In this document: positions 1 to 64,000 of the stretch, in pieces | Layout: each line of letters opens with the position of its first letter | Numbering within the stretch: position 1 is the stretch's first letter | Source of the DNA: Blastococcus mobilis | GTDB taxonomy: Bacteria; Actinomycetota; Actinomycetes; Mycobacteriales; Geodermatophilaceae | DNA length: 64,000 bases | Assembly: GCF_900188025.1 (NCBI RefSeq) | Contig: NZ_FZNO01000004.1 | Coordinates: forward strand, 1-64,000 | Reading direction: 5' to 3' | Translations under genes and position numbers: made by a program | The notes under the pieces: model-generated | What the model was told of the DNA's origin: nothing | Databases searched by the model: none | What the model saw: the letters and a program-made list of their open reading frames with translations, nothing else

Positions 1-139
1 CGAAGTGGTGTCTTGGCGGACGCCCAACACCTACCTCACGGCCGGTGCGGGCAGGGGGCCGCCACCTCAACTTCTACGAGACCCGGGACAACCTCCATCC
101 ACGGCAACGCAAGACTCAGACCGCGTCAGATACGGAGCA
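1..139. other. left-edge sequence without a recognised gene
   Basis: This lies just downstream of the restriction enzyme gene, which ends at 140. I see no convincing coding sequence or RNA. It belongs to the interior of the island whose integrase end is at the tRNA-Lys gene. Confidence 0.4.
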
Positions 140-3100
140 TTAGAACAACTGATCGGTCGATGCCTGCGTTACTACTGGGCTCGTGAAGTTGGGTTTGCGG
201 TCAGCTGAGCTCGACGGCCACTGAACGCCGTGCTCCGTCAGCGTTGACACCGTCACCACTGGTCCGGCGAGGACTCGATCGAGGAGGTCCAGCTGAGCTG
301 GTTCGACCTCGACGAGACGCGTCAACAGGGTCAGGAGATCGGTGAACTCAGCGGACCATTCAGCCGGCCACGCCCCGATGTGGACGTCGTCCAGCGGGCT
401 TGTCTTCTTGCCGCCCGGGACGGCCTTCCGGTAATTGATCCACGAACGTATGACGTTCTTGCCGCCGACCGCGTAGTCGAAGACCTCCCGACGTACGGGG
501 CCCCACCGTCCCGTACCTAGCACAACCTCGTCGGTGGCCTCGTCGTAAGTGACGCCGTCGGGCAGGCCGGTGATCGGCGTGCGGTTCAGCACGCGGCAGG
601 AGTGGCCTACCTCGAAGCGGATGTCGTGGGCGGGACGTCCGGCGGAATCGTCAGCCATCGCCTCGCCGTACGTCTGTGCCCAGACGATGCCTCGGCCGAG
701 GGTGACGGCCTCAGCCCAGAGTCCCGGATCCGCGGTGATGGGGACGCGGACGCCAGGAGTGGTCAGCTCGTCGGCGAAGCGGGCGGTGTAGCCGGGGTGC
801 GAGACAACGGCGGCCACGTAGGCCAGCAGGTCGCCGGCCTCGACGGCACCCTCGAACAGGGCACCACCGACCAGCGCGGAGAGCGCCTCGAGCAGCCCCG
901 CGGCGGTATTGGGTCGACCGCCGGGGTGCAGCAACGGCAGCGCACGCCCGCCCTCACTGCCCTTGAAGTGGTGCATGTCGGGAACGAGTGATGACAGGAC
1001 GATCCCCGGCCCGGTCGAGATCGGCGATGAGTGCAGCTCGTAGGCGAAGACCTGGCCGGGGATGCGTGCCGCCCAGAGCGCCGGCCGCGGCTGATCCAGC
1101 ACACGCGAGTCCGCGATGAGCCACTGCCGGTCGAAGGCCCGATAACCGACCCGGACGATGCCCGAGACCGTGCCGCGCTCGTCCTCGATGTGTCCGGTCG
1201 CCGACGCGGTGTCATGCCCGGGCAGAGCGTCCTTGCGATCATCGAGGCGCGAGTCGCGAGTCTCCTTGAACAGCCGTTGCTTCTCCACGCGGTCGGTCTC
1301 GGCGACCAGCCGTCGCCAGCGCGCGTCGAGCACGTCCGGGGAGGGTGCGTACACCCAGGTCCGGTTCGCTTTGACTCCGGGGGCGACCCAAGGCATCAGG
1401 TCGCTCAGTGCTGGGAACTCGTCCCATGCACCTTCAGCGGCAGGGGTGAAGGGGGCCTGCCAGGAGGTACGCGCGGACCGCCAGCCGTCATCGTCGAGAC
1501 CGATCTTCTCCAGCGCGTCGAACTTGTTGGCCTGCCGGCCGTGCACCGCTCGGTAACGGATCTCTGCGGGGACGTCCTCGGTGCTCCCCTCGCGGCGGAG
1601 GAAGAGCCCGATCGCGAGAGGCTGACGGACTCCGGGGAAGACGCGGGTCGGCACGTCGGGTGTCTGGCCCTCTGGCGTCAGGTCGATGACCCAGCCCTCG
1701 GAGCAGGTGCGGCGGAGGTACTCGCGCATCCCCTTGAACCCAGGCCCGCGGAGGTACCCGCTCGTGGTGATGAAGCAGACGATGCCCGTGTCGGTGCCTG
1801 GTTGATCGCGGTGTGCGTCGAAGACCTTCCAGGTGGCCCATCGCCAGAAGTAGACGTAGAGGTTCTTGAGCACGTACTCGGAGAGGCCATTGCCCTCTGC
1901 GCGGAAGGCCTGCAGCGGCGCGACGACGTCAGCGGTGCCGTTCTCTATCCACCCGCCCAGCCCCTCGGCGCGCTCGCGGTAGGGCGGGTTACCGATCACC
2001 ACAGTCACCGGGGATCGGCGCTTGATGTCATTGGCCTGCCGGCGGGAGCGGGCGATCAGGTCCAGCCCGGATGCCAGCTGGGTCACCTCGGCGTCGGGGT
2101 CATCGAGGGTGTCGGCGACGTAGAGCTGCATTCCCGACAGCGGCAGCTGCGCGTTCAGGTCGCGCAACAGGCCGCTCGTACGCAGCTCGGCTACCGCATA
2201 CGGGCCCATCTGCAGCTCGAAGCCGACCAGTCGTTCGGCTAGCTGCGCCGTGGCGGCAGGCACCGCTCCCGGCCCTTCCCGGGCCTCGACGACGGCTGAG
2301 ACTCGGGTGATGATCTCGTGCAGGTAAGTGCCGGTGCCCATGGCTGGGTCGATCGTCCGGACCTCGGGGTCAGCGAAGCCCTTCATGCGACCGAAGCGGC
2401 TGATCAGCGCCTCCTCGGCCAACCGCACCATCTGCTCCACGACCTGGTGCGGGGTGTAGTAAGAGCCGGATTGCTTGCGAAGGTTCGGGTCGTAGACCTC
2501 AAGGAACCGCTCGTAGAGGTGCAGGTAGGTGTCCCGCCGGCCGGCGCGGACTCGTGTCCAGTTGACGGCTCCAACGACCCGGACGAGCAGCTGCAGCGTG
2601 ACAGAAAAGTCGGCTGCCACGTTGTCGGTGAGCAGCTGCAGCGCCCGGCCCATCAAAGAGTGGTCCGCGCCGCCCAAGGCCGTGCCGATGTCATGCAGGG
2701 AGCCGGCCAGCTCGATGCCCTCGGTCCTCGCGAGCAGAAGCGCGAAGGTCACAGCCTGGGCATAGCCGTCTGCGAAGACCTCATCGGAGGCCGTCGGGAA
2801 CAGGAGAGATCGCCAGTCCTGCGCCAGGCCGAGGAAGGGCTGAGCCTCCTGTGCTCCGCCGACGGCCACCGCCCGCCGTTCGGCGGCCAGCTGGTCAAGA
2901 ACCTCGCCCCGGAGCAGGCGGGTTAGGGGAGCCACCGCGCGTACCAAGGCATGGACCGACGTGATGGGGGCTGGATGCCAGCGGAGGAAATCGGTTAGGA
3001 GCAGCTCCAGTGCCGGTGGCGCGGTCAGCGCCGTTCCGGCTCGGTCCAGCGGTCCCCCGGAGAGGTTGACCGGCAACACGACGGCCTCGCCGTCGCGCCA

Positions 3101-3463
3101 GAGACGCCATTCCGTGCCGTTGGTGTAGATCAGGTTCGGCAGATCGCGTTGCCGATCCCACTGCCGCCGGTTATGGCCGGTGAACGAGTCCGGATCGACC
3201 GAGGCTCCCGGCTTTTTCACCTCGATGTATCCGCTGATCGCGCCGTTGACCGCGATCGCATAGTCCGGCCTCACGGCCCGGTCGGAGTCGCGGACCTCGT
3301 CGTAAGGAACCGCCGTCAAGCCGAGCTCGGTCGCAGTCTCGGTGATCAGCCGCTCGATCGGCGATCGGATCGCCGCCTCACGATCGCCGGGACCAGCGAG
3401 TTTGTCCTTCGCCGCCGCCCCGAAGGCGGAAACGATCTCATCGAAGCGCGGCACGGCGGCCAT
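140..3463 (-). CDS. single-chain restriction-modification enzyme (type ISP/IIG-like)
   Basis: This 1107-residue protein should cleave foreign DNA and protect host DNA by N6-adenine methylation. Near the N terminus is a PD-(D/E)xK-type nuclease pattern, with Asp67 followed by E81-V-K83. The segment at 329-346 contains GSYYTP, the usual lead-in to this methylase class. The AdoMet-binding motif IDPAMGTGTY is at 371-380 and the catalytic NPPY motif at 492-495. The C-terminal half would be the target recognition region. I see no DEAD/RecA helicase motifs between nuclease and methylase. Its length (1107) is also short of the roughly 1500 residues typical of translocating LlaGI-type ISP enzymes, so a type IIG-like mode is possible. 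It appears to be island cargo. Confidence 0.85.
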   Translation of the reverse strand: MAAVPRFDEIVSAFGAAAKDKLAGPGDREAAIRSPIERLITETATELGLTAVPYDEVRDSDRAVRPDYAIAVNGAISGYIEVKKPGASVDPDSFTGHNRRQWDRQRDLPNLIYTNGTEWRLWRDGEAVVLPVNLSGGPLDRAGTALTAPPALELLLTDFLRWHPAPITSVHALVRAVAPLTRLLRGEVLDQLAAERRAVAVGGAQEAQPFLGLAQDWRSLLFPTASDEVFADGYAQAVTFALLLARTEGIELAGSLHDIGTALGGADHSLMGRALQLLTDNVAADFSVTLQLLVRVVGAVNWTRVRAGRRDTYLHLYERFLEVYDPNLRKQSGSYYTPHQVVEQMVRLAEEALISRFGRMKGFADPEVRTIDPAMGTGTYLHEIITRVSAVVEAREGPGAVPAATAQLAERLVGFELQMGPYAVAELRTSGLLRDLNAQLPLSGMQLYVADTLDDPDAEVTQLASGLDLIARSRRQANDIKRRSPVTVVIGNPPYRERAEGLGGWIENGTADVVAPLQAFRAEGNGLSEYVLKNLYVYFWRWATWKVFDAHRDQPGTDTGIVCFITTSGYLRGPGFKGMREYLRRTCSEGWVIDLTPEGQTPDVPTRVFPGVRQPLAIGLFLRREGSTEDVPAEIRYRAVHGRQANKFDALEKIGLDDDGWRSARTSWQAPFTPAAEGAWDEFPALSDLMPWVAPGVKANRTWVYAPSPDVLDARWRRLVAETDRVEKQRLFKETRDSRLDDRKDALPGHDTASATGHIEDERGTVSGIVRVGYRAFDRQWLIADSRVLDQPRPALWAARIPGQVFAYELHSSPISTGPGIVLSSLVPDMHHFKGSEGGRALPLLHPGGRPNTAAGLLEALSALVGGALFEGAVEAGDLLAYVAAVVSHPGYTARFADELTTPGVRVPITADPGLWAEAVTLGRGIVWAQTYGEAMADDSAGRPAHDIRFEVGHSCRVLNRTPITGLPDGVTYDEATDEVVLGTGRWGPVRREVFDYAVGGKNVIRSWINYRKAVPGGKKTSPLDDVHIGAWPAEWSAEFTDLLTLLTRLVEVEPAQLDLLDRVLAGPVVTVSTLTEHGVQWPSSSADRKPNFTSPVVTQASTDQLF

Positions 3464-3595
3464 TCAACCAAGCGTGGTCGATCAGGCACGCTGCGACACG
3501 GCCGCCCAACCCAGCGGAGGGAGGCTCCTGGGGAGAGCCCGTGGGTGGCCTTACCGCACCGGCGAAGCGTTGGGGCAGTCCCAGGGCAGTCTGGA

Positions 3596-4795
3596 CTAGC
3601 AGTCTTGGATGAAGCTGCCCGCCAGGGCGTCGAAGTGGTGGCCTTCCTCCCGAATCACGGCCCGCTCCATGTCCACCCGGTCGTGGATCTCGATGACAGT
3701 GTTGTTCGTCAGCATGGTTTCCACGGTGTTGTCGCGTAGCTCGCCAGACAACGATCTGGCGTAGAAGTCGCAGTCCATGAGGACGGCTTCCTGCCATCGG
3801 AACTGTGCGGGCTGGGCGAGCAGGCTGAGGTAGGCCAGGCGGATCCGATCTGCCGGAACCGCCTGGTCGTAGCCGAAGATCGACTGGAAGAACCACCAGG
3901 AATCCAGGACGGTCTCGGTCATGCGGACGGGCGACTCGCCCTCACCGGGGAACACCCCCGCGCCCTGAGGGGACTCATCTACCTGCTCCCCTGGATGGGC
4001 GGCCTGCTCGGGGCAGAACCGGCGGCCCGCTTCCTCCCGCGCCGTCGCCATCAGAGCGGCGATGGCGGGAGTTGTCGACGACGCATAGCTCACGTTCAGT
4101 GCCGCGGCCATGTGCGCGGCCGAGGCGTCCGCCGCGGCGGTCCAGCGATCCAACTCCTCGCCCGTGTGGCGCGGGAGCCAGAGACTGCACCATGCCGCCG
4201 GCACAACGCGCAGCCCCGGTGCGATCTGGTCGGCGGTCGCCGGGTCGGCGATCCGCACGGCGGCGAGGTACTCAGCGAGGTCCCGCCGGAGCACCCTCGG
4301 GCGCGGCCGGTCGTAAGCATCCTCACCGTGGTCGGCGGCGTAGACCTCAGGCAGGTCGAAGATGGCCGGCTCTACCAGCTCCGCGGCGGCCTCGGTCGCC
4401 GCCTCGGCGGCGGCCCGCTCGGCGTCAGCTTCTTTCGCGGCCCGTTCGGCGTCCCGCCGAGCTTCGAGTTCAGGTCGTACCGCGGCGGAGGGCAGTGCCT
4501 CCAGGGTGCGGGCATCGTCCAGCGGCCCCGCCCCCAACTCCACGGCCTCGTCCAGATCGACAGGAGCGCCCGCTGCCGGCTGTTGCTCGGTAACCGCCCA
4601 CCGGTCGTCATTGACGATGAATAGCCCACCGAAGACGGCGTCGGCGTCTACGTTCGCGAAGCCGGCGTTCTTGAGGGTCTGCAGCGCGTCGTCGAGGCGC
4701 TGTCCTACGACGTCGGGCATGGAGTGTGAGTCGGCGCTGCAGCCGGCGAGCATGGCTGCGACGAACGCGACAACGGTCAGGCACCGACCGTTCAT
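3596..4795 (-). CDS. PASTA-domain lipoprotein
   Basis: The predicted 399-residue product begins with a lipoprotein signal peptide ending in the lipobox LAGC, so it should be anchored outside the cytoplasmic membrane. A PASTA-like domain follows at roughly residues 25-90 (MPDVVGQRLDDALQTLKNAG), a fold that often binds peptidoglycan or muropeptides. An alanine- and glutamate-rich, probably helical stretch comes next, then a region of unknown fold. I chose the ATG at 4795 because it starts directly before the signal peptide; an in-frame ATG at 4834 would add 13 arginine-rich residues that spoil it. It lies 132 bases downstream of the restriction enzyme start on the same strand. Its function is unknown. 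Confidence 0.7.
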   Translation of the reverse strand: MNGRCLTVVAFVAAMLAGCSADSHSMPDVVGQRLDDALQTLKNAGFANVDADAVFGGLFIVNDDRWAVTEQQPAAGAPVDLDEAVELGAGPLDDARTLEALPSAAVRPELEARRDAERAAKEADAERAAAEAATEAAAELVEPAIFDLPEVYAADHGEDAYDRPRPRVLRRDLAEYLAAVRIADPATADQIAPGLRVVPAAWCSLWLPRHTGEELDRWTAAADASAAHMAAALNVSYASSTTPAIAALMATAREEAGRRFCPEQAAHPGEQVDESPQGAGVFPGEGESPVRMTETVLDSWWFFQSIFGYDQAVPADRIRLAYLSLLAQPAQFRWQEAVLMDCDFYARSLSGELRDNTVETMLTNNTVIEIHDRVDMERAVIREEGHHFDALAGSFIQDC

Positions 4796-5142
4796 CCGGC
4801 CCCGGGTACGGCGCTCGCCCGGACCACCATGCATGTGAGCGACTCCCCGGGGCTGCGCCGGTCATCATGGCCTGCTGTTGACGTCGGCCATGATGCCTCT
4901 ACGGTCCAGCGACACGGCGCAACCCGGCGACCGGAGACTGCTGACGGGGTCGAGCGGCCGCGCCGCCGGGTGCCCACCAGATGTGCTCGTCGAGGTCACT
5001 GCCGCGCGAGGGGATCTGTAATCCCCTGGACAGAGTCGCCCGCGCGCGCGATGAGCGGCTCCCGATACGCCCGAAACTCCCGCCCGTGGAACGGCTGCGG
5101 CTCACCTACGCGTAATACGCGCCCCTTAGCCGCAGGAGGAGC
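4796..5142. other. gap without a recognised gene
   Basis: About 350 bases lie between the PASTA lipoprotein start and the next gene's stop codon. Open frames here have no homology I recognise. It probably holds the lipoprotein promoter. Confidence 0.4.
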
Positions 5143-5589
5143 TCAGGGGCGGTCTGGGCGACGATGGAGATCGGCCATCTGCGCCTCGAAGAGCCGCTGC
5201 CCCTCGTTACCGAGTTCCTCGATGACGGCATCGGTCTCCTCGTCGGTGAGCTCGCGCTCTTCCCGTGCGGCGGCTGTCGCCTGGATGTAGCCGGCGACGG
5301 CCACGGCGAGGGTGTCGTGGGCTCGCTTGCGGGTGGTGGCCGATCCGAGAAGGCGAACGGCCTGTTGCTTGTCAGCGAGGTCGCCGATGGCATCGGTGAG
5401 CTCGGCCAAGCCGCCGTCGTGCCGCTCCAGGTGGGTATACGCCTTGAGCCAGACCCCGATCGCGGTGTTCATGGCGGAGTAGGCCTGCAGGCGTTTGTCG
5501 CGGAGCCAGCGTCGGTGTTCGAGGCGGCCGCCCAGCACCACGCCGCCGAGCGTCCCGAGGATGCCGAGGGCGGCCAGTACGGCCTGCAT
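5143..5589 (-). CDS. unknown protein with N-terminal membrane anchor
   Basis: I do not recognise a named family. The 148-residue product has one hydrophobic segment at about residues 3-22, followed by a basic patch (HRRWLRDKR) that would sit on the cytoplasmic side. The rest is predicted helical and acidic. The start codon overlaps the stop of the upstream gene by one base (TAATG on the minus strand), so the two are very likely translated together. The gene is part of the island interior. Confidence 0.6.
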   Translation of the reverse strand: MQAVLAALGILGTLGGVVLGGRLEHRRWLRDKRLQAYSAMNTAIGVWLKAYTHLERHDGGLAELTDAIGDLADKQQAVRLLGSATTRKRAHDTLAVAVAGYIQATAAAREERELTDEETDAVIEELGNEGQRLFEAQMADLHRRPDRP

Positions 5590-6038
5590 TAGCCGCCCAG
5601 CTGCTTCGTGGTGACGCCGGCCGCGACATCGACTGCGAAGTCACGGCCGGCGGCGACGAAGGCGTCGAGTGCTCGACGGGCGCGGGTCCGGGGTTCGCCT
5701 TCCGAGGCGTTGTCCGCGGCGGCCTGCAGGGCGGCGACCAGGCGGTCGGCGACAGCCTCCGGGGATGGCCAGAGTCCCGCGTGGCGGCGGGCTTCAGTGC
5801 TGACTCCGCGGAAGCTCTCCATGGACTTGGCCATGGTGCCGGAGGTGGTGACGAGACCGGGGTTCGCGAGGGCATGAGCTGCCCGGATGACGTCGTCCTC
5901 GCTGAGGCCGCTGGCGTCGGCGACCTCCCACATCCCGACGCGACCATTGGGTTCCCCGTCGAACCGGCGTACGACTTCGACGAGGATAGGGAGATCGCGG
6001 GCGTACCAGGTGTCCGAGAGCAGCGAGGGTCGCGTCAC
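5589..6038 (-). CDS. unknown island protein, possible winged helix
   Basis: This 149-residue protein has no name I can give. Residues 1-60 (DLPILVEVVRRFDG, then WEVADASGLSEDDVIRAAHAL) look like a small helix-turn-helix of the type found in regulators and phage proteins. The C-terminal half is alanine-rich and helical. It is the first gene of a two-gene unit with the membrane-anchored protein downstream, joined by a one-base stop/start overlap. A soluble sensor and membrane partner pair is possible but unproven. Confidence 0.55.
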   Translation of the reverse strand: MTRPSLLSDTWYARDLPILVEVVRRFDGEPNGRVGMWEVADASGLSEDDVIRAAHALANPGLVTTSGTMAKSMESFRGVSTEARRHAGLWPSPEAVADRLVAALQAAADNASEGEPRTRARRALDAFVAAGRDFAVDVAAGVTTKQLGG

Positions 6039-6194
6039 GGTGGGACCCTAAGGGCCGGCAGTGGCAGGTCCGCGCCGCGCACGCGCGCGAGGGGCCACTC
6101 GCGGAACTGCCGAATCGACGGGCCCTGTGCCACCGAATCGGAGCCCACCAGCACGTTCTCGAGGTGGCCTGGGGCTGCGACGGCCCGCCGCGTA

Positions 6195-6506
6195 TTACGC
6201 CGCGGTCCGGACGGCGCGGTCCAGCAGCCAGCCGGCGGCAAGTCCCAACGCGGTCCACAGCACGAGGAGCTGCCCCAGGGAGGTCAGGCGGAAGTCCCAC
6301 ACCATGTCGGCCGGGACGTCGGCCGCGATGGTGTCGGGGTTGTCGGGCACCAGGACCAGGATCAGGGCCACCAAGACCGCGGTGAGGGCAACCGCGGCAG
6401 TGGCCGTCGCCGGGGTGCTCGCGCCGCGGCTCTCCAAGAAGCTGACGAGAGCCGCCACCAACATCGCCCTGCTGCGCCGGCTGGCTCTCGCGGGCGCCAC
6501 CGTCAT
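6195..6506 (-). CDS. small membrane protein of unknown function
   Basis: The 103-residue product has a basic N terminus and two clear hydrophobic segments, at about residues 38-56 and 77-96, so it is probably an integral membrane hairpin. I recognise no family. An internal ATG at codon 15 could be the true start. It lies between two unrelated small genes on the same strand. Confidence 0.5.
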   Translation of the reverse strand: MTVAPARASRRSRAMLVAALVSFLESRGASTPATATAAVALTAVLVALILVLVPDNPDTIAADVPADMVWDFRLTSLGQLLVLWTALGLAAGWLLDRAVRTAA

Positions 6507-6542
6507 TGACGACGGCCACGAGAGGTGATCGGCGAGCGCCGG

Positions 6543-6965
6543 TCAGCCGATGAGCTGGTCGACCACGGCCTCGTACTGGGGGCGTAGCTCCTCCGGCGTC
6601 CTGGCTCCCGCGTAGGACAGCACGACCGCACCGGACCGGTAGCCGCTGACCCCGATGACGTCGGCCGCGTGCTCAAGCGCCGTCTGGTCGGTGAAGACGA
6701 GCACGCTGATGTCGTCAGTGGTCAGGTACTGGTCGCAGCCGTAGGCCGAGCACTGGTTGTCGGTGTTGTCCCGAGGGTTGGTCGCGGGGAGGCCGGCTGC
6801 GACGAAGGCGTCGAGGATCTCGTCAGTGCTCAAGGCAGGCGCGTCGGCCGTCGTAGATGCACCGCTGGACGACTCGGCGGCGGAGTCTTCGTCGCCGGAG
6901 GAGGAGCAGCCGGCGACCAGCATGGTGGCGGTGGCCAGGACGGCGGCCGAACTCTGGATGCGCAT
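6543..6965 (-). CDS. small putative lipoprotein
   Basis: The 140-residue product starts with a signal peptide ending in a lipobox (LVAGCSSS), followed by a serine- and threonine-rich linker, so it should be a surface-anchored lipoprotein. Two cysteines (NQCSAYGCDQ) may form a disulfide. I chose ATG 6965 because it directly precedes the signal peptide; an upstream in-frame start at 7049 would add 28 non-signal residues. The function is unknown. Confidence 0.6.
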   Translation of the reverse strand: MRIQSSAAVLATATMLVAGCSSSGDEDSAAESSSGASTTADAPALSTDEILDAFVAAGLPATNPRDNTDNQCSAYGCDQYLTTDDISVLVFTDQTALEHAADVIGVSGYRSGAVVLSYAGARTPEELRPQYEAVVDQLIG

Positions 6966-7059
6966 GATCCGCGACCGTACCGAGACGGGCCCGTCTGGCT
7001 GGGTAGCCACGGCGATCCGCTTGCCACGTGGCGAATCCGACGCCACCACCGCGCTCGTG

Positions 7060-7620
7060 TCAGACGGACGACTTTCGTCGCCGCTGGACGATCGGGAGGT
7101 CGTCGAGGCTGGGGCGAGGAGGCAGAGGCACCTTGTCCTCGTCCACGATCTTCAGCACGTGGCTGTAGAAGTAGATGACCCGCAGCGTGCGGAGCATGAG
7201 GAAGGCGGCCGCTCCGAGCGCGATCCAGCGAGTCCAGTCTGCGTCGTAGCCGACCTGGGCGACGTAGACGGCGATCAGGATCAGCACACCAAGGCCGGCC
7301 GCGGCCGCGGCGCCCCGGAACTGCTTCAGCACCCGTCCGCCGAACGTCGCGCGGAGCAGGGTCATGGTTGGTCCCGCATTGCCGGCGTACACCGCCAGCC
7401 CGGCTGTGCCGATGCTCGCGACGATCGAGAGCGGTCCGATTAGCCTGCCGTAGAGGTCGGCACGCTGAGCGTCGTCCAGGTGGCCGAGCACGTCGAAGCC
7501 GGAAAGCTTCTGCGCCAGCACCAGCACAAGACCGACCAGGATCGTGGCGCCGGCGTAGTCCACCGCCGGCGCCTCGAGGATCGCGTCGAGGCGGTCGCGC
7601 CGCGTGCGTCGGGTCCCCAT
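7060..7620 (-). CDS. four-helix membrane protein, second gene of a pair
   Basis: The product has 186 residues from ATG 7620. Four hydrophobic segments are visible, starting ATILVGLVLVLA, LIGPLSIVASIG, GLGVLILIAVYV and IALGAAAFLML, followed by a basic tail. The open frame extends upstream to 7860 but that part is arginine- and serine-rich and overlaps the upstream gene antisense to its codon use, so I start at 7620. The upstream gene ends only 10 bases away, so the two form an operon. A small four-helix membrane protein beside a roughly 310-residue soluble protein resembles several two-gene phage defence layouts, but no domain confirms this. Confidence 0.6.
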   Translation of the reverse strand: MGTRRTRRDRLDAILEAPAVDYAGATILVGLVLVLAQKLSGFDVLGHLDDAQRADLYGRLIGPLSIVASIGTAGLAVYAGNAGPTMTLLRATFGGRVLKQFRGAAAAAGLGVLILIAVYVAQVGYDADWTRWIALGAAAFLMLRTLRVIYFYSHVLKIVDEDKVPLPPRPSLDDLPIVQRRRKSSV

Positions 7621-7630
7621 GGCGGGCAGG

Positions 7631-8560
7631 CTAGCCCGCCTCGGGGACAACCTGCACAAGTCGGTCTCTGCGCCTGTTGAACGCCTCGACGAGCGCCTCG
7701 CTGGCACTCCACAGCTGTGGCCCAAGCTCAGGCTCGGGCACCTCGACCTGCACCGTGATAGCGAGCGCCTGGCCCAGGAAGTTGTGACTGTGCGGCGCCT
7801 TGCTGTCCTCGGTGTAGTACGTGGCGACGACCTGGGTGTCCTCCTGGTCGACGATCTCACTGAAGACGTCGTCCTCCATGAGGAAGGCGAGCTCGTCCCG
7901 GAGCTCGTCGGAGGCGTCCCGGTCGCTGATGTCGATCTGCAGCTCGACCCCCACGCGGCCCTCGCGCTGTGCCCGGCTGCGCAGGAAGCGGCCGAGCGTC
8001 GTCCCTCGCTGGTCGTAGATGCGGCGAGCGACGTCGGCCGGCAGCTGCAGCCACAGCTTCCCGACCGAGTCGGCCTTCGCCATGTGGGTGAGGCGGTCAG
8101 TGTCGACCACGGGGACGAACTGGATCGGCGCGAGAGACCGGGCTGCGCGCCAGGTGTTGAGGCAGGCCTCGACGGCGGTCATGCGCAGTCCACTGGTGAA
8201 GGTGGCCACCAGGTTCCGCTCGAAGAAGGCGAGGAACTTCGGCTCCGCGAACTCGGTGTCCGGATCGGGGAAGCGGTGCTCGGAGTACGTGCCGCCCTGC
8301 ACATAGTTGAAGTTCGGCTCGCGGTGAACGCGGTCGAGCACGATCAGGTCGTTCCTCGCCCGGGCGCCGGCGCCCTCGGGGGCCCGGTAGACCCGGCCGC
8401 GCACCCGGAGGCCGTACTCGTTCTGCCAGTGCTCCGTCGCGTTGTCCGGCAGCGAGGCGACGACGTCGAAGAAGTGCCGCTCGAGGTCCACGGGCTGCAG
8501 CCGCTGGCCGTCGTCGCTCAGGATCTCGTAGAAGCGCACGCGGCGCGACGACATGCTCAC
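7631..8560 (-). CDS. unknown protein starting with a VRFYEI segment
   Basis: This 309-residue soluble protein opens with RRVRFYEILSDDGQ, a beginning I associate with uncharacterised DUF6731-type proteins; that match is from memory and weak. The remaining sequence is a mixed alpha/beta chain with a conserved-looking region at about 100-200 (FLAFFERNLVATFTSG). No catalytic motif stands out. It is the first gene of an operon with the four-helix membrane protein 10 bases downstream, inside the integrase-bearing island. Confidence 0.6.
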   Translation of the reverse strand: MSMSSRRVRFYEILSDDGQRLQPVDLERHFFDVVASLPDNATEHWQNEYGLRVRGRVYRAPEGAGARARNDLIVLDRVHREPNFNYVQGGTYSEHRFPDPDTEFAEPKFLAFFERNLVATFTSGLRMTAVEACLNTWRAARSLAPIQFVPVVDTDRLTHMAKADSVGKLWLQLPADVARRIYDQRGTTLGRFLRSRAQREGRVGVELQIDISDRDASDELRDELAFLMEDDVFSEIVDQEDTQVVATYYTEDSKAPHSHNFLGQALAITVQVEVPEPELGPQLWSASEALVEAFNRRRDRLVQVVPEAG

Positions 8561-8638
8561 GGGCGCCGAGTATGCCCAGTCCGCATGGGGCCCACCGGTC
8601 AGGTGCCGGGGAAGCGTGAAGGTGGCGGGACCGCCGGT

Positions 8639-9220
8639 TCAGATGCCTTCGCCCAGCCCCTCGGCGAGCACGCGCTCGTTACGCAGCCCCTGCAGTCGGT
8701 TGGCCGCCAGCGACTCCGCCTCCTGCCGGAGCTCTCGGTCCGCCTCGGCGAACTCGTCCCGCAGCGCGGTCAGGTACGCCTCGATGAGATCGACCCGCTC
8801 GCGAGCCCATGCCTTTACGGTGGCCGGCTCCACCCCGGAGGGCCAGGTGTTCCTCAGCGTGAGGGTGTAGGTGTCCGGGCGGTCGAACCCGCTGGACTCC
8901 ACCTGCGCCTCGACCACCGGCGTGCGAGTGGCGCTGGACGGCTTCACCCAGAAGTAGCTGGAGCTGCCGGTGTAGGGAAGAACCACCTGGACCACCGTCG
9001 TAGCACCGACCGTGTCCAGAGGGAACGTGGCGCGCTCGCGCTGCAACTCGGGCACGGGGCCGCCGATCTGCCGCTCGATGATCTCCCGCACGTTGTCCGG
9101 CTCGGCGAGCGTGGCCTCATCCGCTGCGCCGATCTCGCGCTGCAGGTGGCTCCACTTGCCACTCGTCTCCTGCTCGACGGAGCGATTGGAGAACAGGCGA
9201 GTCGGATTCCACGAGGTCAT
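8639..9220 (-). CDS. unknown helical island protein
   Basis: The 193-residue product has no family I recognise. The C-terminal third (about 125-190) is rich in charged residues and likely forms a long helix (AWARERVDLIEAYLTALRDE). The middle has alternating hydrophobic residues typical of a beta sheet. It ends 78 bases from the next gene on the same strand and may be part of the same transcript. Confidence 0.5.
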   Translation of the reverse strand: MTSWNPTRLFSNRSVEQETSGKWSHLQREIGAADEATLAEPDNVREIIERQIGGPVPELQRERATFPLDTVGATTVVQVVLPYTGSSSYFWVKPSSATRTPVVEAQVESSGFDRPDTYTLTLRNTWPSGVEPATVKAWARERVDLIEAYLTALRDEFAEADRELRQEAESLAANRLQGLRNERVLAEGLGEGI

Positions 9221-9251
9221 GCCAGCGAGCCTCGCACACGAGTCGGCTACC

Positions 9252-9443
9252 TCAGCCGTAGGCCGCGGCGGCCCGGAGCTGGTCGACGTCGGCGACCAGG
9301 TCGACGTCGACGACGAGGCGACGGCCGCCGATCTCTACGCCGGGGATGTCCCCGGACCGGAGAAGCTCGTACAGGACGCTCTTGCCGATCGACAGCTACG
9401 CCGCGGCGTCGACGACGGAGTACAGCAGCCGACGGGGAGAAGC
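9252..9443 (-). pseudogene. excisionase-type HTH gene broken by a TAG stop
   Basis: Read on the minus strand, this stretch encodes YSVVDAAA, a stop, then LSIGKSVLYELLRSGDIPG and GGRRLVVDVDLVADVDQL, ending at TGA 9252. That is a typical small MerR/excisionase-like DNA-binding protein with one in-frame TAG (9396-9398) inside the recognition helix region. Such proteins normally read DAAA-x-LSIGKS here. No start codon is evident in frame upstream, so the 5' end may also be damaged. It would have been a third island DNA-binding factor. Confidence 0.6.
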
Positions 9444-9763
9444 CTCACGGAGTGCCCAGTCCGCCGGTGGTCGCTCAGCTGGCCGGAACGGCAGTAGGGC
9501 CACAGCGGGGCAGGGCGCGTGGGGTTCCGTCACGGGCGGATTCTGCGGCGCGGTGGCGTGGAGCGCGGATGCGGATCCGCAGCTCCTCGACAGACGGGCC
9601 GCCGGGCTGGTGCGCCTCCATCGCGGCCTCGCTGAGTAAAGTCGGAGCGCCTGGGGCGCGTCGAGTCCGGATGCGCGTCGGCAAGCGCGACGCGCTGAGC
9701 GCCGATGCGGCTCCGTCCCGGGCGGCCACCGAGAACATCCGTCAGCGGACGCGGGGCGACGCG

Positions 9764-10468
9764 TCATGGCTCGCACGCGGGGTGCGTGTCCTCAGGGACG
9801 GCGTGGTCGAGCGGGTCGCCGCAGACGCGGCACTCACGCGACGTCGCCAGCTGTCCCTGCACCGAGACGTACCCGGCGGGCCTAGGAGTGGCCGCCAGGG
9901 GCGGGTGACCGTCGGGGATCGGCCGAAGCGGCGGCCAATTGTCGGCACCATCGGCACTGACAAGGGACAGTCTCAGATCGGCAGTATCGCGCGCTCCAGA
10001 TCCCGCTGCCCTAAGTGCTTCCCCCGACCCGCCCCGACCAGTCCCGGCCCGTCCCGGGTCACGCGTGGCGTCACGCAGGCTGTCACGCGTGACGTCACGG
10101 CGTGACACATCCTCGCCGGTGTCCGGGTCAAGTCCGACAGCCTTCAACCGCTTCCGGCGCTGACGCTCGGCCGCGGCCTCACGACGGCGGACGATTACTT
10201 CTGGTTCCAGCTGGTCGTTCATGCTCTGCAGCACCCGAAACCGGCCGTCGTCCAGGCGCTGCCACCAACCGGTGGCGAGTAGCTGAGCCACGGCCTCTTC
10301 GGCCTGCGACGACTCCAGCGCGCGACGCAGGTCCCGCCGGTCGAGCACGGGCTCCCCCTCGCGACGCATGATCCAGAGCAGCGCCTCGATGTGGGTACGA
10401 ACGGAGGCGTCGGACAGACCAGCCCGGGCGGCGTCATCGCCGAAATCATCCGACAGCTTCAACCACAC
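9764..10468 (-). CDS. possible island replication or DNA-binding protein
   Basis: The 234-residue protein has an N-terminal, probably winged-helix region (residues 1-80, with RTHIEALLWIMRREGEPVL), then a basic linker (RRREAAAERQRRKRLKAVG), a disordered middle, and a C-terminal cysteine cluster (CRVCGD and a later Cys) that could bind zinc. This arrangement is common in replication-associated proteins of actinobacterial integrative elements and phages. It overlaps the upstream HTH gene by 10 bases, so it is co-transcribed with the two excisionase-like genes. The role is inferred from layout only. Confidence 0.5.
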   Translation of the reverse strand: MWLKLSDDFGDDAARAGLSDASVRTHIEALLWIMRREGEPVLDRRDLRRALESSQAEEAVAQLLATGWWQRLDDGRFRVLQSMNDQLEPEVIVRRREAAAERQRRKRLKAVGLDPDTGEDVSRRDVTRDSLRDATRDPGRAGTGRGGSGEALRAAGSGARDTADLRLSLVSADGADNWPPLRPIPDGHPPLAATPRPAGYVSVQGQLATSRECRVCGDPLDHAVPEDTHPACEP

Positions 10469-10734
10469 GCCGGCTCCCCGACGAGCAGGGCGGGCGGTGC
10501 CGTCGCCACCGCAGACTTCCGCGTATCGGCGGTCGGGTCGATGCCGAGGGCGGCCCAGAGGCCGTCCGGACCGCCCACGACTACGCGGTAGCGCGAGCCG
10601 AGTCGCACGACGCGTGCCGGAAACCGGCCGGCTCTGACCAGCTGGTACGCCAGCGTCCTGCCACAGTTCAACGCCCGAGCGGCGGTGGCGACGTCGGTCG
10701 TAGCCGGTAGCGCGAGCAACTCATCCCGGTTCAT
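10459..10734 (-). CDS. excisionase-family HTH protein
   Basis: This 91-residue protein carries a MerR/excisionase-type helix-turn-helix (TAARALNCGRTLAYQLVRAG, about residues 17-36) followed by the usual beta-wing RFPARVVRLGSRYRVV. Proteins like this bind DNA at attachment sites or island promoters. It starts inside the stop region of the preceding HTH gene (ATGA overlap at 10731-10734) and overlaps the next gene by 10 bases, giving a tight three-gene unit transcribed away from the integrase operon. Confidence 0.7.
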   Translation of the reverse strand: MNRDELLALPATTDVATAARALNCGRTLAYQLVRAGRFPARVVRLGSRYRVVVGGPDGLWAALGIDPTADTRKSAVATAPPALLVGEPACG

Positions 10735-10925
10735 TTCGCGCCTTCGATCTGCTCAAGCGCCAGGCGACTTTCCCAGTCGCGGAGCCCGTCCTGAGGCCAA
10801 CGCAGGTGGCGGCCCACCTTGATGGCATGTGGGCCCTGACCGATGGAACGCCAGTAGTAGAGCGTTCGTCGGGGCACGCCGTAGCGCGCTGAGACCTCCT
10901 GGGTCGTCAGCAGCCTCTGATCCAT
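10731..10925 (-). CDS. excisionase-like HTH protein
   Basis: The product has 64 residues from ATG 10925. It is a compact helix-turn-helix of the excisionase class: LLTTQEVSARYGVPRRTLYY, then PHAIKVGRHLRWPQDGL, matching the standard pattern of a recombination directionality factor. An upstream in-frame start at 10988 would run into the divergent promoter region, so I prefer the ATG at 10925. It is divergent from the XRE gene, with an 86-base gap that must hold both promoters. Confidence 0.7.
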   Translation of the reverse strand: MDQRLLTTQEVSARYGVPRRTLYYWRSIGQGPHAIKVGRHLRWPQDGLRDWESRLALEQIEGAK

Positions 10926-11011
10926 ATCTGCTCCAGTTACACGACGGACAGTAACTAGAGCATGACGGACATGTGCTGGCGTGTGCAACTGTTACGCGCT
11001 AGTCTGCATTC

Positions 11012-11695
11012 ATGACAGACCCGGGCTCGGTCACCGAGGCGCTCATCGCCGCCGTCCGGGAGGCCCGAGATCGAGATGGCTGGAACGCTCGGACGCTGGC
11101 TCAGGCGTGCGCCGCGGCTGGGATGCCCTCACTCGATCAATCGACGATCACAAACATCCTGAACAACCGCCGCCAGCGAATCGGCGTCGACGAGTGGCTG
11201 ACGCTCGCCTATGTCCTCAACCTGCCGCCAGCGCAGATGCTGTTACCGCTGACGAGCAGCGATCGAGCGAGGCTCACTCCGGGTGTGGTCGTGGACCAGG
11301 AGGCGGCTCTGAGATGGCTCCTCGGGCAGACATCGGCCCCACGGCCCGACAGCGACCTTGAGCACGAACTCCGGTGGGCACGCAACGGCGCCCCGCTCCT
11401 GGGCTGGCAGGAGCTGTGGCAGCTCACCGGTTACGCCAAGGGGTTGCTGAGGGAGCGAGAAGCGGCCGCAAGTCGGCCACTGCCCGACGAGGGCAAGTAC
11501 CTCGAGATGCTCCTCAAGGTGCACCAGAATGAACTGGAGGCGATCGACCGGCGACTACGGACGGCGCTCCTGACCCTGACCGAGCACTACGACCGGATGC
11601 ACGAGCAGCAGCTCTCCCCACCGGCGTGCGAGCCGATGCTCCTCGATGAGATGGATAGGCTCGAGGTGCCCCGACCGAAGGGCATGAGCAAGTGA
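11012..11695 (+). CDS. XRE-family transcriptional regulator of the island
   Basis: The 227-residue product has an N-terminal helix-turn-helix (roughly residues 8-65, with TLAQACAAAGMPSLDQSTIT and the following TNILNNRR and WLTLAYVLNLPP) typical of XRE repressors, then a helical C-terminal half. It is likely the island's own repressor, acting on the divergent excisionase promoter. Its stop codon overlaps the integrase GTG start (GTGA at 11692-11695), so the two are translationally coupled. Confidence 0.75.
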   Translation: MTDPGSVTEALIAAVREARDRDGWNARTLAQACAAAGMPSLDQSTITNILNNRRQRIGVDEWLTLAYVLNLPPAQMLLPLTSSDRARLTPGVVVDQEAALRWLLGQTSAPRPDSDLEHELRWARNGAPLLGWQELWQLTGYAKGLLREREAAASRPLPDEGKYLEMLLKVHQNELEAIDRRLRTALLTLTEHYDRMHEQQLSPPACEPMLLDEMDRLEVPRPKGMSK

Positions 11696-13050
11696 GCATC
11701 GAGCGGCGAGGACGTGTCTACCGCCGCTGCTCCTGCCGCGACGAGACCGGGCGCCAGCTCGGCCAGTCCTGCCCCCGGCTGGCCACCGACGGCAAGCACG
11801 GCACCTGGTACTACGCCGTCGACATGCCCCCGGCGCCCGGCGGGAAGCGCCGGACGATGCGCCGCGGCGGCTTCCCGACGAAGGCCGCGGCGAGCAAGGC
11901 GCTGACCGACGTCACCAATCGCACTGCGATCGGCGTGCGCGTCGACGACCGCGAGACCGTCGCCGCCTTCCTCGAGCGGTGGTTACAGGTGAAGGCCGGT
12001 GAGTCCAAGGCCACGACGCTGCGGTCATATCGGGCGCACGTGGAGAACGTCATCGTCCCGGCGATCGGGCACCTGCCGATCGAGCGGCTGCGCGCCGAGC
12101 ACGTCGAGCAGCTGCTCGACGACGCCGCTGTCGGGCGCGGGCCGCAGACCGTCAGGCGCATCCACGCGACCCTCAGGTCGGCGTTGACCTACGGGGTGAA
12201 GACGCGACGACTCCCCTACAACGTCGCCAGTAACGTCACTCCTCCGAACGGCGCCCGGCCCGAGGTGCAGCCCTGGACCGCCGGCGAGCTCGCGACCTTC
12301 CTTCGGCACGTGGAGACCGACCGTCTCGGCCCGCTTTTCGAGGTGGTCGCCGCGTGCGGACTGCGCCGCGGCGAGGCGCTCGGGCTCCGCTGGTGCGACC
12401 TGGACCTGAGCAACCGGACGGCACGGATCCGGCAGACCGTCGTCGACGTCGGTGGCCGACTGCGGTTCGACACCCCAAAGACACGGGCGTCCGAGGCCAC
12501 CGTCTCCATGACCGAGCGCGCGGTGCACGCCCTCGCTCAGGTGCGCTTGGGCCAGGAACTCGACCGCGCCGCGTGGGGCGATGCGTACGAGGATCACGAC
12601 CTGGTGTTCGCCCGGGAGAACGGTGCACCACTGCGGCCGGAGTACGTCACCCGCCGGTTCGTCGCCCTGAGCAAGGCCGCGGGGCTGCGTCAGGTGCGGC
12701 TGCATGATCTCCGGCACGGCGCCGCGTCGCTGATGATCGCGGCCGGAGTCCCGATCGCTGTCGTATCGAAGATGCTCCGCCACTCCTCGATCGGCATCAC
12801 CGCGGACATCTACCACCACCTGAACGAGGACACCGCCCGCGCCGCGTCCGACGCGATGGGCGCACTGCTCGAAGCAGCCTTCGCGACCGCCTCCGCGTCA
12901 GGTGGAGACCACACTGCGACCACAGCGGGTACCGCAGGCACCGAAGAGTTGACCGAGGCGGACGAAACCGCAGGCCAGCTACGTGGGCCCCGTGGGGATC
13001 GAACCCACAACCCGCGGATTAAAAGTCCGCTGCTCTGCCAATTGAGCTAG
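11692..13050 (+). CDS. tyrosine-type site-specific integrase
   Basis: This 452-residue tyrosine recombinase inserts and excises the island at the tRNA-Lys gene. It has the N-terminal AP2-like arm-binding region, a SAM-like core-binding domain (about 85-170), and the catalytic domain with all expected residues: Arg in ACGLRRGEALGLRW, Lys in DTPKTRASEA, HDLRHGAA (HxxR), the second His in LRHSSIG, and the nucleophile Tyr in DIYHHL. The GTG start overlaps the XRE stop. The last 22 or so codons lie within the tRNA-Lys gene read from the opposite strand, the usual sign that the gene runs up to its own attachment site. Confidence 0.93.
   Translation: MSIERRGRVYRRCSCRDETGRQLGQSCPRLATDGKHGTWYYAVDMPPAPGGKRRTMRRGGFPTKAAASKALTDVTNRTAIGVRVDDRETVAAFLERWLQVKAGESKATTLRSYRAHVENVIVPAIGHLPIERLRAEHVEQLLDDAAVGRGPQTVRRIHATLRSALTYGVKTRRLPYNVASNVTPPNGARPEVQPWTAGELATFLRHVETDRLGPLFEVVAACGLRRGEALGLRWCDLDLSNRTARIRQTVVDVGGRLRFDTPKTRASEATVSMTERAVHALAQVRLGQELDRAAWGDAYEDHDLVFARENGAPLRPEYVTRRFVALSKAAGLRQVRLHDLRHGAASLMIAAGVPIAVVSKMLRHSSIGITADIYHHLNEDTARAASDAMGALLEAAFATASASGGDHTATTAGTAGTEELTEADETAGQLRGPRGDRTHNPRIKSPLLCQLS
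12984..13030. other. probable island attachment site (att) in the tRNA-Lys 3' half
   Basis: The integrase reading frame ends inside the tRNA gene and the tRNA 3' end points into the island, which is how tRNA-targeting islands sit after integration. The exact core cannot be set because the matching direct repeat at the other end is not in the first 13 kb and must lie left of the window. Confidence 0.5.
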
Positions 13051-13056
13051 AGGCCC
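12984..13056 (-). tRNA. tRNA-Lys (TTT anticodon)
   Basis: The minus strand folds as a 73-base tRNA. The acceptor arm GGGCCTC pairs with GGGGCCC, with A as the discriminator base. The anticodon stem is GCGGA/TCCGC around the loop CTTTTAA, and the T arm contains GGTTCGATCC. CCA is not encoded. The 3' end faces the island and overlaps the integrase 3' end. Confidence 0.95.
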
Positions 13057-13942
13057 GGGGGGGATCCGTAGTTCTATCGGGGTTGTCCTCGTGGTTTCCC
13101 TCGGTGCAACTCACCCCGAGCCGACTGGGGCCTCCGGATCCGCCACCGCGGAGCCTACGGCAGCTCAACCCGGGGCTGGCTCCGCGGCTGCGGAGGTTCC
13201 CCTGCCGCGGACAAGGCCACTGCCCCGGTCATCCTGCCGACAGCACGACCGCTCCCTATGCAGCGGACTCGGGAGGAGATGCGGACGCTCGGTGCTCGTC
13301 CACACAGCGGCAGTCGTACGCCGCGCTGGTTTACGACAGCCTTTCCTCACCGCGGAGCTCGACGTGCTGCTCTTGAGGGCGGAGCCGGCGCGCGGCCCGG
13401 ATCGTCCGTGGAGACATCGACAACCTGCGAGTAGCCCTGTTCGACGCCCTGAGCGCCGGAGGCCTACCACACCGACGGCGGCGCCGACGCCTGCGCCGGC
13501 GGTGGCGGCAGTCCCGTGACCTGCTCCGGGGTGTGGGCGGCGGTCAGTCCGCGGCAACCGGGTGGCCGGCGGCGGCGAGGCTCATGTCGGGGTGGGGGAC
13601 CACTGCAGGCGCAGCCCGGGGAGTGGCAGGGGGACCACACTCCGCAGGGGCTCGGCGCGAGCACCTTCGCCCGATCGCTGCCCCACGCTTGCGTTTCGCT
13701 CGGCTCACGGTCCGCCAGCCGGTGGCCGCCGAGTCGCGTGCCCGCCGGTGTGGGGCCGCGATCAAGCTGGACCTCGGGCCGCCGCGGCTGCCCGGTGTGG
13801 CCGGGTCGCCGCCCACGTCCTCGCGTACCCCGTGACGTGGTTCGCTCGGGGTGGTCGACGACTGGTCGCGGGCCCTAGGAAGTCCGAGGACAGCCGGTAC
13901 TGGCGCAGGCAGTACCCGTGGCCGGAGGAACAAAGTGCACGG
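13057..13942. other. gap of about 890 bases without a recognised gene
   Basis: This is the chromosomal side of the tRNA-Lys gene and should contain its promoter. Several open frames cross it on both strands but all are rich in arginine, proline and serine and none shows a family motif. I judge them to be chance frames of GC-rich DNA or old gene remnants. Confidence 0.4.
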
Positions 13943-15427
13943 CTATTTCGAGACGACGTGGAAGCCGGCCACCGGCCGGACGATGGCGGTGGCAACCCCG
14001 GCTGACTCCAGGAGTGAGAAGAAGGGTGTCAACACCAGCTGAGCGAGTGACCAGCCGAGCCTTTTGATGGGATGGGTGATCCCGTGCTCGTCAAGGTTGG
14101 CTTTCAGCCCGATGAAGTACAGCGTCATGAACTCGGCGAAGGATAGGTTGGCCAGCGCCCGGACCGTGGGGTTGACCTGGAAGCCGTAGATGGCGTGCCC
14201 GATCGTGTAGATGGCGCCGAGCGGAGCGATGGTCCACAGCAGCGTGTTGATCCCCAGGCAGGCTCGCCACCGGAGCTTGACCGGCGCAAACAGCGAGACC
14301 TTGACCAGGCCCTGGAACCAGCGGCGCCGCTGCTTGATGAAGTCACTCACCGACTGGGTGGATTGCTCCTCCAGGTAGCCGTCCACCCAGCGGGCACGTC
14401 CGCCGTGCTGCATGAGAACGAGCGCCCAGAAGGCGTCTTCGGTGATGGAGCCGGCGGGACCGAAGTCGAAGCCCACCGACTTCTCCACGTCGTTGCGCAC
14501 GACGATGTAGGAGCCGTGCAGACCGAAGATGGTCCGGCCGACGCGGTGCTGGAAGTGGAAGCGCGCGAAGTCATCACCGGTCCGAATGTTGTCGGCCAGC
14601 GTCATGATCGGGTGGTTGCGCCATTGGCGGTGGTAGAGGATGGCGCCTTGGCCGACGCGGAGCCGGCCGGACTTATCCTCCTCGCGGATCATCTGGCTGA
14701 TGCCCTTGACGCCCGAGCTGGTGGGGTGCGTCTCTTCGTCCAGGTGCACGATCCACGCGCCGTCCGGGAGCCTCGAGTGCTCTAGCGCGTACTGCAGTGC
14801 TCGAGCTTTGAACAGGGTCCCCTTGGGCGTCCGGTAGCTCTTGGGGACCTCGAAGTAGACGATGTCATCGTCCTGCGGCAGCTGATCGATCGGCGCCTTC
14901 TCGTCCATGACGACCTCGATGACGTAGGGGAAGAGCGGCGTCTTACGCATCTCCTCCTGGCACCGCCGGATCGTCGCCCGGACCGCGTCGATGTTCGTAC
15001 CGCGGCTGACCAGACGCCACGACACGGTCTGCGGTATCCGGCTCACCGTGTCGAGCGTCCGGGAGTGACGGTAGAACAGCAGGCCCAGCAGTCCGATCGT
15101 GCCTGGGACGACCGCAGCCAGCCAGACCAGGCTGGCCCAGCTCCACGTCTGCTGCCAGAGGCCGCGGGGGGCCCTCGCCTCGGGCCAGATTCCTTCCTGG
15201 AGCAGGTAGAGCCCGAGCGTGCAGACGGTCATCGTGAGCACCGTGTACAGCCGGTGCCCGGTCAGGAACCCGAAGGCCCAGTCGCGGCGGGGTTCGAAGG
15301 GGCGGGCGGGGTTGGCGACTCGGTGCGGTCTGTGCCGACCAGAGGGTGTCCCGGCGCGGAGAGGGTGGACATCGAGGGCGATGTTGTCCTTCAGGTAGAA
15401 GGCGAACGTGGTGGCGGCCCTGGTCAT
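13943..15427 (-). CDS. membrane glycosyltransferase, family 2 (possible beta-mannan synthase)
   Basis: The 494-residue integral membrane protein has two transmembrane segments near residues 55-75 and 98-118, a cytoplasmic GT2 catalytic domain, and three or four C-terminal membrane segments. Processive GT2 motifs are present: the substrate-binding HLDEET, the TED acid motif in GSITEDAFW, and the Q(R)xRW motif QRRRWFQG. The arrangement resembles egghead/BRE-3 and cellulose or mannan synthases. Together with the divergent GH26 hydrolase it suggests synthesis of a mannose-containing exopolysaccharide; the polymer is inferred. The ATG at 15427 follows a GAGGAA ribosome-binding site. Confidence 0.8.
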   Translation of the reverse strand: MTRAATTFAFYLKDNIALDVHPLRAGTPSGRHRPHRVANPARPFEPRRDWAFGFLTGHRLYTVLTMTVCTLGLYLLQEGIWPEARAPRGLWQQTWSWASLVWLAAVVPGTIGLLGLLFYRHSRTLDTVSRIPQTVSWRLVSRGTNIDAVRATIRRCQEEMRKTPLFPYVIEVVMDEKAPIDQLPQDDDIVYFEVPKSYRTPKGTLFKARALQYALEHSRLPDGAWIVHLDEETHPTSSGVKGISQMIREEDKSGRLRVGQGAILYHRQWRNHPIMTLADNIRTGDDFARFHFQHRVGRTIFGLHGSYIVVRNDVEKSVGFDFGPAGSITEDAFWALVLMQHGGRARWVDGYLEEQSTQSVSDFIKQRRRWFQGLVKVSLFAPVKLRWRACLGINTLLWTIAPLGAIYTIGHAIYGFQVNPTVRALANLSFAEFMTLYFIGLKANLDEHGITHPIKRLGWSLAQLVLTPFFSLLESAGVATAIVRPVAGFHVVSK

Positions 15428-15855
15428 GGAGGTTCCTCGGACGGTCCGTCGGTGTATGGCGGCGGAGGCGGTCAGGGACGTGGTCCCAGAGCCCTGTATG
15501 GCGTGAACGGTTGCCCTGGAGGAGGGACCCGAAGGGGATACGCGGCTGCGACGCCGGGCGTCGGTAGCGATGTCCGAAGCAGCCTCTCAGGTCCTCCAAG
15601 AGGCCGATGTGCGAAATGCGCGTGTTCCGAGTGCGCGACCAAATCTAGAGTGACAAAAGGCGCCCGCCCCCGGAAGAGCCAGTTCTGCGACTGGAACGCG
15701 ACACCGCGTAAGAGAATGCGTCCAGCGATCACGTCATCGCGCGACGTGATGTCTTGCGCCGGATTCCTGGCTGGTTCTCACGCACTGCACAGGCGGAGTG
15801 GGTTTGTAGTTGCGAGGCGCGACACTCCCGCGAGGTGACCTTGAAACTTACCCAG

Positions 15856-15871
15856 TGTGACCTGGATCACA
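15856..15871. promoter_or_regulatory. CRP/FNR-type palindromic site
   Basis: The sequence TGTGACCTGGATCACA is a perfect TGTGA-N6-TCACA palindrome, the classical recognition pattern of cAMP receptor proteins (CRP, GlxR). It lies between the divergent glycosyltransferase and GH26 genes, about 112 bases before the chosen GH26 start, and could control either gene. Confidence 0.65.
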
Positions 15872-15982
15872 GGCGGGTGGCGGACCGGCAGCCCACCTGG
15901 CCGGTCGCCGACATGGGCGGCCCCGAGGCGGACGCGCGGGCATGCCGGTGTGGATGCTCCCGGAGGCTTTGCCCGGAACACT

Positions 15983-16984
15983 GTGCGGGTGCGCGCGCTT
16001 TCAGGCCGCCGGAGGCCCTCCGTCCCGGCGGCTCCCCTGGCCCCTGCGGCGGTCATCGCCGCGGTCCTGCTTCTCCTGCCCGGCTCCGCCCCCGACGTGG
16101 CGCCGGCCCCGCTGCCTACGTTCGGCTGGAGCCGCTACTTCGGTGTGACGCTGCCGCGGGTACCGGCGGACCTTGGGGATCTTGAGCGCTTCGAGCAGTC
16201 CGTCGGCAGACGGGCCGACCTGGTGATGTGGTACGCCGCCTTCGACTCCTTCCCCGACTTCCCGAGTCGCGACGCCGCCGCGCTGCTGGCCCGCGGCTCC
16301 ATTCCGGAGATCAGCTGGGAACCGTGGGTGGGCACCGGCGGGGTCGAGCAGCCGGCTTATCGGCTCTCGACGATCATCAACGGCGGTCACGATGAATACA
16401 TCCGCCGCTGGGCACGCCAGATCCGGGACTGGGGAGGACCGCTGTGGCTGCGCTTCGGCTACGAGATGAACGGGAACTGGAACTCGTGGTCCGAGGGCGT
16501 CAACGGCAACCGCCCGGGCGAGTACGTCCAGGCCTGGCGGCACGTGCACCGTCTCTTCGAGCGGGAGGGCGCCCGCAACGTGGTCTGGGTGTGGAGCCCC
16601 AACGTCGATTCCCCGACCGGGGTGTCGCTCCGCGACGTCTACCCCGGCGACGACGTGGTCGACGTGGCCGCGCTCGACGGCTACAACTGGGGCCGGACCC
16701 AGCAGTGGAGTCGCTGGCGGACCTTTGAGCAGGTGTTCGCCACAGCGCTCGATGAGCTCGACTCCCTGACGAGCCGACCGCTGGTGTTGGGGGAGGTCGG
16801 CTCCACGGAGATGGGCGGCGACAAGGCCGCCTGGGTGAAGAACTTCTTCGCCGCACTCGACCGTCGAGGGGGAATCCGCGGGTTCCTCTGGTTCAACTAC
16901 GACAAGGAGACAGACTGGCGGGTGCAGAGCTCACCGGACAGCCTGGCAGCGTTCCGTGCGGGACTCAGTCAGTACGGTCGCTGA
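15983..16984 (+). CDS. secreted GH26 glycoside hydrolase (beta-mannanase-like)
   Basis: This protein has about 333 residues from GTG 15983; a second GTG at 15989 is equally possible. A basic start followed by a long hydrophobic run (APAAVIAAVLLLLPG) is a signal peptide, so the enzyme is exported. The catalytic domain has the GH26 acid/base in LRFGYEMNGNW and the nucleophile in LVLGEVGS. Other family marks are PEISWEPW near the start and WVWSPN in the middle. It should hydrolyse beta-1,4-mannan or a related glucan. The frame extends upstream to 15857, but that start lies inside the CRP palindrome and precedes the signal peptide. It sits divergent from a membrane GT2 synthase, like hydrolases in cellulose synthase operons. 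Confidence 0.85.
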   Translation: MRVRALSGRRRPSVPAAPLAPAAVIAAVLLLLPGSAPDVAPAPLPTFGWSRYFGVTLPRVPADLGDLERFEQSVGRRADLVMWYAAFDSFPDFPSRDAAALLARGSIPEISWEPWVGTGGVEQPAYRLSTIINGGHDEYIRRWARQIRDWGGPLWLRFGYEMNGNWNSWSEGVNGNRPGEYVQAWRHVHRLFEREGARNVVWVWSPNVDSPTGVSLRDVYPGDDVVDVAALDGYNWGRTQQWSRWRTFEQVFATALDELDSLTSRPLVLGEVGSTEMGGDKAAWVKNFFAALDRRGGIRGFLWFNYDKETDWRVQSSPDSLAAFRAGLSQYGR

Positions 16985-17665
16985 ACCGTCCGTGGCGGTC
17001 ACGGGCGGGCCTTCCCCCCGGTGCGGGTCGGGGTGTGGTCGCAACCGGCCAAGCGGGGGCGGGAACGGGGCGGTGTCGGTCGCCGCGACCAGGGTGGCCA
17101 GGACGCCGAGGTACGCGTCGCCGGAGTCCTCGAGCAGGGCGGTGACGAGGAACTGAGGGTCAGCACGGCCCTCCGCAAGCCCGGCCTCTGGCGCTCGCCG
17201 TTCTGGCGACGTCGGAGCAGGCCCCTGCCAGGGCCGAGCACGGAACCGCGGGTAGCCGCCCCCGCTCCCAAAGGGGGGCCATGGACGTTGGACTGGCTCA
17301 CTCGGGATCGAAGGTCTGATAGGAAGTCAAGCCACGCCCATCCCCGGGGTGGCCATTCCACTACGGTCGTAATGGCGTTCCAAGGCCGCCCTCGGAGCGT
17401 CCCTGCAAGCCAGGACCCTGCCTTCGCGCCATCCAATGAAGTGCAGGTCAGAGTAGAAATACCGATCCCCCGAGGCCCGGTGGGTGCAGAGGACCCTCCA
17501 AACAACTCACGAGACGACGCGTGAGACTTCTGAGGGCAACGGCAACCGGGTGTGAGGCTACCGCCGGGGGCCGGGACCACCGGATCAACGCGGGTCCGCC
17601 GCGGGCAGCAGCAGCGCCGCCGGGAGACACGGCATCGCCGTTGGCGCCAGGGTCGAGTCGTCCGG
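16985..17665. other. gap of about 680 bases, mostly non-coding
   Basis: This lies between the GH26 stop and the MOSC gene stop. Apart from one short coding-like remnant on the minus strand (17053-17157), I see no gene. The frames that cross it lack family motifs. Confidence 0.4.
17053..17157 (-). pseudogene. short coding-like remnant
   Basis: Read on the minus strand the stretch gives QFLVTALLEDSGDAYLGVLA and continues with TLVAATDTAPFPPP, with G or C at every third position, the codon bias of real genes in this genome. It lacks a start codon and its flanks lose the bias quickly. It looks like what remains of a lost gene. I do not recognise the family. Confidence 0.3.
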
Positions 17666-18556
17666 TCAGACGGAGAGGACCGGCGCTCCCGAGCGGATCT
17701 TCCCGTCGGTGAGGACGTCGGCGCGCAGCCCGCCGCGGTGGATCAGCGGCCGCAGAATCCCCGGTCCGCTGATCCGGTCGAGGTGGACGCAGGGCTCGCA
17801 CAGTCGCCGTCCCTCGCAGAGCACGTCGCCGATGCGGAAGCGCCGCCCGACCAGGGCGTTGATGTCGATGCCGCGGGTGAGGACGTTGCGCCGGGTGCCG
17901 GCGAAGCCCAGCGCCCGCCCGCCCGCGGCCAGCTCGTCGAGGACCTCGGCGGCGATCAGGGTGAGGTCGTAGCCGGGGCGCCGGGCGGCGCGGGGGCTGA
18001 ACGTGCCGGCGCCCGCGGCGTAGCGGTCCCCGTCGAGCCCGCGGCCGGCGCGGGCCTGTGCGACCTCGAGCAGCTGCATCGGCGCCTCCGCGGCGGGCGC
18101 CACGGCAAGCCCTTCGACGGTGCCCCGCAGGTCCGCTCCGGCCGGTTGCCGGTGCAGCACCGGATCGAGGGAGGCGACGGCGTAGGCCTCACGGATGCGC
18201 AGGTCCGCGGTGGCCCGGCCGAGCAGCGCGGGGGTCTGCGGGCTGAGCACGACACCCGGCGGCGTGCCGAAGGCCAGCACGGCCACGTGGGTCTCCTCGG
18301 CCCCGGCACAGACGGGGTCCTCGACGACGGCGATCCACCAGCCGGCCCATTGGAAGCGCACGGGGTCGGCGATGGGCACCAGCCCCGACCCCTGCTCGGC
18401 CAACCAGGTCCGCCAGGCGCCCAGGGCGTGCGTTAGGTCGTCGCCGGGCCGCGGCAGGTCGGTCACCGGTACCTCGGTGACCGACGCCAGGCACGCGGCG
18501 AACCCCCGGGCGAGCGCACCCGCGGCGGGTCCGGGCGGGAGCTCGACATCGATCAC
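17666..18556 (-). CDS. MOSC-domain protein
   Basis: The protein has 296 residues from the GTG at 18556, which has a strong GGAGG ribosome-binding site five bases upstream; the longer frame from 18604 would ignore it. The C-terminal half (about 165-296) is a MOSC domain with the conserved cysteine in LCEPCVHLDRI, the fold used by molybdenum cofactor sulfurases and YiiM-type proteins to carry or transfer sulfur. The N-terminal half is a separate region of unknown fold. A sulfur-transfer or molybdopterin-linked role is likely but the substrate is unknown. Confidence 0.8.
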   Translation of the reverse strand: MIDVELPPGPAAGALARGFAACLASVTEVPVTDLPRPGDDLTHALGAWRTWLAEQGSGLVPIADPVRFQWAGWWIAVVEDPVCAGAEETHVAVLAFGTPPGVVLSPQTPALLGRATADLRIREAYAVASLDPVLHRQPAGADLRGTVEGLAVAPAAEAPMQLLEVAQARAGRGLDGDRYAAGAGTFSPRAARRPGYDLTLIAAEVLDELAAGGRALGFAGTRRNVLTRGIDINALVGRRFRIGDVLCEGRRLCEPCVHLDRISGPGILRPLIHRGGLRADVLTDGKIRSGAPVLSV

Positions 18557-18619
18557 GGGTCCTCCAGGTGGTCGGCTGGTGACCGCTGACTGTGGCACCG
18601 GCATCTCGGGCTGCGGGAC

Positions 18620-19252
18620 TCAGGCCCCGCTGAGGCCCCGGACGGCGAGGGAGACCGCGAGGGCCGCCATGACGGCGGCGACCACGCCGTCGAGGACCCG
18701 CCACGCTCCCGGGCGGGCGAACACCGGCCGGAGCAGTCGGGCGCCGTAGCCGAGGCCGGTGAACCAGAGCGCGCTGCCGAAACCGGCGCCGGCCGCGAAC
18801 TGCCACCGGTGCTCGCCGTAGGTGGAGGCCATCGAGCCGAGCAGCACCACCGTGTCGAGGTACACGTGCGGGTTGAGCCAGGTCAGTGCGAGGCACGTGC
18901 CGACGGTCACCGCGAGACCGGTGCGGGCGCCGGCAGCGTCGGGCAACAGCGCGCCGGGACGCAGCGCCCGTCGTGCGGCCAGCACGCCGTAGCAGAGCAG
19001 GAACGCCGCCCCGGCGAAGCACACCACCGGGATGAGCCACGGCAGCCGCGACAGGGCCGCGCCGGCACCCAGCACCCCGGCGAGGATCAGGGCGATGTCG
19101 GAGAGGGCGCACACCGCCACCACGGCGGCCACGTGCTCCAGGCGGAGCCCCTGGCGAAGGACGAAGGCGTTCTGGGCGCCGATGGCGACGATCAGCCCCA
19201 GGCCCAGGGCGAGCCCTGATGCGGCAGGGAGCAGCGCCGGGGTGGTCAGCAC
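18620..19252 (-). CDS. lysE: LysE/ArgO-family basic amino acid exporter
   Basis: This roughly 210-residue inner-membrane protein exports lysine and/or arginine. The family signature GLGLIVAIGAQNAFVLRQGL is at the N terminus, and five to six hydrophobic segments follow; NPHVYLDTVVLLGS is the second conserved motif. I start at GTG 19252, which matches the usual N terminus of the family and leaves about 70 bases to the divergent regulator. A start at 19294 would also be in frame. Divergence from a LysG/ArgP-type regulator supports the assignment. Confidence 0.85.
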   Translation of the reverse strand: MLTTPALLPAASGLALGLGLIVAIGAQNAFVLRQGLRLEHVAAVVAVCALSDIALILAGVLGAGAALSRLPWLIPVVCFAGAAFLLCYGVLAARRALRPGALLPDAAGARTGLAVTVGTCLALTWLNPHVYLDTVVLLGSMASTYGEHRWQFAAGAGFGSALWFTGLGYGARLLRPVFARPGAWRVLDGVVAAVMAALAVSLAVRGLSGA

Positions 19253-19323
19253 CCCGTCGACGCTAGAGACCGCTACAGGCGCGGTCCAGCTCATCTTTCT
19301 GTTGCATCGTTAGCATCTCTGTC

Positions 19324-20223
19324 GTGGAGCTGGACCTGGCGCAGCTGCGGGCGCTGGATGCCACCGTCCGGGGAGGCACGCTGGAGGCTGCGGCGCGGGC
19401 GCTGCACATCACCCCGTCCGCGATCAGCCAGCGGTTGCGCGCGCTGGAGGTCGCGACCGGCCGGATCCTCCTGGTGCGGACCAAGCCGGTGCAGGTCACC
19501 GAGTCCGGGGAGGCGGTGCTGCGGCTGGCCCGACAGATCGACCTCCTCACCGCCGACGTCGTCCGCGAGCTCGGCGGCACCCCCTCCCCCGAGCGCGTGC
19601 CCACGCTGCCGATCGCGGTCAACGCCGACTCGATGGCCACCTGGGTGCTGCCCGCACTGACGCCGCTGGCCGGCGACGTCTGCTTCGACCTGTACCGCGA
19701 GGATCAGGAGCACACCAGCGCGCTGCTGCGCGCCGGCACGGTCATGGCGGCGGTCACCGCGGACGCCGAGCCGGTGCCCGGCTGCACCTCCACCCGCCTG
19801 GGCGGCATGCGCTACCGGCCGATGGCCACTCCCGGTTTCGCGCGGCACTGGTTCCCCGCCGGCCCCATCCCCGAGGCGCTGGCCCGGGCCCCGGTCGTCG
19901 TCTTCGACCGCAAGGACGACCTGCAGCACCGCTACCTGCACGCGCGAGCCGGCGCCGAGGTCGCCCCACCGGTGCACTACGTGCCCGCCGCGGCGGACTT
20001 CGTCACCGCTGTCACCCTCGGCCTGGGCTGGGCCATGGTGCCCGACCTCCAGGCGCGCGCAGTGACAGCGGAGCTGGTCGTCCTCGACCCGGCCGGCGCG
20101 GTGGACGTCGTCCTGTACTGGCAGCAGTGGCGGCTGCGCTCCACCACCCTCGACCGCGTCCGCGAGGCCGTGCTGGCGGCCGCAGGCCACGAGCTGGACC
20201 AGCCCGTCGAGTCCAGGCGCTGA
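19324..20223 (+). CDS. lysG: LysR-family regulator of the exporter (LysG/ArgP type)
   Basis: The 299-residue protein has an N-terminal LysR winged helix (LDLAQLRALDATVRGGTLEA, then AARALHITPSAISQRLRALE) and a periplasmic-binding-protein-like effector domain. The N-terminal sequence matches the LysG/ArgP group, which senses lysine and arginine and activates the adjacent exporter. The start is a GTG at 19324. The short gap to the divergent lysE gene should contain the binding site. The gene ends convergent with a very small membrane protein gene 20 bases away. Confidence 0.88.
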   Translation: MELDLAQLRALDATVRGGTLEAAARALHITPSAISQRLRALEVATGRILLVRTKPVQVTESGEAVLRLARQIDLLTADVVRELGGTPSPERVPTLPIAVNADSMATWVLPALTPLAGDVCFDLYREDQEHTSALLRAGTVMAAVTADAEPVPGCTSTRLGGMRYRPMATPGFARHWFPAGPIPEALARAPVVVFDRKDDLQHRYLHARAGAEVAPPVHYVPAAADFVTAVTLGLGWAMVPDLQARAVTAELVVLDPAGAVDVVLYWQQWRLRSTTLDRVREAVLAAAGHELDQPVESRR

Positions 20224-20243
20224 TCAGCTCCGCGGCGGGGCTG

Positions 20244-20342
20244 CTAGAGGACGTCGAACACCGCGAGCAGGACGAGGGTCAGGACGGCGGACAGCAGGAG
20301 CGAGCCGAGGCAGCCCAGCCGGTTCGAGAAGAGGAAGAACAC
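20244..20342 (-). CDS. 32-residue single-helix membrane protein
   Basis: The minus strand encodes a short peptide from GTG 20342 with a GGGGAGG ribosome-binding site just upstream: FFLFSNRLGCLGSLLLSAVL, then TLVLLAVFDVL and a TAG stop. It has a small polar N terminus and one transmembrane helix containing a GCLGS turn. From memory, similar tiny proteins occur across Actinobacteria without an assigned function. The clean ribosome-binding site and sequence character argue for a real gene. Confidence 0.6.
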   Translation of the reverse strand: MFFLFSNRLGCLGSLLLSAVLTLVLLAVFDVL

Positions 20343-20553
20343 CGCCTCCCCGTTCCCACGCTGCAACAGATCGAACCGGCCGGAATGTGCGCTCTGTCGC
20401 CGTCAACTGGGACTTTGCACCCGTTCAGGGGATGCCGCCGACCCTTGGCCACTACGTACGGTCATCACCGCTCCGGTCGGGTGGCCGGGCAGCGTCGCCT
20501 CCCACCCGGCCGCGGAATCTTCCGCCGGCGCACCACGTCCGGCGGGTTGGACC

Positions 20554-20594
20554 CCGGCCCGGCTGACCCGTTCCCCCCGGGGCGGCCGGGCCGG
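20554..20594 (-). terminator. hairpin downstream of the lipoprotein gene
   Basis: The arms CCGGCCCGGC (20554-20563) and GCCGGGCCGG (20585-20594) form a perfect 10-base-pair stem 14 bases after the lipoprotein stop codon on the minus strand. There is no T run, as is common in high-GC actinobacteria. Confidence 0.55.
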
Positions 20595-20607
20595 CTTCTT
20601 CCTCCAC

Positions 20608-21456
20608 TCAGTCCGCGGCGCCGCAGACCCGCTGCACCAGCGCCGCGAGGCGGTCGCGAGCGGCGTCGTCCAGCGGCAGGTCGACCGGCACCGGGTCCGC
20701 TCCCCCGACCTCGACGGTCAGCGGGAAGACGTACGGCTTCTTGGTCTCCGACAGCACGTGCGGGTCGCAGGTCGCCGGCGTGAACGACACCGCCGTCGTC
20801 ACGCGGGGCTCGTCGGCATCGAGGATCAGCGGCAGCCGGTCCGCACGGGCCTCGAGCAGCACGCTGCGGCTCAGCGCCGTCGCGGACACCCGCTGGTCCC
20901 CGCTGCGGCGGGTCAGGGTCAGCGCCCCTGAGACCGCTTCTCCGTCGTCGGACAGCCCCGTCACGCTCACGTCCACGACCTCTGCGACGGCCTGTTCCGC
21001 GCACTCCTCGTCGTGCACGAGCGCCAGCACGTCGCCGGCCAACGGCACCCGTACGTCGTCGACCCGGCCGTCAGGACGCACGACCGACAGCCGCGCCTCT
21101 GCCGGCAGCGGTGCCGCGTCGCACTCCGGCGACCCGTACGGGGTCGGCAGGTCGATCACCCGGCCCGGCGGGAACTCCGCCGTCACTGCCGTCGAGGGCA
21201 GGAGGGCGAACCCGGGCGAGTCGAGCGTGACCGCGGTGACGGTGAAGCCGTCGTCGCCGGTGTTCGTCACCCGCACCTGGACCTGTCCGCCGACCACCTC
21301 GTCGGTGCGCAGCCGTACCGCCTCGGCCTCGATCCCGGGGACGGCGGCGATCGGGGAGGCCCCCGAGCCGGACGCAGGCGCCGGGGCGCTCGCCGGAGGC
21401 GTCGTCCCGCAGGCGGCGGTGAGGAACGCGGCCGTGACCAGCACGCTCCACCTCAC
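20608..21456 (-). CDS. putative lipoprotein of unknown function
   Basis: The 282-residue product starts with a lipoprotein signal peptide with a TAACG lipobox and an alanine/proline/serine linker. The mature part looks like two beta-sandwich halves, with four later cysteines that could form disulfides (PECDAAP, EECAEQ, TCDPHV, QRVCGA). No enzyme motif is visible. It probably sits on the outer face of the membrane. A hairpin follows the gene. Confidence 0.65.
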   Translation of the reverse strand: MRWSVLVTAAFLTAACGTTPPASAPAPASGSGASPIAAVPGIEAEAVRLRTDEVVGGQVQVRVTNTGDDGFTVTAVTLDSPGFALLPSTAVTAEFPPGRVIDLPTPYGSPECDAAPLPAEARLSVVRPDGRVDDVRVPLAGDVLALVHDEECAEQAVAEVVDVSVTGLSDDGEAVSGALTLTRRSGDQRVSATALSRSVLLEARADRLPLILDADEPRVTTAVSFTPATCDPHVLSETKKPYVFPLTVEVGGADPVPVDLPLDDAARDRLAALVQRVCGAAD

Positions 21457-21484
21457 GAGGCGGAGCGTAGGCCGCGCGCGGCGG

Positions 21485-22366
21485 TCAGCGTTGGTGGTTC
21501 GGCAGCCGGGCCATCACCCGACCGGCCTCCATCCGCACCTCGAGCTTCTCCTGCGGATTGGCGGCGGGACCCCGTCGCGGCGCGCCACTGTCCAGGTCGA
21601 AGGCGGAGCCGTGCCACGGGCAGACCAGGCACTCGCGGCCGCGCACGTCCTCGACGGCGCCCTCGTACAGCGGCCCCGAGAGGTGGGAGCAGGCCCCGAT
21701 GAAGACGTCGACCTTCGTCCCGCGCCGGACGGCGGCAAGGGGGACGGCGATGCTTCCCCCCTTGCCGGTGCGCAGCGCCGGCCGCCCCTCGGGCAGGTCG
21801 TCGAGCGGTCCCAGGTCGATCCAGTCCGAGGTGAGGGCCCTCGCCGCCGTCGCGGCGTGGGAAGCGCCGGAGGACTGCGCGTAGGACATGTGCCCCCCGA
21901 TGGCCGCCGAACCGCCGGCGATCCCGAGTCCGGTGTAGGACAGCACCCGCCCCAGCGTCCCGCGGCCCCTGCCGCGCGCGACGAGGGAGCCGACGTAGAG
22001 GCCCAGCGCCGCGGTGTTGGCCACCGCGTGCACCGCCCCGAGCCGCCGTACTCCGACTGCCTGCTCCGACCAGTCGGCCGCACCGGCCAGCGAGGCAGGC
22101 ACCGCCGCGACCACGCCGGTGCGGATCAGCACGGTGGCCGCCGGACGCAGCCGCGGGATCGCATCGAGCAGTCCCGCCGACACCCAGCTGCCCACCGGCA
22201 CCTGGACCAGTACCGGGTGCAGCGGGTGCCCCAGCCACGTCCCGTGCAGCAGATCCTTGAACGCCTGAGGCCGCAGCACCGCGTTCACCGCCCGCCGCGC
22301 CGGGTCGAGGACCTTGTCGAAGGTCGGAACGTCGGCCACCCGATCGAGGATCGTCATGAGGCTCAT
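21485..22366 (-). CDS. membrane protein with DUF2231-like helices and a Rieske domain
   Basis: The protein has 293 residues from ATG 22366. The N-terminal half has three to four membrane helices with the HPLHPVLVQVPVG motif of DUF2231-type membrane proteins. The C-terminal domain is a Rieske 2Fe-2S centre with both ligand pairs, CSHLSG and CPWHGSAF. It probably passes electrons at the membrane. The frame upstream of 22366 is basic and unlikely to be translated. It is divergent from the GtrA gene, and the gap holds both promoters. Confidence 0.8.
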   Translation of the reverse strand: MSLMTILDRVADVPTFDKVLDPARRAVNAVLRPQAFKDLLHGTWLGHPLHPVLVQVPVGSWVSAGLLDAIPRLRPAATVLIRTGVVAAVPASLAGAADWSEQAVGVRRLGAVHAVANTAALGLYVGSLVARGRGRGTLGRVLSYTGLGIAGGSAAIGGHMSYAQSSGASHAATAARALTSDWIDLGPLDDLPEGRPALRTGKGGSIAVPLAAVRRGTKVDVFIGACSHLSGPLYEGAVEDVRGRECLVCPWHGSAFDLDSGAPRRGPAANPQEKLEVRMEAGRVMARLPNHQR

Positions 22367-22530
22367 GGCCGGTGCTCTACCCCTCCGACCGACCCCCGAC
22401 GCCCTCGAGTTCACAAGATCGTGACGGGATGAACGGGGAATCGTCAGGGTGACCAGGCTTGTTCTCGGTGACAGGAGGCTGGTCGAGGAGGAGCCTTGAC
22501 CCTGCCGCCACATCTATCGAGGGGACCGTC

Positions 22531-23058
22531 GTGACCTGCCCGTCCCTGCTGCGCCGCCGGCCGGAAGGCACCGACGTGCTCGGTGACCTTCCGCACGGCC
22601 CGTTGCACCGGGTCGGCGAGACGGGGAAGGCGGTCTCCGAGCGGGTACGCCGCGACGACACGTTCGCTCAGTTCGTCCGGTTCGTCCTGGTCGGCGGTTC
22701 GTCCACCGGGGTGTACGCCGTTCTCTTCCTGGGCCTGGAGTGGCTCGGCTACCTGCCGGCCCACGTCGTGGCCACGGTGTTCTCCTCCGTGCTGGCCAAC
22801 GAGATGCACCGCCGGCTGACCTTCCGGGCCGACGAGCGGGTCGGCTGGCTCGCCGCCCAGATCGAGGCGGGCGGGGTCTCGCTGTTCGGCCTGGTCGCCA
22901 CGAGCGTGGCGCTCCGCTGGCTGGAGGCCAGCGTCGGCGCGGCCCACCCCGCGCTCCAGATCGGCCTGGTCGCGGCCGTCACCGGCCTCATCGGCCTGAT
23001 CCGCTTCATCGCCCTGCGCTGGATCTTCCGCCCGACGGGAGTCCGGATCGCTCAGTAG
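22531..23058 (+). CDS. GtrA-family membrane protein
   Basis: The protein has about 175 residues from GTG 22531, with four membrane helices in the GtrA pattern: QFVRFVLVGGSSTGVYAVLF, the helix containing VVATVFSSVLANEMHRRLTF, and two C-terminal helices. GtrA proteins help flip or transfer polyprenyl-linked sugars for cell-surface glycosylation. The end is one base from the next gene, so the two probably share a transcript. Confidence 0.82.
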   Translation: MTCPSLLRRRPEGTDVLGDLPHGPLHRVGETGKAVSERVRRDDTFAQFVRFVLVGGSSTGVYAVLFLGLEWLGYLPAHVVATVFSSVLANEMHRRLTFRADERVGWLAAQIEAGGVSLFGLVATSVALRWLEASVGAAHPALQIGLVAAVTGLIGLIRFIALRWIFRPTGVRIAQ

Positions 23059-23068
23059 CGTGGTCCGG

Positions 23069-24607
23069 GTGAGCGAGCCGACCGGAACCGGCCCCTCCCC
23101 CTGGCCGGGCCGCGCCCGGGTAGGGGGTCGCTGGGCGCTGCGCGTCCTCATCGCGCTCACCGGGGCTCTCGTCGCCGTGCTCCTCTTCGGCCGGATCTCG
23201 GCCCCGATCGGCCCCTTCGACGCGACGCTGGCCTTCCGCCCCACCGGGGGCGGCGCATCGGTCGCCGTACCACCCCTGGGGGCGCTCAGCGTCGACGTCT
23301 ACGACGGTCCGTTGCACCTCGACGTCGCACTGCAGCAGGTGGACCAGAACCGCGCGCGGGCACTGGCCAACGATCCCGTGCGGCTGGCCGGCGTCGTCGG
23401 TGAGGTCAGCGCCGACCTGCGGGCCGCAGTTGTCCGGCTGGCGTGGACCACTGCGGGCTGGGCGATCGCCGGCGCCGCCCTGACGTCCTTGGTCATCACC
23501 CGCCGCCGACGGGAACCGGTGATCGCCGCCGGGGTCACGGCCGCGATGCTGGTCGGCACGGCCGGGATCGGTGCGGCCACCTGGCGCCCGCAGGCGCTCT
23601 CGCAGCCGACCTACACCGGCCTCCTCGTCAACGCGACCAGTCTCATCGGCAGCGCCGAGGACATCGTCGCCCGCTTCGACGCCTACCGTGCGTCCCTCGA
23701 GGACCTGGTGGGCAACGTCGGGACGCTGTACTCCGCACTCTCCGCCCTCCCCGCGCCCGCCGACGGCGGCGAGACGGTTGCCCTCCTGCACGTCTCCGAC
23801 CTCCACCTCAACCCCGCAGGATTCGACCTGGTCGCACAGGTGGCGGAGCAGTTCGGCGTCGACGGCGTGCTCGACAGCGGCGACATCACCGACTGGGGCA
23901 GCGAGCCGGAGAACCAGCTGATCACCTCGGTGGGCACCCTGGGTGTGCCCTACGTCTACGTGCGCGGCAACCACGACTCCGCAGCCACCGCTGCGCTCGT
24001 CGCTGCGCAACCGAACGCCACCGTCCTGGACTCGTCGTCGGTGACCGTCGCCGGCATCGAGATCGTCGGCATGTCCGACCCGCGATTCACCCCGGACAAG
24101 AGCACAGGGGACGACGACGCAGGGGACGCGGTGCTCTACGAGTCCGGCGAGGAGCTCCTGAAGTTCATCCGAGGTCTCCCGGAACCACCGGCGATCACGT
24201 TGGTCCACAACCCGAAGCTGGGCCGACCCCTCGACGGCGACGTCCCCCTGGTGCTCGCCGGGCACACCCACGAGCGCAGGGTTGGGCGGTTCGACGAGGG
24301 GACGCTGCTCATGGTGCAGGGTTCCACCGGAGGCGCGGGCCTTCGCGCCCTGGAAGGCGAGTACCCCGAGCCGCTGACCTGCAGCGTCCTCTACCTCGAC
24401 GCGGAGACCGGACGCCTGCAGGCCTACGACGACATCACGCTCGGCGGGCTGGGCGAGACCGAGGTGACGATCCAGCGCCGGACCGTTCCGCAGCAGGAGG
24501 GGGGCGACAGCACCCCCGACGACAGCACGCCCGGCGACAGCACCCCCGGCGACGGCGCCCCTTCCGACGGCACGGGCACGGGCACGCCCGCGTCCCCGAC
24601 CGGATGA
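23069..24607 (+). CDS. membrane-anchored metallophosphoesterase
   Basis: This 512-residue protein has an N-terminal transmembrane segment (LRVLIALTGALVAVLLFG), a second hydrophobic region near residues 120-175, and a calcineurin-like phosphoesterase domain. All metal motifs are present: HVSDLHLN, DSGDITDW, RGNHDS and LAGHTHERR. It should hydrolyse a phosphate ester outside the membrane. The C terminus is a disordered tail of near-repeated DSTPGD units. GTG 23060 is an alternative start. The following lipoprotein gene can start in the stop overlap. Confidence 0.8.
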   Translation: MSEPTGTGPSPWPGRARVGGRWALRVLIALTGALVAVLLFGRISAPIGPFDATLAFRPTGGGASVAVPPLGALSVDVYDGPLHLDVALQQVDQNRARALANDPVRLAGVVGEVSADLRAAVVRLAWTTAGWAIAGAALTSLVITRRRREPVIAAGVTAAMLVGTAGIGAATWRPQALSQPTYTGLLVNATSLIGSAEDIVARFDAYRASLEDLVGNVGTLYSALSALPAPADGGETVALLHVSDLHLNPAGFDLVAQVAEQFGVDGVLDSGDITDWGSEPENQLITSVGTLGVPYVYVRGNHDSAATAALVAAQPNATVLDSSSVTVAGIEIVGMSDPRFTPDKSTGDDDAGDAVLYESGEELLKFIRGLPEPPAITLVHNPKLGRPLDGDVPLVLAGHTHERRVGRFDEGTLLMVQGSTGGAGLRALEGEYPEPLTCSVLYLDAETGRLQAYDDITLGGLGETEVTIQRRTVPQQEGGDSTPDDSTPGDSTPGDGAPSDGTGTGTPASPTG

Positions 24608-24630
24608 GGATGCGCACCTACGCTCGGCAC

Positions 24631-24960
24631 ATGTCCTCGACGTCGACGGCCACCCGGATTGCCGCTCCCTTCCTTGCGGGCGCGCTGCTGCTGCCGCTGT
24701 CCGCCTGCTCCTTCTCCGCCAACGGCGTCAGCTGCTCGACCAGTTCGTGCACGGTGACGCTGAGCGGCGAGCGCGCCGAGGCCGACATCCTCGGCACCAC
24801 GCTGTCCTTCGGCGGCGTGCAGGACGGCCGTGCCTCGCTGAGCGTCGGCGGAGCCAGCGTCACCTGCGGGCAGGGCGAGACGGTCACGGCGGGACCACTG
24901 GAACTGCAGTGCTCGAGCGTCACCGACGACTCCGTGGAGCTCACCGCGTCCCTGGGCTGA
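24631..24960 (+). CDS. small putative lipoprotein
   Basis: The 109-residue product has a signal peptide ending in LPLSACS, a plausible lipobox, then a short beta-rich domain with two cysteine pairs (VSCSTSSCTV, and SVTCGQG with LQCSSV). It probably folds as a small disulfide-stabilised domain on the cell surface. An upstream ATG at 24604 overlaps the metallophosphoesterase stop (ATGA) and could be used instead, adding nine residues. It is convergent with the next lipoprotein gene. Confidence 0.6.
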   Translation: MSSTSTATRIAAPFLAGALLLPLSACSFSANGVSCSTSSCTVTLSGERAEADILGTTLSFGGVQDGRASLSVGGASVTCGQGETVTAGPLELQCSSVTDDSVELTASLG

Positions 24961-24970
24961 GCGCCCCCGC

Positions 24971-25615
24971 TCAGCCGGAGTGGGCCACCTCGAGCACCAC
25001 CCGCGTGGGGTTCTCCAGCAGGTGGACGCGGAAGGGGTTCTTCGCTCCGGTGCCCACGAAAGCGACCGCGGTGCCCTCGAACGTCGCGTCGTAGACGACC
25101 TCGGTGACCGCCGAGGTCCCGGCGCCGGTCAGCGACGGACCCGCGTACTCCTCGACCCCCGTCGCGTACGGGTAGCCCACGCCGGTCAGGGTCACCTGGA
25201 GGACGGCGTCGCCGGCGACGTCCACCGGGTCCCCCTTTCCCTGGGACGCCGGAACCTCGACGTACCGCACGTCCCAGCCGGGGGTGCCGGTGCCGCCGAC
25301 CTCGAACACGACCCGGTCGAAGCCGTCGTGTCCGCCGATCCGGATGTCGCTCACCGTGACCGCCGCGTCGGCGGACGCCTCCGCGGTGTCGGCCACCGCG
25401 TCTGCGGGGAAGTCGGGTGCGTCGCCGGCCCCGTCCTCGGCGGTGCCGGCCACGGCCGGGGACTCCGTCGCGGCGCTCTCGCCGGACTGCTCCGCCGCAC
25501 CAGCGGATGACGAGGAGGCGGCCTCCGACGTCCTCCCTTCGCCGCATCCGGCCAGCAGGACAGGTCCGGCGAGGAGCAGCGGGAGGAGGGCAGCGGCGCG
25601 GGAACGGGTGCTCAC
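24971..25615 (-). CDS. lipoprotein with an AMIN-like domain
   Basis: The protein has 214 residues from GTG 25615. The signal peptide ends in LLAGCGEG, and a long serine/alanine/glutamate linker follows. The C-terminal 120 residues (starting VSDIRIGGHDGFDRVVFEVG) match the beta-rich AMIN-like domain found in actinobacterial cell-envelope lipoproteins, thought to bind the wall. No catalytic motif is present. The longer frame from 25669 is rejected because it hides the signal peptide. Confidence 0.7.
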   Translation of the reverse strand: MSTRSRAAALLPLLLAGPVLLAGCGEGRTSEAASSSSAGAAEQSGESAATESPAVAGTAEDGAGDAPDFPADAVADTAEASADAAVTVSDIRIGGHDGFDRVVFEVGGTGTPGWDVRYVEVPASQGKGDPVDVAGDAVLQVTLTGVGYPYATGVEEYAGPSLTGAGTSAVTEVVYDATFEGTAVAFVGTGAKNPFRVHLLENPTRVVLEVAHSG

Positions 25616-25701
25616 CGGCGAAGTTTCGCAGGACACCTGCCCCCCGCCGAGGTACGCCACGGGGGGCATGTATTGTTTCTTCCGCCCCCGGCGAACTACG
25701 A

Positions 25702-25774
25702 GCCCCCATCGTCTAGTGGTCCAGGACGCCGCCCTTTCAAGGCGGTAGCACGGGTTCGAACCCCGTTGGGGGCA
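25702..25774 (+). tRNA. tRNA-Glu (TTC anticodon)
   Basis: The acceptor arm GCCCCCA pairs with TGGGGGC, with A as discriminator. The anticodon loop is CTTTCAA, giving TTC. The T arm contains GGTTCGAACC. CCA is not encoded. It is the first of three tRNA genes in a row. Confidence 0.95.
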
Positions 25775-25788
25775 CGCACGACCAGTAA

Positions 25789-25862
25789 GGCCCTGTAGCG
25801 CAGTTGGTTAGCGCGCCGCCCTGTCACGGCGGAGGTCGCGGGTTCGAGTCCCGTCAGGGTCG
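25789..25862 (+). tRNA. tRNA-Asp (GTC anticodon)
   Basis: The acceptor arm GGCCCTG pairs with CAGGGTC (one G-T pair), with G as discriminator. The anticodon loop CTGTCAC gives GTC. The T arm contains GGTTCGAGTCC. CCA is not encoded. It starts 14 bases after tRNA-Glu. Confidence 0.95.
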
Positions 25863-25885
25863 CTCTCCGGTGGAGACACCGGGAG

Positions 25886-25962
25886 GGGCAGGTAGCTCAG
25901 TCGGTACGAGCGCTCGCCTGAAAAGCGAGAGGTCGGCGGTTCGACCCCGCCCCTGCCCACCA
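25886..25962 (+). tRNA. tRNA-Phe (GAA anticodon)
   Basis: The acceptor arm GGGCAGG pairs with CCTGCCC, with A as discriminator, followed by an encoded CCA, unlike its two neighbours. The anticodon loop CTGAAAA gives GAA. It is the last gene of the cluster, and a hairpin repeat follows within 10 bases. Confidence 0.93.
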
Positions 25963-25971
25963 GCACTTCAT

Positions 25972-26027
25972 GGCCCCGTCCCGGTTCCCGCCCTGAGCTT
26001 GCGAAGGGTGGGGAGGACGGGGTCCTT
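25972..26027 (+). repeat. 56-bp hairpin repeat, copy A (likely bidirectional terminator)
   Basis: The outer arms GGCCCCGTCC and GGACGGGGTCC pair, an inner stem CCCT/AGGG extends the hairpin, and CCTTTTC follows. It lies between the tRNA-Phe gene and the convergent glycosyltransferase stop codon. Ungapped relatives are at 52545-52600 (52 of 56 bases identical) and, inverted, at 51455-51510 (47 of 56). Confidence 0.8.
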
Positions 26028-26028
26028 T

Positions 26029-27066
26029 TCAGACCCAGCTGCGGTCGGCCGCGACCTGCGCATAGACGTCGGCGTGCACCTGCCGAACGGCGGTCCGCTG
26101 CTCATCGCGCCAATCTCGGTCGGCGGGGCGCGGCATGGGCCGCGCGAGTGCGGCCGCGACGGCAGCGGTGAGGGACACCGGATCCAGCCGTCCCTGCTCG
26201 TGGTTGCCGTAGGAGACGACGTCGGACCACTGATCGGCGAACCATCCGCAGCTGGGCGCCACGACCCGGGTGCCGACGTCGCGGCAGATCTCCAGGTCAC
26301 GTGAGTGACTGCCGCACGGCTCGGGCAGCACCGCCACGTGCAGCTGCTGCAGCTGAGCCGACCAGTCCTCGCCCGGATGGACGACGAGCTCCAGGTCTCC
26401 GCGCCGGGCCAGCGTGCGCACGGCACGCCCGGTCCACTGCTCGTCCGCCGCGTCCACGAGCACCCGCAGCCGGCCACCCCCGGACACCGCACCCGACAGT
26501 GCCGCCCGGACCAGGGCGGCAGGATCGGGTACCGCCGCCGACACCCGTCCCAGGCGCAGCCCGACGACGCCGCGTTCGGCGCCGAGCTCCGGGTCGGGCA
26601 CGGTCACGGACGGATGGGCGACGACGATCGCCGTCCGCCCGAACCGCTCGGCGATCTCGTCGGCCGCGCCGGACGTCAGCGTGAAGACCACCTCCGCGGT
26701 GGACAGCACCGCCGAGAGGTGTGCGTCCATCGCCTGTTCGTGGGCACACCCTCGCCCGGGGGCACGCAGGCGGTGCACGGTCACCACCAGCGGGATACCG
26801 AGCCGGCGGACGGTCTCGGCCCAGCACTGGCCGGCCGCCATCGCCACGTGACCGGGCCCCGTGTGCAGGTGCAGGACGTCCAGCTCGGCGGCGTGCTCGA
26901 CGAGATAGGCGACGTCCAGCCATGGGCTGAGTTCCCCGGACGGGCCGACGCGGACCACGTCGGAGGGAAGGACCGCGTCGACGTAGGAGTCGGCGAACGG
27001 GATGGTGGCCACCCGGACGGGGTCGCCCCGGCGGAGCGACCCCCTGGCTTCAGGAGGGTCTGCGGG
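26029..27066 (-). CDS. glycosyltransferase, GT4-like
   Basis: The protein has about 345 residues from ATG 27066. The N-terminal half has the GT-B features DVLHLHTGPGHV and IPLVVTVHRLR. The C-terminal half has a second Rossmann-like lobe, with LPEPCGSHSRDLEICRDVGT resembling the EPxGxxxxEAxA donor-binding motif of GT4 enzymes. A sugar nucleotide donor and cell-envelope acceptor are likely, but the specificity cannot be read. Its stop codon is followed directly by the 56-bp hairpin repeat. The upstream in-frame start at 27105 is less likely. Confidence 0.7.
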   Translation of the reverse strand, partial: PADPPEARGSLRRGDPVRVATIPFADSYVDAVLPSDVVRVGPSGELSPWLDVAYLVEHAAELDVLHLHTGPGHVAMAAGQCWAETVRRLGIPLVVTVHRLRAPGRGCAHEQAMDAHLSAVLSTAEVVFTLTSGAADEIAERFGRTAIVVAHPSVTVPDPELGAERGVVGLRLGRVSAAVPDPAALVRAALSGAVSGGGRLRVLVDAADEQWTGRAVRTLARRGDLELVVHPGEDWSAQLQQLHVAVLPEPCGSHSRDLEICRDVGTRVVAPSCGWFADQWSDVVSYGNHEQGRLDPVSLTAAVAAALARPMPRPADRDWRDEQRTAVRQVHADVYAQVAADRSWV

Positions 27067-27554
27067 CATCACAGGGGTGGTTCGGCTCCTCGTGTGGTCG
27101 AGCACTGGACAGCAGGGCGCACTGCTCGACGATCTCAGCGCCCGGCCACGGTCTTCGAGCCGGTCACGATCTCCCTACCCAGCGCTACCCCCGGCGAACC
27201 CGTGACCAACTCCATCGGGTGAGCGGGCGCAGCACAGCCGACGACCGCCCGCTCCCGCGTGGCGCCGCTCGACGGTGAGGGTCCGCGCCCGCCTCGTCGT
27301 CACGGGGGACGACGATGGTGGCACAGCTCGTCAGGGACGGCCCGTGACCGCCGTGCGGCGACGGCCCGCAGGGCGCGGCGCAGCCCGCCATCCCACGGCA
27401 CCGGTGAGGACGATGCCCGCAGCCAGCGCCACGAACAGCCACGGGACGTCGTCGACGGCGTCAGGAACAGCATCGCCCCGACCACGGCAGTGCCTCGAGG
27501 ACTGCAGGGCACGTCGAGCAGCCGTGGGCGTCCCCGACGCGGGGATCGCCGTGG
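27067..27554. other. gap of about 490 bases without a recognised gene
   Basis: One minus-strand frame near 27330-27480 contains a hydrophobic run (LFVALAAGIVLTGAVGW) that could be a membrane helix, but no start codon or ribosome-binding site fits it. The rest shows nothing I can support. Confidence 0.35.
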
Positions 27555-28268
27555 TCAGCGCTCCCCGGCAGCCGATCGGGCGGCGCGGGCCCGCCGGTAG
27601 GACGGTGCCCGGAACCGGGCCATCGGCCCGTCGGGCACCAGGCCCGGTGGCGGGTTCTGGACGGCGTCGAAACGGACGTCGGGATCGAGCGCCGGCACGG
27701 CACCGGTCAGCGCCAGGGTGGCGAAGGGCTGCCAGGGACCGAGACCGCGCGCGACGGCGAGGGTGAAGCGCAGCCCGTCCCTGGCGACGGCACGAGCGAG
27801 CGGCCCCGGGTCGGACGGCACCCCGGCGGCCTCGGGGAAGGCGGCCAGTCGCAAGGATCCGGCGTCCGAGCGGTAGGCCATGATCGAGGAGTAGATCGCC
27901 GCCGCGTCCCGTCGCGGCAGCGGCAATAGGCGGGTCAGCGGACCCCGGCCGGTGGTGCTCAGCAGCAGGTCGATCGGCGTCCCCTCGCCGGGCAAGCGGA
28001 CCGCCAGCCCGAGCAGGTCCGGGAGCGGGGCCGGCAGTCCGGCCCCCCGGGAGAGCCGGACCACCGCGGGGTCGCTCGCGACCGCCTCCAGCCACGGGAC
28101 TCCCCTGCCCACGGCCCCGCCGCGTCGCTCCAGCACCGCGTCGAACACCGCACCCCGCGGGTGCATCGGCTTGCCGCCGCGCCGGCGGGCGAGCCCGCCG
28201 ACGGGCACGGCGACCAGCCGGCCCGCCCCGCGGGACAAGCCCGTCACCAGTCGTCGTCCCGCAGCCAC
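27555..28268 (-). CDS. unknown protein, weakly catalase-fold-like
   Basis: The product has 237 residues. It contains KPMHPRGAVFDAVLERRG early and LGLAVRLPGEGTPIDLLLST in the middle. The second phrase resembles the core strand of catalase-related proteins (…RGFAVRF…G..DLL…NT), but the heme ligands are not evident, so this is only a hint. The protein has no signal peptide. It is divergent from the next gene across a region with a strong inverted repeat. Confidence 0.55.
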   Translation of the reverse strand: MAAGRRLVTGLSRGAGRLVAVPVGGLARRRGGKPMHPRGAVFDAVLERRGGAVGRGVPWLEAVASDPAVVRLSRGAGLPAPLPDLLGLAVRLPGEGTPIDLLLSTTGRGPLTRLLPLPRRDAAAIYSSIMAYRSDAGSLRLAAFPEAAGVPSDPGPLARAVARDGLRFTLAVARGLGPWQPFATLALTGAVPALDPDVRFDAVQNPPPGLVPDGPMARFRAPSYRRARAARSAAGER

Positions 28269-28338
28269 CCGCCGGGTCTACCCATCGCCCGAGGTCTGCT
28301 ACCCGACCGTGCCGGCCGCTGACCGATGCGACGACATC

Positions 28339-28379
28339 CGCCCGCTCCTGCCGCCCCGGACGGCCAGCAGGAGCGGGCG
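28339..28379. repeat. perfect 13-bp inverted repeat in a divergent promoter region
   Basis: The arms CGCCCGCTCCTGC (28339-28351) and GCAGGAGCGGGCG (28367-28379) are exact reverse complements around a 15-base loop. It lies upstream of both flanking genes, which point away from it, so it is not a simple terminator for either. Confidence 0.6.
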
Positions 28380-28531
28380 ACTCGTCCCGATCCGGTGTGC
28401 GCATCTGCCAGGGGCGAGGTCAGGCCAGGCGTACCGACCGGCCAACTGTGTGCATCCGGCGGGAGAACTTCGGTGAGATCTGCCGGAGCAGATCTGATGA
28501 CACGGACCGTTCCCACGCTTACGTTCTGTAC

Positions 28532-28750
28532 ATGCTCTCCACGCTCCTGGTCATCGGCGGTCTCCTTGTCGGACTGCTCGTGCTGCTCGCCCTGATCGTG
28601 AGCCTGAGCGCTCGGCCCCAGACCGCCGCCCGCCCGGCCGGCGGCTCCGCGCCCGCGCGGCCGTGGGTCGCCGATGCCGGCCGCCCGCACCCCGACGCGT
28701 GGTCGCCGATGCCGACCACGACCACCAGCGAGATCGCCGCGGTCCGCTGA
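28532..28750 (+). CDS. small single-helix membrane protein
   Basis: This 72-residue product starts with one long hydrophobic helix (LSTLLVIGGLLVGLLVLLAL) followed by a proline- and alanine-rich soluble tail. The ATG at 28532 directly precedes the helix. I do not recognise a family. It lies divergent from the unknown gene to the left and upstream of the penicillin-binding protein gene, separated from it by about 380 bases. Confidence 0.5.
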   Translation: MLSTLLVIGGLLVGLLVLLALIVSLSARPQTAARPAGGSAPARPWVADAGRPHPDAWSPMPTTTTSEIAAVR

Positions 28751-29131
28751 CCCCCTGATCCCGGCGTTCCGGCGGCTGCGAGAGCGCGCCGCCGGGACAG
28801 CCCGGCCGTCAGCAGGCGCCGCGTCCTCGAGGACGTGCTCGTGGAGGAGCACCTGCCGCGCTCGGCCGTGTCGACGGGCCCTGTTCGAGGGGACCTGCGG
28901 CGCTGTTCCTCCTGGCCGGCGTCGTCGTCGGCGCGGTGACCCCGCTCGCCCCGGCCCGAGTCACCTCGTTCCGGTCTCGCGACGACAGAGGGCGACGAGT
29001 GGATCGGCAACACGCCGTCCGCAGAGCGGCCCGCGCAGGAACCGGTGCGCAGGAACGGTTCGGCGCGCGACCATTCCGGCAGGAGCAGTGTCGATTGCCG
29101 GGCTCCGGCCCGGGCGCAGGCGAGGTGGTCC
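28751..29131. other. gap of about 380 bases
   Basis: I see no gene. This stretch should contain the promoter of the penicillin-binding protein gene. The frames crossing it are arginine-rich and lack motifs. Confidence 0.35.
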
Positions 29132-31303
29132 ATGACCGGGCGGCATCGTCCCCGGCGGCACGCGGCCCAGTTGCTGCTCGTGGCCGTCCCCCTCGCGGGC
29201 GCGCTCCTGGCGGCTCTGCTGCTCCCCTGGTTCCTCGGACCCGGCCTGGTCGTCCGCTCCCACGCCGACCTGCTCGCCCCCCTGCCGGTCGAGCTGGGCG
29301 CCCCCCCGGCCGGCAACACCGTCGTCCTGGCCTCCGACGGCGCACTGATCACACACTTCTACCGGAACAACCGGACGCCGGTGGACGGCGAGGCGATCGC
29401 CGAGGTGATGAAGCAGGCCCTGGTCGACATCGAGGACTCCCGCTTCTACGAGCACCGGGGGCTCGACGTGGAGGGCACCGCGCGCGCCCTGGTGAAGAAC
29501 CTCCTCGCCGGGGACGTGCGCGAGGGCGGCTCCACCATCACCCAGCAGCTGGTCAAGCAGACCCGCCTGCAGTCCGCCACGACCGCCGAGGAGCGGCTGG
29601 CCGCCACCGAGGAGAGCCTCGGGCGCAAGCTCCGGGAGGCGCGCCTCGCCCTCACGCTGGAGAGGCAGTACTCGAAGGCGGAGATCCTCACCCGCTACCT
29701 CAACATCGTCTACTTCGGCCAGGGCGCCTACGGGGTCCAGGCCGCGGCCCAGCGCTATTTCGGTGTGGACGCCGCCGGTCTCACTCTGCCGCAGGCGGCG
29801 ATGCTGGCCGGGTTGGTGCAGACGCCGACCAACGACGACCCGATCACCAATCCCGACCGCGCCCGGGACCGACGCGACCAGGTGCTGCAGCGCATGCACT
29901 CACTCGGACACATCACCGATCAGGAGCTGGCCGAGTTCGCAGGGCAGCCGGTGGAGGTCAACCCGACCGAACCGCCACCCAACGGGTGCGTGGACGCCGT
30001 GGTCGGCGGGTTCTTCTGCGACTACCTGCAGCGCCACCTGACGGAAGGGCTGGGCCTCACCCAGGAGCAGCTGGAGACCGGCGGGCTGACCATCCGGACC
30101 ACCCTGCGCCCGGACCTCCAGGTGGCCGGTGACCAGGCGGTGGTGGCCAACCTGCCCCTGGGCGATCCGCTGGCCGGCATGTTCACCGCGGTGGAGCCGG
30201 GCACGGGGAAGGTCCTGGCGATGAGCGTCAACCGACGCTTCGGCTACGACGGGGCTGACCCCGCGCAGGAGTCGGTCAACCTCAACGTGGTGGCCAGCCA
30301 GGGCGCGGGGTCGACGTACAAGGTGTTCGTCGCCGCCGCCGCACTGGAGCGTGGGATCCCGCCGTGGCACACCATCACCACCAGCGACCCGTACGTGTCG
30401 CGGGTCTACAAGAACGGCCTCGCCCCCTACGCCGTGGAGAACGTCGGTGACAACTACCCATCGACGCTGACCATGACCGAGGCTCTGATCCGCTCCTCCA
30501 ACACCTACTTCGTCGCCCTGTCCGACCAGCTCGGCAGCGTCGAGGGCCCGGTCCGGACGGCCCAGCGGATGGGTCTGTTCTCCCTGGACCCCGTCGCCGA
30601 TCAGCTGATCGCTGAGAACCGCGGCTCGTTCACCCTCGGCGCCGAGGCGACCAGCCCGCTGGCGCTGGCCAGCGCCTACTCCACCCTCGCGGCATCGGGC
30701 ACCCAGTGCGACCCCACGCCGGTGACCGAGATCCTCGACCGCAACGGAGCGCCGCTGACCGGGCCGGACGGCGCACCACTCCCCCTGGCCGGCACCTGCA
30801 CGCCCGGTGCGGTGCGGCCGGAGGTCGCGACGACGCTGAACCAGATCCTGGTCGGCGACACCGCCCTGCCCATCGGCACCGGCACCCGCGCCGCGATCCC
30901 CGGCCACCAGATCGCCGGGAAGACCGGCACGAGCCAGGATCGCTTCTCGGTGGCCTTCGTCGGCTACACCCCGCAGTACACCGCGAGCGTCATGATCCTC
31001 AACCCCAAGCAGAACCAGGACATCGGCGGCTACGGCGGCCGGCTCGCGGCACCCATCTGGCGGGCGGCCATGGAGCCGATCCTCTCGGCTCAGCCGCCGG
31101 TTCCCTTCCCGCCGCCGGGCATTCGGCTGACGGATCCGACGCCGCCCCCGCCCCCTCGGCCCCGGCCCGCGCCGGCACCCGCACCCGCACCCGCGCCCCC
31201 GCCCCCGCCCGTCGAGGCGCCCCCGGTCGAGGCGCCCCCGGTCGAGGCGCCCCCGGTCGAGGCGCCGGCGGCCGCGGTGCCCCCGGTCCAGGTGCCGGGC
31301 TGA
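29132..31303 (+). CDS. class A penicillin-binding protein
   Basis: The 723-residue bifunctional enzyme builds peptidoglycan outside the membrane. An N-terminal membrane anchor (LLLVAVPLAGALLAALLLPW) comes first. The GT51 glycosyltransferase domain has EDSRFYEHRG and GGSTITQQLVKQ. The transpeptidase domain has the three active-site motifs STYK (in GAGSTYKVF), SSN (in IRSSNTYF) and KTG (in IAGKTGTSQD). The C terminus is a proline-rich tail with an (AP)n stretch and four PPVEA repeats encoded by 15-base tandem units near 31210-31265. ATG 29132 starts just before the anchor; the longer upstream frame is arginine-rich. Confidence 0.92.
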   Translation: MTGRHRPRRHAAQLLLVAVPLAGALLAALLLPWFLGPGLVVRSHADLLAPLPVELGAPPAGNTVVLASDGALITHFYRNNRTPVDGEAIAEVMKQALVDIEDSRFYEHRGLDVEGTARALVKNLLAGDVREGGSTITQQLVKQTRLQSATTAEERLAATEESLGRKLREARLALTLERQYSKAEILTRYLNIVYFGQGAYGVQAAAQRYFGVDAAGLTLPQAAMLAGLVQTPTNDDPITNPDRARDRRDQVLQRMHSLGHITDQELAEFAGQPVEVNPTEPPPNGCVDAVVGGFFCDYLQRHLTEGLGLTQEQLETGGLTIRTTLRPDLQVAGDQAVVANLPLGDPLAGMFTAVEPGTGKVLAMSVNRRFGYDGADPAQESVNLNVVASQGAGSTYKVFVAAAALERGIPPWHTITTSDPYVSRVYKNGLAPYAVENVGDNYPSTLTMTEALIRSSNTYFVALSDQLGSVEGPVRTAQRMGLFSLDPVADQLIAENRGSFTLGAEATSPLALASAYSTLAASGTQCDPTPVTEILDRNGAPLTGPDGAPLPLAGTCTPGAVRPEVATTLNQILVGDTALPIGTGTRAAIPGHQIAGKTGTSQDRFSVAFVGYTPQYTASVMILNPKQNQDIGGYGGRLAAPIWRAAMEPILSAQPPVPFPPPGIRLTDPTPPPPPRPRPAPAPAPAPAPPPPPVEAPPVEAPPVEAPPVEAPAAAVPPVQVPG

Positions 31304-31320
31304 GCAGGTGCCGGGCTGAG
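31289..31320 (+). repeat. 16-bp tandem duplication across a stop codon
   Basis: The unit CAGGTGCCGGGCTGAG occurs twice in a row (31289-31304 and 31305-31320). The first copy holds the last codons and TGA stop of the penicillin-binding protein gene, and the second lies just downstream. It looks like a recent slippage duplication next to the PPVEA repeat tract. Confidence 0.7.
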
Positions 31321-31367
31321 CAGGCTCCCCGCCCCCTGGGGAGCGACACGACGCGGATCGAGGGGCG

Positions 31368-32891
31368 TCAAACCCCCGCTGTCATCAGCTCGGCCGCCCG
31401 TTCACCCAGCATCACCGCGGTCGCGGCGGGGCCCCGTGAGGTCACCTGCGGCATCACCGAGGTGTCGACGACCCGGAGCCCCACCACGCCCCGGACCCGG
31501 AGGTGCTGATCCACGACCGCGCCGGGGTCGGTCTCCGGGCCCATCCGTGCGGTGCCGGCCAGGTGGATCGCCGTGGTCAGGTGCGTCCGGATCCACCCGT
31601 CCAGGGCCGGGTCCTGGGCAAGGACGTCGTCCGGTGGACCGGTCCGGCCGGCGAGCAGCGGGGTCAACGCGTGGGTGCGCAGCAGGTCCACGGCCAGCCG
31701 GACGCCGCCACGCAGCCGCCGGCGATCGGACTCCTCGGCGAGGTAGCGGTAGTCCAGGCGGGGCTGCCCCGACGGGTCGGCGGCGACCAGTGACAGCCGG
31801 CCGCGGCTGTCCTCGCGCTGCAGCCCCACCGCCACCATCGGGTCGTCGCCGCGCGGTACGCCGGTGATCCGGCTGAACGGAGCGAGCCAGGGAAGGATCT
31901 CCAGGTCACCGGGGACCCGCGACCCCTCCGACGTCGCGTGCAGGACGCCGTGCAGGGGCAGGCGACCGGGCGGCGGGGTCAGCGGGCGCGCCGGCCGGTA
32001 GCCGACGTGGACGATCGGATGGTCGGTGAACTCCGCCCCCACCCCGGGCACGTCCGCGACGACCGGGATGCCCGCCGACCGCAGATCCTCGGCCGGCCCG
32101 ACCCCGGAGAGCAGCAGCAGGTGCGGTGAGCCCACCGCACCTGCACTGAGCACCACCTCGGCAGCCCGGACGACGTCGTCCGCCGTCTCCACCCCCACCG
32201 CGCGTCCGTTCTCCACGACGACGCGGCGCACGGTCACCCCGCCGCGCACGGTCAGGCCGGCCAGACCGCGACGGGGCGAGAGGTAGGCCATGGCGGTGTT
32301 GACGCGCAGGCCTCCGGACACGTTGAACGGCACCGGCCCGTACCCCGGGGGGCCGTCGGCGTTCTTGTCCGGTTCGGCCGGGAAGCCCAGCTCGTCGGCC
32401 GCGGCAGCGAACCCGTCGGCCAGTGGATGGCCGCTGCGGGGACGCTCGACCGGCATGGGCCCCTCCGTCCCGTGGCCCGGCCGGGCGCCGAGATCGGCGT
32501 CGGCCTCCAGCCGCCGGAAGGCCGGGAGGACGGCGTCGTAGGACCACAGGTCGTTGCCCGCGGCGGCCCAGCCGTCGAAGTCCGCGCGGGTGCCGCGGAT
32601 GAACGAGCCGGCGTTGAGGGCGCTGGAACCGCCGACCACGCGCCCCCGGGGCACGGGCACCGTCCGGTCGTCGGTCAGCTCGGCCGACAGGTCCCAGTTC
32701 GCCGGATGCCCGGGAGCGGCCGCCCGCATCGTCGTCGGGTCGCGCAGCTCCGGCGGGAAGTCCCCCGGCTGCGGGTGGTCGGCCCCGGCCTCCAGGAGCA
32801 GCACCCGCCGCCCCGCGTCGGCCAGCCGGGCCGTCACCACGCAGCCCGAGGTCCCCGCCCCGACCACGACGACGTCCCACGCCTCACCCAC
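31368..32891 (-). CDS. GMC-family FAD-dependent oxidoreductase
   Basis: The 507-residue flavoenzyme is of the choline dehydrogenase/glucose oxidase class. The FAD-binding motif VVVGAGTSGCVVTARLAD is at the N terminus, GMC signature 1 around GRVVGGSSALNAG, signature 2 around SAGAVGSPHLLLLSGVGP, and the catalytic histidine region in HLAGTARMG near the C terminus. It should oxidise an alcohol. The mycofactocin partner MftG also belongs to this branch, but nothing else of that pathway is in the window. It overlaps the upstream acyl-CoA synthetase by 8 bases, implying a common pathway. Confidence 0.85.
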   Translation of the reverse strand: MGEAWDVVVVGAGTSGCVVTARLADAGRRVLLLEAGADHPQPGDFPPELRDPTTMRAAAPGHPANWDLSAELTDDRTVPVPRGRVVGGSSALNAGSFIRGTRADFDGWAAAGNDLWSYDAVLPAFRRLEADADLGARPGHGTEGPMPVERPRSGHPLADGFAAAADELGFPAEPDKNADGPPGYGPVPFNVSGGLRVNTAMAYLSPRRGLAGLTVRGGVTVRRVVVENGRAVGVETADDVVRAAEVVLSAGAVGSPHLLLLSGVGPAEDLRSAGIPVVADVPGVGAEFTDHPIVHVGYRPARPLTPPPGRLPLHGVLHATSEGSRVPGDLEILPWLAPFSRITGVPRGDDPMVAVGLQREDSRGRLSLVAADPSGQPRLDYRYLAEESDRRRLRGGVRLAVDLLRTHALTPLLAGRTGPPDDVLAQDPALDGWIRTHLTTAIHLAGTARMGPETDPGAVVDQHLRVRGVVGLRVVDTSVMPQVTSRGPAATAVMLGERAAELMTAGV

Positions 32892-34188
32892 CGGTCAGGC
32901 CGAGAACCTCGGGGAGATCGAGCCGGCGCACCTTGCCGGTGGAGGTGCGCGGGAGGTCGTCGAGCCGGTGCACCGTCTTGGGCCGCTTCGCGGCGCCCAG
33001 CCGGTCCCGCGCCCAGACCCGGAGCTCAGCGGGGTCGGCCGGGCCCACGTAGGCCGCGACCACCCGTTGCCCCCACTCCTCGTCGGGCACGCCGAACACG
33101 GCGCTCTCCACGACGCCCGGATGCGCGTCCAGGACAGCCTCGACCTCGGCCGGGTAGACGTTCACGCCCCCGGAGATGACCAGGTCCTCGCGGCGGCCGT
33201 CGAGCCACACGACGCCGTCGTCGTCCACCCGACCGAGATCGCCGACGGTGACCAGGTCCCCGCGCCAGGCCGTCGCGGTCTTCTCCGGCGCCCGCCAGTA
33301 CTCGAACCGCGCCCACGGCGGCACCGCGCACCACAGCTGCCCCCGGTCGTCGGTCTCCAGCCGGCGGCCGGGCCGGGCGCAACCCACGCTGCCGGGGTGG
33401 GCCAGCCAGTCCTCCGGCGAGCAGACGGTGAACTGGGCCTCGGTGGAGCCGTAGAACTCCCAGACACTGCCCTCGGGCAGCGCGTCGAGCACCGCTCGCT
33501 TCAGCGGCGCGGGGCACGGCGCCCCGGCGTGCACGAAGCGGCGGAAGGAAGCCCAGTCCACGCCCCCGTGCGCGACCAGCCGCTGCAGGTGGGTGGGGAC
33601 GCAGAAGGTCGTGGTCGGGTGCAGCGTGGAGATCGCCGCGGCCGCGCGGGCGACGTCGAAGGGTCCGGGCAGCAGCACGTCACCGCCGGCGAGCAGCGTG
33701 TGCACGGCGAAGCGCAGGGGGGCACTGTGGTGCAGGGGTGAGAGCACCAGGTGCCGGTCGCCGGGCCCGAAGCCCCACAGCTCGATCTCCTCGGCCGCCA
33801 GGGCCCGGGCGTCCTCCTCCGCCAGCACGCCGGACCAGACACCCTTGCGCCGTCCCGTCGTCCCGGACGTGTAGTGCATGGGCCGGGCCAACGGGACGTC
33901 GGCGAGTTCGGCCTCCTCGGTGCCGGTCAGCAGCCGGACGGGATCGCCGGCGACGTCGAGTGCGGGGTCGGCGTCCGCCGCCAGTGCCGCCCGCTCGGCC
34001 GGGGGCAGGCCGGGGTCCAGGACCACGGGGACGATGCCGGTGCGCAGGGCGCCGAGCACCACGGCCAGCAGTGCGGGGGAGGCCGCCGCGGAGACCAGCA
34101 GCCGGTCACCGGCACGCAACCCCGCGTCGGCCAGGGCCGCAGCAGCACGGCGCTGGTCCCGGACGCTCTCCGCCGCAGTGACGATCAC
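32884..34188 (-). CDS. AMP-forming acyl-CoA synthetase/ligase
   Basis: This 434-residue ANL-superfamily enzyme activates a carboxylic acid. It shows the P-loop-like MHYTSGTTGRRKGVW, the FYGSTEAQF motif, the hinge DLVISGGVNVYPAEVE and the C-terminal catalytic lysine region TSTGKVRRLDL. It is shorter than the usual 500-550 residues because the N-terminal subdomain is compact. It is coupled by an 8-base overlap to the GMC oxidoreductase gene, so an alcohol or aldehyde product may be passed on as its CoA ester. The acid is unknown. Confidence 0.82.
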   Translation of the reverse strand: MIVTAAESVRDQRRAAAALADAGLRAGDRLLVSAAASPALLAVVLGALRTGIVPVVLDPGLPPAERAALAADADPALDVAGDPVRLLTGTEEAELADVPLARPMHYTSGTTGRRKGVWSGVLAEEDARALAAEEIELWGFGPGDRHLVLSPLHHSAPLRFAVHTLLAGGDVLLPGPFDVARAAAAISTLHPTTTFCVPTHLQRLVAHGGVDWASFRRFVHAGAPCPAPLKRAVLDALPEGSVWEFYGSTEAQFTVCSPEDWLAHPGSVGCARPGRRLETDDRGQLWCAVPPWARFEYWRAPEKTATAWRGDLVTVGDLGRVDDDGVVWLDGRREDLVISGGVNVYPAEVEAVLDAHPGVVESAVFGVPDEEWGQRVVAAYVGPADPAELRVWARDRLGAAKRPKTVHRLDDLPRTSTGKVRRLDLPEVLGLTGG

Positions 34189-34210
34189 CCGCCCCGACCT
34201 CCCACTCCGG

Positions 34211-35089
34211 TCATGCCAGGCGCACCGCTTCCCCGGGGCCGAACTCGACGCGGCCCTCGGCGCGCAGCTTGGCCAGGGTGGCGCGCGTGGACTGCGTCGC
34301 GGCCGGCCAGAGGGACCGCGGCACCTCGGCGTAGACGGTGGCCACCACGTCCTCCACCGAGGCGGCGCCCGCGGCCAGCGCCGTCAGCAGCTGGTGCTCC
34401 CGGTAGGCGCGGTGGGCCAGGTAGTAGTCGAGGACGGCACCCGGGTCCTCGGTGAGCTCCGGTCCGTGCCCGCAGTACAGCGCACTGGGGCCGAGGTCGT
34501 GCACCCGCCGGAGGGACTCCAGGTAGGCGACGACATCGCCCTCGGGGTGCGTGACCACCGACGTGCCCCGCCCCAGGACGTGGTCGCCGACGAGGACGGC
34601 GCCGGACTCCAGCCGGAAGGCGAGGTGGTCGCCGGTGTGCCCCGGGGTGGCCACGACGCCGATCGTGGTGCCCGCCAGCGAGAGCCGTTCGCCGTGGTCC
34701 AGGAGCCGGCCGCCCGGTCCGGCCACCGCGGCGCCGGCCGCGGCGACGGGGGCACCGAAGTGCGCTCCCCAGGGCAGCGCCGCCTCGGCGTGGTCGCCGT
34801 GGTGGTGGGTGACCAGGACGGCGACACAGCGGGCGTCCCGGTCGGCGAGGGCGGCCTCGACCGCCGCGAGGTGGGCGGTGTCGTCGGGCCCCGGGTCCAC
34901 CAGCACCGCCTGTCCGGCACCCGGCGCCCCGACGACGTAGGTGTTCGTGCCGTCCAGCGTCATCCCCGACGGATTGGGCGCGAGAACACGGGTGACCAGT
35001 GGCTCGAGGTCCGCCCTCCGTGGCAGCTCGCCGGCGGCGGGCAGCCCCCAGGTGGCACGCGGGTCGGCCGGGGCATCCACGTCCGGCAC
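34211..35089 (-). CDS. metallo-beta-lactamase-fold hydrolase
   Basis: The 292-residue protein has the MBL metal motif THHHGDHAEA, the upstream DGTNTYVVG strand and a later CGHGPE motif. The sequence around NPSGMTLDGTNTYVVG and the C-terminal winged helix place it with LACTB2-like/glyoxalase II-like hydrolases, which cleave thioesters or RNA. It ends 22 bases upstream of the acyl-CoA synthetase start and could act on the CoA ester pool, but that is an inference. Confidence 0.8.
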   Translation of the reverse strand: MPDVDAPADPRATWGLPAAGELPRRADLEPLVTRVLAPNPSGMTLDGTNTYVVGAPGAGQAVLVDPGPDDTAHLAAVEAALADRDARCVAVLVTHHHGDHAEAALPWGAHFGAPVAAAGAAVAGPGGRLLDHGERLSLAGTTIGVVATPGHTGDHLAFRLESGAVLVGDHVLGRGTSVVTHPEGDVVAYLESLRRVHDLGPSALYCGHGPELTEDPGAVLDYYLAHRAYREHQLLTALAAGAASVEDVVATVYAEVPRSLWPAATQSTRATLAKLRAEGRVEFGPGEAVRLA

Positions 35090-35139
35090 GCTAGCCGGAC
35101 GGGTGGGCGGTCGCGCATCCGGCGGCTAGCCTCGCGCCC

Positions 35140-35658
35140 ATGCGCCAAACCCTCACCGCCTGCCGTAGCGGGCTGTCCGCGGCCGCCGCCGTCGTCCTGC
35201 TCACGGCCTGCGGAGGGTCGGACGGAGAGGAATCCGCGTCGTCGGAGTCGAGTGCGAGCAGCTCGAGCGCGGCCCAGACCACCGCCGGCGAGTCCGGCTC
35301 CGAGTTCTGCACCCAGGCGCGCGAAGCACTCGAGCAGATCGAGCCCGCCTTCAGCGGCTCGGGTGACCCCACCGCGCTCGCCCCGGCGCTGCAGCAGGCG
35401 GCCGACGACGTCCGCGCGATCGAGGCGCCGGCGGAGATCTCCTCCGACTGGACCGCTCTCGGCGACGGGATCGAGCAGTTCGCGCAGGCGTTCGCGGCGG
35501 TCGACGTCAACGACCCGGCGTCGGCGTCGGCGTTCCAGCAGCGCACCACCGAGATCGTGGGCTCGCTGACCTCCTCGGCCACGAACGTGCAATCGTACCT
35601 GACCGAGGAGTGCGGCATCGACCCGACCCCGACCGACCCGGCTGCGCCGTCCAGCTGA
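35140..35658 (+). CDS. small putative lipoprotein
   Basis: The product has 172 residues with a signal peptide ending in LLTACGGS, a serine-rich linker (about 25-45), and a helical domain with two cysteines (EFCTQA and EECGID). I recognise no named family. It is divergent from the MBL hydrolase and followed by a perfect terminator hairpin. Confidence 0.65.
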   Translation: MRQTLTACRSGLSAAAAVVLLTACGGSDGEESASSESSASSSSAAQTTAGESGSEFCTQAREALEQIEPAFSGSGDPTALAPALQQAADDVRAIEAPAEISSDWTALGDGIEQFAQAFAAVDVNDPASASAFQQRTTEIVGSLTSSATNVQSYLTEECGIDPTPTDPAAPSS

Positions 35659-35673
35659 TCGATCCCGAGCACG

Positions 35674-35714
35674 ACTGCGGCCCGCCACTCATCCCCGAGG
35701 TGGCGGGCCGCAGT
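35674..35714 (+). terminator. perfect 15-bp hairpin terminator
   Basis: The arms ACTGCGGCCCGCCAC (35674-35688) and GTGGCGGGCCGCAGT (35700-35714) pair exactly around an 11-base loop. It sits 15 bases after the lipoprotein stop codon and before the convergent M23 gene, so it can serve both. Confidence 0.8.
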
Positions 35715-35728
35715 CAGGCCTCCCTGCC

Positions 35729-35752
35729 GGGGGGCAGGGGGGTCCTTCCTCA
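35729..35752 (-). repeat. stop-proximal AAGGACCC motif, M23 copy
   Basis: On the minus strand the M23 stop codon runs straight into TGAGGAAGGACCCCCCTGCC and then a C run. The same layout occurs after three other genes in the window (stops at 26029, 43202 and 52629). Confidence 0.65.
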
Positions 35753-37168
35753 GCCCCCACAGCCCCCGATGTAGACACCGCGGGCATTGAGCCAGGGCAC
35801 CGGGTTGATCTGGTCGCTGTAGAGCCTGCCGTTGCGGTGCACCTCGAAGTGCAGGTGCGGCCCCGTGGACTGGCCGCGGTTGCCGACCTCAGCGATCTCC
35901 TCGCCCGCCGACACGCGCTCGCCGACGGAGACGAAGTACCGGTGCACGTGGCCGTAGACGGTGACGTAGCCGTCGTCGCCTTCGATGTAGACGGCCTGGC
36001 CGAAACCCGTCGCCGGTCCCGCCCGCCGGACCACGCCCGAGGTCACCGCGTAGACCGGGGTGCCGATGGAGGCGGCGATGTCGACGCCGTAGTGGGTGAC
36101 GCCCCAGCGCGCGCCGTAGCAGCTGGAGACCCGACCGTAGGTGGGTGCGGCATAGTCGCCCGAGCCACCGCTGACCGCGCCGCCACCACCACCGCCGCCG
36201 CCGCCGGAGGCGCCGCCGCCGTCGGAGGACGAGCCCGAGCCGCCCCGGGCCGCGGCCGCTGCCGCCGCCGCTGCTGCCGCCGCCTCCCGCGCCGCCTTCT
36301 CCGCGGCCGCCCGCGCCGCGGCCTCCTCGGCCTCCCGCTGGGCCACCCACTGCTGGTAGGCGTCACGTGCGCCCTGGAGCTCGAGCAGCTGGATCTGCGC
36401 CGCCTGCAACTGGGTCTCGTAGTCGGCCTTCTGCGCGGCGACCGCCTCGTAGGTCCGCTGCTGGGCGGCCAGCTGGGCGTCGGCCTCCCGCTTAGCGCCC
36501 TCGGCGACCGCCTCGGCTGCGGCCATCTCGTCGCGGGCGGCGCGGGCGGAGGAGTCGGCGTTGGCCTGCGCCACCTTGGCGATCTCGAGCTCGCCGAGAG
36601 CGTCGAGCTGGTTGTCGGCGACGTAGTCCAGCAGCGCGGCCCGCTGGACGAGCTCGCCCGGCCCGGCGGAGTCGAGCAGGGCGGCGGTCGTGCTCAGGGC
36701 CGAGCTCTGCATGTAGCTGTCGCGCGAGAAGAGGGCGATCCGGGCCTCCGCCGCGGCGACGGCTGCGGCGGCTTCCGCCAGCTGGGCGGCGGTCCGGTCG
36801 GCGGCCTCCTGCGCCTCCACCAGAGCCTCCTCGGCCAGCATGTAGGCCGTGCCGGCGGCCTCCGCCAGGACTCCCACGCGCTCCAGTTCGGCCTCGGCGC
36901 CGGCGACGAGACCGGCGATGCGGCCCACCTCGGCGGCGGCGGCGTCCTGCTCGGCCCGCGCGGCACCGAGCTGACTGTCGCTCGGGTTGGGCGGCGGTGG
37001 CGGGACGGCGGCGGCGGGCGCCGCGGAACCGAGCAGCGTCGCGCCGGTGACGGCGGCGACGAGGACGGCTCGTACGGGGCGAGCCCTGCGGCCCGCGACC
37101 GGCCGGCGGGAGGCCGGGCGTCCGGGGACCGTCGGAGTCGTCGGTCCGGACGGACGACGCTGGAACAT
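35750..37168 (-). CDS. secreted M23 peptidoglycan endopeptidase with coiled coil
   Basis: This 472-residue exported protein cleaves peptide cross-links in the cell wall. The signal sequence (VRAVLVAAVTGATLLGSAAP) is preceded by a basic stretch. A long alanine- and glutamate-rich coiled coil spans about 60-280, as in EnvC/NlpD-type proteins. A glycine/serine linker follows, then the LytM/M23 domain with HYGVDIAA, the metal ligands HxxxD there, and PHLHFEVH near the end. Its 5' leader contains a hairpin that covers the ribosome-binding site. Confidence 0.87.
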   Translation of the reverse strand: MFQRRPSGPTTPTVPGRPASRRPVAGRRARPVRAVLVAAVTGATLLGSAAPAAAVPPPPPNPSDSQLGAARAEQDAAAAEVGRIAGLVAGAEAELERVGVLAEAAGTAYMLAEEALVEAQEAADRTAAQLAEAAAAVAAAEARIALFSRDSYMQSSALSTTAALLDSAGPGELVQRAALLDYVADNQLDALGELEIAKVAQANADSSARAARDEMAAAEAVAEGAKREADAQLAAQQRTYEAVAAQKADYETQLQAAQIQLLELQGARDAYQQWVAQREAEEAAARAAAEKAAREAAAAAAAAAAAARGGSGSSSDGGGASGGGGGGGGGAVSGGSGDYAAPTYGRVSSCYGARWGVTHYGVDIAASIGTPVYAVTSGVVRRAGPATGFGQAVYIEGDDGYVTVYGHVHRYFVSVGERVSAGEEIAEVGNRGQSTGPHLHFEVHRNGRLYSDQINPVPWLNARGVYIGGCGG

Positions 37169-37174
37169 GACTCG

Positions 37175-37212
37175 CTCCCTGGGGAAGAGGGTGGGCGTTG
37201 GTGCCCAGGGAG
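37175..37212 (-). promoter_or_regulatory. leader hairpin covering the M23 ribosome-binding site
   Basis: On the minus strand the arms CTCCCTGGG (37212-37204) and CCCAGGGAG (37183-37175) pair around a 20-base loop. The second arm contains AGGGAG, the likely Shine-Dalgarno sequence, about 7 bases before the ATG at 37168. The fold could lower translation of the wall hydrolase unless opened. Confidence 0.45.
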
Positions 37213-37315
37213 AGTCGCAGCGTCACCATGAGTCACAAAGGCAACACGCGGAACATTCGACGTACCGCGGTAAGAACGGTCGGTCACCGTCTCATCACAA
37301 TCGGTATGTCGACAT

Positions 37316-38116
37316 TCAGGTCAAGCCGGCCGGCCGCTCCAGCTCGTGCGCCAGCTGATCCAGCTCCGCGCCTCCGGCCATCAGGCCGGTGAGTTCCTCG
37401 CGGGTGACCTCGCCCTTGGCGAGGCTGCCGACGCTCCGGCCCCGGTTCAGCACCAGGAAACGGTCGCCGACCGGATAGGCGTGGTGCGGGTTGTGCGTGA
37501 TGAGGACGACGCCCACTCCACGATCGCGCGCCTGCGCGACGTACCGCAGCACGACGCCGGCCTGCTTGACCCCGAGCGCCGAGGTCGGCTCGTCCAGGAT
37601 CAGCACCCGCGCCCCGAAGTGCACGGCGCGGGCGATGGCCACCGACTGGCGCTCCCCGCCGGAGAGCGTGCCGACCGGCTGGTCGGCGTCCCGGAGGTCG
37701 ATGCCCATGGCGGCCAGCTCCCGCCGGGTGGTCTCCCGCGCCCGGGCGGCGTCGAAGCGCCGGAACGGCCCCCACCCGCGGGTGGGCTCGGCACCGAGGA
37801 AGAAGTTCCGCCAGATCGCCATCAGGGGGATCATCGCCAGGTCCTGGTAGACCGTGGCGATGCCTGCGTCGAGCGCCTCCCGGGGCGCTCCGAAGGCCAC
37901 CGGCTGCCCGTCGAGCAGCACCTGCCCCCGGTCGGCCCGGTGGACGCCGGAGAGGATCTTGATCAACGTCGACTTGCCCGCGCCGTTGTCGCCGAGGACG
38001 CAGGTGACCTCGCCGGCCCGCACCGTGGTCGTGACGCCGTCCAGCGCGATCACCGACCCGTAGTCCTTGCCGACGTCCCGCAGCTCCAGCAGGGGCGGGG
38101 ACTGCGGACCGCTCAT
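37316..38116 (-). CDS. sugar ABC transporter ATP-binding protein (first inositol-region transporter)
   Basis: The 266-residue ATPase has a single nucleotide-binding domain: Walker [11 protein letters not shown]-loop VYQDLA, signature LSGGERQ, Walker [13 protein letters not shown] and H-loop ITHNPH. Single-domain ATPases of this type work with the ribose/inositol-class permeases. The start ATG at 38116 overlaps the permease stop (ATGA), and the larger open frame upstream is a shadow of the permease gene. Order in the operon is binding protein, permease, ATPase. A paralogue with the same layout is at 60838-61653. Confidence 0.9.
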
Positions 38117-39171
38117 CGCCGCGCCGCCTCGGCGTAGCGGCGGACCAGCCGGTTGGCCAGCACGGCGAGCAGCAGCATCGCGCCGAGGAAGAAGTAGAAC
38201 CAGTCGGCGTCCCAGCGCAGGTAGGGGATGCCGAGCTGCGTCATGCCGAAGATCAGCGCGCCGAGCGAGGCGCCGATCGCCGAACCGAAGCCGCCGGTGA
38301 GGAGGCAGCCGCCGATCACCGCGGCGACGATGTAGATGAGCTCCTGTCCGATGCCGGTGTTGGCCTGCACGGAGGTCAGCCGGACCGCGAGCGTGGTCCC
38401 CACGAACCAGGCGGCCGCCGCGGTGGTCATGAACAGGGCGATCGTCGTCCGGCGCGCGGGAACGCCCACGTTCCGCGCCGCGACGTCGTCCCCGCCGGTG
38501 GCGAAGACCCAGTTGCCGAAGCGGGTGCGCAGCAGGACCCAGGTGGCCAGCGCCGTGAAGAGCACCCACCACAGGATGGCCACCCGGAACTCGGTGCCGG
38601 CGATGCTCAGCCGGGAGGCGAACACCCACTCGGCCGCCGCGTAGCCGGGCACGCCGGCGATACCGCCGGCGGTGACGGTCCCGGTGAAGAACTTGGTCAG
38701 GCCCAGGTTGAGGCCCTGGAGCATCAGGAACGTGCCCAGCGTGATGATGAAGCTGGGCAGGCCGGTCCGGGTGACCAGCCAGCCGTTGAGGAACCCGATC
38801 GCCAGCGCGAGGACCAGCGCCACACCCATCGCGGTCCAGATGTTCTGCCGGAACTCGACGGCGACGACGCCCACGGTCAGCGCCGTCGTCCCCGTCATGA
38901 CGCCGGCCGAGAGATCGAAGTGCCCGCCGATCATCAGCAGCGCGACGGCGACCGCCATGATCCCCAGGGTCGAGGCGGGGTCCAGCCAGTTGGCGACCCC
39001 GCGTGCCGAGCGGAAGACGGGCGACTGGACGGCGAAGAACGCGAAGACGACGACCGCCCCGATCAGCGCCCCGAGCTCCGGCGTGACCAGCAGCCGCCGC
39101 AGCGGTCCGGTCGCGGTCAGCCGCTCGTCGGCGCGCCGGCCGGCCGGCGCCGCGGCCTCTTGGGTGCTCAG
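38113..39171 (-). CDS. sugar ABC transporter permease (first inositol-region transporter)
   Basis: The permease has about 352 residues and eight to ten membrane helices. The family motif [20 protein letters not shown] followed by [11 protein letters not shown] is characteristic of RbsC/FrcC-type permeases, and [17 protein letters not shown] is another conserved segment. No ATG or GTG precedes the first helix in this frame after the binding-protein stop. The best candidate is CTG at 39171, which overlaps the binding-protein TGA (CTGA) where an ATGA is usual. The substrate is inferred to be an inositol from the neighbouring genes. Confidence 0.82.
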
Positions 39172-40151
39172 CGCGTACCGGCCGAAGCCAGGTCGGCGAT
39201 TTCGTCGACGTTGCTCGCGTCGACGATCCCCGGCCCGGTCAGCACCGGCTGACCCCCGCCGACGGTGTTGAGGTTCTCCGCGTACAGCTGGAGCATCACG
39301 ATCGGCAGATAGCCCTGCTCGTACTGCTGCTGGTCCACGGCGAAGGCGATGTCGCCGTCCTGGATGCCGCGGATGACGTCCTGGTCGAGGTCGAACGTGG
39401 CGACCTGGGCCTCGGAGCCGGCGTCCTCGGTGGCCGCCACGGCGAGGGTGGCGACGGCGGAGTTGAGGGTCAGGACCGCGTCGATGTCCGGATCGCTCTG
39501 CAGCTGCGAGGTGATCGTCGACTGGGCGCCCTGCAGGTCGTTGATGTCGACCTGCAAGGGGGTCACCGCGCTGCCCAGACCCTGCGACGCGCCCGAGCAG
39601 CGCTGCTCCAGCCCGATGTTGCCGGCCTCGTGGAGGACGCAGAGCACCTTCGCCGCGCCGGCGTCCGCGAACTGCCGCCCGGCGCCCTGTCCGGCGATGG
39701 CCTCGTCCTGACCGACGTGGCCGATCGCACCGAACTCCGCGGAACGCTGCCCGCCGGAGTTGATCGTCACGACGGGGATGCCCGCTTCCACGGCCGCCTC
39801 CACCGAGTCCTGCAGGGCGTCGGGGTTGGCCATCGAGACCACGATGCCGTCCACGTCCTGGTTGACGGCCGCGTCGATGAGCTGCGCCTGCCGCTGCGGG
39901 TCGCCGTCGCTCTGGTAGTCCACCGAGATGCCGAGGTCCTCGCCGGCCGCCTCGGCACCGTTCTGCACGACGTCCCAGAAGGCGTCGCCGGCCGAGCCGT
40001 GGGTGATCACCGAGAACGTCAGGTCGCCACCCTCGGCCGCCCCACCCCCGCCGGAGCCCTTCCCGCCGGAGCCCCCTCCGTCGATCGTGCAGGCCGCCAG
40101 GACCAACGGTGCGGCCAGGGCGAGCGCCGCCAGGCGCGAGGGTCGAGCCAT
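39168..40151 (-). CDS. sugar ABC transporter substrate-binding lipoprotein
   Basis: The protein has 327 residues from ATG 40151. The signal peptide ends in [10 protein letters not shown], so it is a lipoprotein. A glycine-rich linker follows, then a periplasmic-binding fold of the ribose/xylose class: [50 protein letters not shown] and [13 protein letters not shown]. It captures the sugar for the downstream permease. It is related to the binding protein at 62783-63751. The promoter must lie in the 180 bases before the GntR gene stop. Confidence 0.88.
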
Positions 40152-40334
40152 CGTGCATGTCCTCCAGGCGTCGCGGGGCAACGCCGTCCCCGCCGGATGT
40201 CCGGAGAGATCATGCCTTCCTGCCGTCGAGGAGCCCGCCCGGACCCACCGGCGGCAGGTCACAGGGCAACGGAAGGGTGCGGTGGCCACCGACGCCCCGG
40301 GGCGCCCGCGGACCCCCGTGGGACGTGCCGCCGA

Positions 40335-41072
40335 TCAGCGGCCGACCAGCGTCGTCTCGAAGTCGTACCGCGACGCACGGTAGATGTGCCGGCCGAACTC
40401 GACGGGCTGCCCCACGTCGTCGAAGGCGGTCCGTTGCATCGTGAGCACAGCCGAGCGGGGCGGTTCGCCCAGCAGGCGCGCCTCCTCCGCGCGCGCCATC
40501 CGGGCGCCGATCCGCTGGTGGGCCACCCGCAGGTGGACGCCCGCCGCCCGGAGGTACTGGTAGAGCCCGCGCTCGGTGAGGTCCTCGACCGTGGGCATGA
40601 AGCGACCGGGCAGGTAGTTCGTCATCAGGGCCAGCGGTTCGCCGCCCGAGCTCCGCAGCCGGCGTACGACGACGAGCTCCTCTCCCTCGGGAAGGTCGAG
40701 CTCACCCGCGACGTCGACAGGTGCCGGCACCCGCTCGAGCGAGAGGACGGCGGTCGTCGGCGACGCCCCCGACCGCGCCAGGTCCTCATAGAGGCTGGTG
40801 AGCTCCACGGAGCGGCTCACGTGCGGCTGGATGACCTGGGTGCCGACGCCCCGCTTGCGCACCAGGAGCCCCTTGTCGACCAGTTCCTGGACCGCACGGC
40901 GGACGGTGGGGCGGGACAGTCCGTACCGCTGGGCCAGCAGGAGCTCGTTGTCCAGGCGCGAACCGGCAGGCAGTGCCCCGCCCGTGATGGCCCCCTCGAT
41001 GGCCCGTGCGAGCTGGAAGTACAGCGGGGTCGGGCTGGAGCGGTCGATGTCGAACATGAGCGCGGGTGCCAC
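40335..41072 (-). CDS. GntR-family regulator with UTRA domain
   Basis: This regulator has 245 residues from GTG 41072, which has a CAGGAGG site just upstream. The N-terminal GntR winged helix contains PLYFQLARAIEGAITGGALP, GSRLDNELLLAQRYGLSRPT and VRRAVQELVDKGLLVRKRG. The C-terminal UTRA domain senses a small molecule, probably an inositol-pathway intermediate. It is divergent from the iol operon, and a TGTCA-N11-TGACA inverted repeat lies between them. It most likely represses the inositol genes. Confidence 0.85.
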   Translation of the reverse strand: MAPALMFDIDRSSPTPLYFQLARAIEGAITGGALPAGSRLDNELLLAQRYGLSRPTVRRAVQELVDKGLLVRKRGVGTQVIQPHVSRSVELTSLYEDLARSGASPTTAVLSLERVPAPVDVAGELDLPEGEELVVVRRLRSSGGEPLALMTNYLPGRFMPTVEDLTERGLYQYLRAAGVHLRVAHQRIGARMARAEEARLLGEPPRSAVLTMQRTAFDDVGQPVEFGRHIYRASRYDFETTLVGR

Positions 41073-41198
41073 GGAACGCCTCCTGGAGCGGCTCGTCACT
41101 GCCGGGCTGCGGCCGGGCGACGGCCCGATGATCGCAGACCCTCGCGGGGCCCTTGTCCCCGCCGGAGCACCCCTCCCTCCTTTGAAGTGATGACCTTA

Positions 41199-41219
41199 TG
41201 TCAGAACAAAGTATTGACA
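41199..41219. promoter_or_regulatory. candidate GntR operator between regulator and iolC
   Basis: TGTCA (41199-41203) and TGACA (41215-41219) are inverted arms spaced by 11 bases in an AT-richer patch. The right arm overlaps a TTGACA hexamer (41214-41219) that could be the -35 box of the iol operon, so a bound repressor would block it. Confidence 0.5.
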
Positions 41220-41298
41220 CAGGGATGTGGTCCCGAGCACAGTCGGAAGCGCACACCACGGCCTGCCTGCGATCGCCCCCGAACGGACGGTGCCCACC

Positions 41299-42285
41299 GT
41301 GACTGAGCCCTTGGACGTGCTGGCGATCGGTCGCAGCGGGGTGGACGTCTACCCGCTCCAGGTCGGCGTCGGGCTCGAGGACGTCGAGACGTTCGGCAAG
41401 TACCTCGGCGGCAGCGCGGCGAACGTGGCGGTGGCCGCCGCGCGCCTGGGCCACTCGGTGGCTCTCGTCACCGGCGTGGGTGACGACCCGTTCGGCCGGT
41501 TCGTCCGGCGGGCGCTGCGCGATCTCGGGGTGGACGACCGGCTCGTCGTCGTCGACCCGGCGCATCCGACCCCGGTCACCTTCTGCGAGATCTTCCCGCC
41601 GGACGACTTCCCGCTGTACTTCTACCGCCGGCCGACCGCGCCGGACCTGCAGATCCGCCCCCAGGACCTCCACCTCGACGCCGTCCGGGGCGCCCACGTG
41701 CTCTGGGCGACCGTGACGGGCCTGTCGGAGGAGCCGAGCCGGTCGGCCCACGTCGCCGCCTGGGAGGCCCGCGGACGACGCCGGCACACGGTCCTCGACC
41801 TGGACTACCGGCCGATGTTCTGGTCCTCCCGGGAGGAAGCCGCGGCCCAGGTACGGGCGGCGCTGTCGCACGTGACCGTCGCCGTGGGGAACCGGGAGGA
41901 GTGCGCGGTCGCCACCGGCGAGACCGATCCCGATCGTGCGGCGGAGGCGCTGCTGGCCGCCGGCGTCGAACTGGCCGTGGTGAAGCAGGGGCCGAAGGGG
42001 GTCCTCGGCAGGACCGCGGAGGAGCGCGTGGTCGTCCCGCCCACGCCGGTGGAGGTGGTCAACGGCCTGGGTGCCGGGGACGCGTTCGGGGGCTCCCTCT
42101 GCCACGGCCTGCTGGCCGGCCTGTCCCTGGAGCAGACGCTGCGCAACGCGAACGCCGCCGGCGCGATCGTCGCCTCACGTCTGGAGTGCTCGACCGCGAT
42201 GCCCACCGGGGCGGAGATCGCCGCCGTGGTCGACCGGTCGGCCGTGACTGGCCCGCGCCCGATGCTGGAGGAGACCCGTGCCTGA
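41299..42285 (+). CDS. iolC: 5-dehydro-2-deoxygluconokinase IolC
   Basis: This PfkB-family sugar kinase (about 328 residues) phosphorylates 5-dehydro-2-deoxy-D-gluconate with ATP in the inositol pathway. The N-terminal LAIGRSGVDVYP and GGSAANVAVAAARLG match IolC, and the catalytic GAGDAFGGSLCHGL motif with the Asp base is near residue 250. I take GTG 41299 as start; GTG 41290 is also possible. It overlaps the next gene by 8 bases and heads the eight-gene iol operon. Confidence 0.92.
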   Translation: MTEPLDVLAIGRSGVDVYPLQVGVGLEDVETFGKYLGGSAANVAVAAARLGHSVALVTGVGDDPFGRFVRRALRDLGVDDRLVVVDPAHPTPVTFCEIFPPDDFPLYFYRRPTAPDLQIRPQDLHLDAVRGAHVLWATVTGLSEEPSRSAHVAAWEARGRRRHTVLDLDYRPMFWSSREEAAAQVRAALSHVTVAVGNREECAVATGETDPDRAAEALLAAGVELAVVKQGPKGVLGRTAEERVVVPPTPVEVVNGLGAGDAFGGSLCHGLLAGLSLEQTLRNANAAGAIVASRLECSTAMPTGAEIAAVVDRSAVTGPRPMLEETRA

Positions 42286-43204
42286 TCTGACCACGTCGGT
42301 GTCCGACGTCCTCGACACCGCTGCTCCGCGCTGCCGTAGCTACGAGGACATCACCGAACTGCGCTCCCGTGACCCCGGAGCCATCGGCCGGGCGCTGCGG
42401 GAGCGCCGTCGCCGGCGCGCCTTCCTGCCCCCCGACGGCCGGCTCATGCTGCTCGCGGCCGACCACCCGGCCCGCGGAGCCCTGGCCGCGCAGGGCCGAC
42501 CCTCGGCGATGAGCAGCCGCACCGACATGCTCGACCGGCTCCGCGAGGCGCTCGCCCGGCCGGGCGTCGACGGCCTGCTCGCCACGGCGGACATCGCGGA
42601 GGACCTCGTCCTGCTCGGCGCGCTGGAGGACAAGGTCGTCGTCGCCTCCATGAACCGCGGGGGCCTCGCCGGGGCCTCCTTCGAGCTCGACGACCGCATG
42701 ACCGGCTACGACGTAGCCGGCGTGGTCGAGGCCCGGTTCGACGCCGCCAAGATGCTCAACCGCATCGACCTCGACGACCCGGGCACGGTGGCCATGCTGG
42801 AGACCACCGGTCGGACGATCAGCGAACTGGCTCGGGCCGGCGTGCCGGCGATGCTCGAGCCGTTCATGTCCCGTCGGGTCGACGGGAGGGTGGCCAACGA
42901 CCTGAGTCCCGATGCGGTGATCCGGTCGGTCCACATCGCCCAGGGTCTGGGCTCCACCTCCGCCTACACCTGGCTCAAGCTCCCCGTCGTGCCGGAGATG
43001 CGACGCGTCATGGACGCCACGACGCTGCCGACGCTGCTTCTCGGCGGCGACCCGTCCGGTCGCCCCGAGGAGACCTACGCCGGCTGGCGCGACGCGCTGT
43101 CGCTCCCGTCGGTACGCGGCCTGGTGATCGGCCGCACCCTGCTCTACCCACCCGACGACGACGTCGGAGGGGCGGTGGACACCGCGGTCGCTCTCGTCCA
43201 CTGA
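42278..43204 (+). CDS. Cgl0159-type (beta/alpha)8 aldolase of the inositol pathway
   Basis: This 308-residue protein matches the Cgl0159-like family seen in actinobacterial inositol clusters, with RLMLLAADHPARGALAAQG, SMNRGGLAGASFELDDRMTG and YTWLKLPVVPEM as recognisable parts. The family has a TIM-barrel aldolase-like fold and stands where Bacillus has IolJ, so it probably splits 2-deoxy-5-keto-gluconate 6-phosphate into dihydroxyacetone phosphate and malonate semialdehyde. No separate iolJ is present in the window. It starts at GTG 42278 inside the iolC end, and its stop is followed by the AAGGACCC motif. Confidence 0.82.
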   Translation: MPDLTTSVSDVLDTAAPRCRSYEDITELRSRDPGAIGRALRERRRRRAFLPPDGRLMLLAADHPARGALAAQGRPSAMSSRTDMLDRLREALARPGVDGLLATADIAEDLVLLGALEDKVVVASMNRGGLAGASFELDDRMTGYDVAGVVEARFDAAKMLNRIDLDDPGTVAMLETTGRTISELARAGVPAMLEPFMSRRVDGRVANDLSPDAVIRSVHIAQGLGSTSAYTWLKLPVVPEMRRVMDATTLPTLLLGGDPSGRPEETYAGWRDALSLPSVRGLVIGRTLLYPPDDDVGGAVDTAVALVH

Positions 43205-43222
43205 GAAGGACCCTCCTGCCCC
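43202..43222 (+). repeat. stop-proximal AAGGACCC motif, iol operon copy
   Basis: The stop codon of the aldolase runs straight into GAAGGACCCTCCTGCCCCC. The gap to iolB is 33 bases, the longest in the operon, and consists mostly of this motif. Confidence 0.6.
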
Positions 43223-43237
43223 CGTCGAGGAGTCGCC

Positions 43238-44149
43238 ATGAGTACGGTCACCCGTTCCCTGCACCTGCCTGCCGGCACCGCCGCCGGCGGCCCCTACGTC
43301 CTCGAGGTGACCCCCGAGTCCGCCGGCTGGGGACACACCGGCCTGCGCGTGCTCGAACTTCCGGCCGGCGGCGGGCATCCGGTCGACACGGGCCCGGACG
43401 AGGTCGTCGTCGTTCCGTTGGCGGGCGGCCTGACCGTCGAGTGCGAGGGCGAGGTCCTCACGCTCACCGGGCGCAGCGGCGTCCTCGCCGGCCCGACCGA
43501 CTTCGCCTACCTGCCCATGGACGCCACCGCCGAACTGCACAGCCGCGACGGCGGCCGCTTCGCCCTCTGTTCCGCCCGCGCCCGACGCCGACTGCCGGTC
43601 CGCTACGGCCCGGCCGCGGACGTCCCGGTCGAACTGCGCGGCGCCGGCCGGTGCAGCCGGCAGGTGAACAACTTCGCCACCGCGGACGTCTTCGAGGCGG
43701 ACTCGCTCATCGCGTGCGAGGTGATCACGCCGGGGGGCAACTGGTCGTCGTACCCGCCGCACAAGCACGACGAGACCTCCGCCGTGGAGACCGAACTCGA
43801 GGAGATCTACTACTTCGAGGTCGCCCCCGGTCCGCAGGGGCAGCCGGGCCTGGCCTACCACCGGGTGTACGGCACGCCGGAGCGCCCGATCGACGTGCTC
43901 GCCGAGGTACGCGACCGCGACGTCGTCCTGGTGCCCCACGGCTGGCACGGCCCTTCCGTCGCCGCGCCCGGACACGACCTCTACTACCTCAACGTCATGG
44001 CCGGCCCCGGCCCGGACCGGGCCTGGCGGATCGTCGACGACCCGGCGCACGCGTGGCTGCGGGACACGTGGGCGGCCGAGGACGTCGACCCGCGGCTCCC
44101 GCTGCGCTCCCCTGCCGGCACCAACCAGAACGGAGCCCCCCGACCGTGA
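43238..44149 (+). CDS. iolB: 5-deoxy-glucuronate isomerase IolB
   Basis: The 303-residue bicupin converts 5-deoxy-glucuronate to 5-dehydro-2-deoxygluconate. The metal-binding cupin motif is in SYPPHKHDETSAVETELEEI with the further LVPHGWHGP histidine. Length and sequence match IolB throughout. The stop overlaps the iolD GTG start (GTGA at 44146-44149). It sits between the aldolase and iolD, the usual actinobacterial order. Confidence 0.95.
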   Translation: MSTVTRSLHLPAGTAAGGPYVLEVTPESAGWGHTGLRVLELPAGGGHPVDTGPDEVVVVPLAGGLTVECEGEVLTLTGRSGVLAGPTDFAYLPMDATAELHSRDGGRFALCSARARRRLPVRYGPAADVPVELRGAGRCSRQVNNFATADVFEADSLIACEVITPGGNWSSYPPHKHDETSAVETELEEIYYFEVAPGPQGQPGLAYHRVYGTPERPIDVLAEVRDRDVVLVPHGWHGPSVAAPGHDLYYLNVMAGPGPDRAWRIVDDPAHAWLRDTWAAEDVDPRLPLRSPAGTNQNGAPRP

Positions 44150-46089
44150 GCGAGTCCTACCCTGCGCCGGCTGCCCTCGAGACGGTGCGGCTCACCGTTG
44201 CCCAGGCCGTGGTCCGGTTCCTGGCCCAGCAGTACACCGAGCGCGACGGGCAGCGACAGCGGCTGTTCGCCGGCTGCTTCGGCATCTTCGGGCACGGCAA
44301 CGTCGCCGGCCTGGGCCAGGCACTGCTGCAGGCCGAGCTCGAGGACGACGCCGCCGAGCCGTCCCTGAGGTACGTGCTGGGCCGCAACGAGCAGGCCGTC
44401 GTGCACACCGCCGTGGCCTACGCCCGGGCCAAGGACCGGCTGCAGACCTGGGCGATCTCCACCAGCGTCGGCCCCGGCTCCACGAACACGCTCACCGGTG
44501 CGGCGCTGGCCACCATCAACCGGCTGCCGGTGCTGCTGCTGCCGGCGGACACCTTCGCCACCCGCTCGGCCGGCCCGCTGCTGCAGGAGCTCGAGCGGCC
44601 CGACACCGGGGACGTGACCGTCAACGACGCCTTCCGGCCGGTCTCGCGCTACTTCGACCGCATCTGGCGACCCGAGCAGCTGCCCGGCGCCCTGCTCGGC
44701 GCGATGCGGGTGCTCACCGACCCGGCCGAGACCGGCGCGGTCACCCTCTGCTTCCCGCAGGACGTGCAGGCCGAGGCGTTCGACTGGCCGGTCGAGCTGT
44801 TCGCCGAGCGGACCTGGCACGTGGGCCGGCCGTTGCCGGAGCCGGCTGCCCTGCAGCGCGCCGTCGAGGTGATCCGCTCGGCCCGGCGCCCGCTGATCGT
44901 GGCCGGCGGCGGGGTCATCTACTCGCAGGCGACCGACGCGTTGGACGCCTTCGTCTTGGCCACCGGCATCCCGGTCGGCCAGACCCAGGCCGGCAAGGGC
45001 GCGCTGCCCTACGACCACCCGCAGTCGGTCGGCGCGATCGGCTCCACCGGGACCACGGCGGCCAACGCGCTGGCCCGCGAGGCCGACGTCGTCATCGGGA
45101 TCGGCACCCGGTACCAGGACTTCACCACCGCCTCGCACACCGCGTTCAACGACCCCGGCGTGCGGTTCGTCAACGTCAACATCGGCTCGTCGGACGCCGT
45201 CAAGCACGCCGGTGTCGCCGTGCAGGCCGATGCCCGCGAAACGCTGACCGCGCTCACCGAGGCGCTGACCGGCTGGTCGGTCGACGACGGGTACCGGGCC
45301 CGCACCGCGGAGCTCGCCGCGCGGTGGGAGGCCACCGTCGAGGCCGCCTACCACCCCGAGACCCCGAGCGCCGGCGAGGGCGGCCGGCTGACGCAGAACG
45401 AGGTCATCGGGATCGTCAACGAGGTCTCCGCGCCGCGGGACGTCGTCGTCTGCGCCGCCGGCTCCATGCCCGGCGACCTGCACAAGATGTGGCGGGTCCG
45501 CGACCGCAAGGGCTATCACGTCGAGTACGGCTACTCGACCATGGGATACGAGATCCCGGGGGGCATCGGCATCCGGATGGCCAGCCCCGACCGCGACGTC
45601 TTCGTCATGGTCGGCGACGGCTCCTACCTGATGATGCCGACCGAGCTGGTCACCGCCGTCCAGGAAGGCGTCAAGATCGTCGTCGTCCTGGTGCAGAACC
45701 ACGGCTTCGCCTCGATCGGGGCCCTGTCGGAGTCCCTCGGCTCACAGCGGTTCGGCACCCGCTACCGCTACCGCTCCGAGTCCGGCCGGCTCGACGGCGA
45801 CGTGCTGCCGGTCGACCTCGCCGCCAACGCCGCCAGCCTCGGCGTCGACGTCCTGGTCGCGCAGGACGGGCCGAGCTTCGAGGCGGCGCTGCGCAAGGCC
45901 AAGGCCGGCGACCGGACGACGGTCGTGCACGTCGAGACGGACCCGCTCATGGACGCGCCGTCGAGCGAGTCGTGGTGGGACGTCCCGGTCAGCGAGGTGT
46001 CCACCCTGCAGAGCACCCAGGACGCCCGCGCGGTCTACGACCGCTGGAAGGCCGTCCAGCGTCCGTACCTGAACCCCACCGAGCCCTGA
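44146..46089 (+). CDS. iolD: 3D-(3,5/4)-trihydroxycyclohexane-1,2-dione hydrolase IolD
   Basis: The 647-residue thiamine-diphosphate enzyme opens the inositol ring product. Typical parts are FGIFGHGNVAGLGQAL, the catalytic glutamate region YVLGRNEQAVVHTAVAYA, and the ThDP/Mg motif VGDGSYLMMPTEL followed by QNHG. The GTG at 44146 overlaps the iolB stop; the long frame upstream is a shadow of iolB. It is followed 25 bases later by iolE. Confidence 0.95.
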   Translation: MSESYPAPAALETVRLTVAQAVVRFLAQQYTERDGQRQRLFAGCFGIFGHGNVAGLGQALLQAELEDDAAEPSLRYVLGRNEQAVVHTAVAYARAKDRLQTWAISTSVGPGSTNTLTGAALATINRLPVLLLPADTFATRSAGPLLQELERPDTGDVTVNDAFRPVSRYFDRIWRPEQLPGALLGAMRVLTDPAETGAVTLCFPQDVQAEAFDWPVELFAERTWHVGRPLPEPAALQRAVEVIRSARRPLIVAGGGVIYSQATDALDAFVLATGIPVGQTQAGKGALPYDHPQSVGAIGSTGTTAANALAREADVVIGIGTRYQDFTTASHTAFNDPGVRFVNVNIGSSDAVKHAGVAVQADARETLTALTEALTGWSVDDGYRARTAELAARWEATVEAAYHPETPSAGEGGRLTQNEVIGIVNEVSAPRDVVVCAAGSMPGDLHKMWRVRDRKGYHVEYGYSTMGYEIPGGIGIRMASPDRDVFVMVGDGSYLMMPTELVTAVQEGVKIVVVLVQNHGFASIGALSESLGSQRFGTRYRYRSESGRLDGDVLPVDLAANAASLGVDVLVAQDGPSFEAALRKAKAGDRTTVVHVETDPLMDAPSSESWWDVPVSEVSTLQSTQDARAVYDRWKAVQRPYLNPTEP

Positions 46090-46114
46090 CCCACCGTTCC
46101 CGGAGGAGGACCGT

Positions 46115-47119
46115 ATGAGCGCGGACAGCCAGGCGGCGACCGCACCGCAGCAGGACACCGGCCACACCCCGGGTCGCAGCCGCATCAGGGTGGGGTCGGC
46201 GCCCGACTCGTGGGGCGTGTGGTTCCCCGACGACCCGCACCAGGTGCCGTGGCAGCGCTTCCTCGACGAGGTCAGCGCCTGCGGGTACGAGTGGATCGAG
46301 CTGGGCCCCTACGGCTATCTGCCCACCGACCCCGCGCAGCTGTCCGACGAGCTCGGCGCGCGGGACCTACGGGTGTCGGCCGGCACCGTGTTCGAGCACC
46401 TGCACCGGCCCGAGTCCTGGGACGCCGTGTGGAGCCAGGTCAAGGACGTGGCCGCGCTGACCGAGGCCGTGGGCGGGACACACGTCGTCGTCATCCCGGA
46501 CACCTTCCGTGACCAGAAGACCGGCGCGGACGTCGAGCCACGGGAGCTCACCCCCGAGGCGTGGCGCGCGAAGACCAGCGGTGTGGACCGGCTGGCCCAC
46601 GCGATCCGGGAGGAGTACGGGCTCTCCATCGCCTACCACCCGCACGCGGAGAGCCACGTGGGCTGGCAGCACGACATCGAGCGGTTCCTCGCCGACACCG
46701 ACCCGCAGCTCGTGCCGCTCTGCCTGGACACCGGGCACGTCAGCTACTACCGAGGCGACAACCTGGACCTGATCCGCCGCTACCCGGAGCGCATCGGTTA
46801 CCTGCACCTCAAGCAGGTCGACCCGACGGTCGTCGACGAGGTGCTCGAGAAGGACATCACCTGGCCGGAGGCGGTCAGGATGAACGCGTTCGTGGAACCG
46901 CCCAACGGGGTGCCCGCCTACCCGCCGCTGTTCGAGGCGATCGAGGAGCACGGGCTGGACGTGTTCGCGATCGTCGAGCAGGACATGTACCCCTGCCCGC
47001 CGGACCAGCCGTTCCCGATCGCCCGGCGCACCCACCGGCACATCGCCGGCTGCCGGCTGCCGGCGCTGGAGATCGGCGCCCCGAAGACCCCCGCCACCGG
47101 ATCGGAGGCCCAGGCGTGA
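46115..47119 (+). CDS. iolE: myo-inosose-2 dehydratase IolE
   Basis: The 334-residue TIM-barrel enzyme dehydrates scyllo-inosose. It has the family marks [29 protein letters not shown], the metal ligands in [13 protein letters not shown] and [10 protein letters not shown], and a late [18 protein letters not shown] ribosome-binding site precedes the ATG. The stop overlaps the iolG start (GTGA). Confidence 0.93.
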
Positions 47120-48189
47120 CCACCGCCGAGACCCGCGCCGGGGTGCTCCCCGACCTCGCCGACGTCCCGGCGCGCGACCTGCGCGTGGCCGTGCTGGGCG
47201 TCGGGATGATGGGCGCCGACCACGTCGCCCGCCTCTACAGCCGCATCTCCGGAGCCCAGGTCGTCGCGGTCAGCGACGCGTTCGCCGAGAAGGCCGAGCA
47301 GGTGGCCGCCGCCGTGCCCGGCTGCCGGGTGATGGGCGACCCGCTGGCCGCGATCGCCGACGACGACGTCGACGCCGTCCTGATCGCCACCCCCGGCCAG
47401 TTCCACGAGGAGCAGGTGCTCGCCTGCATCGGGCGGGGCAAGCCGGTGCTGTGCGAGAAGCCGCTGACGATGGACGCCGACAGCGCCCTGGCCGTGGTCC
47501 GGGCCGAGGACGAGTACACCGCGCGCACCGGCCGGCGGCTGGTCCAGGTCGGCTTCATGCGCCGCTTCGACCCCGAGTACGCCGAGCTCAAGGCACTGAT
47601 CGCCGGCGGCGGGCTCGGTGAGCCGCTGCTCGTGCACTGCGCGCACCGCAACGCCGCCGTCCCGCCGCACTTCACCAGCGAGATGATGGTCAACGACTCG
47701 GTGGTGCACGAGGTCGACGTCGCCCGGTTCCTGCTGGACGAGGAGATCGCCGCGGTGACCGTGCTGCGGCCGAGGGCGACCCGGCACGCGGTGGCCGGCC
47801 AGTCCGACCCGCTGCTGGTGCTGTTCGAGACCACCGGTGGCCGGATGGTCGACGTCGAGTGCTTCGTCAGCACCGGCGTGGGCTACGAGGTGCGCACGGA
47901 GGTGGTCGGCGAGGACGGCAGTGCCATGATCGGCCTCGACCTGGGCCTCGTCCGCCTGGCCGGCGGGACCCCGGGCGCGACCCGGTCGACCGGCATCGCG
48001 CCGGACTTCCGGCAGCGCTTCGGCCGCGCCTACGACATCGAGCTGCAGCGCTGGGTGGACGCCGCCCGCCGCGGCGAGGTCGACGGCCCGGGGGCGTGGG
48101 ACGGCTACGCCGCGCAGGCGGTCTGCGCCGCCGGGGTCGAGGCGCTGCACAGCGGACGGCGGACCGAGGTCCGGATGGAGTCGCGATGA
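47116..48189 (+). CDS. iolG: inositol 2-dehydrogenase IolG (Gfo/Idh/MocA)
   Basis: The 357-residue NAD-dependent dehydrogenase oxidises myo-inositol to scyllo-inosose. The Rossmann motif is [17 protein letters not shown], the catalytic lysine is in LCEKPLTMD, and MRRFDPEY with the catalytic [10 protein letters not shown] follows, as in IolG. The GTG at 47116 overlaps the iolE stop, and the stop overlaps the next gene's ATG. It is one of three Gfo/Idh/MocA proteins in the region. Confidence 0.9.
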
Positions 48190-49124
48190 GGATCGCCCTG
48201 GACCCGCAGATGCTGCGCAACGTCCCGCTGCTCGAGCTGCCCGACGTGGTGGCCGGCATGGGCTACGAGTGGATCGAGCTCTCCCCCCGCGAGGACTTCA
48301 TCCCGTTCTTCAAGCACCCGCGGGTGGACACCGCCACGGTGCGGGCCTTGCGGTCGAAGCTGTCCGACGCAGGCGTCGGCGTCACCTCGCTGCTGCCGGT
48401 CATGCGCTGGTCGGGCCCGGGCGAGGTGGAGCGGCAGGCCGCCGTCCGCTACTGGAAGCGGGCCATCGAGATCTGCGTCGAGCTCGGCGCGGACACGATG
48501 AACTCCGAGTTCAGCGGCCGGCCGGAGGCCCCGGAGCTCGCCGAGGCGATGTTCTGGCGGTCGATGGAGGAGCTGCTGCCGATCTTCGAGCGGGAGGGCG
48601 TCAAGCTCGTGCTCGAGCCGCACCCGGACGACTTCATCGAGCTCGGCCACCCGGCGGTCGACATGGTCCGCGGCATCGACTCGCCGTGCGTCAGCTTCCT
48701 GTACTGCATGCCGCACACGTTCCACCAGGGCGACGACGCGGCCGGGATCATCGCCCACGCCGGCGACCTGCTCACCCACGTGCACGTCGCCGACTCGATG
48801 GACCACACCGCCTCCGACGGGCTGCGCTACATCACCAACCCGCCGGGCAACCCCGTCCGCGTCCACCAGCACATGGAGCTCGGGCGCGGCGACGTGGACG
48901 CCGACGAGGCCTTCGCCGCCCTGGCGGGGATCGGCTTCGACGGCGTCCTCACCACCTGCGTCTTCGGGTGGGACGACCAGGCCCGCGAGTCCGGCACGCG
49001 GATGCTCGCCGCCATCCGCGAGCTGGTCTCCAAGCACTTCCCCGGTGACGCGCTCGCCGGTGCCTCCGCTCCCGGACGGCCGAACTTCCCCCAGACACCG
49101 CTCCCCGACGACACCGCTCCTTGA
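48186..49124 (+). CDS. IolH-like sugar phosphate isomerase/epimerase
   Basis: This 312-residue TIM-barrel protein belongs to the xylose-isomerase-like AP2EC family: [43 protein letters not shown] and [12 protein letters not shown] supply the metal ligands. In iol clusters such proteins (IolH, IolI) interconvert inosose isomers so that other inositols can enter the pathway. The ATG overlaps the iolG stop. It is followed nine bases later by the dehydrogenase gene. Confidence 0.82.
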
Positions 49125-49133
49125 GAGGTAGCC

Positions 49134-50627
49134 ATGCCCACCCACATCCCGCACTGGATCGACGGCGCCCGCCGCGAGGGTGCCAGTGGTCGCACCGGAG
49201 AGGTGACCGACTCGGCGACCGGTGAGGTCACCGGCCAGGTCGCGCTCGCCTCGCCCGAGGAGGTCGACGCCGCGGTCGCCGCCGCCTCGGCCGCCTTCCC
49301 GGGCTGGCGCGACACGTCGCTGGCCAGGCGCACGGCGGTGCTGTTCCGCTTCCGGGAGCTGCTCAACGCCCGCAAGCCCGAGCTGGCCGCGATCATCACC
49401 GCCGAGCACGGCAAGGTCCTCGACGACGCCCTGGGCGAGGTCTCCCGCGGCCAGGAGGTCGTGGAGTACGCCTGCGGCGTCCCCTCGCTGGTCCGCGGCG
49501 GGTTCACCGAGAACGCCTCGACCAACGTCGACGTGCACTCGGTCCGCCAGCCGCTCGGCCCGGTGGCGATCATCAGCCCGTTCAACTTCCCGGCGATGGT
49601 CCCGATGTGGTTCTTCCCCATCGCGATCGCCACGGGCAACACCGTCGTCCTCAAGCCCAGCGAGCAGGACCCCTCGGCGGCGCTCTGGATCGCCGAGCTG
49701 TGGAAGGAGGCCGGGCTGCCCGACGGCGTGTTCAACGTCGTCCAGGGCGACAAGGTCGCCGTCGACCGGCTGCTGGAGCACCCCGACATCCGGTCGGTGT
49801 CCTTCGTCGGCTCCACCGCGATCGCCCGCTACGTCTACGAGACCGGCACCCGCAACGGCAAGCGGGTGCAGGCCCTCGGTGGCGCGAAGAACCACATGAT
49901 CGTGCTCCCCGACGCGGACCTGGACCTGGCGGCCGACGCCGCGGTCAACTCTGGGTTCGGCTCGGCCGGCGAGCGCTGCATGGCGATCAGCGCGATCGTC
50001 GCCGTCGGCGGCGTGGGTGACGACCTGGTCGCCCGCATCGCCGAGCGCACCGCCACGCTGCGCACCGGCGACGGCCGGAAGGGCAGCGACATGGGCCCGC
50101 TGATCAGCCGGCGGCACCGGGACCGGGTCGCCTCCTACGTCGACGCCGGCGAGGACGAGGGCGCCAAGCTGGTGGTCGACGGCCGTGAGGTGCAGCCCGA
50201 CGGCGGGGAGAACGGGTACTGGCTCGGCCCGACGCTGCTCGACCACGTGCAGCCGCAGATGAGCGTGTACACCGACGAGATCTTCGGCCCGGTGCTCTCG
50301 GTGCTGCGAGTGGACACCTACGAGCATGCACTGGAGCTGGTGAACAGCAACGAGTACGGCAACGGCACCGCGATCTTCACCAACGACGGCGGCGCCGCCC
50401 GGCGCTTCCAGCACGAGGTGGAGGTCGGGATGATCGGCATCAACGTCCCGATCCCGGTGCCGATGGCCTACTACTCCTTCGGCGGGTGGAAGAACAGCCT
50501 CTTCGGCGACTCCCACGCGCACGGTGCCGAGGGCGTGCACTTCTTCACCCGCGGCAAGGTCATCACCAGCCGCTGGCTGGACCCCAGCCACGGTGGCCTG
50601 AACCTCGGCTTCCCGCAGAACGCCTGA
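49134..50627 (+). CDS. mmsA: CoA-acylating methylmalonate/malonate semialdehyde dehydrogenase (IolA/MmsA)
   Basis: The 497-residue aldehyde dehydrogenase converts malonate semialdehyde to acetyl-CoA, the last step of inositol breakdown. It has ISPFNFPAMVPMWFFPIAIA, FVGSTAIARYVYETG and the catalytic cysteine in GSAGERCMAISA, all typical of the MmsA group. A GAGAGGTAG site precedes the ATG. It is the last gene of the operon and is followed by a strong terminator. Confidence 0.93.
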   Translation: MPTHIPHWIDGARREGASGRTGEVTDSATGEVTGQVALASPEEVDAAVAAASAAFPGWRDTSLARRTAVLFRFRELLNARKPELAAIITAEHGKVLDDALGEVSRGQEVVEYACGVPSLVRGGFTENASTNVDVHSVRQPLGPVAIISPFNFPAMVPMWFFPIAIATGNTVVLKPSEQDPSAALWIAELWKEAGLPDGVFNVVQGDKVAVDRLLEHPDIRSVSFVGSTAIARYVYETGTRNGKRVQALGGAKNHMIVLPDADLDLAADAAVNSGFGSAGERCMAISAIVAVGGVGDDLVARIAERTATLRTGDGRKGSDMGPLISRRHRDRVASYVDAGEDEGAKLVVDGREVQPDGGENGYWLGPTLLDHVQPQMSVYTDEIFGPVLSVLRVDTYEHALELVNSNEYGNGTAIFTNDGGAARRFQHEVEVGMIGINVPIPVPMAYYSFGGWKNSLFGDSHAHGAEGVHFFTRGKVITSRWLDPSHGGLNLGFPQNA

Positions 50628-50636
50628 GAGAGGACC

Positions 50637-50675
50637 GGCCGGAGCCGGCGAGACGAGTCTCCGCCGGCTCCGGCC
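50637..50675. terminator. 14-bp hairpin terminator between convergent genes
   Basis: The arms GGCCGGAGCCGGCG (50637-50650) and CGCCGGCTCCGGCC (50662-50675) pair exactly, and the loop can pair further (AGAC/GTCT). It lies between the ends of mmsA and the convergent isomerase gene. Confidence 0.8.
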
Positions 50676-50686
50676 CCTCCCGGCGA

Positions 50687-51517
50687 TCAGAGGGTGAAGG
50701 CGGTGCGGAAGCGGTCGAGGGCCCGCGCCGGATCGCCGGAGGCCCAGCCCTCCAGAGCCACGACGCCGGTATAGCCGAGCCGGCCGAGGGCGGCCGCCAC
50801 CGCCGGGTGGTGGATCTCCCCCGTGCCCGGCTCGCAGCGGCCGGGGACGTCGGCGACCTGGATCTCGCCGATCAGCGGCAGGGCCCGTTCCACGAGCGCC
50901 ACGAGGTTCCCCTCGCCGATCTGCGCGTGGTACAGGTCGAGGTTGAGCCGCAGGTGCGGGCTGCCCACCGCCTCCACCAGGGCGATCGTGTCGGCGGCGC
51001 GGGCGAACGGCGTGCCCGGGTGGTCGACGGCGGTGTTGAGGTTCTCCAGCGTGAAGACCCGCCCGGCCCGCTCCCCCAGCCTGGCCAGCTGCTCCAGCGT
51101 CCGCGCGGCGGTCAGCCACATCGCCGGGGTCACCACCTCGGCGGGGACGACCGGCAGCCCCCGGCCGTCCAGCCCGGTCCCGTGCACGTTGAGCCGCGGA
51201 CAGTCCAGCCGCTCGGCGACGGTGAGGGACTGCGCGGCGGTGCGCAGCAGCTCCGCGGCGCCGTCCGGGTCGGCCAGGGTGCCGCTGACGTACCCGGTCA
51301 TGGAGGAGAAGGTCGCGCCGGTCCTCGTGAGCTCGTCGACGTCCTTCGCCGTCCAGTCCCAGATCTCCACCTCGAAGCCGGCGTCGGCGATGCGCCGCAC
51401 CCGCTCGGCGAACGGCAGGTCGAGGAAGAGCATCTCGGCCGAGGCCGCCAGACGAAGGACCCCGTCCCCCCCACCCCGCGCGAGCTCGGGGCGGTGCCCT
51501 GGACGGGGCCGGCTCAC
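50687..51517 (-). CDS. hydroxypyruvate isomerase-like TIM-barrel protein
   Basis: The 276-residue protein matches the hydroxypyruvate isomerase (Hyi)/AP2EC TIM-barrel family: MLFLDLPFAERVRRIADAGF, VEIWDWTAKD, VFTLENLN, LNLDLYHAQI and EIQVADVPGRCEPGTGEI carry the metal ligands. The N-terminal 20 codons from GTG 51517 are made of the inverted 56-bp repeat; relatives begin near LRLAAS, at codon 21. No ATG or GTG exists at that point, so the repeat-derived start is probably really used. The GTG overlaps the stop of the upstream dehydrogenase. Confidence 0.78.
   Translation of the reverse strand: MSRPRPGHRPELARGGGDGVLRLAASAEMLFLDLPFAERVRRIADAGFEVEIWDWTAKDVDELTRTGATFSSMTGYVSGTLADPDGAAELLRTAAQSLTVAERLDCPRLNVHGTGLDGRGLPVVPAEVVTPAMWLTAARTLEQLARLGERAGRVFTLENLNTAVDHPGTPFARAADTIALVEAVGSPHLRLNLDLYHAQIGEGNLVALVERALPLIGEIQVADVPGRCEPGTGEIHHPAVAAALGRLGYTGVVALEGWASGDPARALDRFRTAFTL
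51455..51510 (-). repeat. 56-bp hairpin repeat, copy C, inside a coding sequence
   Basis: This inverted copy of the hairpin element differs from copy A at 9 of 56 positions. One inner stem pair changes from T-A to C-G, which keeps the pairing. It is read in frame as the first part of the isomerase gene (roughly codons 3-21). Confidence 0.8.
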
Positions 51518-52512
51518 TTCTCCACCTCGTCGATCCGCACCGGGTGGCCCGAGCGCACGGACTCGGCCGCTGCCAGCGCGATCGCCAGGGCGGCGCGGGC
51601 GTCCTCGCCGGTCGCCCGGGCCGGGGTCCCGGTGCGGACGGCGTCGACGAAGGCGGCCAGCTCGGCGGTGTAGGCGTCCGGGAAGAGTTCCTGGTCGCCG
51701 CGGACGGTCTCGACCAGCCGCCCGGCCGGCCCGGAGAAGGCCATCCCGCTGCGCCGGCCGTCGCCCATCGTCGCCATCCCGCCGGAGCCGAGCACCTCAC
51801 CGCGGACGTCGTAGCCGTAGGCGGCCTCGAAGCAGGCCTCGGCCACTGCCATGGCCCCGTTGTCGAACCGCACCGTGACCACCGCTGTGTCGAGCAACCC
51901 GCGGTCCCGCCACGCCGGCTCCACGAGCGCGTCCCCGGTCGCGAAGACCTCCACGGCCTCGCCACCGGGGTTGAGGAACCGCAGCGTGTCGAAGTCGTGG
52001 ATGAGCGTCTCGAGGAAGATCGTGTCGGGCAGGACACGGGACGGGTCGAAGCCGCCGGGGTCGCGGGTCAACGAGCGCAGCAGCCGGGGGGTCCCCAGGG
52101 TGCCGGCGTCGAGCAGCACCCGGGCGGCCCGCCAGTCGGCGGCGAACCGGCGGTTGAAGCCCACCTGCAGGACGACGCCCGCGGCGCGCGCCGCGTCGAT
52201 GGCGCGGGCGGCGTCCGGGAGGGTGACCGCCATCGGCTTCTCGCAGAAGACGTGCCGGCCCGCCGCCGCGGCGGCCACGACCAGGTCGGCGTGGGTGCGA
52301 GCCGGCGCCGCGATGACGACGGCCTCGACGGCCGGGTCGTCCCAGAGCTGCGCCACGTCGGTGCAGGAGCGGTCCGCGCCGAGCGCCCCGGCCAGCCGCT
52401 CGGCGGCACCCGGCGCGGGGTCGACGACCGCGGCCAGCCGCGCGGACGGCAGGCGCCGGGCAAGTGTCTCGGCGTGGAAGGCGCCCATCCGCCCCGACCC
52501 GACGAGGGCCAC
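51514..52512 (-). CDS. Gfo/Idh/MocA-family dehydrogenase
   Basis: The protein has 332 residues from GTG 52512, which starts right at the Rossmann motif VALVGSGRMGAFHAETLARR. The lysine of the EKP motif is in VFCEKPMAVT, followed by QVGFNRRFAADW and the catalytic-histidine segment ETLIHDFDTLRFL. This is the IolG-like branch, acting on an inositol or inosose. The much longer open frame upstream is antisense-style shadow of the P450 gene. It is transcribed between the P450 and isomerase genes, with hairpin repeat B just upstream. Confidence 0.85.
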   Translation of the reverse strand: MALVGSGRMGAFHAETLARRLPSARLAAVVDPAPGAAERLAGALGADRSCTDVAQLWDDPAVEAVVIAAPARTHADLVVAAAAAGRHVFCEKPMAVTLPDAARAIDAARAAGVVLQVGFNRRFAADWRAARVLLDAGTLGTPRLLRSLTRDPGGFDPSRVLPDTIFLETLIHDFDTLRFLNPGGEAVEVFATGDALVEPAWRDRGLLDTAVVTVRFDNGAMAVAEACFEAAYGYDVRGEVLGSGGMATMGDGRRSGMAFSGPAGRLVETVRGDQELFPDAYTAELAAFVDAVRTGTPARATGEDARAALAIALAAAESVRSGHPVRIDEVEK

Positions 52513-52544
52513 CCCGGTCCGACCCCCCTGCAGGGTCCCGGCGT

Positions 52545-52600
52545 GGCCCCGTCCCGGGTCCCGACCTGAGCCTGCGATGGGTGGGGAGGACGGGGTCCTT
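52545..52600 (+). repeat. 56-bp hairpin repeat, copy B
   Basis: It differs from copy A at only 4 of 56 positions. It lies in the 116-base gap between the P450 stop and the dehydrogenase start, so it would fold in the operon mRNA. The AAGGACCC motif of the P450 stop abuts it. Confidence 0.8.
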
Positions 52601-52607
52601 CCACGGT

Positions 52608-52631
52608 GGGGGGCAGGGGGGTCCTTTCTCA
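52608..52631 (-). repeat. stop-proximal AAGGACCC motif, P450 copy
   Basis: On the minus strand the P450 stop codon runs into TGAGAAAGGACCCCCCTGCC and then a C run, nearly identical to the motif after the M23 gene at 35729-35752. Confidence 0.65.
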
Positions 52632-54887
52632 CAGGTCCAGCACCAATCGGTCCGTGCGGGCACGGGACACGCAGATCATCATGCAGTCGTTCGCCTCTCT
52701 CTCGTACGGACCGAGGACGGAGTCGCGGTGGTCGGGCACGCCGTCCAGGACGGGGGTCTCGCAGGTGCCGCAGGTGCCCTCGGCGCACGAGGAGAGGACG
52801 CCGACCCGGGCCTCCTCGACCACCGACAGGATCGAGCGGTCCGGCGGGACGGTCAGGGTGAGCCCGCTCTGCTCGAGCACGACCTCGAACGCCTCGGACC
52901 GCACCGGCTCGGTCAGCGGCCGGGCCGCGAACCGCTCGACGTGCAGGGCGCCGGCCGGCCAGGCGCCACAGCGCTGCTCGACGGCGGCCAGCAGCGGCTC
53001 CGGGCCGCAGCAGTACACGCGGGTGTCGGCCTGCGGCGTGCCCAGCAGCCCCTCCAGGTCGAGCAGCCCGGCCTCGTCCTGCGGGCGGACCGACACCCGG
53101 TCGCCGTACTGCGCCAGCTCGTCGAGGAAGGCCATCGAGGCCCGCCGCCGGCCGCCGTACACGAGCCTCCAGTCGGCGCCGGCGGCCTCCGCGGCCCGGA
53201 TCATCGGCAGGATCGGCGTGATGCCGATGCCGCCGGCGATGAACAGGTAGCGGGGTGAGGCGACCAGGGGGAAGTTGTTGCGCGGCCCGCGCACCCGGAC
53301 GGTGTCCCCGACCTCGAGCCGGTCGTGCACGTACCGCGAGCTGCCGCGGCCGGCCGGGTCGCGCAGCACTCCCAGGCGGTACTCGGAGTGGTCGGCGGGG
53401 TCGCCGCACAGCGAGTACTGCCGGGTGGGGGCCTCGCCGAGCACCAGGTCGACGTGCGCCCCGGGCTTCCACGGCGGCAGTGGGCGGCCCCCGGGCTCGC
53501 GCAGGCTCAGGACGACGACCCCGTCGGCGGCCTCCTGCTTGGCGGCGACCCGGGCCTCGGTCTCGAACTCCGAGGTGGCCAGGGTGACCGTCGTCGTCCG
53601 GTGGGAGACGGCCTCGACGTGCGGGCGGCGTGCGGACCGGCCGAAGGTGCCCGGCAGGTTCTTCCAGACGTACATGTTGGGCGAGCTCGGGTAGAAGGTC
53701 GGCGGGCCGGCGAGCTCGTAGTCCCCCAGGACGGGCAGGGCCTCCTCGAGCGCGATCCGCGCCTCGAGCCGGGCCAGCGGAGCACCCAGACAGCCGTGCA
53801 CGCCCTCGCCGAAACCCAGGTGCCGGCCCCGGGGCCGGGTGATGTCGAAGGTGTCGGGGTCGGGAAACTGGCGCTCGTCCCGGTTGGCGGCGCCCATCAC
53901 GAGCACGACCCGGCCGCCGGCGGGGATGGTGACCCCGTGCAGGGTGACCTCGCGCGACGTCGTCCGGGCGGTGAGCTGCAGGGGCGTGATCAGGCGCAGA
54001 GCCTCCTCCACCGCGGCCGGGAGCAGCGACGGGTCGGCCTGCAGGAGCGCGCGCTGGCCGGGATTCTCGGCCAGCAGCGTGAACAGCGTGCCGGTCAGGC
54101 CGGCGGTGGACTCGACCCCACCGAGGAAGAGGATCATCATCAGGCCGCTGACCTCGGAGTTCGGTGTGACCTCCTCGCCCACGAACGGGACGCCGTCGAT
54201 GTCGGCCTGGACGAACCTCGTGACCAGGTCGTCCCGGGCGGCGCGGCGTCGGTCGTCGAGCAGGTCGATGAAGAACTGCTGCACACCGGCGGTGGCCGCC
54301 CGCGCCACCGGGGTCAGGTGGGGCGTGCCGGGCACCCGGTCCTTGAGCTCGTGGGTCCAGTGCTCGAGCTGCTCGCGCCGCGCCCGCTCCAGGGGGTCCG
54401 GGTCGTGCCGGCTCGGCAGACCCATCAGGTGGAAGAAGACGTCGAAGGGCATGGGCCAGGCCAGCTCCTGGGCGATGTCCACCGTGCCTCTGCCGACCGC
54501 GCCGCGGTCCCGCCAGGAGGCGACCAGGTCGCGGACCACCGTGCGGATGCCGTCCTCCAGCTGGGCGATCCGGCGCGGCAGGAAGTAGGGCTGCACCACC
54601 GAGCGGACCTGGTCGTGCCGGGGGTTGTCCATGCTGCCGATCGAGCCGGGCGGCACCTGCTCCAGGCGGCTGTCGTCGATGTCCATGCCCTCGAAGCTGC
54701 GGAACGTGTCCGCATCCAGCGCCGCCCCGCGCACGTCCTCGAAGCGGGTCAGGGCGTACCAGCCCCACCGTTCGCTGTAGTAGACGGGCGCCTCCTCCCG
54801 CATCCGCCGGTACACCGCGAACGGGTCGGACGTGTAGAAGTCGGGCGCGAACGGGTTGTAGTCGATCGCCGTGGCGGTGCTGGCCAT
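52629..54887 (-). CDS. self-sufficient cytochrome P450 (P450-reductase-ferredoxin fusion)
   Basis: The 752-residue protein joins three domains. The P450 domain (1-400) has the I-helix FLGGVESTAG at 255-263, EALR near 295 and the heme-binding FGEGVHGCLG with Cys366. The reductase (about 430-650) has RQYSLCGDP for FMN and GGIGITPILPM for NAD(P)H. The C-terminal ferredoxin has four cysteines (SCAEGTCGTCE plus NDCMM). This is the CYP116B-type layout; such enzymes hydroxylate or O-dealkylate substrates with NAD(P)H and O2. It heads a leftward operon with a dehydrogenase and an isomerase, under a LacI operator. Demethylation of a methyl inositol is my inference. Confidence 0.9.
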   Translation of the reverse strand: MASTATAIDYNPFAPDFYTSDPFAVYRRMREEAPVYYSERWGWYALTRFEDVRGAALDADTFRSFEGMDIDDSRLEQVPPGSIGSMDNPRHDQVRSVVQPYFLPRRIAQLEDGIRTVVRDLVASWRDRGAVGRGTVDIAQELAWPMPFDVFFHLMGLPSRHDPDPLERARREQLEHWTHELKDRVPGTPHLTPVARAATAGVQQFFIDLLDDRRRAARDDLVTRFVQADIDGVPFVGEEVTPNSEVSGLMMILFLGGVESTAGLTGTLFTLLAENPGQRALLQADPSLLPAAVEEALRLITPLQLTARTTSREVTLHGVTIPAGGRVVLVMGAANRDERQFPDPDTFDITRPRGRHLGFGEGVHGCLGAPLARLEARIALEEALPVLGDYELAGPPTFYPSSPNMYVWKNLPGTFGRSARRPHVEAVSHRTTTVTLATSEFETEARVAAKQEAADGVVVLSLREPGGRPLPPWKPGAHVDLVLGEAPTRQYSLCGDPADHSEYRLGVLRDPAGRGSSRYVHDRLEVGDTVRVRGPRNNFPLVASPRYLFIAGGIGITPILPMIRAAEAAGADWRLVYGGRRRASMAFLDELAQYGDRVSVRPQDEAGLLDLEGLLGTPQADTRVYCCGPEPLLAAVEQRCGAWPAGALHVERFAARPLTEPVRSEAFEVVLEQSGLTLTVPPDRSILSVVEEARVGVLSSCAEGTCGTCETPVLDGVPDHRDSVLGPYEREANDCMMICVSRARTDRLVLDL

Positions 54888-54945
54888 GTCTGTCTCCGCG
54901 GGCGCGTGGTGGCGACGGGCGGAAGCGCTGGACCGGCAGCCGCTC

Positions 54946-54957
54946 TAAAGCGCTTCA
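54946..54957. promoter_or_regulatory. LacI-type operator upstream of the P450 gene
   Basis: TAAAGCGCTTCA carries the AAAGCGCTT core of LacI-family operators and lies 59 bases before the P450 start. It matches the perfect palindrome at 56120-56133 in front of the other LacI-controlled gene set. Confidence 0.65.
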
Positions 54958-54982
54958 AGGCCAGGGTGCCGAGTGACTGGCG

Positions 54983-56071
54983 TCACGTCAACCCATGGTC
55001 AGATCGAACTGATCCCCGACGGGACCCGCCCCGGGGGTCATCGAGCTCAGCGTCCGGCGGCGCCCCGGTTGTCCCCCGAACCACCAGGCGCGGCGGGACG
55101 ACGACCTCGCGGTGCTCCATCCTGCCGCCGTCGAGCCGCTCGACCACCGCGGCGACCGCGTGCCGCATCAGCTGCTGGGACTCCTGACTGACGGTGGTCA
55201 GGTCCACGTGCGCCAGCCGGGAGAGGGGGCTGTCGTCGTAGCCCACCACGGAGACCGTCCCCGGGACCCCGACGCCGCTGCGCAGCAGCGTGTCCAGCAC
55301 CCCCACCGCGGAACGGTCGTTGTACGCGACCACGGCCGTCGGCGGGAGGTCCGTCGCGAGGAGCGCCCGCGCCGCGCGCGCCCCGGACTCCTCGCCATGG
55401 TCACCGGGCATGACGTGCAGGTTCTCGCCGAGCCGGTGACGGCGCATCGCCCGCTGGTACCCGCGACGCCGGCCGGCCGAGATGGCCCCGGGGCCGCCGT
55501 CGACGTAGGTGATGCGACGGTGCCCCAGGGCGACCAGGTGGTCGACCGCCAGGGCGACGCCCTCGTCGTCGGCGGCGCGGACGACGTCGACGCCCGCCGA
55601 CGGGACGGCCCGGCCGACAGCCACCACGGGCAGCTGCCGGTCGAGCGCGCCCAGCCGGGCGGCCGGGGCCTCGGGCCCGAGGAGGACCAGGGCCTCGCAG
55701 CGCGAGTCGAGGAGCGTCTCGACCGCCCGCCCCTCGTCCCGGGTGCGGGTCATCGTGCTGAGCACCAGGTCGTATCCGTGCTCCTCGGCCGCCTCGTGGA
55801 CGTCCTCGACGAGCTGGGCGTGGAAGGTGCTGCGGACGTCCATCAGGACGCCGATCAGCCTGCTGCGCCGGCGGGCCAGCAGGCTCGCGGCGCGGTCGGG
55901 CCGATACCCCAGCCGGGCGGCGGCGTCGAGCACGCGCTCGCGGGTGACGCTGCTCGGCCCCGCGGAGCCGCGCAGCACGAGCGACGCCGTCGCCGGCGAG
56001 ACCCCCGCCGCGGCCGCGACGTCCTGCAACCGGGGACGACGCACCGACTCGGCTGCACTCACGACGACCAC
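54983..56071 (-). CDS. LacI-family transcriptional regulator
   Basis: The 362-residue regulator has the N-terminal helix-turn-helix RLQDVAAAAGVSPATASLVL with the hinge helix region RPDRAASLLARRRS, and a periplasmic-binding-like sensor domain (IGVLMDVRSTFHAQLVEDVH onward; VVGYDDSPLSRLAHVDLTTV near the end). It lies between the two gene sets that carry AAAGCGCTT operators and likely represses both, and itself, until a sugar or inositol derivative binds. Confidence 0.88.
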   Translation of the reverse strand: MVVVSAAESVRRPRLQDVAAAAGVSPATASLVLRGSAGPSSVTRERVLDAAARLGYRPDRAASLLARRRSRLIGVLMDVRSTFHAQLVEDVHEAAEEHGYDLVLSTMTRTRDEGRAVETLLDSRCEALVLLGPEAPAARLGALDRQLPVVAVGRAVPSAGVDVVRAADDEGVALAVDHLVALGHRRITYVDGGPGAISAGRRRGYQRAMRRHRLGENLHVMPGDHGEESGARAARALLATDLPPTAVVAYNDRSAVGVLDTLLRSGVGVPGTVSVVGYDDSPLSRLAHVDLTTVSQESQQLMRHAVAAVVERLDGGRMEHREVVVPPRLVVRGTTGAPPDAELDDPRGGSRRGSVRSDHGLT

Positions 56072-56119
56072 CCACTCCCTTGACGCGACCCTTGCACCCT
56101 GCTGAGATCGGCGTCACCA

Positions 56120-56133
56120 TTAAAGCGCTTTAA
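56120..56133. promoter_or_regulatory. perfect LacI-type operator palindrome
   Basis: TTAAAGCGCTTTAA is an exact 14-base palindrome with the LacI-family core. It lies 48 bases before the LacI start and 98 bases before the start of the rightward dehydrogenase gene, so it can control both. Confidence 0.8.
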
Positions 56134-56231
56134 GGACATCAGCGGTCGACCGCTCACCCGCGGAGCGTGCCACGGCCGCGGAGGCACCCACGCATCGCCG
56201 GAGCCCCGTCCACCCGAGGAGAGGAACAGCC

Positions 56232-57473
56232 ATGTCGCGACGACGACTGTCCGTGGCGGTGATCGGGGCCGGGATGGCCGGCCGCAGCCACGCCGCCGGG
56301 TACCGCCAGGTCAACACCGTCTTCGGAGAGGGACTGCCGCCCATCCGGCTGGCCGCCGTCGCCGACGCCAACGAGACGCTGGCCAGGGATGCCGCCCGCC
56401 GGTACGGCTTCGAGAAGGCCGTCTTCAGCTGGGAGGAGATCGTCGAGGACCCCACGATCGACGCGGTCAGCATCGTCGTCGGCAACGCGCTGCACCGGCC
56501 GATCGCCGAGGCGTTGATCGCCGCCGGCAAGCACGTGCTGTGCGAGAAGCCCCTGGCCGGCTCGATGGAGGACGGCCGAGCCATGGTCGCCGTCGAGGAG
56601 GACGCCGACGTCGTCACCGCGGTCGGCTACACGTATCGCCGGTCCCCGGCCATCGCGGCGATCCGCGACCATGTGCGCAACGGTGAACTCGGGGACTTGT
56701 CACTGTTCCACGGCCGGTACTGGTGCGACTACGCCTGCGACCCGCGCAGCCCGCTGACATGGCGATTCAGGGGAGGTCTCGGCTCCGGCGCACTCGGCGA
56801 CATCGGCGCGCACGTGATCGACGCCGCGGAGTACCTGTGCGGGCCGATCGTCGCGGTGTCCGGCGGCGCGGTCTCGATCCAGATCCCCAAGCGCCCGCTC
56901 CCCCTTGGCGCAGTCGTGGGGCACGGCGCCGCTCCGGTCAGCGACGAGGTCGGCGAGGTCGAGAACGAGGACACCGCGATGTTCACTGCGCGGTTCGAGT
57001 CCGGCCTGACGGGGTCGTTCTCCGTTTCCCGCACCGTATTCGGCGTGCCGAACGGCCTGGGGTTCGACGTCTACGGGCTGGACGGCCGCGCCGCGTTCGA
57101 CTTCCACCGGCCCGCGGAGTACCTGTTCGACGACGCCCAGCCCGAGGCCCGTACGCGCGGCGTCCGCCAGGTGATCGTCGGCCCGCAGATGCCCTACTTC
57201 CACGGCGGCTACCCCATGGAGGCCCCGGGCGTCGGCATCGGCAACCAGGAGGCCTTCATCTACCAGTGCCGGGCGTTCCTGGATCAGATCGCCGGCACGC
57301 CCGACCCGTTGCCCGCCAACGCCTCCTTCGCCGACGCACTCCACACCATGGCGATCATCCAGGCCGTCGTCCGGTCGTCCCAGTCCGACGGCGGAACCGT
57401 CGAGGTCGCCTCGGTGAGCTCCGGCATGCCCGTCGAGGCCGACGCTCCGGCCAACCCTGCGCCCCCCGCCTGA
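56232..57473 (+). CDS. Gfo/Idh/MocA-family dehydrogenase
   Basis: The 413-residue NAD(P)-dependent protein has the Rossmann motif VAVIGAGMAGRSHAAGY, the EKP motif in VLCEKPLAGS, and the catalytic segment around GDIGAHVIDAAEYL. It is longer than IolG and belongs to a separate branch whose members often oxidise inositol derivatives or glycosides (3-keto formation). A GAGGAG site precedes the ATG. It opens the rightward LacI-controlled operon with a TIM-barrel isomerase 31 bases downstream. Confidence 0.87.
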   Translation: MSRRRLSVAVIGAGMAGRSHAAGYRQVNTVFGEGLPPIRLAAVADANETLARDAARRYGFEKAVFSWEEIVEDPTIDAVSIVVGNALHRPIAEALIAAGKHVLCEKPLAGSMEDGRAMVAVEEDADVVTAVGYTYRRSPAIAAIRDHVRNGELGDLSLFHGRYWCDYACDPRSPLTWRFRGGLGSGALGDIGAHVIDAAEYLCGPIVAVSGGAVSIQIPKRPLPLGAVVGHGAAPVSDEVGEVENEDTAMFTARFESGLTGSFSVSRTVFGVPNGLGFDVYGLDGRAAFDFHRPAEYLFDDAQPEARTRGVRQVIVGPQMPYFHGGYPMEAPGVGIGNQEAFIYQCRAFLDQIAGTPDPLPANASFADALHTMAIIQAVVRSSQSDGGTVEVASVSSGMPVEADAPANPAPPA

Positions 57474-57504
57474 CCACCTCCACGACCAGAAGGCGAGAAC
57501 TCCC

Positions 57505-58503
57505 ATGACTCTCAAGCTCGGCGCCTACACCGCCTGCCTGCACGACCGCCCCCTCGGCGAGGCCCTCGACGTCCTGCAGGCCAACGGCCTGACGTCGGTC
57601 GAGGTCAACACCGGCGGCTTCATCCCCTCCCCGCACTGCCACGTCGACCTGCTGCTCTCCTCCGAGCAGGCCCGGCGGGACTACCTCGACCTGTTCGCCT
57701 CCCGTGGGATGGAGCTGAGCGGGCTGAACTGCAACGGCAACCCGCTCAACCCGCTGCCCGGCGTCGGCCCCAAGCACGCCGACGACCTCCGCCGCACCAT
57801 CGAGCTCGCCGGGCTGCTCGGGGTCAGGAACATCGTGACGATGTCGGGCACGCCCGGGTCGGACCCCGACGCCAGGTACCCGTCCTGGGTGGTCAACCCG
57901 TGGGACGGCGTCTACATGGACGTCCTGGACTACCAGTGGGGCGTGGCGGTCGACTTCTGGAAGGAGATCGACGCCCTCGCCCGCGCCCACGACGTCCGGG
58001 TCGCCATCGAGATGCACCCGCACAACCTGGTGTTCTCGCCGGTGACCCTGCGGAAGCTGGTCGAGCTGACCGGCGCGACGAACCTCGGCGCCGAGATGGA
58101 CCCGTCGCACCTGATGTGGCAGGGCATGGACGTCGCCGCCTGCATCCGCGACCTGGGTCCGCTGGTGTTCCACGCTGCGGCCAAGGACGCGATGATCACG
58201 CCCGGGGTCGACATCCGCGGCGTGCTCGACACCTCGTTCACGCGCGTGCCCGCCGACGCCGCCGACAAGGTCCCCACCGGCTACGGCTTCTGGTGCAACG
58301 CGTGGCCGGAGGACCCGGCGTGGCGGTTCGTGGCCGTCGGCGCCGGCCACGACGTCGGCTGGTGGACCGGGTTCCTCCGCGCGCTGGCCGAGGTCGATCC
58401 CGACATGGCGGTCAACATCGAGCACGAGGACGCCGCCTACGACCGCCTCGAGGGCCTCGCCCTCGCCGCCGAGAACCTGCGCGCCGCTGCCGAGAAGATG
58501 TAG
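57505..58503 (+). CDS. sugar phosphate isomerase/epimerase, TIM barrel
   Basis: The 332-residue AP2EC-family protein shows YTACLHDRPLGEAL at the start, then GLNCNGNPLNP, IEMHPHNLVFSP and GAEMDPSHLMWQG, giving the usual Glu/Asp/His metal site. Proteins next to Gfo/Idh/MocA enzymes of this kind typically isomerise or eliminate keto-inositols or keto-glycosides. It probably acts on the product of the upstream dehydrogenase. The ATG follows an AAGGCGAG site. Confidence 0.82.
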   Translation: MTLKLGAYTACLHDRPLGEALDVLQANGLTSVEVNTGGFIPSPHCHVDLLLSSEQARRDYLDLFASRGMELSGLNCNGNPLNPLPGVGPKHADDLRRTIELAGLLGVRNIVTMSGTPGSDPDARYPSWVVNPWDGVYMDVLDYQWGVAVDFWKEIDALARAHDVRVAIEMHPHNLVFSPVTLRKLVELTGATNLGAEMDPSHLMWQGMDVAACIRDLGPLVFHAAAKDAMITPGVDIRGVLDTSFTRVPADAADKVPTGYGFWCNAWPEDPAWRFVAVGAGHDVGWWTGFLRALAEVDPDMAVNIEHEDAAYDRLEGLALAAENLRAAAEKM

Positions 58504-58610
58504 CGCCCGGAGGCCCTCCTGCGCGGACGGGGTCTCGGGGCACCCCGCAGCGGACCGCGTCGTCGTCGTGGTTGTTGACCGACGACTCGGCGGCTCGCGA
58601 GGCTTGCGGG

Positions 58611-59446
58611 ATGACCACGGTCCCGGACGTAGCACTCACCAACGGTGTCGCGATCCCCCAGCTCGGATTGGGCACCGCCCGGCTCCCCGACGAGGAGATG
58701 CGGCGGATCGTCCGCGAGGCGCTCGAGGTCGGCTATCGGTTCGTCGACACCGCCGCCAGCTACGAGAACGAGCGGGGTGTCGGGCAGGTGATCGCGGACT
58801 CGGGCCTGCCGCGCGAATCGGTGTTCGTCTCCACCAAGCTGCGCGGTTGAGAGCAGGGGTTCGACTCGGCGAAGGAGGCGCTGGGGTCGAGCCTGGACCG
58901 GCTCGGGCTGGACTTCGTCGACCTCTACCTCATCCACTGGCCGCTGCCCCGGCTCGACCGCTACGTCGAGTCCTGGCTCGCCATGGAGGAGCTCCTCGCC
59001 GAGGGTCTTACCCGCGCCATCGGCGTCTCCAACTTCCTCCCCGAGTACCTCCACCGGCTCGCTACCGCCTCCTCGACCGTGCCGGCGGTGAACCAGATCG
59101 AATGCATCCGTGGGAGCCGCAGCTCGAGCAGCGCGCCGACGACGCCCGCCGGGGCATCGTCACCGAGTCGTGGTCCCCGCTGGCCAACGGCGGGGAGCTG
59201 CTGCGGCACCCGGTGCTCGCGAGGATCGGCGCCCGGCACGGCCGAACCCCCGCGCAGGTGATGCTGCGCTGGCACGTGCAGCAGGGCCTGGTGACGTTCC
59301 CGAAGGCGTCCAGCCGCGGCGGGCTGGTCGAGAACCTCGACGTCTTCGACCTCACCCTGACCGAGGAGGACATGGCCGACATCGCCACGCTCGCCGACGG
59401 CACCCGGGTCGACGGGCAGTACCCGGACACGTGGGAGGAGTTCTGA
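58611..59446 (+). pseudogene. aldo/keto reductase, broken by a stop and a frameshift
   Basis: The reading frame from ATG 58611 encodes a normal aldo/keto reductase: NGVAIPQLGLGTARLPDEEM, FVDTAASYENE and VSTKLRG, then TGA at 58848-58850. It continues in the same frame with the LDRLGLDFVDLYLIHWP segment. Near 59102 one base is missing, shifting the frame; after it comes HPWEPQLEQRADDARRGIVT, then the normal C terminus ending WEEF. The catalytic Asp, Tyr, Lys and His are all still encoded. It would have reduced a sugar aldehyde or ketone in the LacI-controlled pathway. Confidence 0.8.
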
Positions 59447-59550
59447 GCCCTGCTGGATGACGGGTTTTTCGTGGGATGTGCTGCCTTGTCGGCCCGGCAG
59501 GCCCCCGTCAGGCTCGACGGCACGTCACCCCGCACCGGAAGGCCGACGCC

Positions 59551-60516
59551 ATGACCACCCCCGTTCCCGGCCGGATCGCTTCCGGTTGGTTCGCCGCGGA
59601 GGACTGCCGCCTGGAGGAGTTCCGTGCGGTCGTCGAGACCACCACCGACCTGGCCGACTACCCCCACGCCGACGAGGTGCGGGAGAACGTCCTGGTCTAC
59701 GGTGCCCGGCTGCGCGACTCCGTCGCCACCCCCGACGGGCGCCGGGAGGTGCAGGCCGAGCTGGCCCGCGCGCTGACCGACGGTCCGGGGATCGTCGCCT
59801 TCACGGGCGCCTTCCCCGACACCGGCGTCGTCGACCGGGCCACCGCCGTCTTCGAGGCGATGATCGCCGAGCAGAAGGCGGCCGGTGTCGCGGCCGGGGA
59901 CCACTTCGCCAAGCCCGGCGCCAACGACCGCGTCTGGGGAGCACTGGACAAGTTCGCCGTCCGGGACCCGGAGGCCTTCGCCGCGTACTACGGCAACGAC
60001 GTGATCGCGCTGGTCTCGCAGGCGTGGCTGGGCCGCGGCTACCAGCTCACCAGCCAGGTCAACGTGGTCAACCCCGGCGGGCAGGCCCAGGTCGCCCACC
60101 GCGACTACCACCTCGGCTTCATGTCCGAGGAGCAGGCCCTGGCCTACCCGGCGCACGTGCACCGGCTGTCCCCCGTCATGACCCTGCAGGGCGCGGTCGC
60201 GCACTGCGACATGCCCGTGGTGACCGGCCCGACGATGTACCTGCCGCACTCGCAGAAGTACGCCCCGGGCTACGTCGCCTTCCACCAGCGGGAGTTCACC
60301 GCGTACTTCGACGAGCACTTCGTCCAACTGCCGCTGCGCAAGGGCGACGCGGCCTTCTTCAACCCGGCTCTGTTCCACGGCGCCGGCACCAACCGGTCGG
60401 CCGACGTCCGCCGCATGGCCAACCTGCTGCAGGTCTCCTCGGCGTTCGGCCGGGCGATGGAGGTGGTGGACCGGACGGCGATGTGCCGCGCGCTCTACCC
60501 CGTCCTGCAGGCCTGA
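59551..60516 (+). CDS. phytanoyl-CoA-dioxygenase-like Fe(II)/2-oxoglutarate oxygenase, truncated
   Basis: The 321-residue product belongs to the PhyH family of iron- and 2-oxoglutarate-dependent oxygenases. The iron ligands HxD are in VAHRDYHLGF, and the distal His and the Arg that binds 2-oxoglutarate are in LFHGAGTNRSADVRR, so the active site is complete. The frame then meets TGA at 60514-60516 but runs on in frame for another 73 coding codons to 60738. The missing tail suggests a recent nonsense mutation. The enzyme may still work. Hydroxylation or O-demethylation of an inositol ether would fit the context. Confidence 0.75.
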   Translation: MTTPVPGRIASGWFAAEDCRLEEFRAVVETTTDLADYPHADEVRENVLVYGARLRDSVATPDGRREVQAELARALTDGPGIVAFTGAFPDTGVVDRATAVFEAMIAEQKAAGVAAGDHFAKPGANDRVWGALDKFAVRDPEAFAAYYGNDVIALVSQAWLGRGYQLTSQVNVVNPGGQAQVAHRDYHLGFMSEEQALAYPAHVHRLSPVMTLQGAVAHCDMPVVTGPTMYLPHSQKYAPGYVAFHQREFTAYFDEHFVQLPLRKGDAAFFNPALFHGAGTNRSADVRRMANLLQVSSAFGRAMEVVDRTAMCRALYPVLQA

Positions 60517-60738
60517 AAGGCCGCCGGCGCCGCCGAGCACACCCTGCGCAACGTCATCGCCGCCTCGGCGGAGGGCTACGCCTTCCCGACCAACCTCGAT
60601 CGCGACCAGCCGATCGGTGGCCTCGCCCCCGAGACCCAGGCCGAGCTGGTCTGGCGAGCCGTGCAGGAGGGCTGGACCCCTGGCGCGCTGGACGCCGAGC
60701 TGACCGCCCAGGCCGAGCGGCACACCAGCGCGCCGTGA
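60517..60738 (+). pseudogene. severed C-terminal part of the PhyH-like oxygenase
   Basis: After the TGA the same frame reads KAAGAAEHTLRNVIAASAEG, YAFPTNLDRDQPIGGLAPET and WRAVQEGWTPGALDAELTAQ with strong G/C at third positions, then stops at TGA 60736. It has no start codon of its own and is best seen as the former C terminus of the oxygenase. Confidence 0.75.
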
Positions 60739-60790
60739 CGGCCGCGGCGTGTTCCGGCCAGCCAGGCCGGAACGCCGGTCCCGGACACCG

Positions 60791-60826
60791 CTGCGCCGGC
60801 CGGACCGCCAGGTCCGACCGGCGCAG
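60791..60826. terminator. 16-bp hairpin terminator between convergent genes
   Basis: The arms CTGCGCCGGCCGGACC (60791-60806) and GGTCCGACCGGCGCAG (60811-60826) pair with one G-T wobble around a GCCA loop. It separates the oxygenase gene from the convergent ABC transporter operon. Confidence 0.8.
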
Positions 60827-60837
60827 CCGTGGGGAAA

Positions 60838-61653
60838 TCAGCGCTTCAGCTCGTGCGAGAGCTCGGCGAGTTCCTGGCCGCCGGCCATCTCCGTCGTCAG
60901 CTCCTCGAGGGAGACCTCGGAGCGCTTCTTGTCCAGCACCCGACGACCGAGCTTCAGGATGATGAAGTGGTCGCCCACCAGGTAGGCGTGGTGCGGGTTG
61001 TGGGTGATGAAGACGACGCCCAGGCCCGCGTCACGGGCGGCCGCGGTGTACTTGAGCACCACCCCCGACTGCTTGACCCCCAGGGCAGCGGTCGGCTCGT
61101 CCAGGATCAGGACCCGCGCGCCGAAGTACACGGCCCGGGCGATCGCGACACACTGCCGCTGCCCGCCGGACAGGGTGCCGATCGGCTGGTTGATGTCCTT
61201 GACGAAGATGCCCATCTTCTGGAGCTCGGCGTCGGCGATCTCCCGCATGGCCTTGATGTCGAGCGGGGCCATGGGGTACTTGCCCTTGCGGATCTCCGAG
61301 CCGAGGAAGAAGTTGCGCCACACCTCCATGAGGCCCACCACCGCGAGGTCCTGGTAGACGGTGGCGATCCCGGCGTCGAGTGACTCCCGCGGTGAGGAGA
61401 AGTGCCGCTCCTTGCCGTCGACCCGGAGCGTGCCCTCGGTGTGCGGGTGCAGACCGGAGATGATCTTGATCAAGGTGGACTTGCCCGCGCCGTTGTCGCC
61501 CAGCACGCAGGCGACCTCTCCGGCGTTGACCGTCAGGTTGACGCCCTCGAGAGCCCGGATGGCGCCGTAACTCTTGCCGCAGCCCTCCATCTCGACCAGT
61601 GGCGTGCCGGCCTTGAGATCGGGTGCGGCGTGCTCGGCGATGGTGTCGGTCAT
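60838..61653 (-). CDS. sugar ABC transporter ATP-binding protein (second inositol-region transporter)
   Basis: The 271-residue single-domain ATPase has Walker [11 protein letters not shown]-loop VYQDLAVV, signature LSGGQRQ, Walker [13 protein letters not shown] and [15 protein letters not shown]. It is clearly paralogous to the ATPase at 37316-38116. The ATG is one base from the permease stop. It powers uptake of the sugar bound by the protein at 62783-63751. Confidence 0.9.
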
Positions 61654-61654
61654 G

Positions 61655-62719
61655 TCACTTCCTCTGGGCCGCGTAGTTCTTGACGTACAGGTTGACGAGG
61701 ACGGCGAGCAGCAGCATCACGCCGAGGAAGGTCCGGAACCAGTTCGGGTCCCATCCCGCGAAGACGATGCCCTGGGTGGTCATGCCGAAGATGAAGGCGC
61801 CGAATGCTGACCCGACCGCCGAGCCGTAGCCGCCCGTCAGCAGCGCACCCCCGACGACCGCGGCGATGATGTAGATGAACTCGTTGCCCACGCCGAGGCC
61901 GGACTGCACGGAACTGAAGTTGAAGAGCAGGTGCATGCCCAGGAACCAGGCGAGGAAGGCCACGCCCATGAACAGGCCGATCTTGACCTTCGGCACGGGC
62001 ACGCCGACCGCGCGCGCGCTGGCCTGATTGCCCCCGGCCGCGGTGATCCAGTTGCCCGTGCGGGTGCGCAGCAGCAGCCAGGAGGCGACGGCCACGAAGA
62101 AGAACCACCACAGGACGGTGACCTTGAGGGTCATGAACCCCAGGGGGATGTCGGAGGCGAAGATCGCGCGGGCGGAGTCGAAACCGTCGAGCGCACTGGC
62201 GTTCGGGGTGGCGACCGTACCGGTGACCAGCTTGGTGATCCCCAGGTTGAGGCCCTGGAGGATGAAGAAGGTGCTCAGCGTGATGAGGAAGCTGGGGATG
62301 CCGGTCCGCATCACGAGGTAACCGTTGACGAAGCCGATGGCGAGCGCGACCACCAGGCTGAAGATGACGCCGACCCACATGTTCAGGCTGAACTGATAAG
62401 TGATCATCGCTGCAGCCAGCGCAGACGTGGCCACCGCCACCCCGGACGACAGGTCGAACTCGCCGCCGATCATCAACAGCGCGACCCCGACGGCCACGAT
62501 GCCGATCGTGGAGCTGGCATAGAGAACGGTGGCGAAGGCGGGCAACGTGCGGAACGGCTCTGCCACCGCATAGAAGAAGAGGAAGATCGCAATGGCCGCG
62601 GCCAGCGCCCCTACCTCGGGTCGGGCCAGGACGCGGGACAGGACCGATCGCTGCGTGCGCGCCGGCGCGGCAGCCTTGGGTGGGGGGGCCGACGGCTTCG
62701 TCGCCACGGATGAGCTCAT
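61655..62719 (-). CDS. sugar ABC transporter permease (second inositol-region transporter)
   Basis: The permease has 354 residues from ATG 62719, which has a GGAG site upstream. It has eight to ten membrane helices with [20 protein letters not shown] and [17 protein letters not shown], the conserved segments of RbsC/FrcC-type permeases. It is paralogous to the permease at 38113-39171 and unlike it has an ordinary start codon. A strong hairpin separates it from the binding-protein gene. Confidence 0.9.
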
Positions 62720-62743
62720 CGCTTGCTCCAAGGGGGACGGGGC

Positions 62744-62775
62744 GGGGGGAGCCGGGTGTCCCCCCGGCTCCCCCC
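62744..62775 (-). promoter_or_regulatory. intercistronic hairpin between binding protein and permease
   Basis: The arms GGGGGGAGCCGGG (62744-62756) and CCCGGCTCCCCCC (62763-62775) pair exactly around a 6-base loop. It lies 7 bases after the binding-protein stop on the minus strand. Such hairpins often protect the upstream mRNA or reduce read-through, giving more binding protein than permease. Confidence 0.65.
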
Positions 62776-62782
62776 AGAGGGA

Positions 62783-63751
62783 CTACCGGGTGTTGTTCTC
62801 GGCGTACTTGACGATCGGGCCGATGTTCGTCTCGTCGACGATGGACGGACCGGTGAGGACCGGCTGACCACCACCGATGTCGTTCCCGTTGGTGAGGTTG
62901 AGCCACAGGGCAGTCACGGCCAGGTAGCCCTGCACGTAGGGCTGCTGGTCGACGGAGAAGGCGATGTCACCGTTCTCGATCGCCTTGGCGACGTCGGCGT
63001 TGAGGTCGAAGGTGATGATCTCCGCCTGACTGCCGGTGTCGGACGTGGCCTGCTGGGCCGCCTGCGCGATCGGCGCACCGAGTGTGACGATGTGGGTCAC
63101 CGACGGGTCCTGCTGCAGCTTGGAGCCGATGGTCTGCTGCACGGAGGGGAGGTCGGTGCCCGTGACGTAGAGGATCTCAGTGTTCGGGAAGCCCTCCGTC
63201 ACGCCGGCGCAGCGGGTCTCGAGGGCGACCTGACCCTGTTCCTGGATGATGCAGAGGGCCTTCCCGCCGCCGTCCTGCCCGATCCGCTCACCCACGGTGC
63301 GGCCGGCGAGCTGCTCGTTCGAGCCGAAGTACATCGGCACGTCGTAGTTCTGGTAGTCGTTGATGCCGGAGTTGAACGCGACGATGGGGATGCCGGCCTC
63401 GGCGACTCGCTGGGCAGCCGGGCCGACCTGATCGGGATACGCCAGGGTCAGTGCGATGCCGGCGACGTCACTGTCGACCGCGTTCTGCACCAGCGTCGCC
63501 ATCTCGCCCGCGTCCGGGTCGTTCGAGTAGTTCAGCGTGATGTTGTGCCTCTCGGCTGCGGCCTCCGCGCCGGCGCGGATCTTGTCCCAGAAGGTGTCAC
63601 CCGGGGCCTCGTGGGTGATCATCGCGATGGTGTACTCCTGGCCGGCGTCGACACCCTCGTTCTGGGCACCACCCTCACTGCTGCACGCGGCCGCCAGCGC
63701 GACGGCGCTGACCGCCGCCAGCACCTTCAGCGGTCTCCCGATTCTGCTCAT
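62783..63751 (-). CDS. sugar ABC transporter substrate-binding lipoprotein (second)
   Basis: The 322-residue protein has a lipoprotein signal peptide (VLAAVSAVALAAACSSEG) and a ribose-class binding fold: YTIAMITHEAPGDTFW, GIALTLAYPDQVGPA, GIPIVAFNSGIND, ITFDLNADVAKAI and IAFSVDQQPYVQGYLA. It is related to the binding protein at 39168-40151 but diverged in the ligand-facing segments, which suggests a different inositol-like ligand. It is the first gene of the leftward transporter operon. Confidence 0.9.
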   Translation of the reverse strand: MSRIGRPLKVLAAVSAVALAAACSSEGGAQNEGVDAGQEYTIAMITHEAPGDTFWDKIRAGAEAAAERHNITLNYSNDPDAGEMATLVQNAVDSDVAGIALTLAYPDQVGPAAQRVAEAGIPIVAFNSGINDYQNYDVPMYFGSNEQLAGRTVGERIGQDGGGKALCIIQEQGQVALETRCAGVTEGFPNTEILYVTGTDLPSVQQTIGSKLQQDPSVTHIVTLGAPIAQAAQQATSDTGSQAEIITFDLNADVAKAIENGDIAFSVDQQPYVQGYLAVTALWLNLTNGNDIGGGQPVLTGPSIVDETNIGPIVKYAENNTR

Positions 63752-64000
63752 CGAGTAGTCCTCTCGTCGTGCGGTCCACCGGACAGGAGGGCCGCGGGGG
63801 TGTGGTTCCGGAGGGCCGGGACGACGGATCGGAAGGACGCAGGGCCGCGACCTTGCCGAGATGGTCCTGCGCCCGTGGTGTCAGGGGAAGCAGTTCGCCG
63901 CCCACCCGTGACGGCTTTCGCGATCGGGCATGGCGCGCCGGGCGCGGCGGACGGGCCGTCCACGTCGGGCGCCATGGTCGTCCTTCCCGGTCGCTGAACG
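63752..64000. other. right-edge upstream region of the second transporter
   Basis: This holds the presumed promoter of the binding-protein gene. I see no AAAGCGCTT operator and no convincing gene in it. Confidence 0.4.

Follow-up and report, generated by a model that had tools for sequence, protein, structure and literature searches.

The window analysed here, a 64,000-nucleotide stretch of the genome of the soil actinobacterium Blastococcus mobilis (genome G000; 5.09 Mb), contains a gene module around a self-sufficient cytochrome P450, flanked by an iol operon on one side and by an inositol-type ABC importer on the other (Table 1). The module comprises a minus-strand set (LacI-P450-IolG2-Hyi) and, divergent from it, a plus-strand set (Gfo3-TIM3-AKR-PhyH).

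Table 1. Genes and predicted operators of the P450 module and its surroundings
Feature	Position	Strand	Basis
iol operon	41227..50627	+	Pfam and NCBIfam
Hyi, TIM-barrel isomerase	50687..51517	-	Profile scores; adjoins iolG2 in relatives
IolG2, Gfo/Idh/MocA, inositol-dehydrogenase-like	51514..52512	-	TIGR04380 score, solved relatives
Self-sufficient P450, 752 aa	52629..54887	-	Pfam, structure-database relatives, alignment
Second operator copy, 2 mismatches, between LacI and P450	54945..54958	no strand	Genome pattern scan
LacI-family regulator of the module	54983..56071	-	Pfam; adjoins P450 in relatives
Perfect operator palindrome TTAAAGCGCTTTAA, between the divergent LacI and Gfo3	56120..56133	no strand	Pattern scan; relatives
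Gfo3, Gfo/Idh/MocA dehydrogenase	56232..57473	+	Pfam, NCBIfam, solved relatives
TIM3, xylose-isomerase-like TIM barrel	57505..58503	+	Pfam; no NCBIfam family
AKR, broken in the B. mobilis strain	58611..59446	+	Pfam; frame comparison with relatives
PhyH-family 2-oxoglutarate oxygenase, C-terminus lost	59476..60516	+	Pfam; aligned relatives
Second CUT2 ABC importer: ATPase, permease, binding protein	60838..63751	-	Pfam; 4ru1 match

A preliminary description of the sequence had placed a LacI regulator, a P450-reductase-ferredoxin fusion, two Gfo/Idh/MocA dehydrogenases, two TIM-barrel isomerases, an aldo/keto reductase and a PhyH-like oxygenase at 52629-60738, beside a myo-inositol operon and a second ABC importer. 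The operon was recovered, the fusion was found as P450, NAD-binding and 2Fe-2S domains in a single frame, and the domains of the regulator, the PhyH-family oxygenase and the importer were all detected by Pfam. Both dehydrogenases and both TIM barrels exist as well, but the second of each (IolG2 and Hyi) lies outside that interval, on the strand of the P450 and downstream of it. The aldo/keto reductase gene is present but not intact, being interrupted at 58848 by an in-frame TGA and, later on, by a frame shift; it is a single open frame in nine of nine relatives in which both gene ends were found. It is intact in Geodermatophilus obscurus DSM 43162 (locus L075, whose contig is also that of G048). 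The PhyH gene stops at 60514-60516, about 80 residues short of the ends of five aligned relatives, and codons matching the relatives run on in frame past the stop. Its H-x-D...H residues, which we take to be those of the PhyH family, are retained; given the lost C-terminus, this second oxygenase is probably dead in the B. mobilis strain. The compact loci of three relatives (G034, G052 and G096) showed neither AKR nor PhyH, and the original argument from two different oxygenases beside inositol enzymes is weakened accordingly. Gfo3 is akin to levoglucosan dehydrogenase (277 bits; cut-off 650) as well as to scyllo-inositol/L-glucose dehydrogenase, and structure searches returned two weak solved relatives for TIM3 and none for PhyH. 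The divergent set may represent an accessory route, probably acting on a different isomer or position, that is decaying in this strain.

The iol operon carries iolC, an iolJ-like aldolase gene (Cgl0159 family), iolB, iolD, iolE, iolG1, a TIM-barrel gene and iolA; thus iolA, B, C, D, E and G stand together with a J-type gene, and the TIM barrel may be IolH/IolI-like, judging by its place. The iolD product exceeds the curated TIGR04377 cut-off; iolE (138.5 bits vs 290) and iolG1 (292 vs 540) fall below theirs. Upstream are genes for a GntR regulator (40335-41099) and a CUT2 binding protein (39168-40289). IolG2, whose start codon is uncertain, shares 4 bases with the start of Hyi; it scores 296.6 bits with TIGR04380 (IolG inositol 2-dehydrogenase; cut-off 355), as a relative and not a certified member, and its best solved relatives are 3ezy ('Dehydrogenase') and 4hkt ('Inositol 2-dehydrogenase'). 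Hyi is closest to hydroxypyruvate and 2-oxo-tetronate isomerases, fails both cut-offs (TIGR03234, 125 bits vs 353; NF043033, 110 bits vs 325), and no entry among its 23 solved relatives carries the name inosose isomerase. The importer's binding protein SBP2 closely matches the myo-inositol binding protein 4ru1 (ACEI_1806) in sequence (318.9 bits) and in fold (52% identity by Foldseek), which makes it a putative inositol binding protein; 4ru1 is termed a verified myo-inositol transporter in part of PMC10747050.

The operons adjoining the operator showed no formaldehyde gene. An S-(hydroxymethyl)mycothiol dehydrogenase gene above the curated cut-off lies about 16 kb from the module, as a mycothiol-dependent dehydrogenase with a metallo-beta-lactamase-fold partner at G000:C73:71246-72942. 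We rejected it as evidence because the same dehydrogenase gene also adjoins purF in Blastococcus-bin genomes that lack the P450: purF is within 1.5 kb in 10 of 14 other loci of the genus (in the other four it was not seen within the short flank), and the P450 is missing, at E up to 1e-170, from all 10 genomes with this pairing.

LacI and the predicted operator palindrome

With up to two mismatches, TTAAAGCGCTTTAA occurs at exactly two places in the 5.09-Mb genome, both at the P450 locus, and the reversed pattern, scanned as a control, gave no match; a chance origin is thus unlikely. The palindrome lies near the regulator and its putative targets and is confined there, which strengthens the earlier label 'LacI-controlled'; the two sites are predicted operators, and their pairing with this LacI is likewise a prediction.

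Among 21 of the 30 other genomes (the scan left out nine of the 30, namely G039, G043, G060, G094, G095, G096, G097, G098 and G509, and likewise G357), the palindrome marks the P450 locus in 15. With up to one mismatch it is present in 16 of the 21, at 20 places, 18 of which are at the P450 locus; the other two overlap each other in Pseudonocardia, near an inositol-type importer, PhyH and iolE/G/H-like genes, the last identified by eye. The genome scan gave no operator with up to one mismatch in G504, G506, G508, G512 and G513. Two-mismatch palindromes were found in Nocardioides and, at the P450, in Pseudonocardia locus L077, and Marmoricola carries a different palindrome.

Control of the importer and of the iol operon by this LacI was also considered and is unsupported: a whole-genome scan with up to two mismatches gave no operator in front of either. 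Separately, a second perfect 14-base palindrome, AGCGGTCGACCGCT, shares the LacI-Gfo3 gap with TTAAAGCGCTTTAA in B. mobilis; it does not figure in the palindromes listed for the corresponding gaps in G042 and G111.

The P450 and its linkage to iol genes

Functional P450s are marked by a heme cysteine, an ExxR motif and an acid-alcohol pair in helix I, and class VII (P450-PFOR) self-sufficient enzymes carry the P450, a flavin and an NAD domain and a C-terminal 2Fe-2S domain on a single polypeptide. The P450 domain of the locus enzyme (residues 1 to about 415) is fused to a phthalate-dioxygenase-reductase-type flavin/NAD/2Fe-2S part (about 430-752), in the class VII order. C366, E295/R298 and E259-S260 are invariant across 15 aligned P450 sequences, which predicts a functional enzyme. 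The same order over the full length is found in 6kbh (442 bits) and 6laa (433 bits), which we take to be CYP116B-type class VII enzymes. The reductase part is about 48% identical to that of 6kbh, the P450 part about 31% (122 of 395 query residues); membership in a CYP family calls for at least about 40% identity in the P450 domain, which places the enzyme outside CYP116, and other solved P450s outrank 6kbh when the P450 domain alone is the query. The predicted structure (mean pLDDT 61.7) is too poor for a reading of the pocket.

In the class sample the P450 matched its own genome at 845 bits and G357 at 534 bits, with the others at no more than 323 bits among the matches listed. In a tree of 46 chosen P450 rows, a long branch (100/100) splits the orthologues from other P450s, and the P450 of G357 is placed between them at a weaker fork that carries a long-branch warning. 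The tree excludes the aligned orthologues L011, L016 and L024 and several control P450s; its row L102 is mistranslated (fewer than 1,500 bases of the locus precede the match), so that its branch is an artefact and the root is upset, and the counts of changes from this tree are disregarded. G096 and G097 have the P450 with no adjoining reductase, and the P450 frame of G096 contains a stop.

Homologues consistently located away from iol genes, named beforehand as the outcome that would speak against an inositol role, were looked for and not seen. Core iol genes lie within 20 kb of the P450 in 23 of 31 genomes with a whole or partial P450, the contigs of the remaining eight being too short to judge, and the pairing sought by genome search recurs in Geodermatophilaceae, Pseudonocardia, Nocardioidaceae and Intrasporangiaceae, with differing gene orders. 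In Pseudonocardia the P450 is flanked by iolA on one side and iolB on the other, accompanied by a LacI and a TIM barrel (L094), or is separated from iolC by one to three genes (L090, L091, L095). In the family sample iolD is present in 20 of 20 P450-bearing genomes (18 clear, G095 partial, G094 with the reductase end only) and in 13 of 92 others (Fisher p 9e-14, kinship ignored). As a control, 24 genomes with other P450s (289-323 bits; matches with E up to 1e-85) were examined; 18 have no iolD, so only six are informative on nearness, and in none of the six is a listed P450 near iolD (two on the same contig but more than 600 kb apart, four on different contigs, contig ends disregarded). Against the linkage stand the distant relative G357 (52% identity), with iolD about 650 kb away, and G509 (a Chloroflexi bin), which has the P450 and in which no iolD was seen. 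The G111 module includes an intradiol dioxygenase and an Fe-dehydrogenase. On this evidence the P450 very probably belongs with inositol catabolism.

Proposed route for modified inositols

Methyl inositols are abundant soluble carbohydrates in legumes, conifers and many other plants. Our main reading, to which we give a probability of roughly one half, is that the module forms a side branch of myo-inositol catabolism with a LacI regulator of its own, in which the P450 demethylates an O-methyl inositol for the iol route. The substrate would be a modified inositol, most likely D-pinitol, ononitol or sequoyitol, taken up probably via the inositol-type CUT2 importer, and we infer that LacI would then be released from its operator. 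With electrons from NAD(P)H passing through its own flavin and 2Fe-2S domains, the fused P450 would hydroxylate the O-methyl carbon, and the hemiacetal would break up into free inositol and formaldehyde, the latter presumably handled by the general mycothiol-dependent pathway of the cell. IolG2 might then convert the freed isomer into an inosose, and Hyi the inosose into 2-keto-myo-inositol for degradation by the adjacent iol operon; in the case of D-pinitol, P450, IolG2 and Hyi would supply the demethylation, dehydrogenation and isomerisation needed. This three-step scheme is not universal, since six loci (L077, L086, L090, L091, L094, L095) have no close iolG2 and Hyi relatives after the P450. 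Removal of a methyl group by the P450 stands at about even odds as a step; the substrate could instead be an inositol modified in another way.

The best-surviving alternative, though improbable, is that the P450 (in relatives PhyH too) hydroxylates a deoxy-inositol, e.g. quercitol or viburnitol, to an inositol for the iol route, with no methyl involved. The identical neighbourhood evidence applies to such a hydroxylation, which also accounts for the IolG2 and iol genes that follow and would fit the lack of a formaldehyde gene beside the operator. Deoxy-inositols are scarcer in plants than methyl inositols, which speaks against it, and the described carbohydrate P450 (part of PMC10033563) and a P450-reductase pair that starts growth (part of PMC11530827) take off O-methyl groups.

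Slightly less likely still is a dealkylation of some other inositol conjugate: an ether with an alkyl or aryl group, or an amino-inositol that bears a methyl group, as rhizopine does. MocA gives the Gfo/Idh/MocA family its name. Rhizopine catabolism combines mocDEF with a binding protein and with the inositol pathway (part of PMC10107442); against an amino-inositol, the compact loci of G034, G052 and G096 showed no gene recognisable as an aminotransferase or a deaminase, where gene calls were matched to window proteins and the rest judged by eye from their first 70 residues. That the P450 acts on an unrelated compound, e.g. an aromatic methoxy compound, and merely co-travels with the iol region, as the aromatic catabolism served by a CYP116B self-sufficient P450 (part of PMC8449657), the intradiol dioxygenase and Fe-dehydrogenase within the G111 module and the lack of an iol neighbourhood in G357 and of iolD in G509 would allow, is quite unlikely when the iol link persists in several families despite differing gene orders, the palindrome also marks the Pseudonocardia importer locus, and the six iolD-bearing controls lack the link.

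A demethylation of O-methyl inositols would, a little more tentatively than the main reading, amount to an undescribed pathway of soil actinobacteria: a self-sufficient P450, with a dedicated LacI and operator, would act as the demethylase and supply the iol route, in fused and split forms that are spread, together with the operator, over several families. If true, tests of methyl inositol use by soil bacteria can start from a gene, its regulator and operator, and named culture-collection strains, and a non-aromatic polyol joins the growth substrates opened by self-sufficient P450s. Even without the methyl step, the inositol link of this P450 group is a useful genome marker.

Comparison with known systems

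No paper on bacterial genes for methyl removal from methyl inositols is among the literature matches listed, although the word pinitol does occur in PMC5789663, on rhizobia and root exudates, and the survey of iol clusters in PMC9430895, whose core iol genes are common to the B. mobilis locus, has 'P450' and 'pinitol' 0 times each in its main text. The preliminary remark that no P450 with such a role is described thus holds for inositols, among these matches, but not for carbohydrates at large: in porphyran-using marine bacteria a P450 demethylates 6-O-methyl-D-galactose to galactose and formaldehyde (PMC10033563, in part). That system likewise places a P450 in methoxy-carbohydrate catabolism; it differs, as far as this part of PMC10033563 goes, in that marine Flavobacteriia use a P450 with redox partners on an algal sugar, whereas B. 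mobilis, of the Actinomycetota, has a fused enzyme beside inositol genes and a putative demethylation. PbdAB, a P450-reductase pair of Rhodococcus jostii RHA1, starts growth on methoxybenzoates by O-demethylation (PMC11530827, in part); the opening of a growth substrate by a P450 with its cognate reductase is what we propose for the locus P450, although PbdAB acts on aromatic substrates and consists of two separate proteins. The CYP116B-type enzymes share the domain order, whereas the locus enzyme keeps company with inositol genes and is split into two genes in some relatives. In rhizobia, the breakdown of rhizopine depends on mocDEF, and its model combines the inositol pathway with a ferredoxin oxygenase complex (PMC10107442, in part); the system resembles the B. 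mobilis locus in its inositol derivative, oxygenase set, binding protein and inositol pathway, and differs in having the regulator MocR and the three-gene mocDEF in place of a LacI-linked fused P450.

Gene layout, the fused P450 and the accessory genes

The window lies on contig C73 of assembly G000 (5.09 Mb, 88 contigs).

Features at the P450 locus of Blastococcus mobilis
Feature	Position	Strand	Remark
iol operon	41227-50627	plus	adjoins the Hyi end of the minus-strand set
Hyi (TIM-barrel isomerase)	50687-51517	minus	
IolG2 (inositol-dehydrogenase-like)	51514-52512	minus	4-base overlap with Hyi
Fused P450	52629-54887	minus	
LacI	54983-56071	minus	
Gfo3, TIM3, AKR, PhyH	56232-60516		divergent from LacI
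CUT2 ABC importer	60838-63751	minus	beyond PhyH

The myo-inositol operon and second sugar ABC transporter of the preliminary description are both present, as are the parts of the gene set that it placed at 52629-60738, but Hyi and IolG2 fall outside that interval (50687-52512). The P450-reductase-ferredoxin fusion that it named is borne out by end-to-end matches to the solved fused P450s 6kbh (442 bits) and 6laa (433 bits). By rough counts, the P450 part is ~31% and the reductase part ~48% identical to 6kbh; the predicted protein thus has a class VII architecture, but under the 40% identity rule for CYP families its P450 domain falls outside CYP116. An alignment of 15 sequences shows no variation at C366, E295/R298 or E259-S260. 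The importer binding protein SBP2 matches structure 4ru1 in sequence (319 bits) and as a model (pLDDT 80.4; 52% identity); a passage of PMC10747050 describes the 4ru1 protein as a verified myo-inositol transporter.

Genes for an aldo/keto reductase (AKR) and a PhyH-like oxygenase are there as described, but the AKR frame is interrupted by a TGA at 58848 and a frame shift further on (a single open frame of 278 codons in 9/9 relatives having both ends), and the PhyH C-terminus, with its stop at 60514-60516, is ~80 residues shorter than in five aligned relatives; matching codons continue past the stop. These three lesions in two adjacent genes, with none seen in the P450 set of the window, suggest that the accessory operon is decaying in this strain; they may instead be sequencing errors.

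Distribution of the P450 and its linkage to iol genes

The P450 is held by 20 of 112 genomes of the family, counting one partial copy (G095) and one reductase end at a contig cut (G094), and by 18 at E up to 1e-170; iolD (E up to 1e-150) occurs in 20/20 of the bearers versus 13/92 of the others. In a class sample of 394 genomes, only G000 (845 bits) and G357 (534 bits) exceeded 323.2 bits. A scan of named genomes yielded 26 P450 loci, 15 of them on contigs that match those of already counted family genomes in length and place, and 11 new (Nocardioidaceae bin, Pseudonocardia (2), Nocardioides, Marmoricola, Frankineae bin, Nostocoides, Phycicoccus (2) and Chloroflexi bins (2)).

Among these 31 (20 family genomes and 11 further loci), iol core genes are found no more than 20 kb from the P450, on the same contig, in 23 (15/20 and 8/11), and in eight (G111, G043, G097, G060, G098, L076, L089, L093) a contig end is too close on at least one side to judge. 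G052 and G096 were counted via iolA, iolD being on a separate contig; the non-family loci counted are L077, L079 (via iolD above the curated cut-off), L085, L086, L090, L091, L094 and L095. The co-occurrence proposed earlier is thus found, and the contrary expectation, homologues away from iol genes, applies to G357, a distant relative (52% identity) with iolD ~650 kb away, and to G509, the P450-bearing bin of L089, where iolD was looked for and none seen; both count against a P450-iol link. As a control, six of 24 genomes with listed P450s at 289-323 bits have iolD, and among these six iolD-bearing genomes, on which the nearness comparison is based, none has a listed P450 near it, the two genes being on different contigs in four of the six.

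Forms of the locus and a candidate operator

Geodermatophilus loci, like the window, show the large form that includes the divergent operon; AKR is absent from the G111 locus. A compact set (Hyi, iolG2, P450, LacI, importer) occurs in G034, G052 and G096, in whose loci PhyH, AKR and a close Gfo3 were not found; the P450 is therefore more constant than PhyH in this neighbourhood. G034, G096 and G060 carry a TIM3-like gene. PhyH (83%) is sited between the iol genes and Hyi in G094, which is cut at a contig end, and PhyH relatives occur in the Marmoricola and Frankineae loci, in Nostocoides next to a second set of iol-like genes, and in Pseudonocardia adjoining an importer of the inositol type. 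P450 and reductase are two adjacent genes in G034, G052 and G060, and a reductase piece follows P450 and iolG2 in G098; no reductase was seen beside the P450 in G096 and G097, and the G096 P450 frame contains a stop.

The second set in Nostocoides (L133, 4330-15418) follows the first and comprises iolC, J, B and D relatives (40-49%), Hyi (65%) and PhyH (62%); it may encode a separate, parallel route for a different cyclitol. In G111 (L045, 10552-12668), the P450 module includes two further genes between PhyH and TIM3, for an iron-containing dehydrogenase and an intradiol ring-cleaving dioxygenase, perhaps for a cyclitol route via a trihydroxybenzene. Several very large genes lie downstream of the Marmoricola P450 (L130, 2793-15001).

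Reading of intergenic stretches in the window and relatives gave the palindrome TTAAAGCGCTTTAA, which at up to two mismatches occurs in G000 only at 56120-56133 and 54945-54958. At up to one mismatch, 21 of 30 other genomes were scanned and 16 contained it, in 20 places, 18 of them (15 genomes, including three Intrasporangiaceae and the Frankineae bin) at the P450 locus; the other two, which overlap each other, are in Pseudonocardia G505, next to an importer of the inositol type and genes that by eye resemble iolE/G/H. The backwards sequence gave 0 in 22/22 genomes. The LacI control claimed earlier thus gains a candidate operator flanking LacI, but no site was seen upstream of the window importer or iol operon, so both are probably outside control of this LacI.

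In L171 (G505:C47:205000-224999), the Pseudonocardia site is at 10455; around it are LacI genes, a PhyH gene, iolE/G/H-like genes and a CUT2 importer of the inositol type. Of the 11 other fused-P450 loci (L008-L018), nine (L008, L009, L011-L015, L017, L018) have another LacI gene next to the reductase end of the P450, in the P450-iolG2 interval where read; its product is 56-60% identical where seen, and its gap in G042 holds the palindrome CTAGAACGTTCTAG. The LacI-Gfo3 gap of the window holds a second perfect 14-base palindrome, AGCGGTCGACCGCT, near the operator (56141-56200 region), which did not appear among the palindromes recorded in the equivalent gaps of G042 and G111.

Proposed route and known systems

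The three minus-strand enzymes would suit a pinitol route of demethylation, oxidation and isomerisation; the parts, the lesions, the palindrome and the conserved linkage are observed, whereas we infer the substrate, the methyl removal and this order of steps. In the loci of Intrasporangiaceae, Nocardioides and Pseudonocardia, no close IolG2 and Hyi relatives adjoin the P450, so that its product would there have to be accepted by another cellular inositol dehydrogenase.

G000 alone, among 16 genomes of the genus, has two S-(hydroxymethyl)mycothiol dehydrogenase copies (E up to 1e-120); the second (L169, G000:C66:20000-39999, 7887-9583; above cut-off) has a metallo-beta-lactamase-fold partner, in surroundings that by eye resemble a glycine-betaine/sarcosine demethylation cluster.

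A large survey of iol clusters (PMC9430895) never uses the term 'P450' in its main text. The earlier statement that no P450 is described in this role agrees with the open-licence literature as far as inositols go, where no P450 or demethylase was found among the matches listed (absence is unproven), but PMC10033563 already describes the demethylation of a methoxy sugar by a P450, and for rhizopine an oxygenase step ahead of the inositol pathway has been modelled, according to passages of PMC10107442, which cites Bahar 1998.
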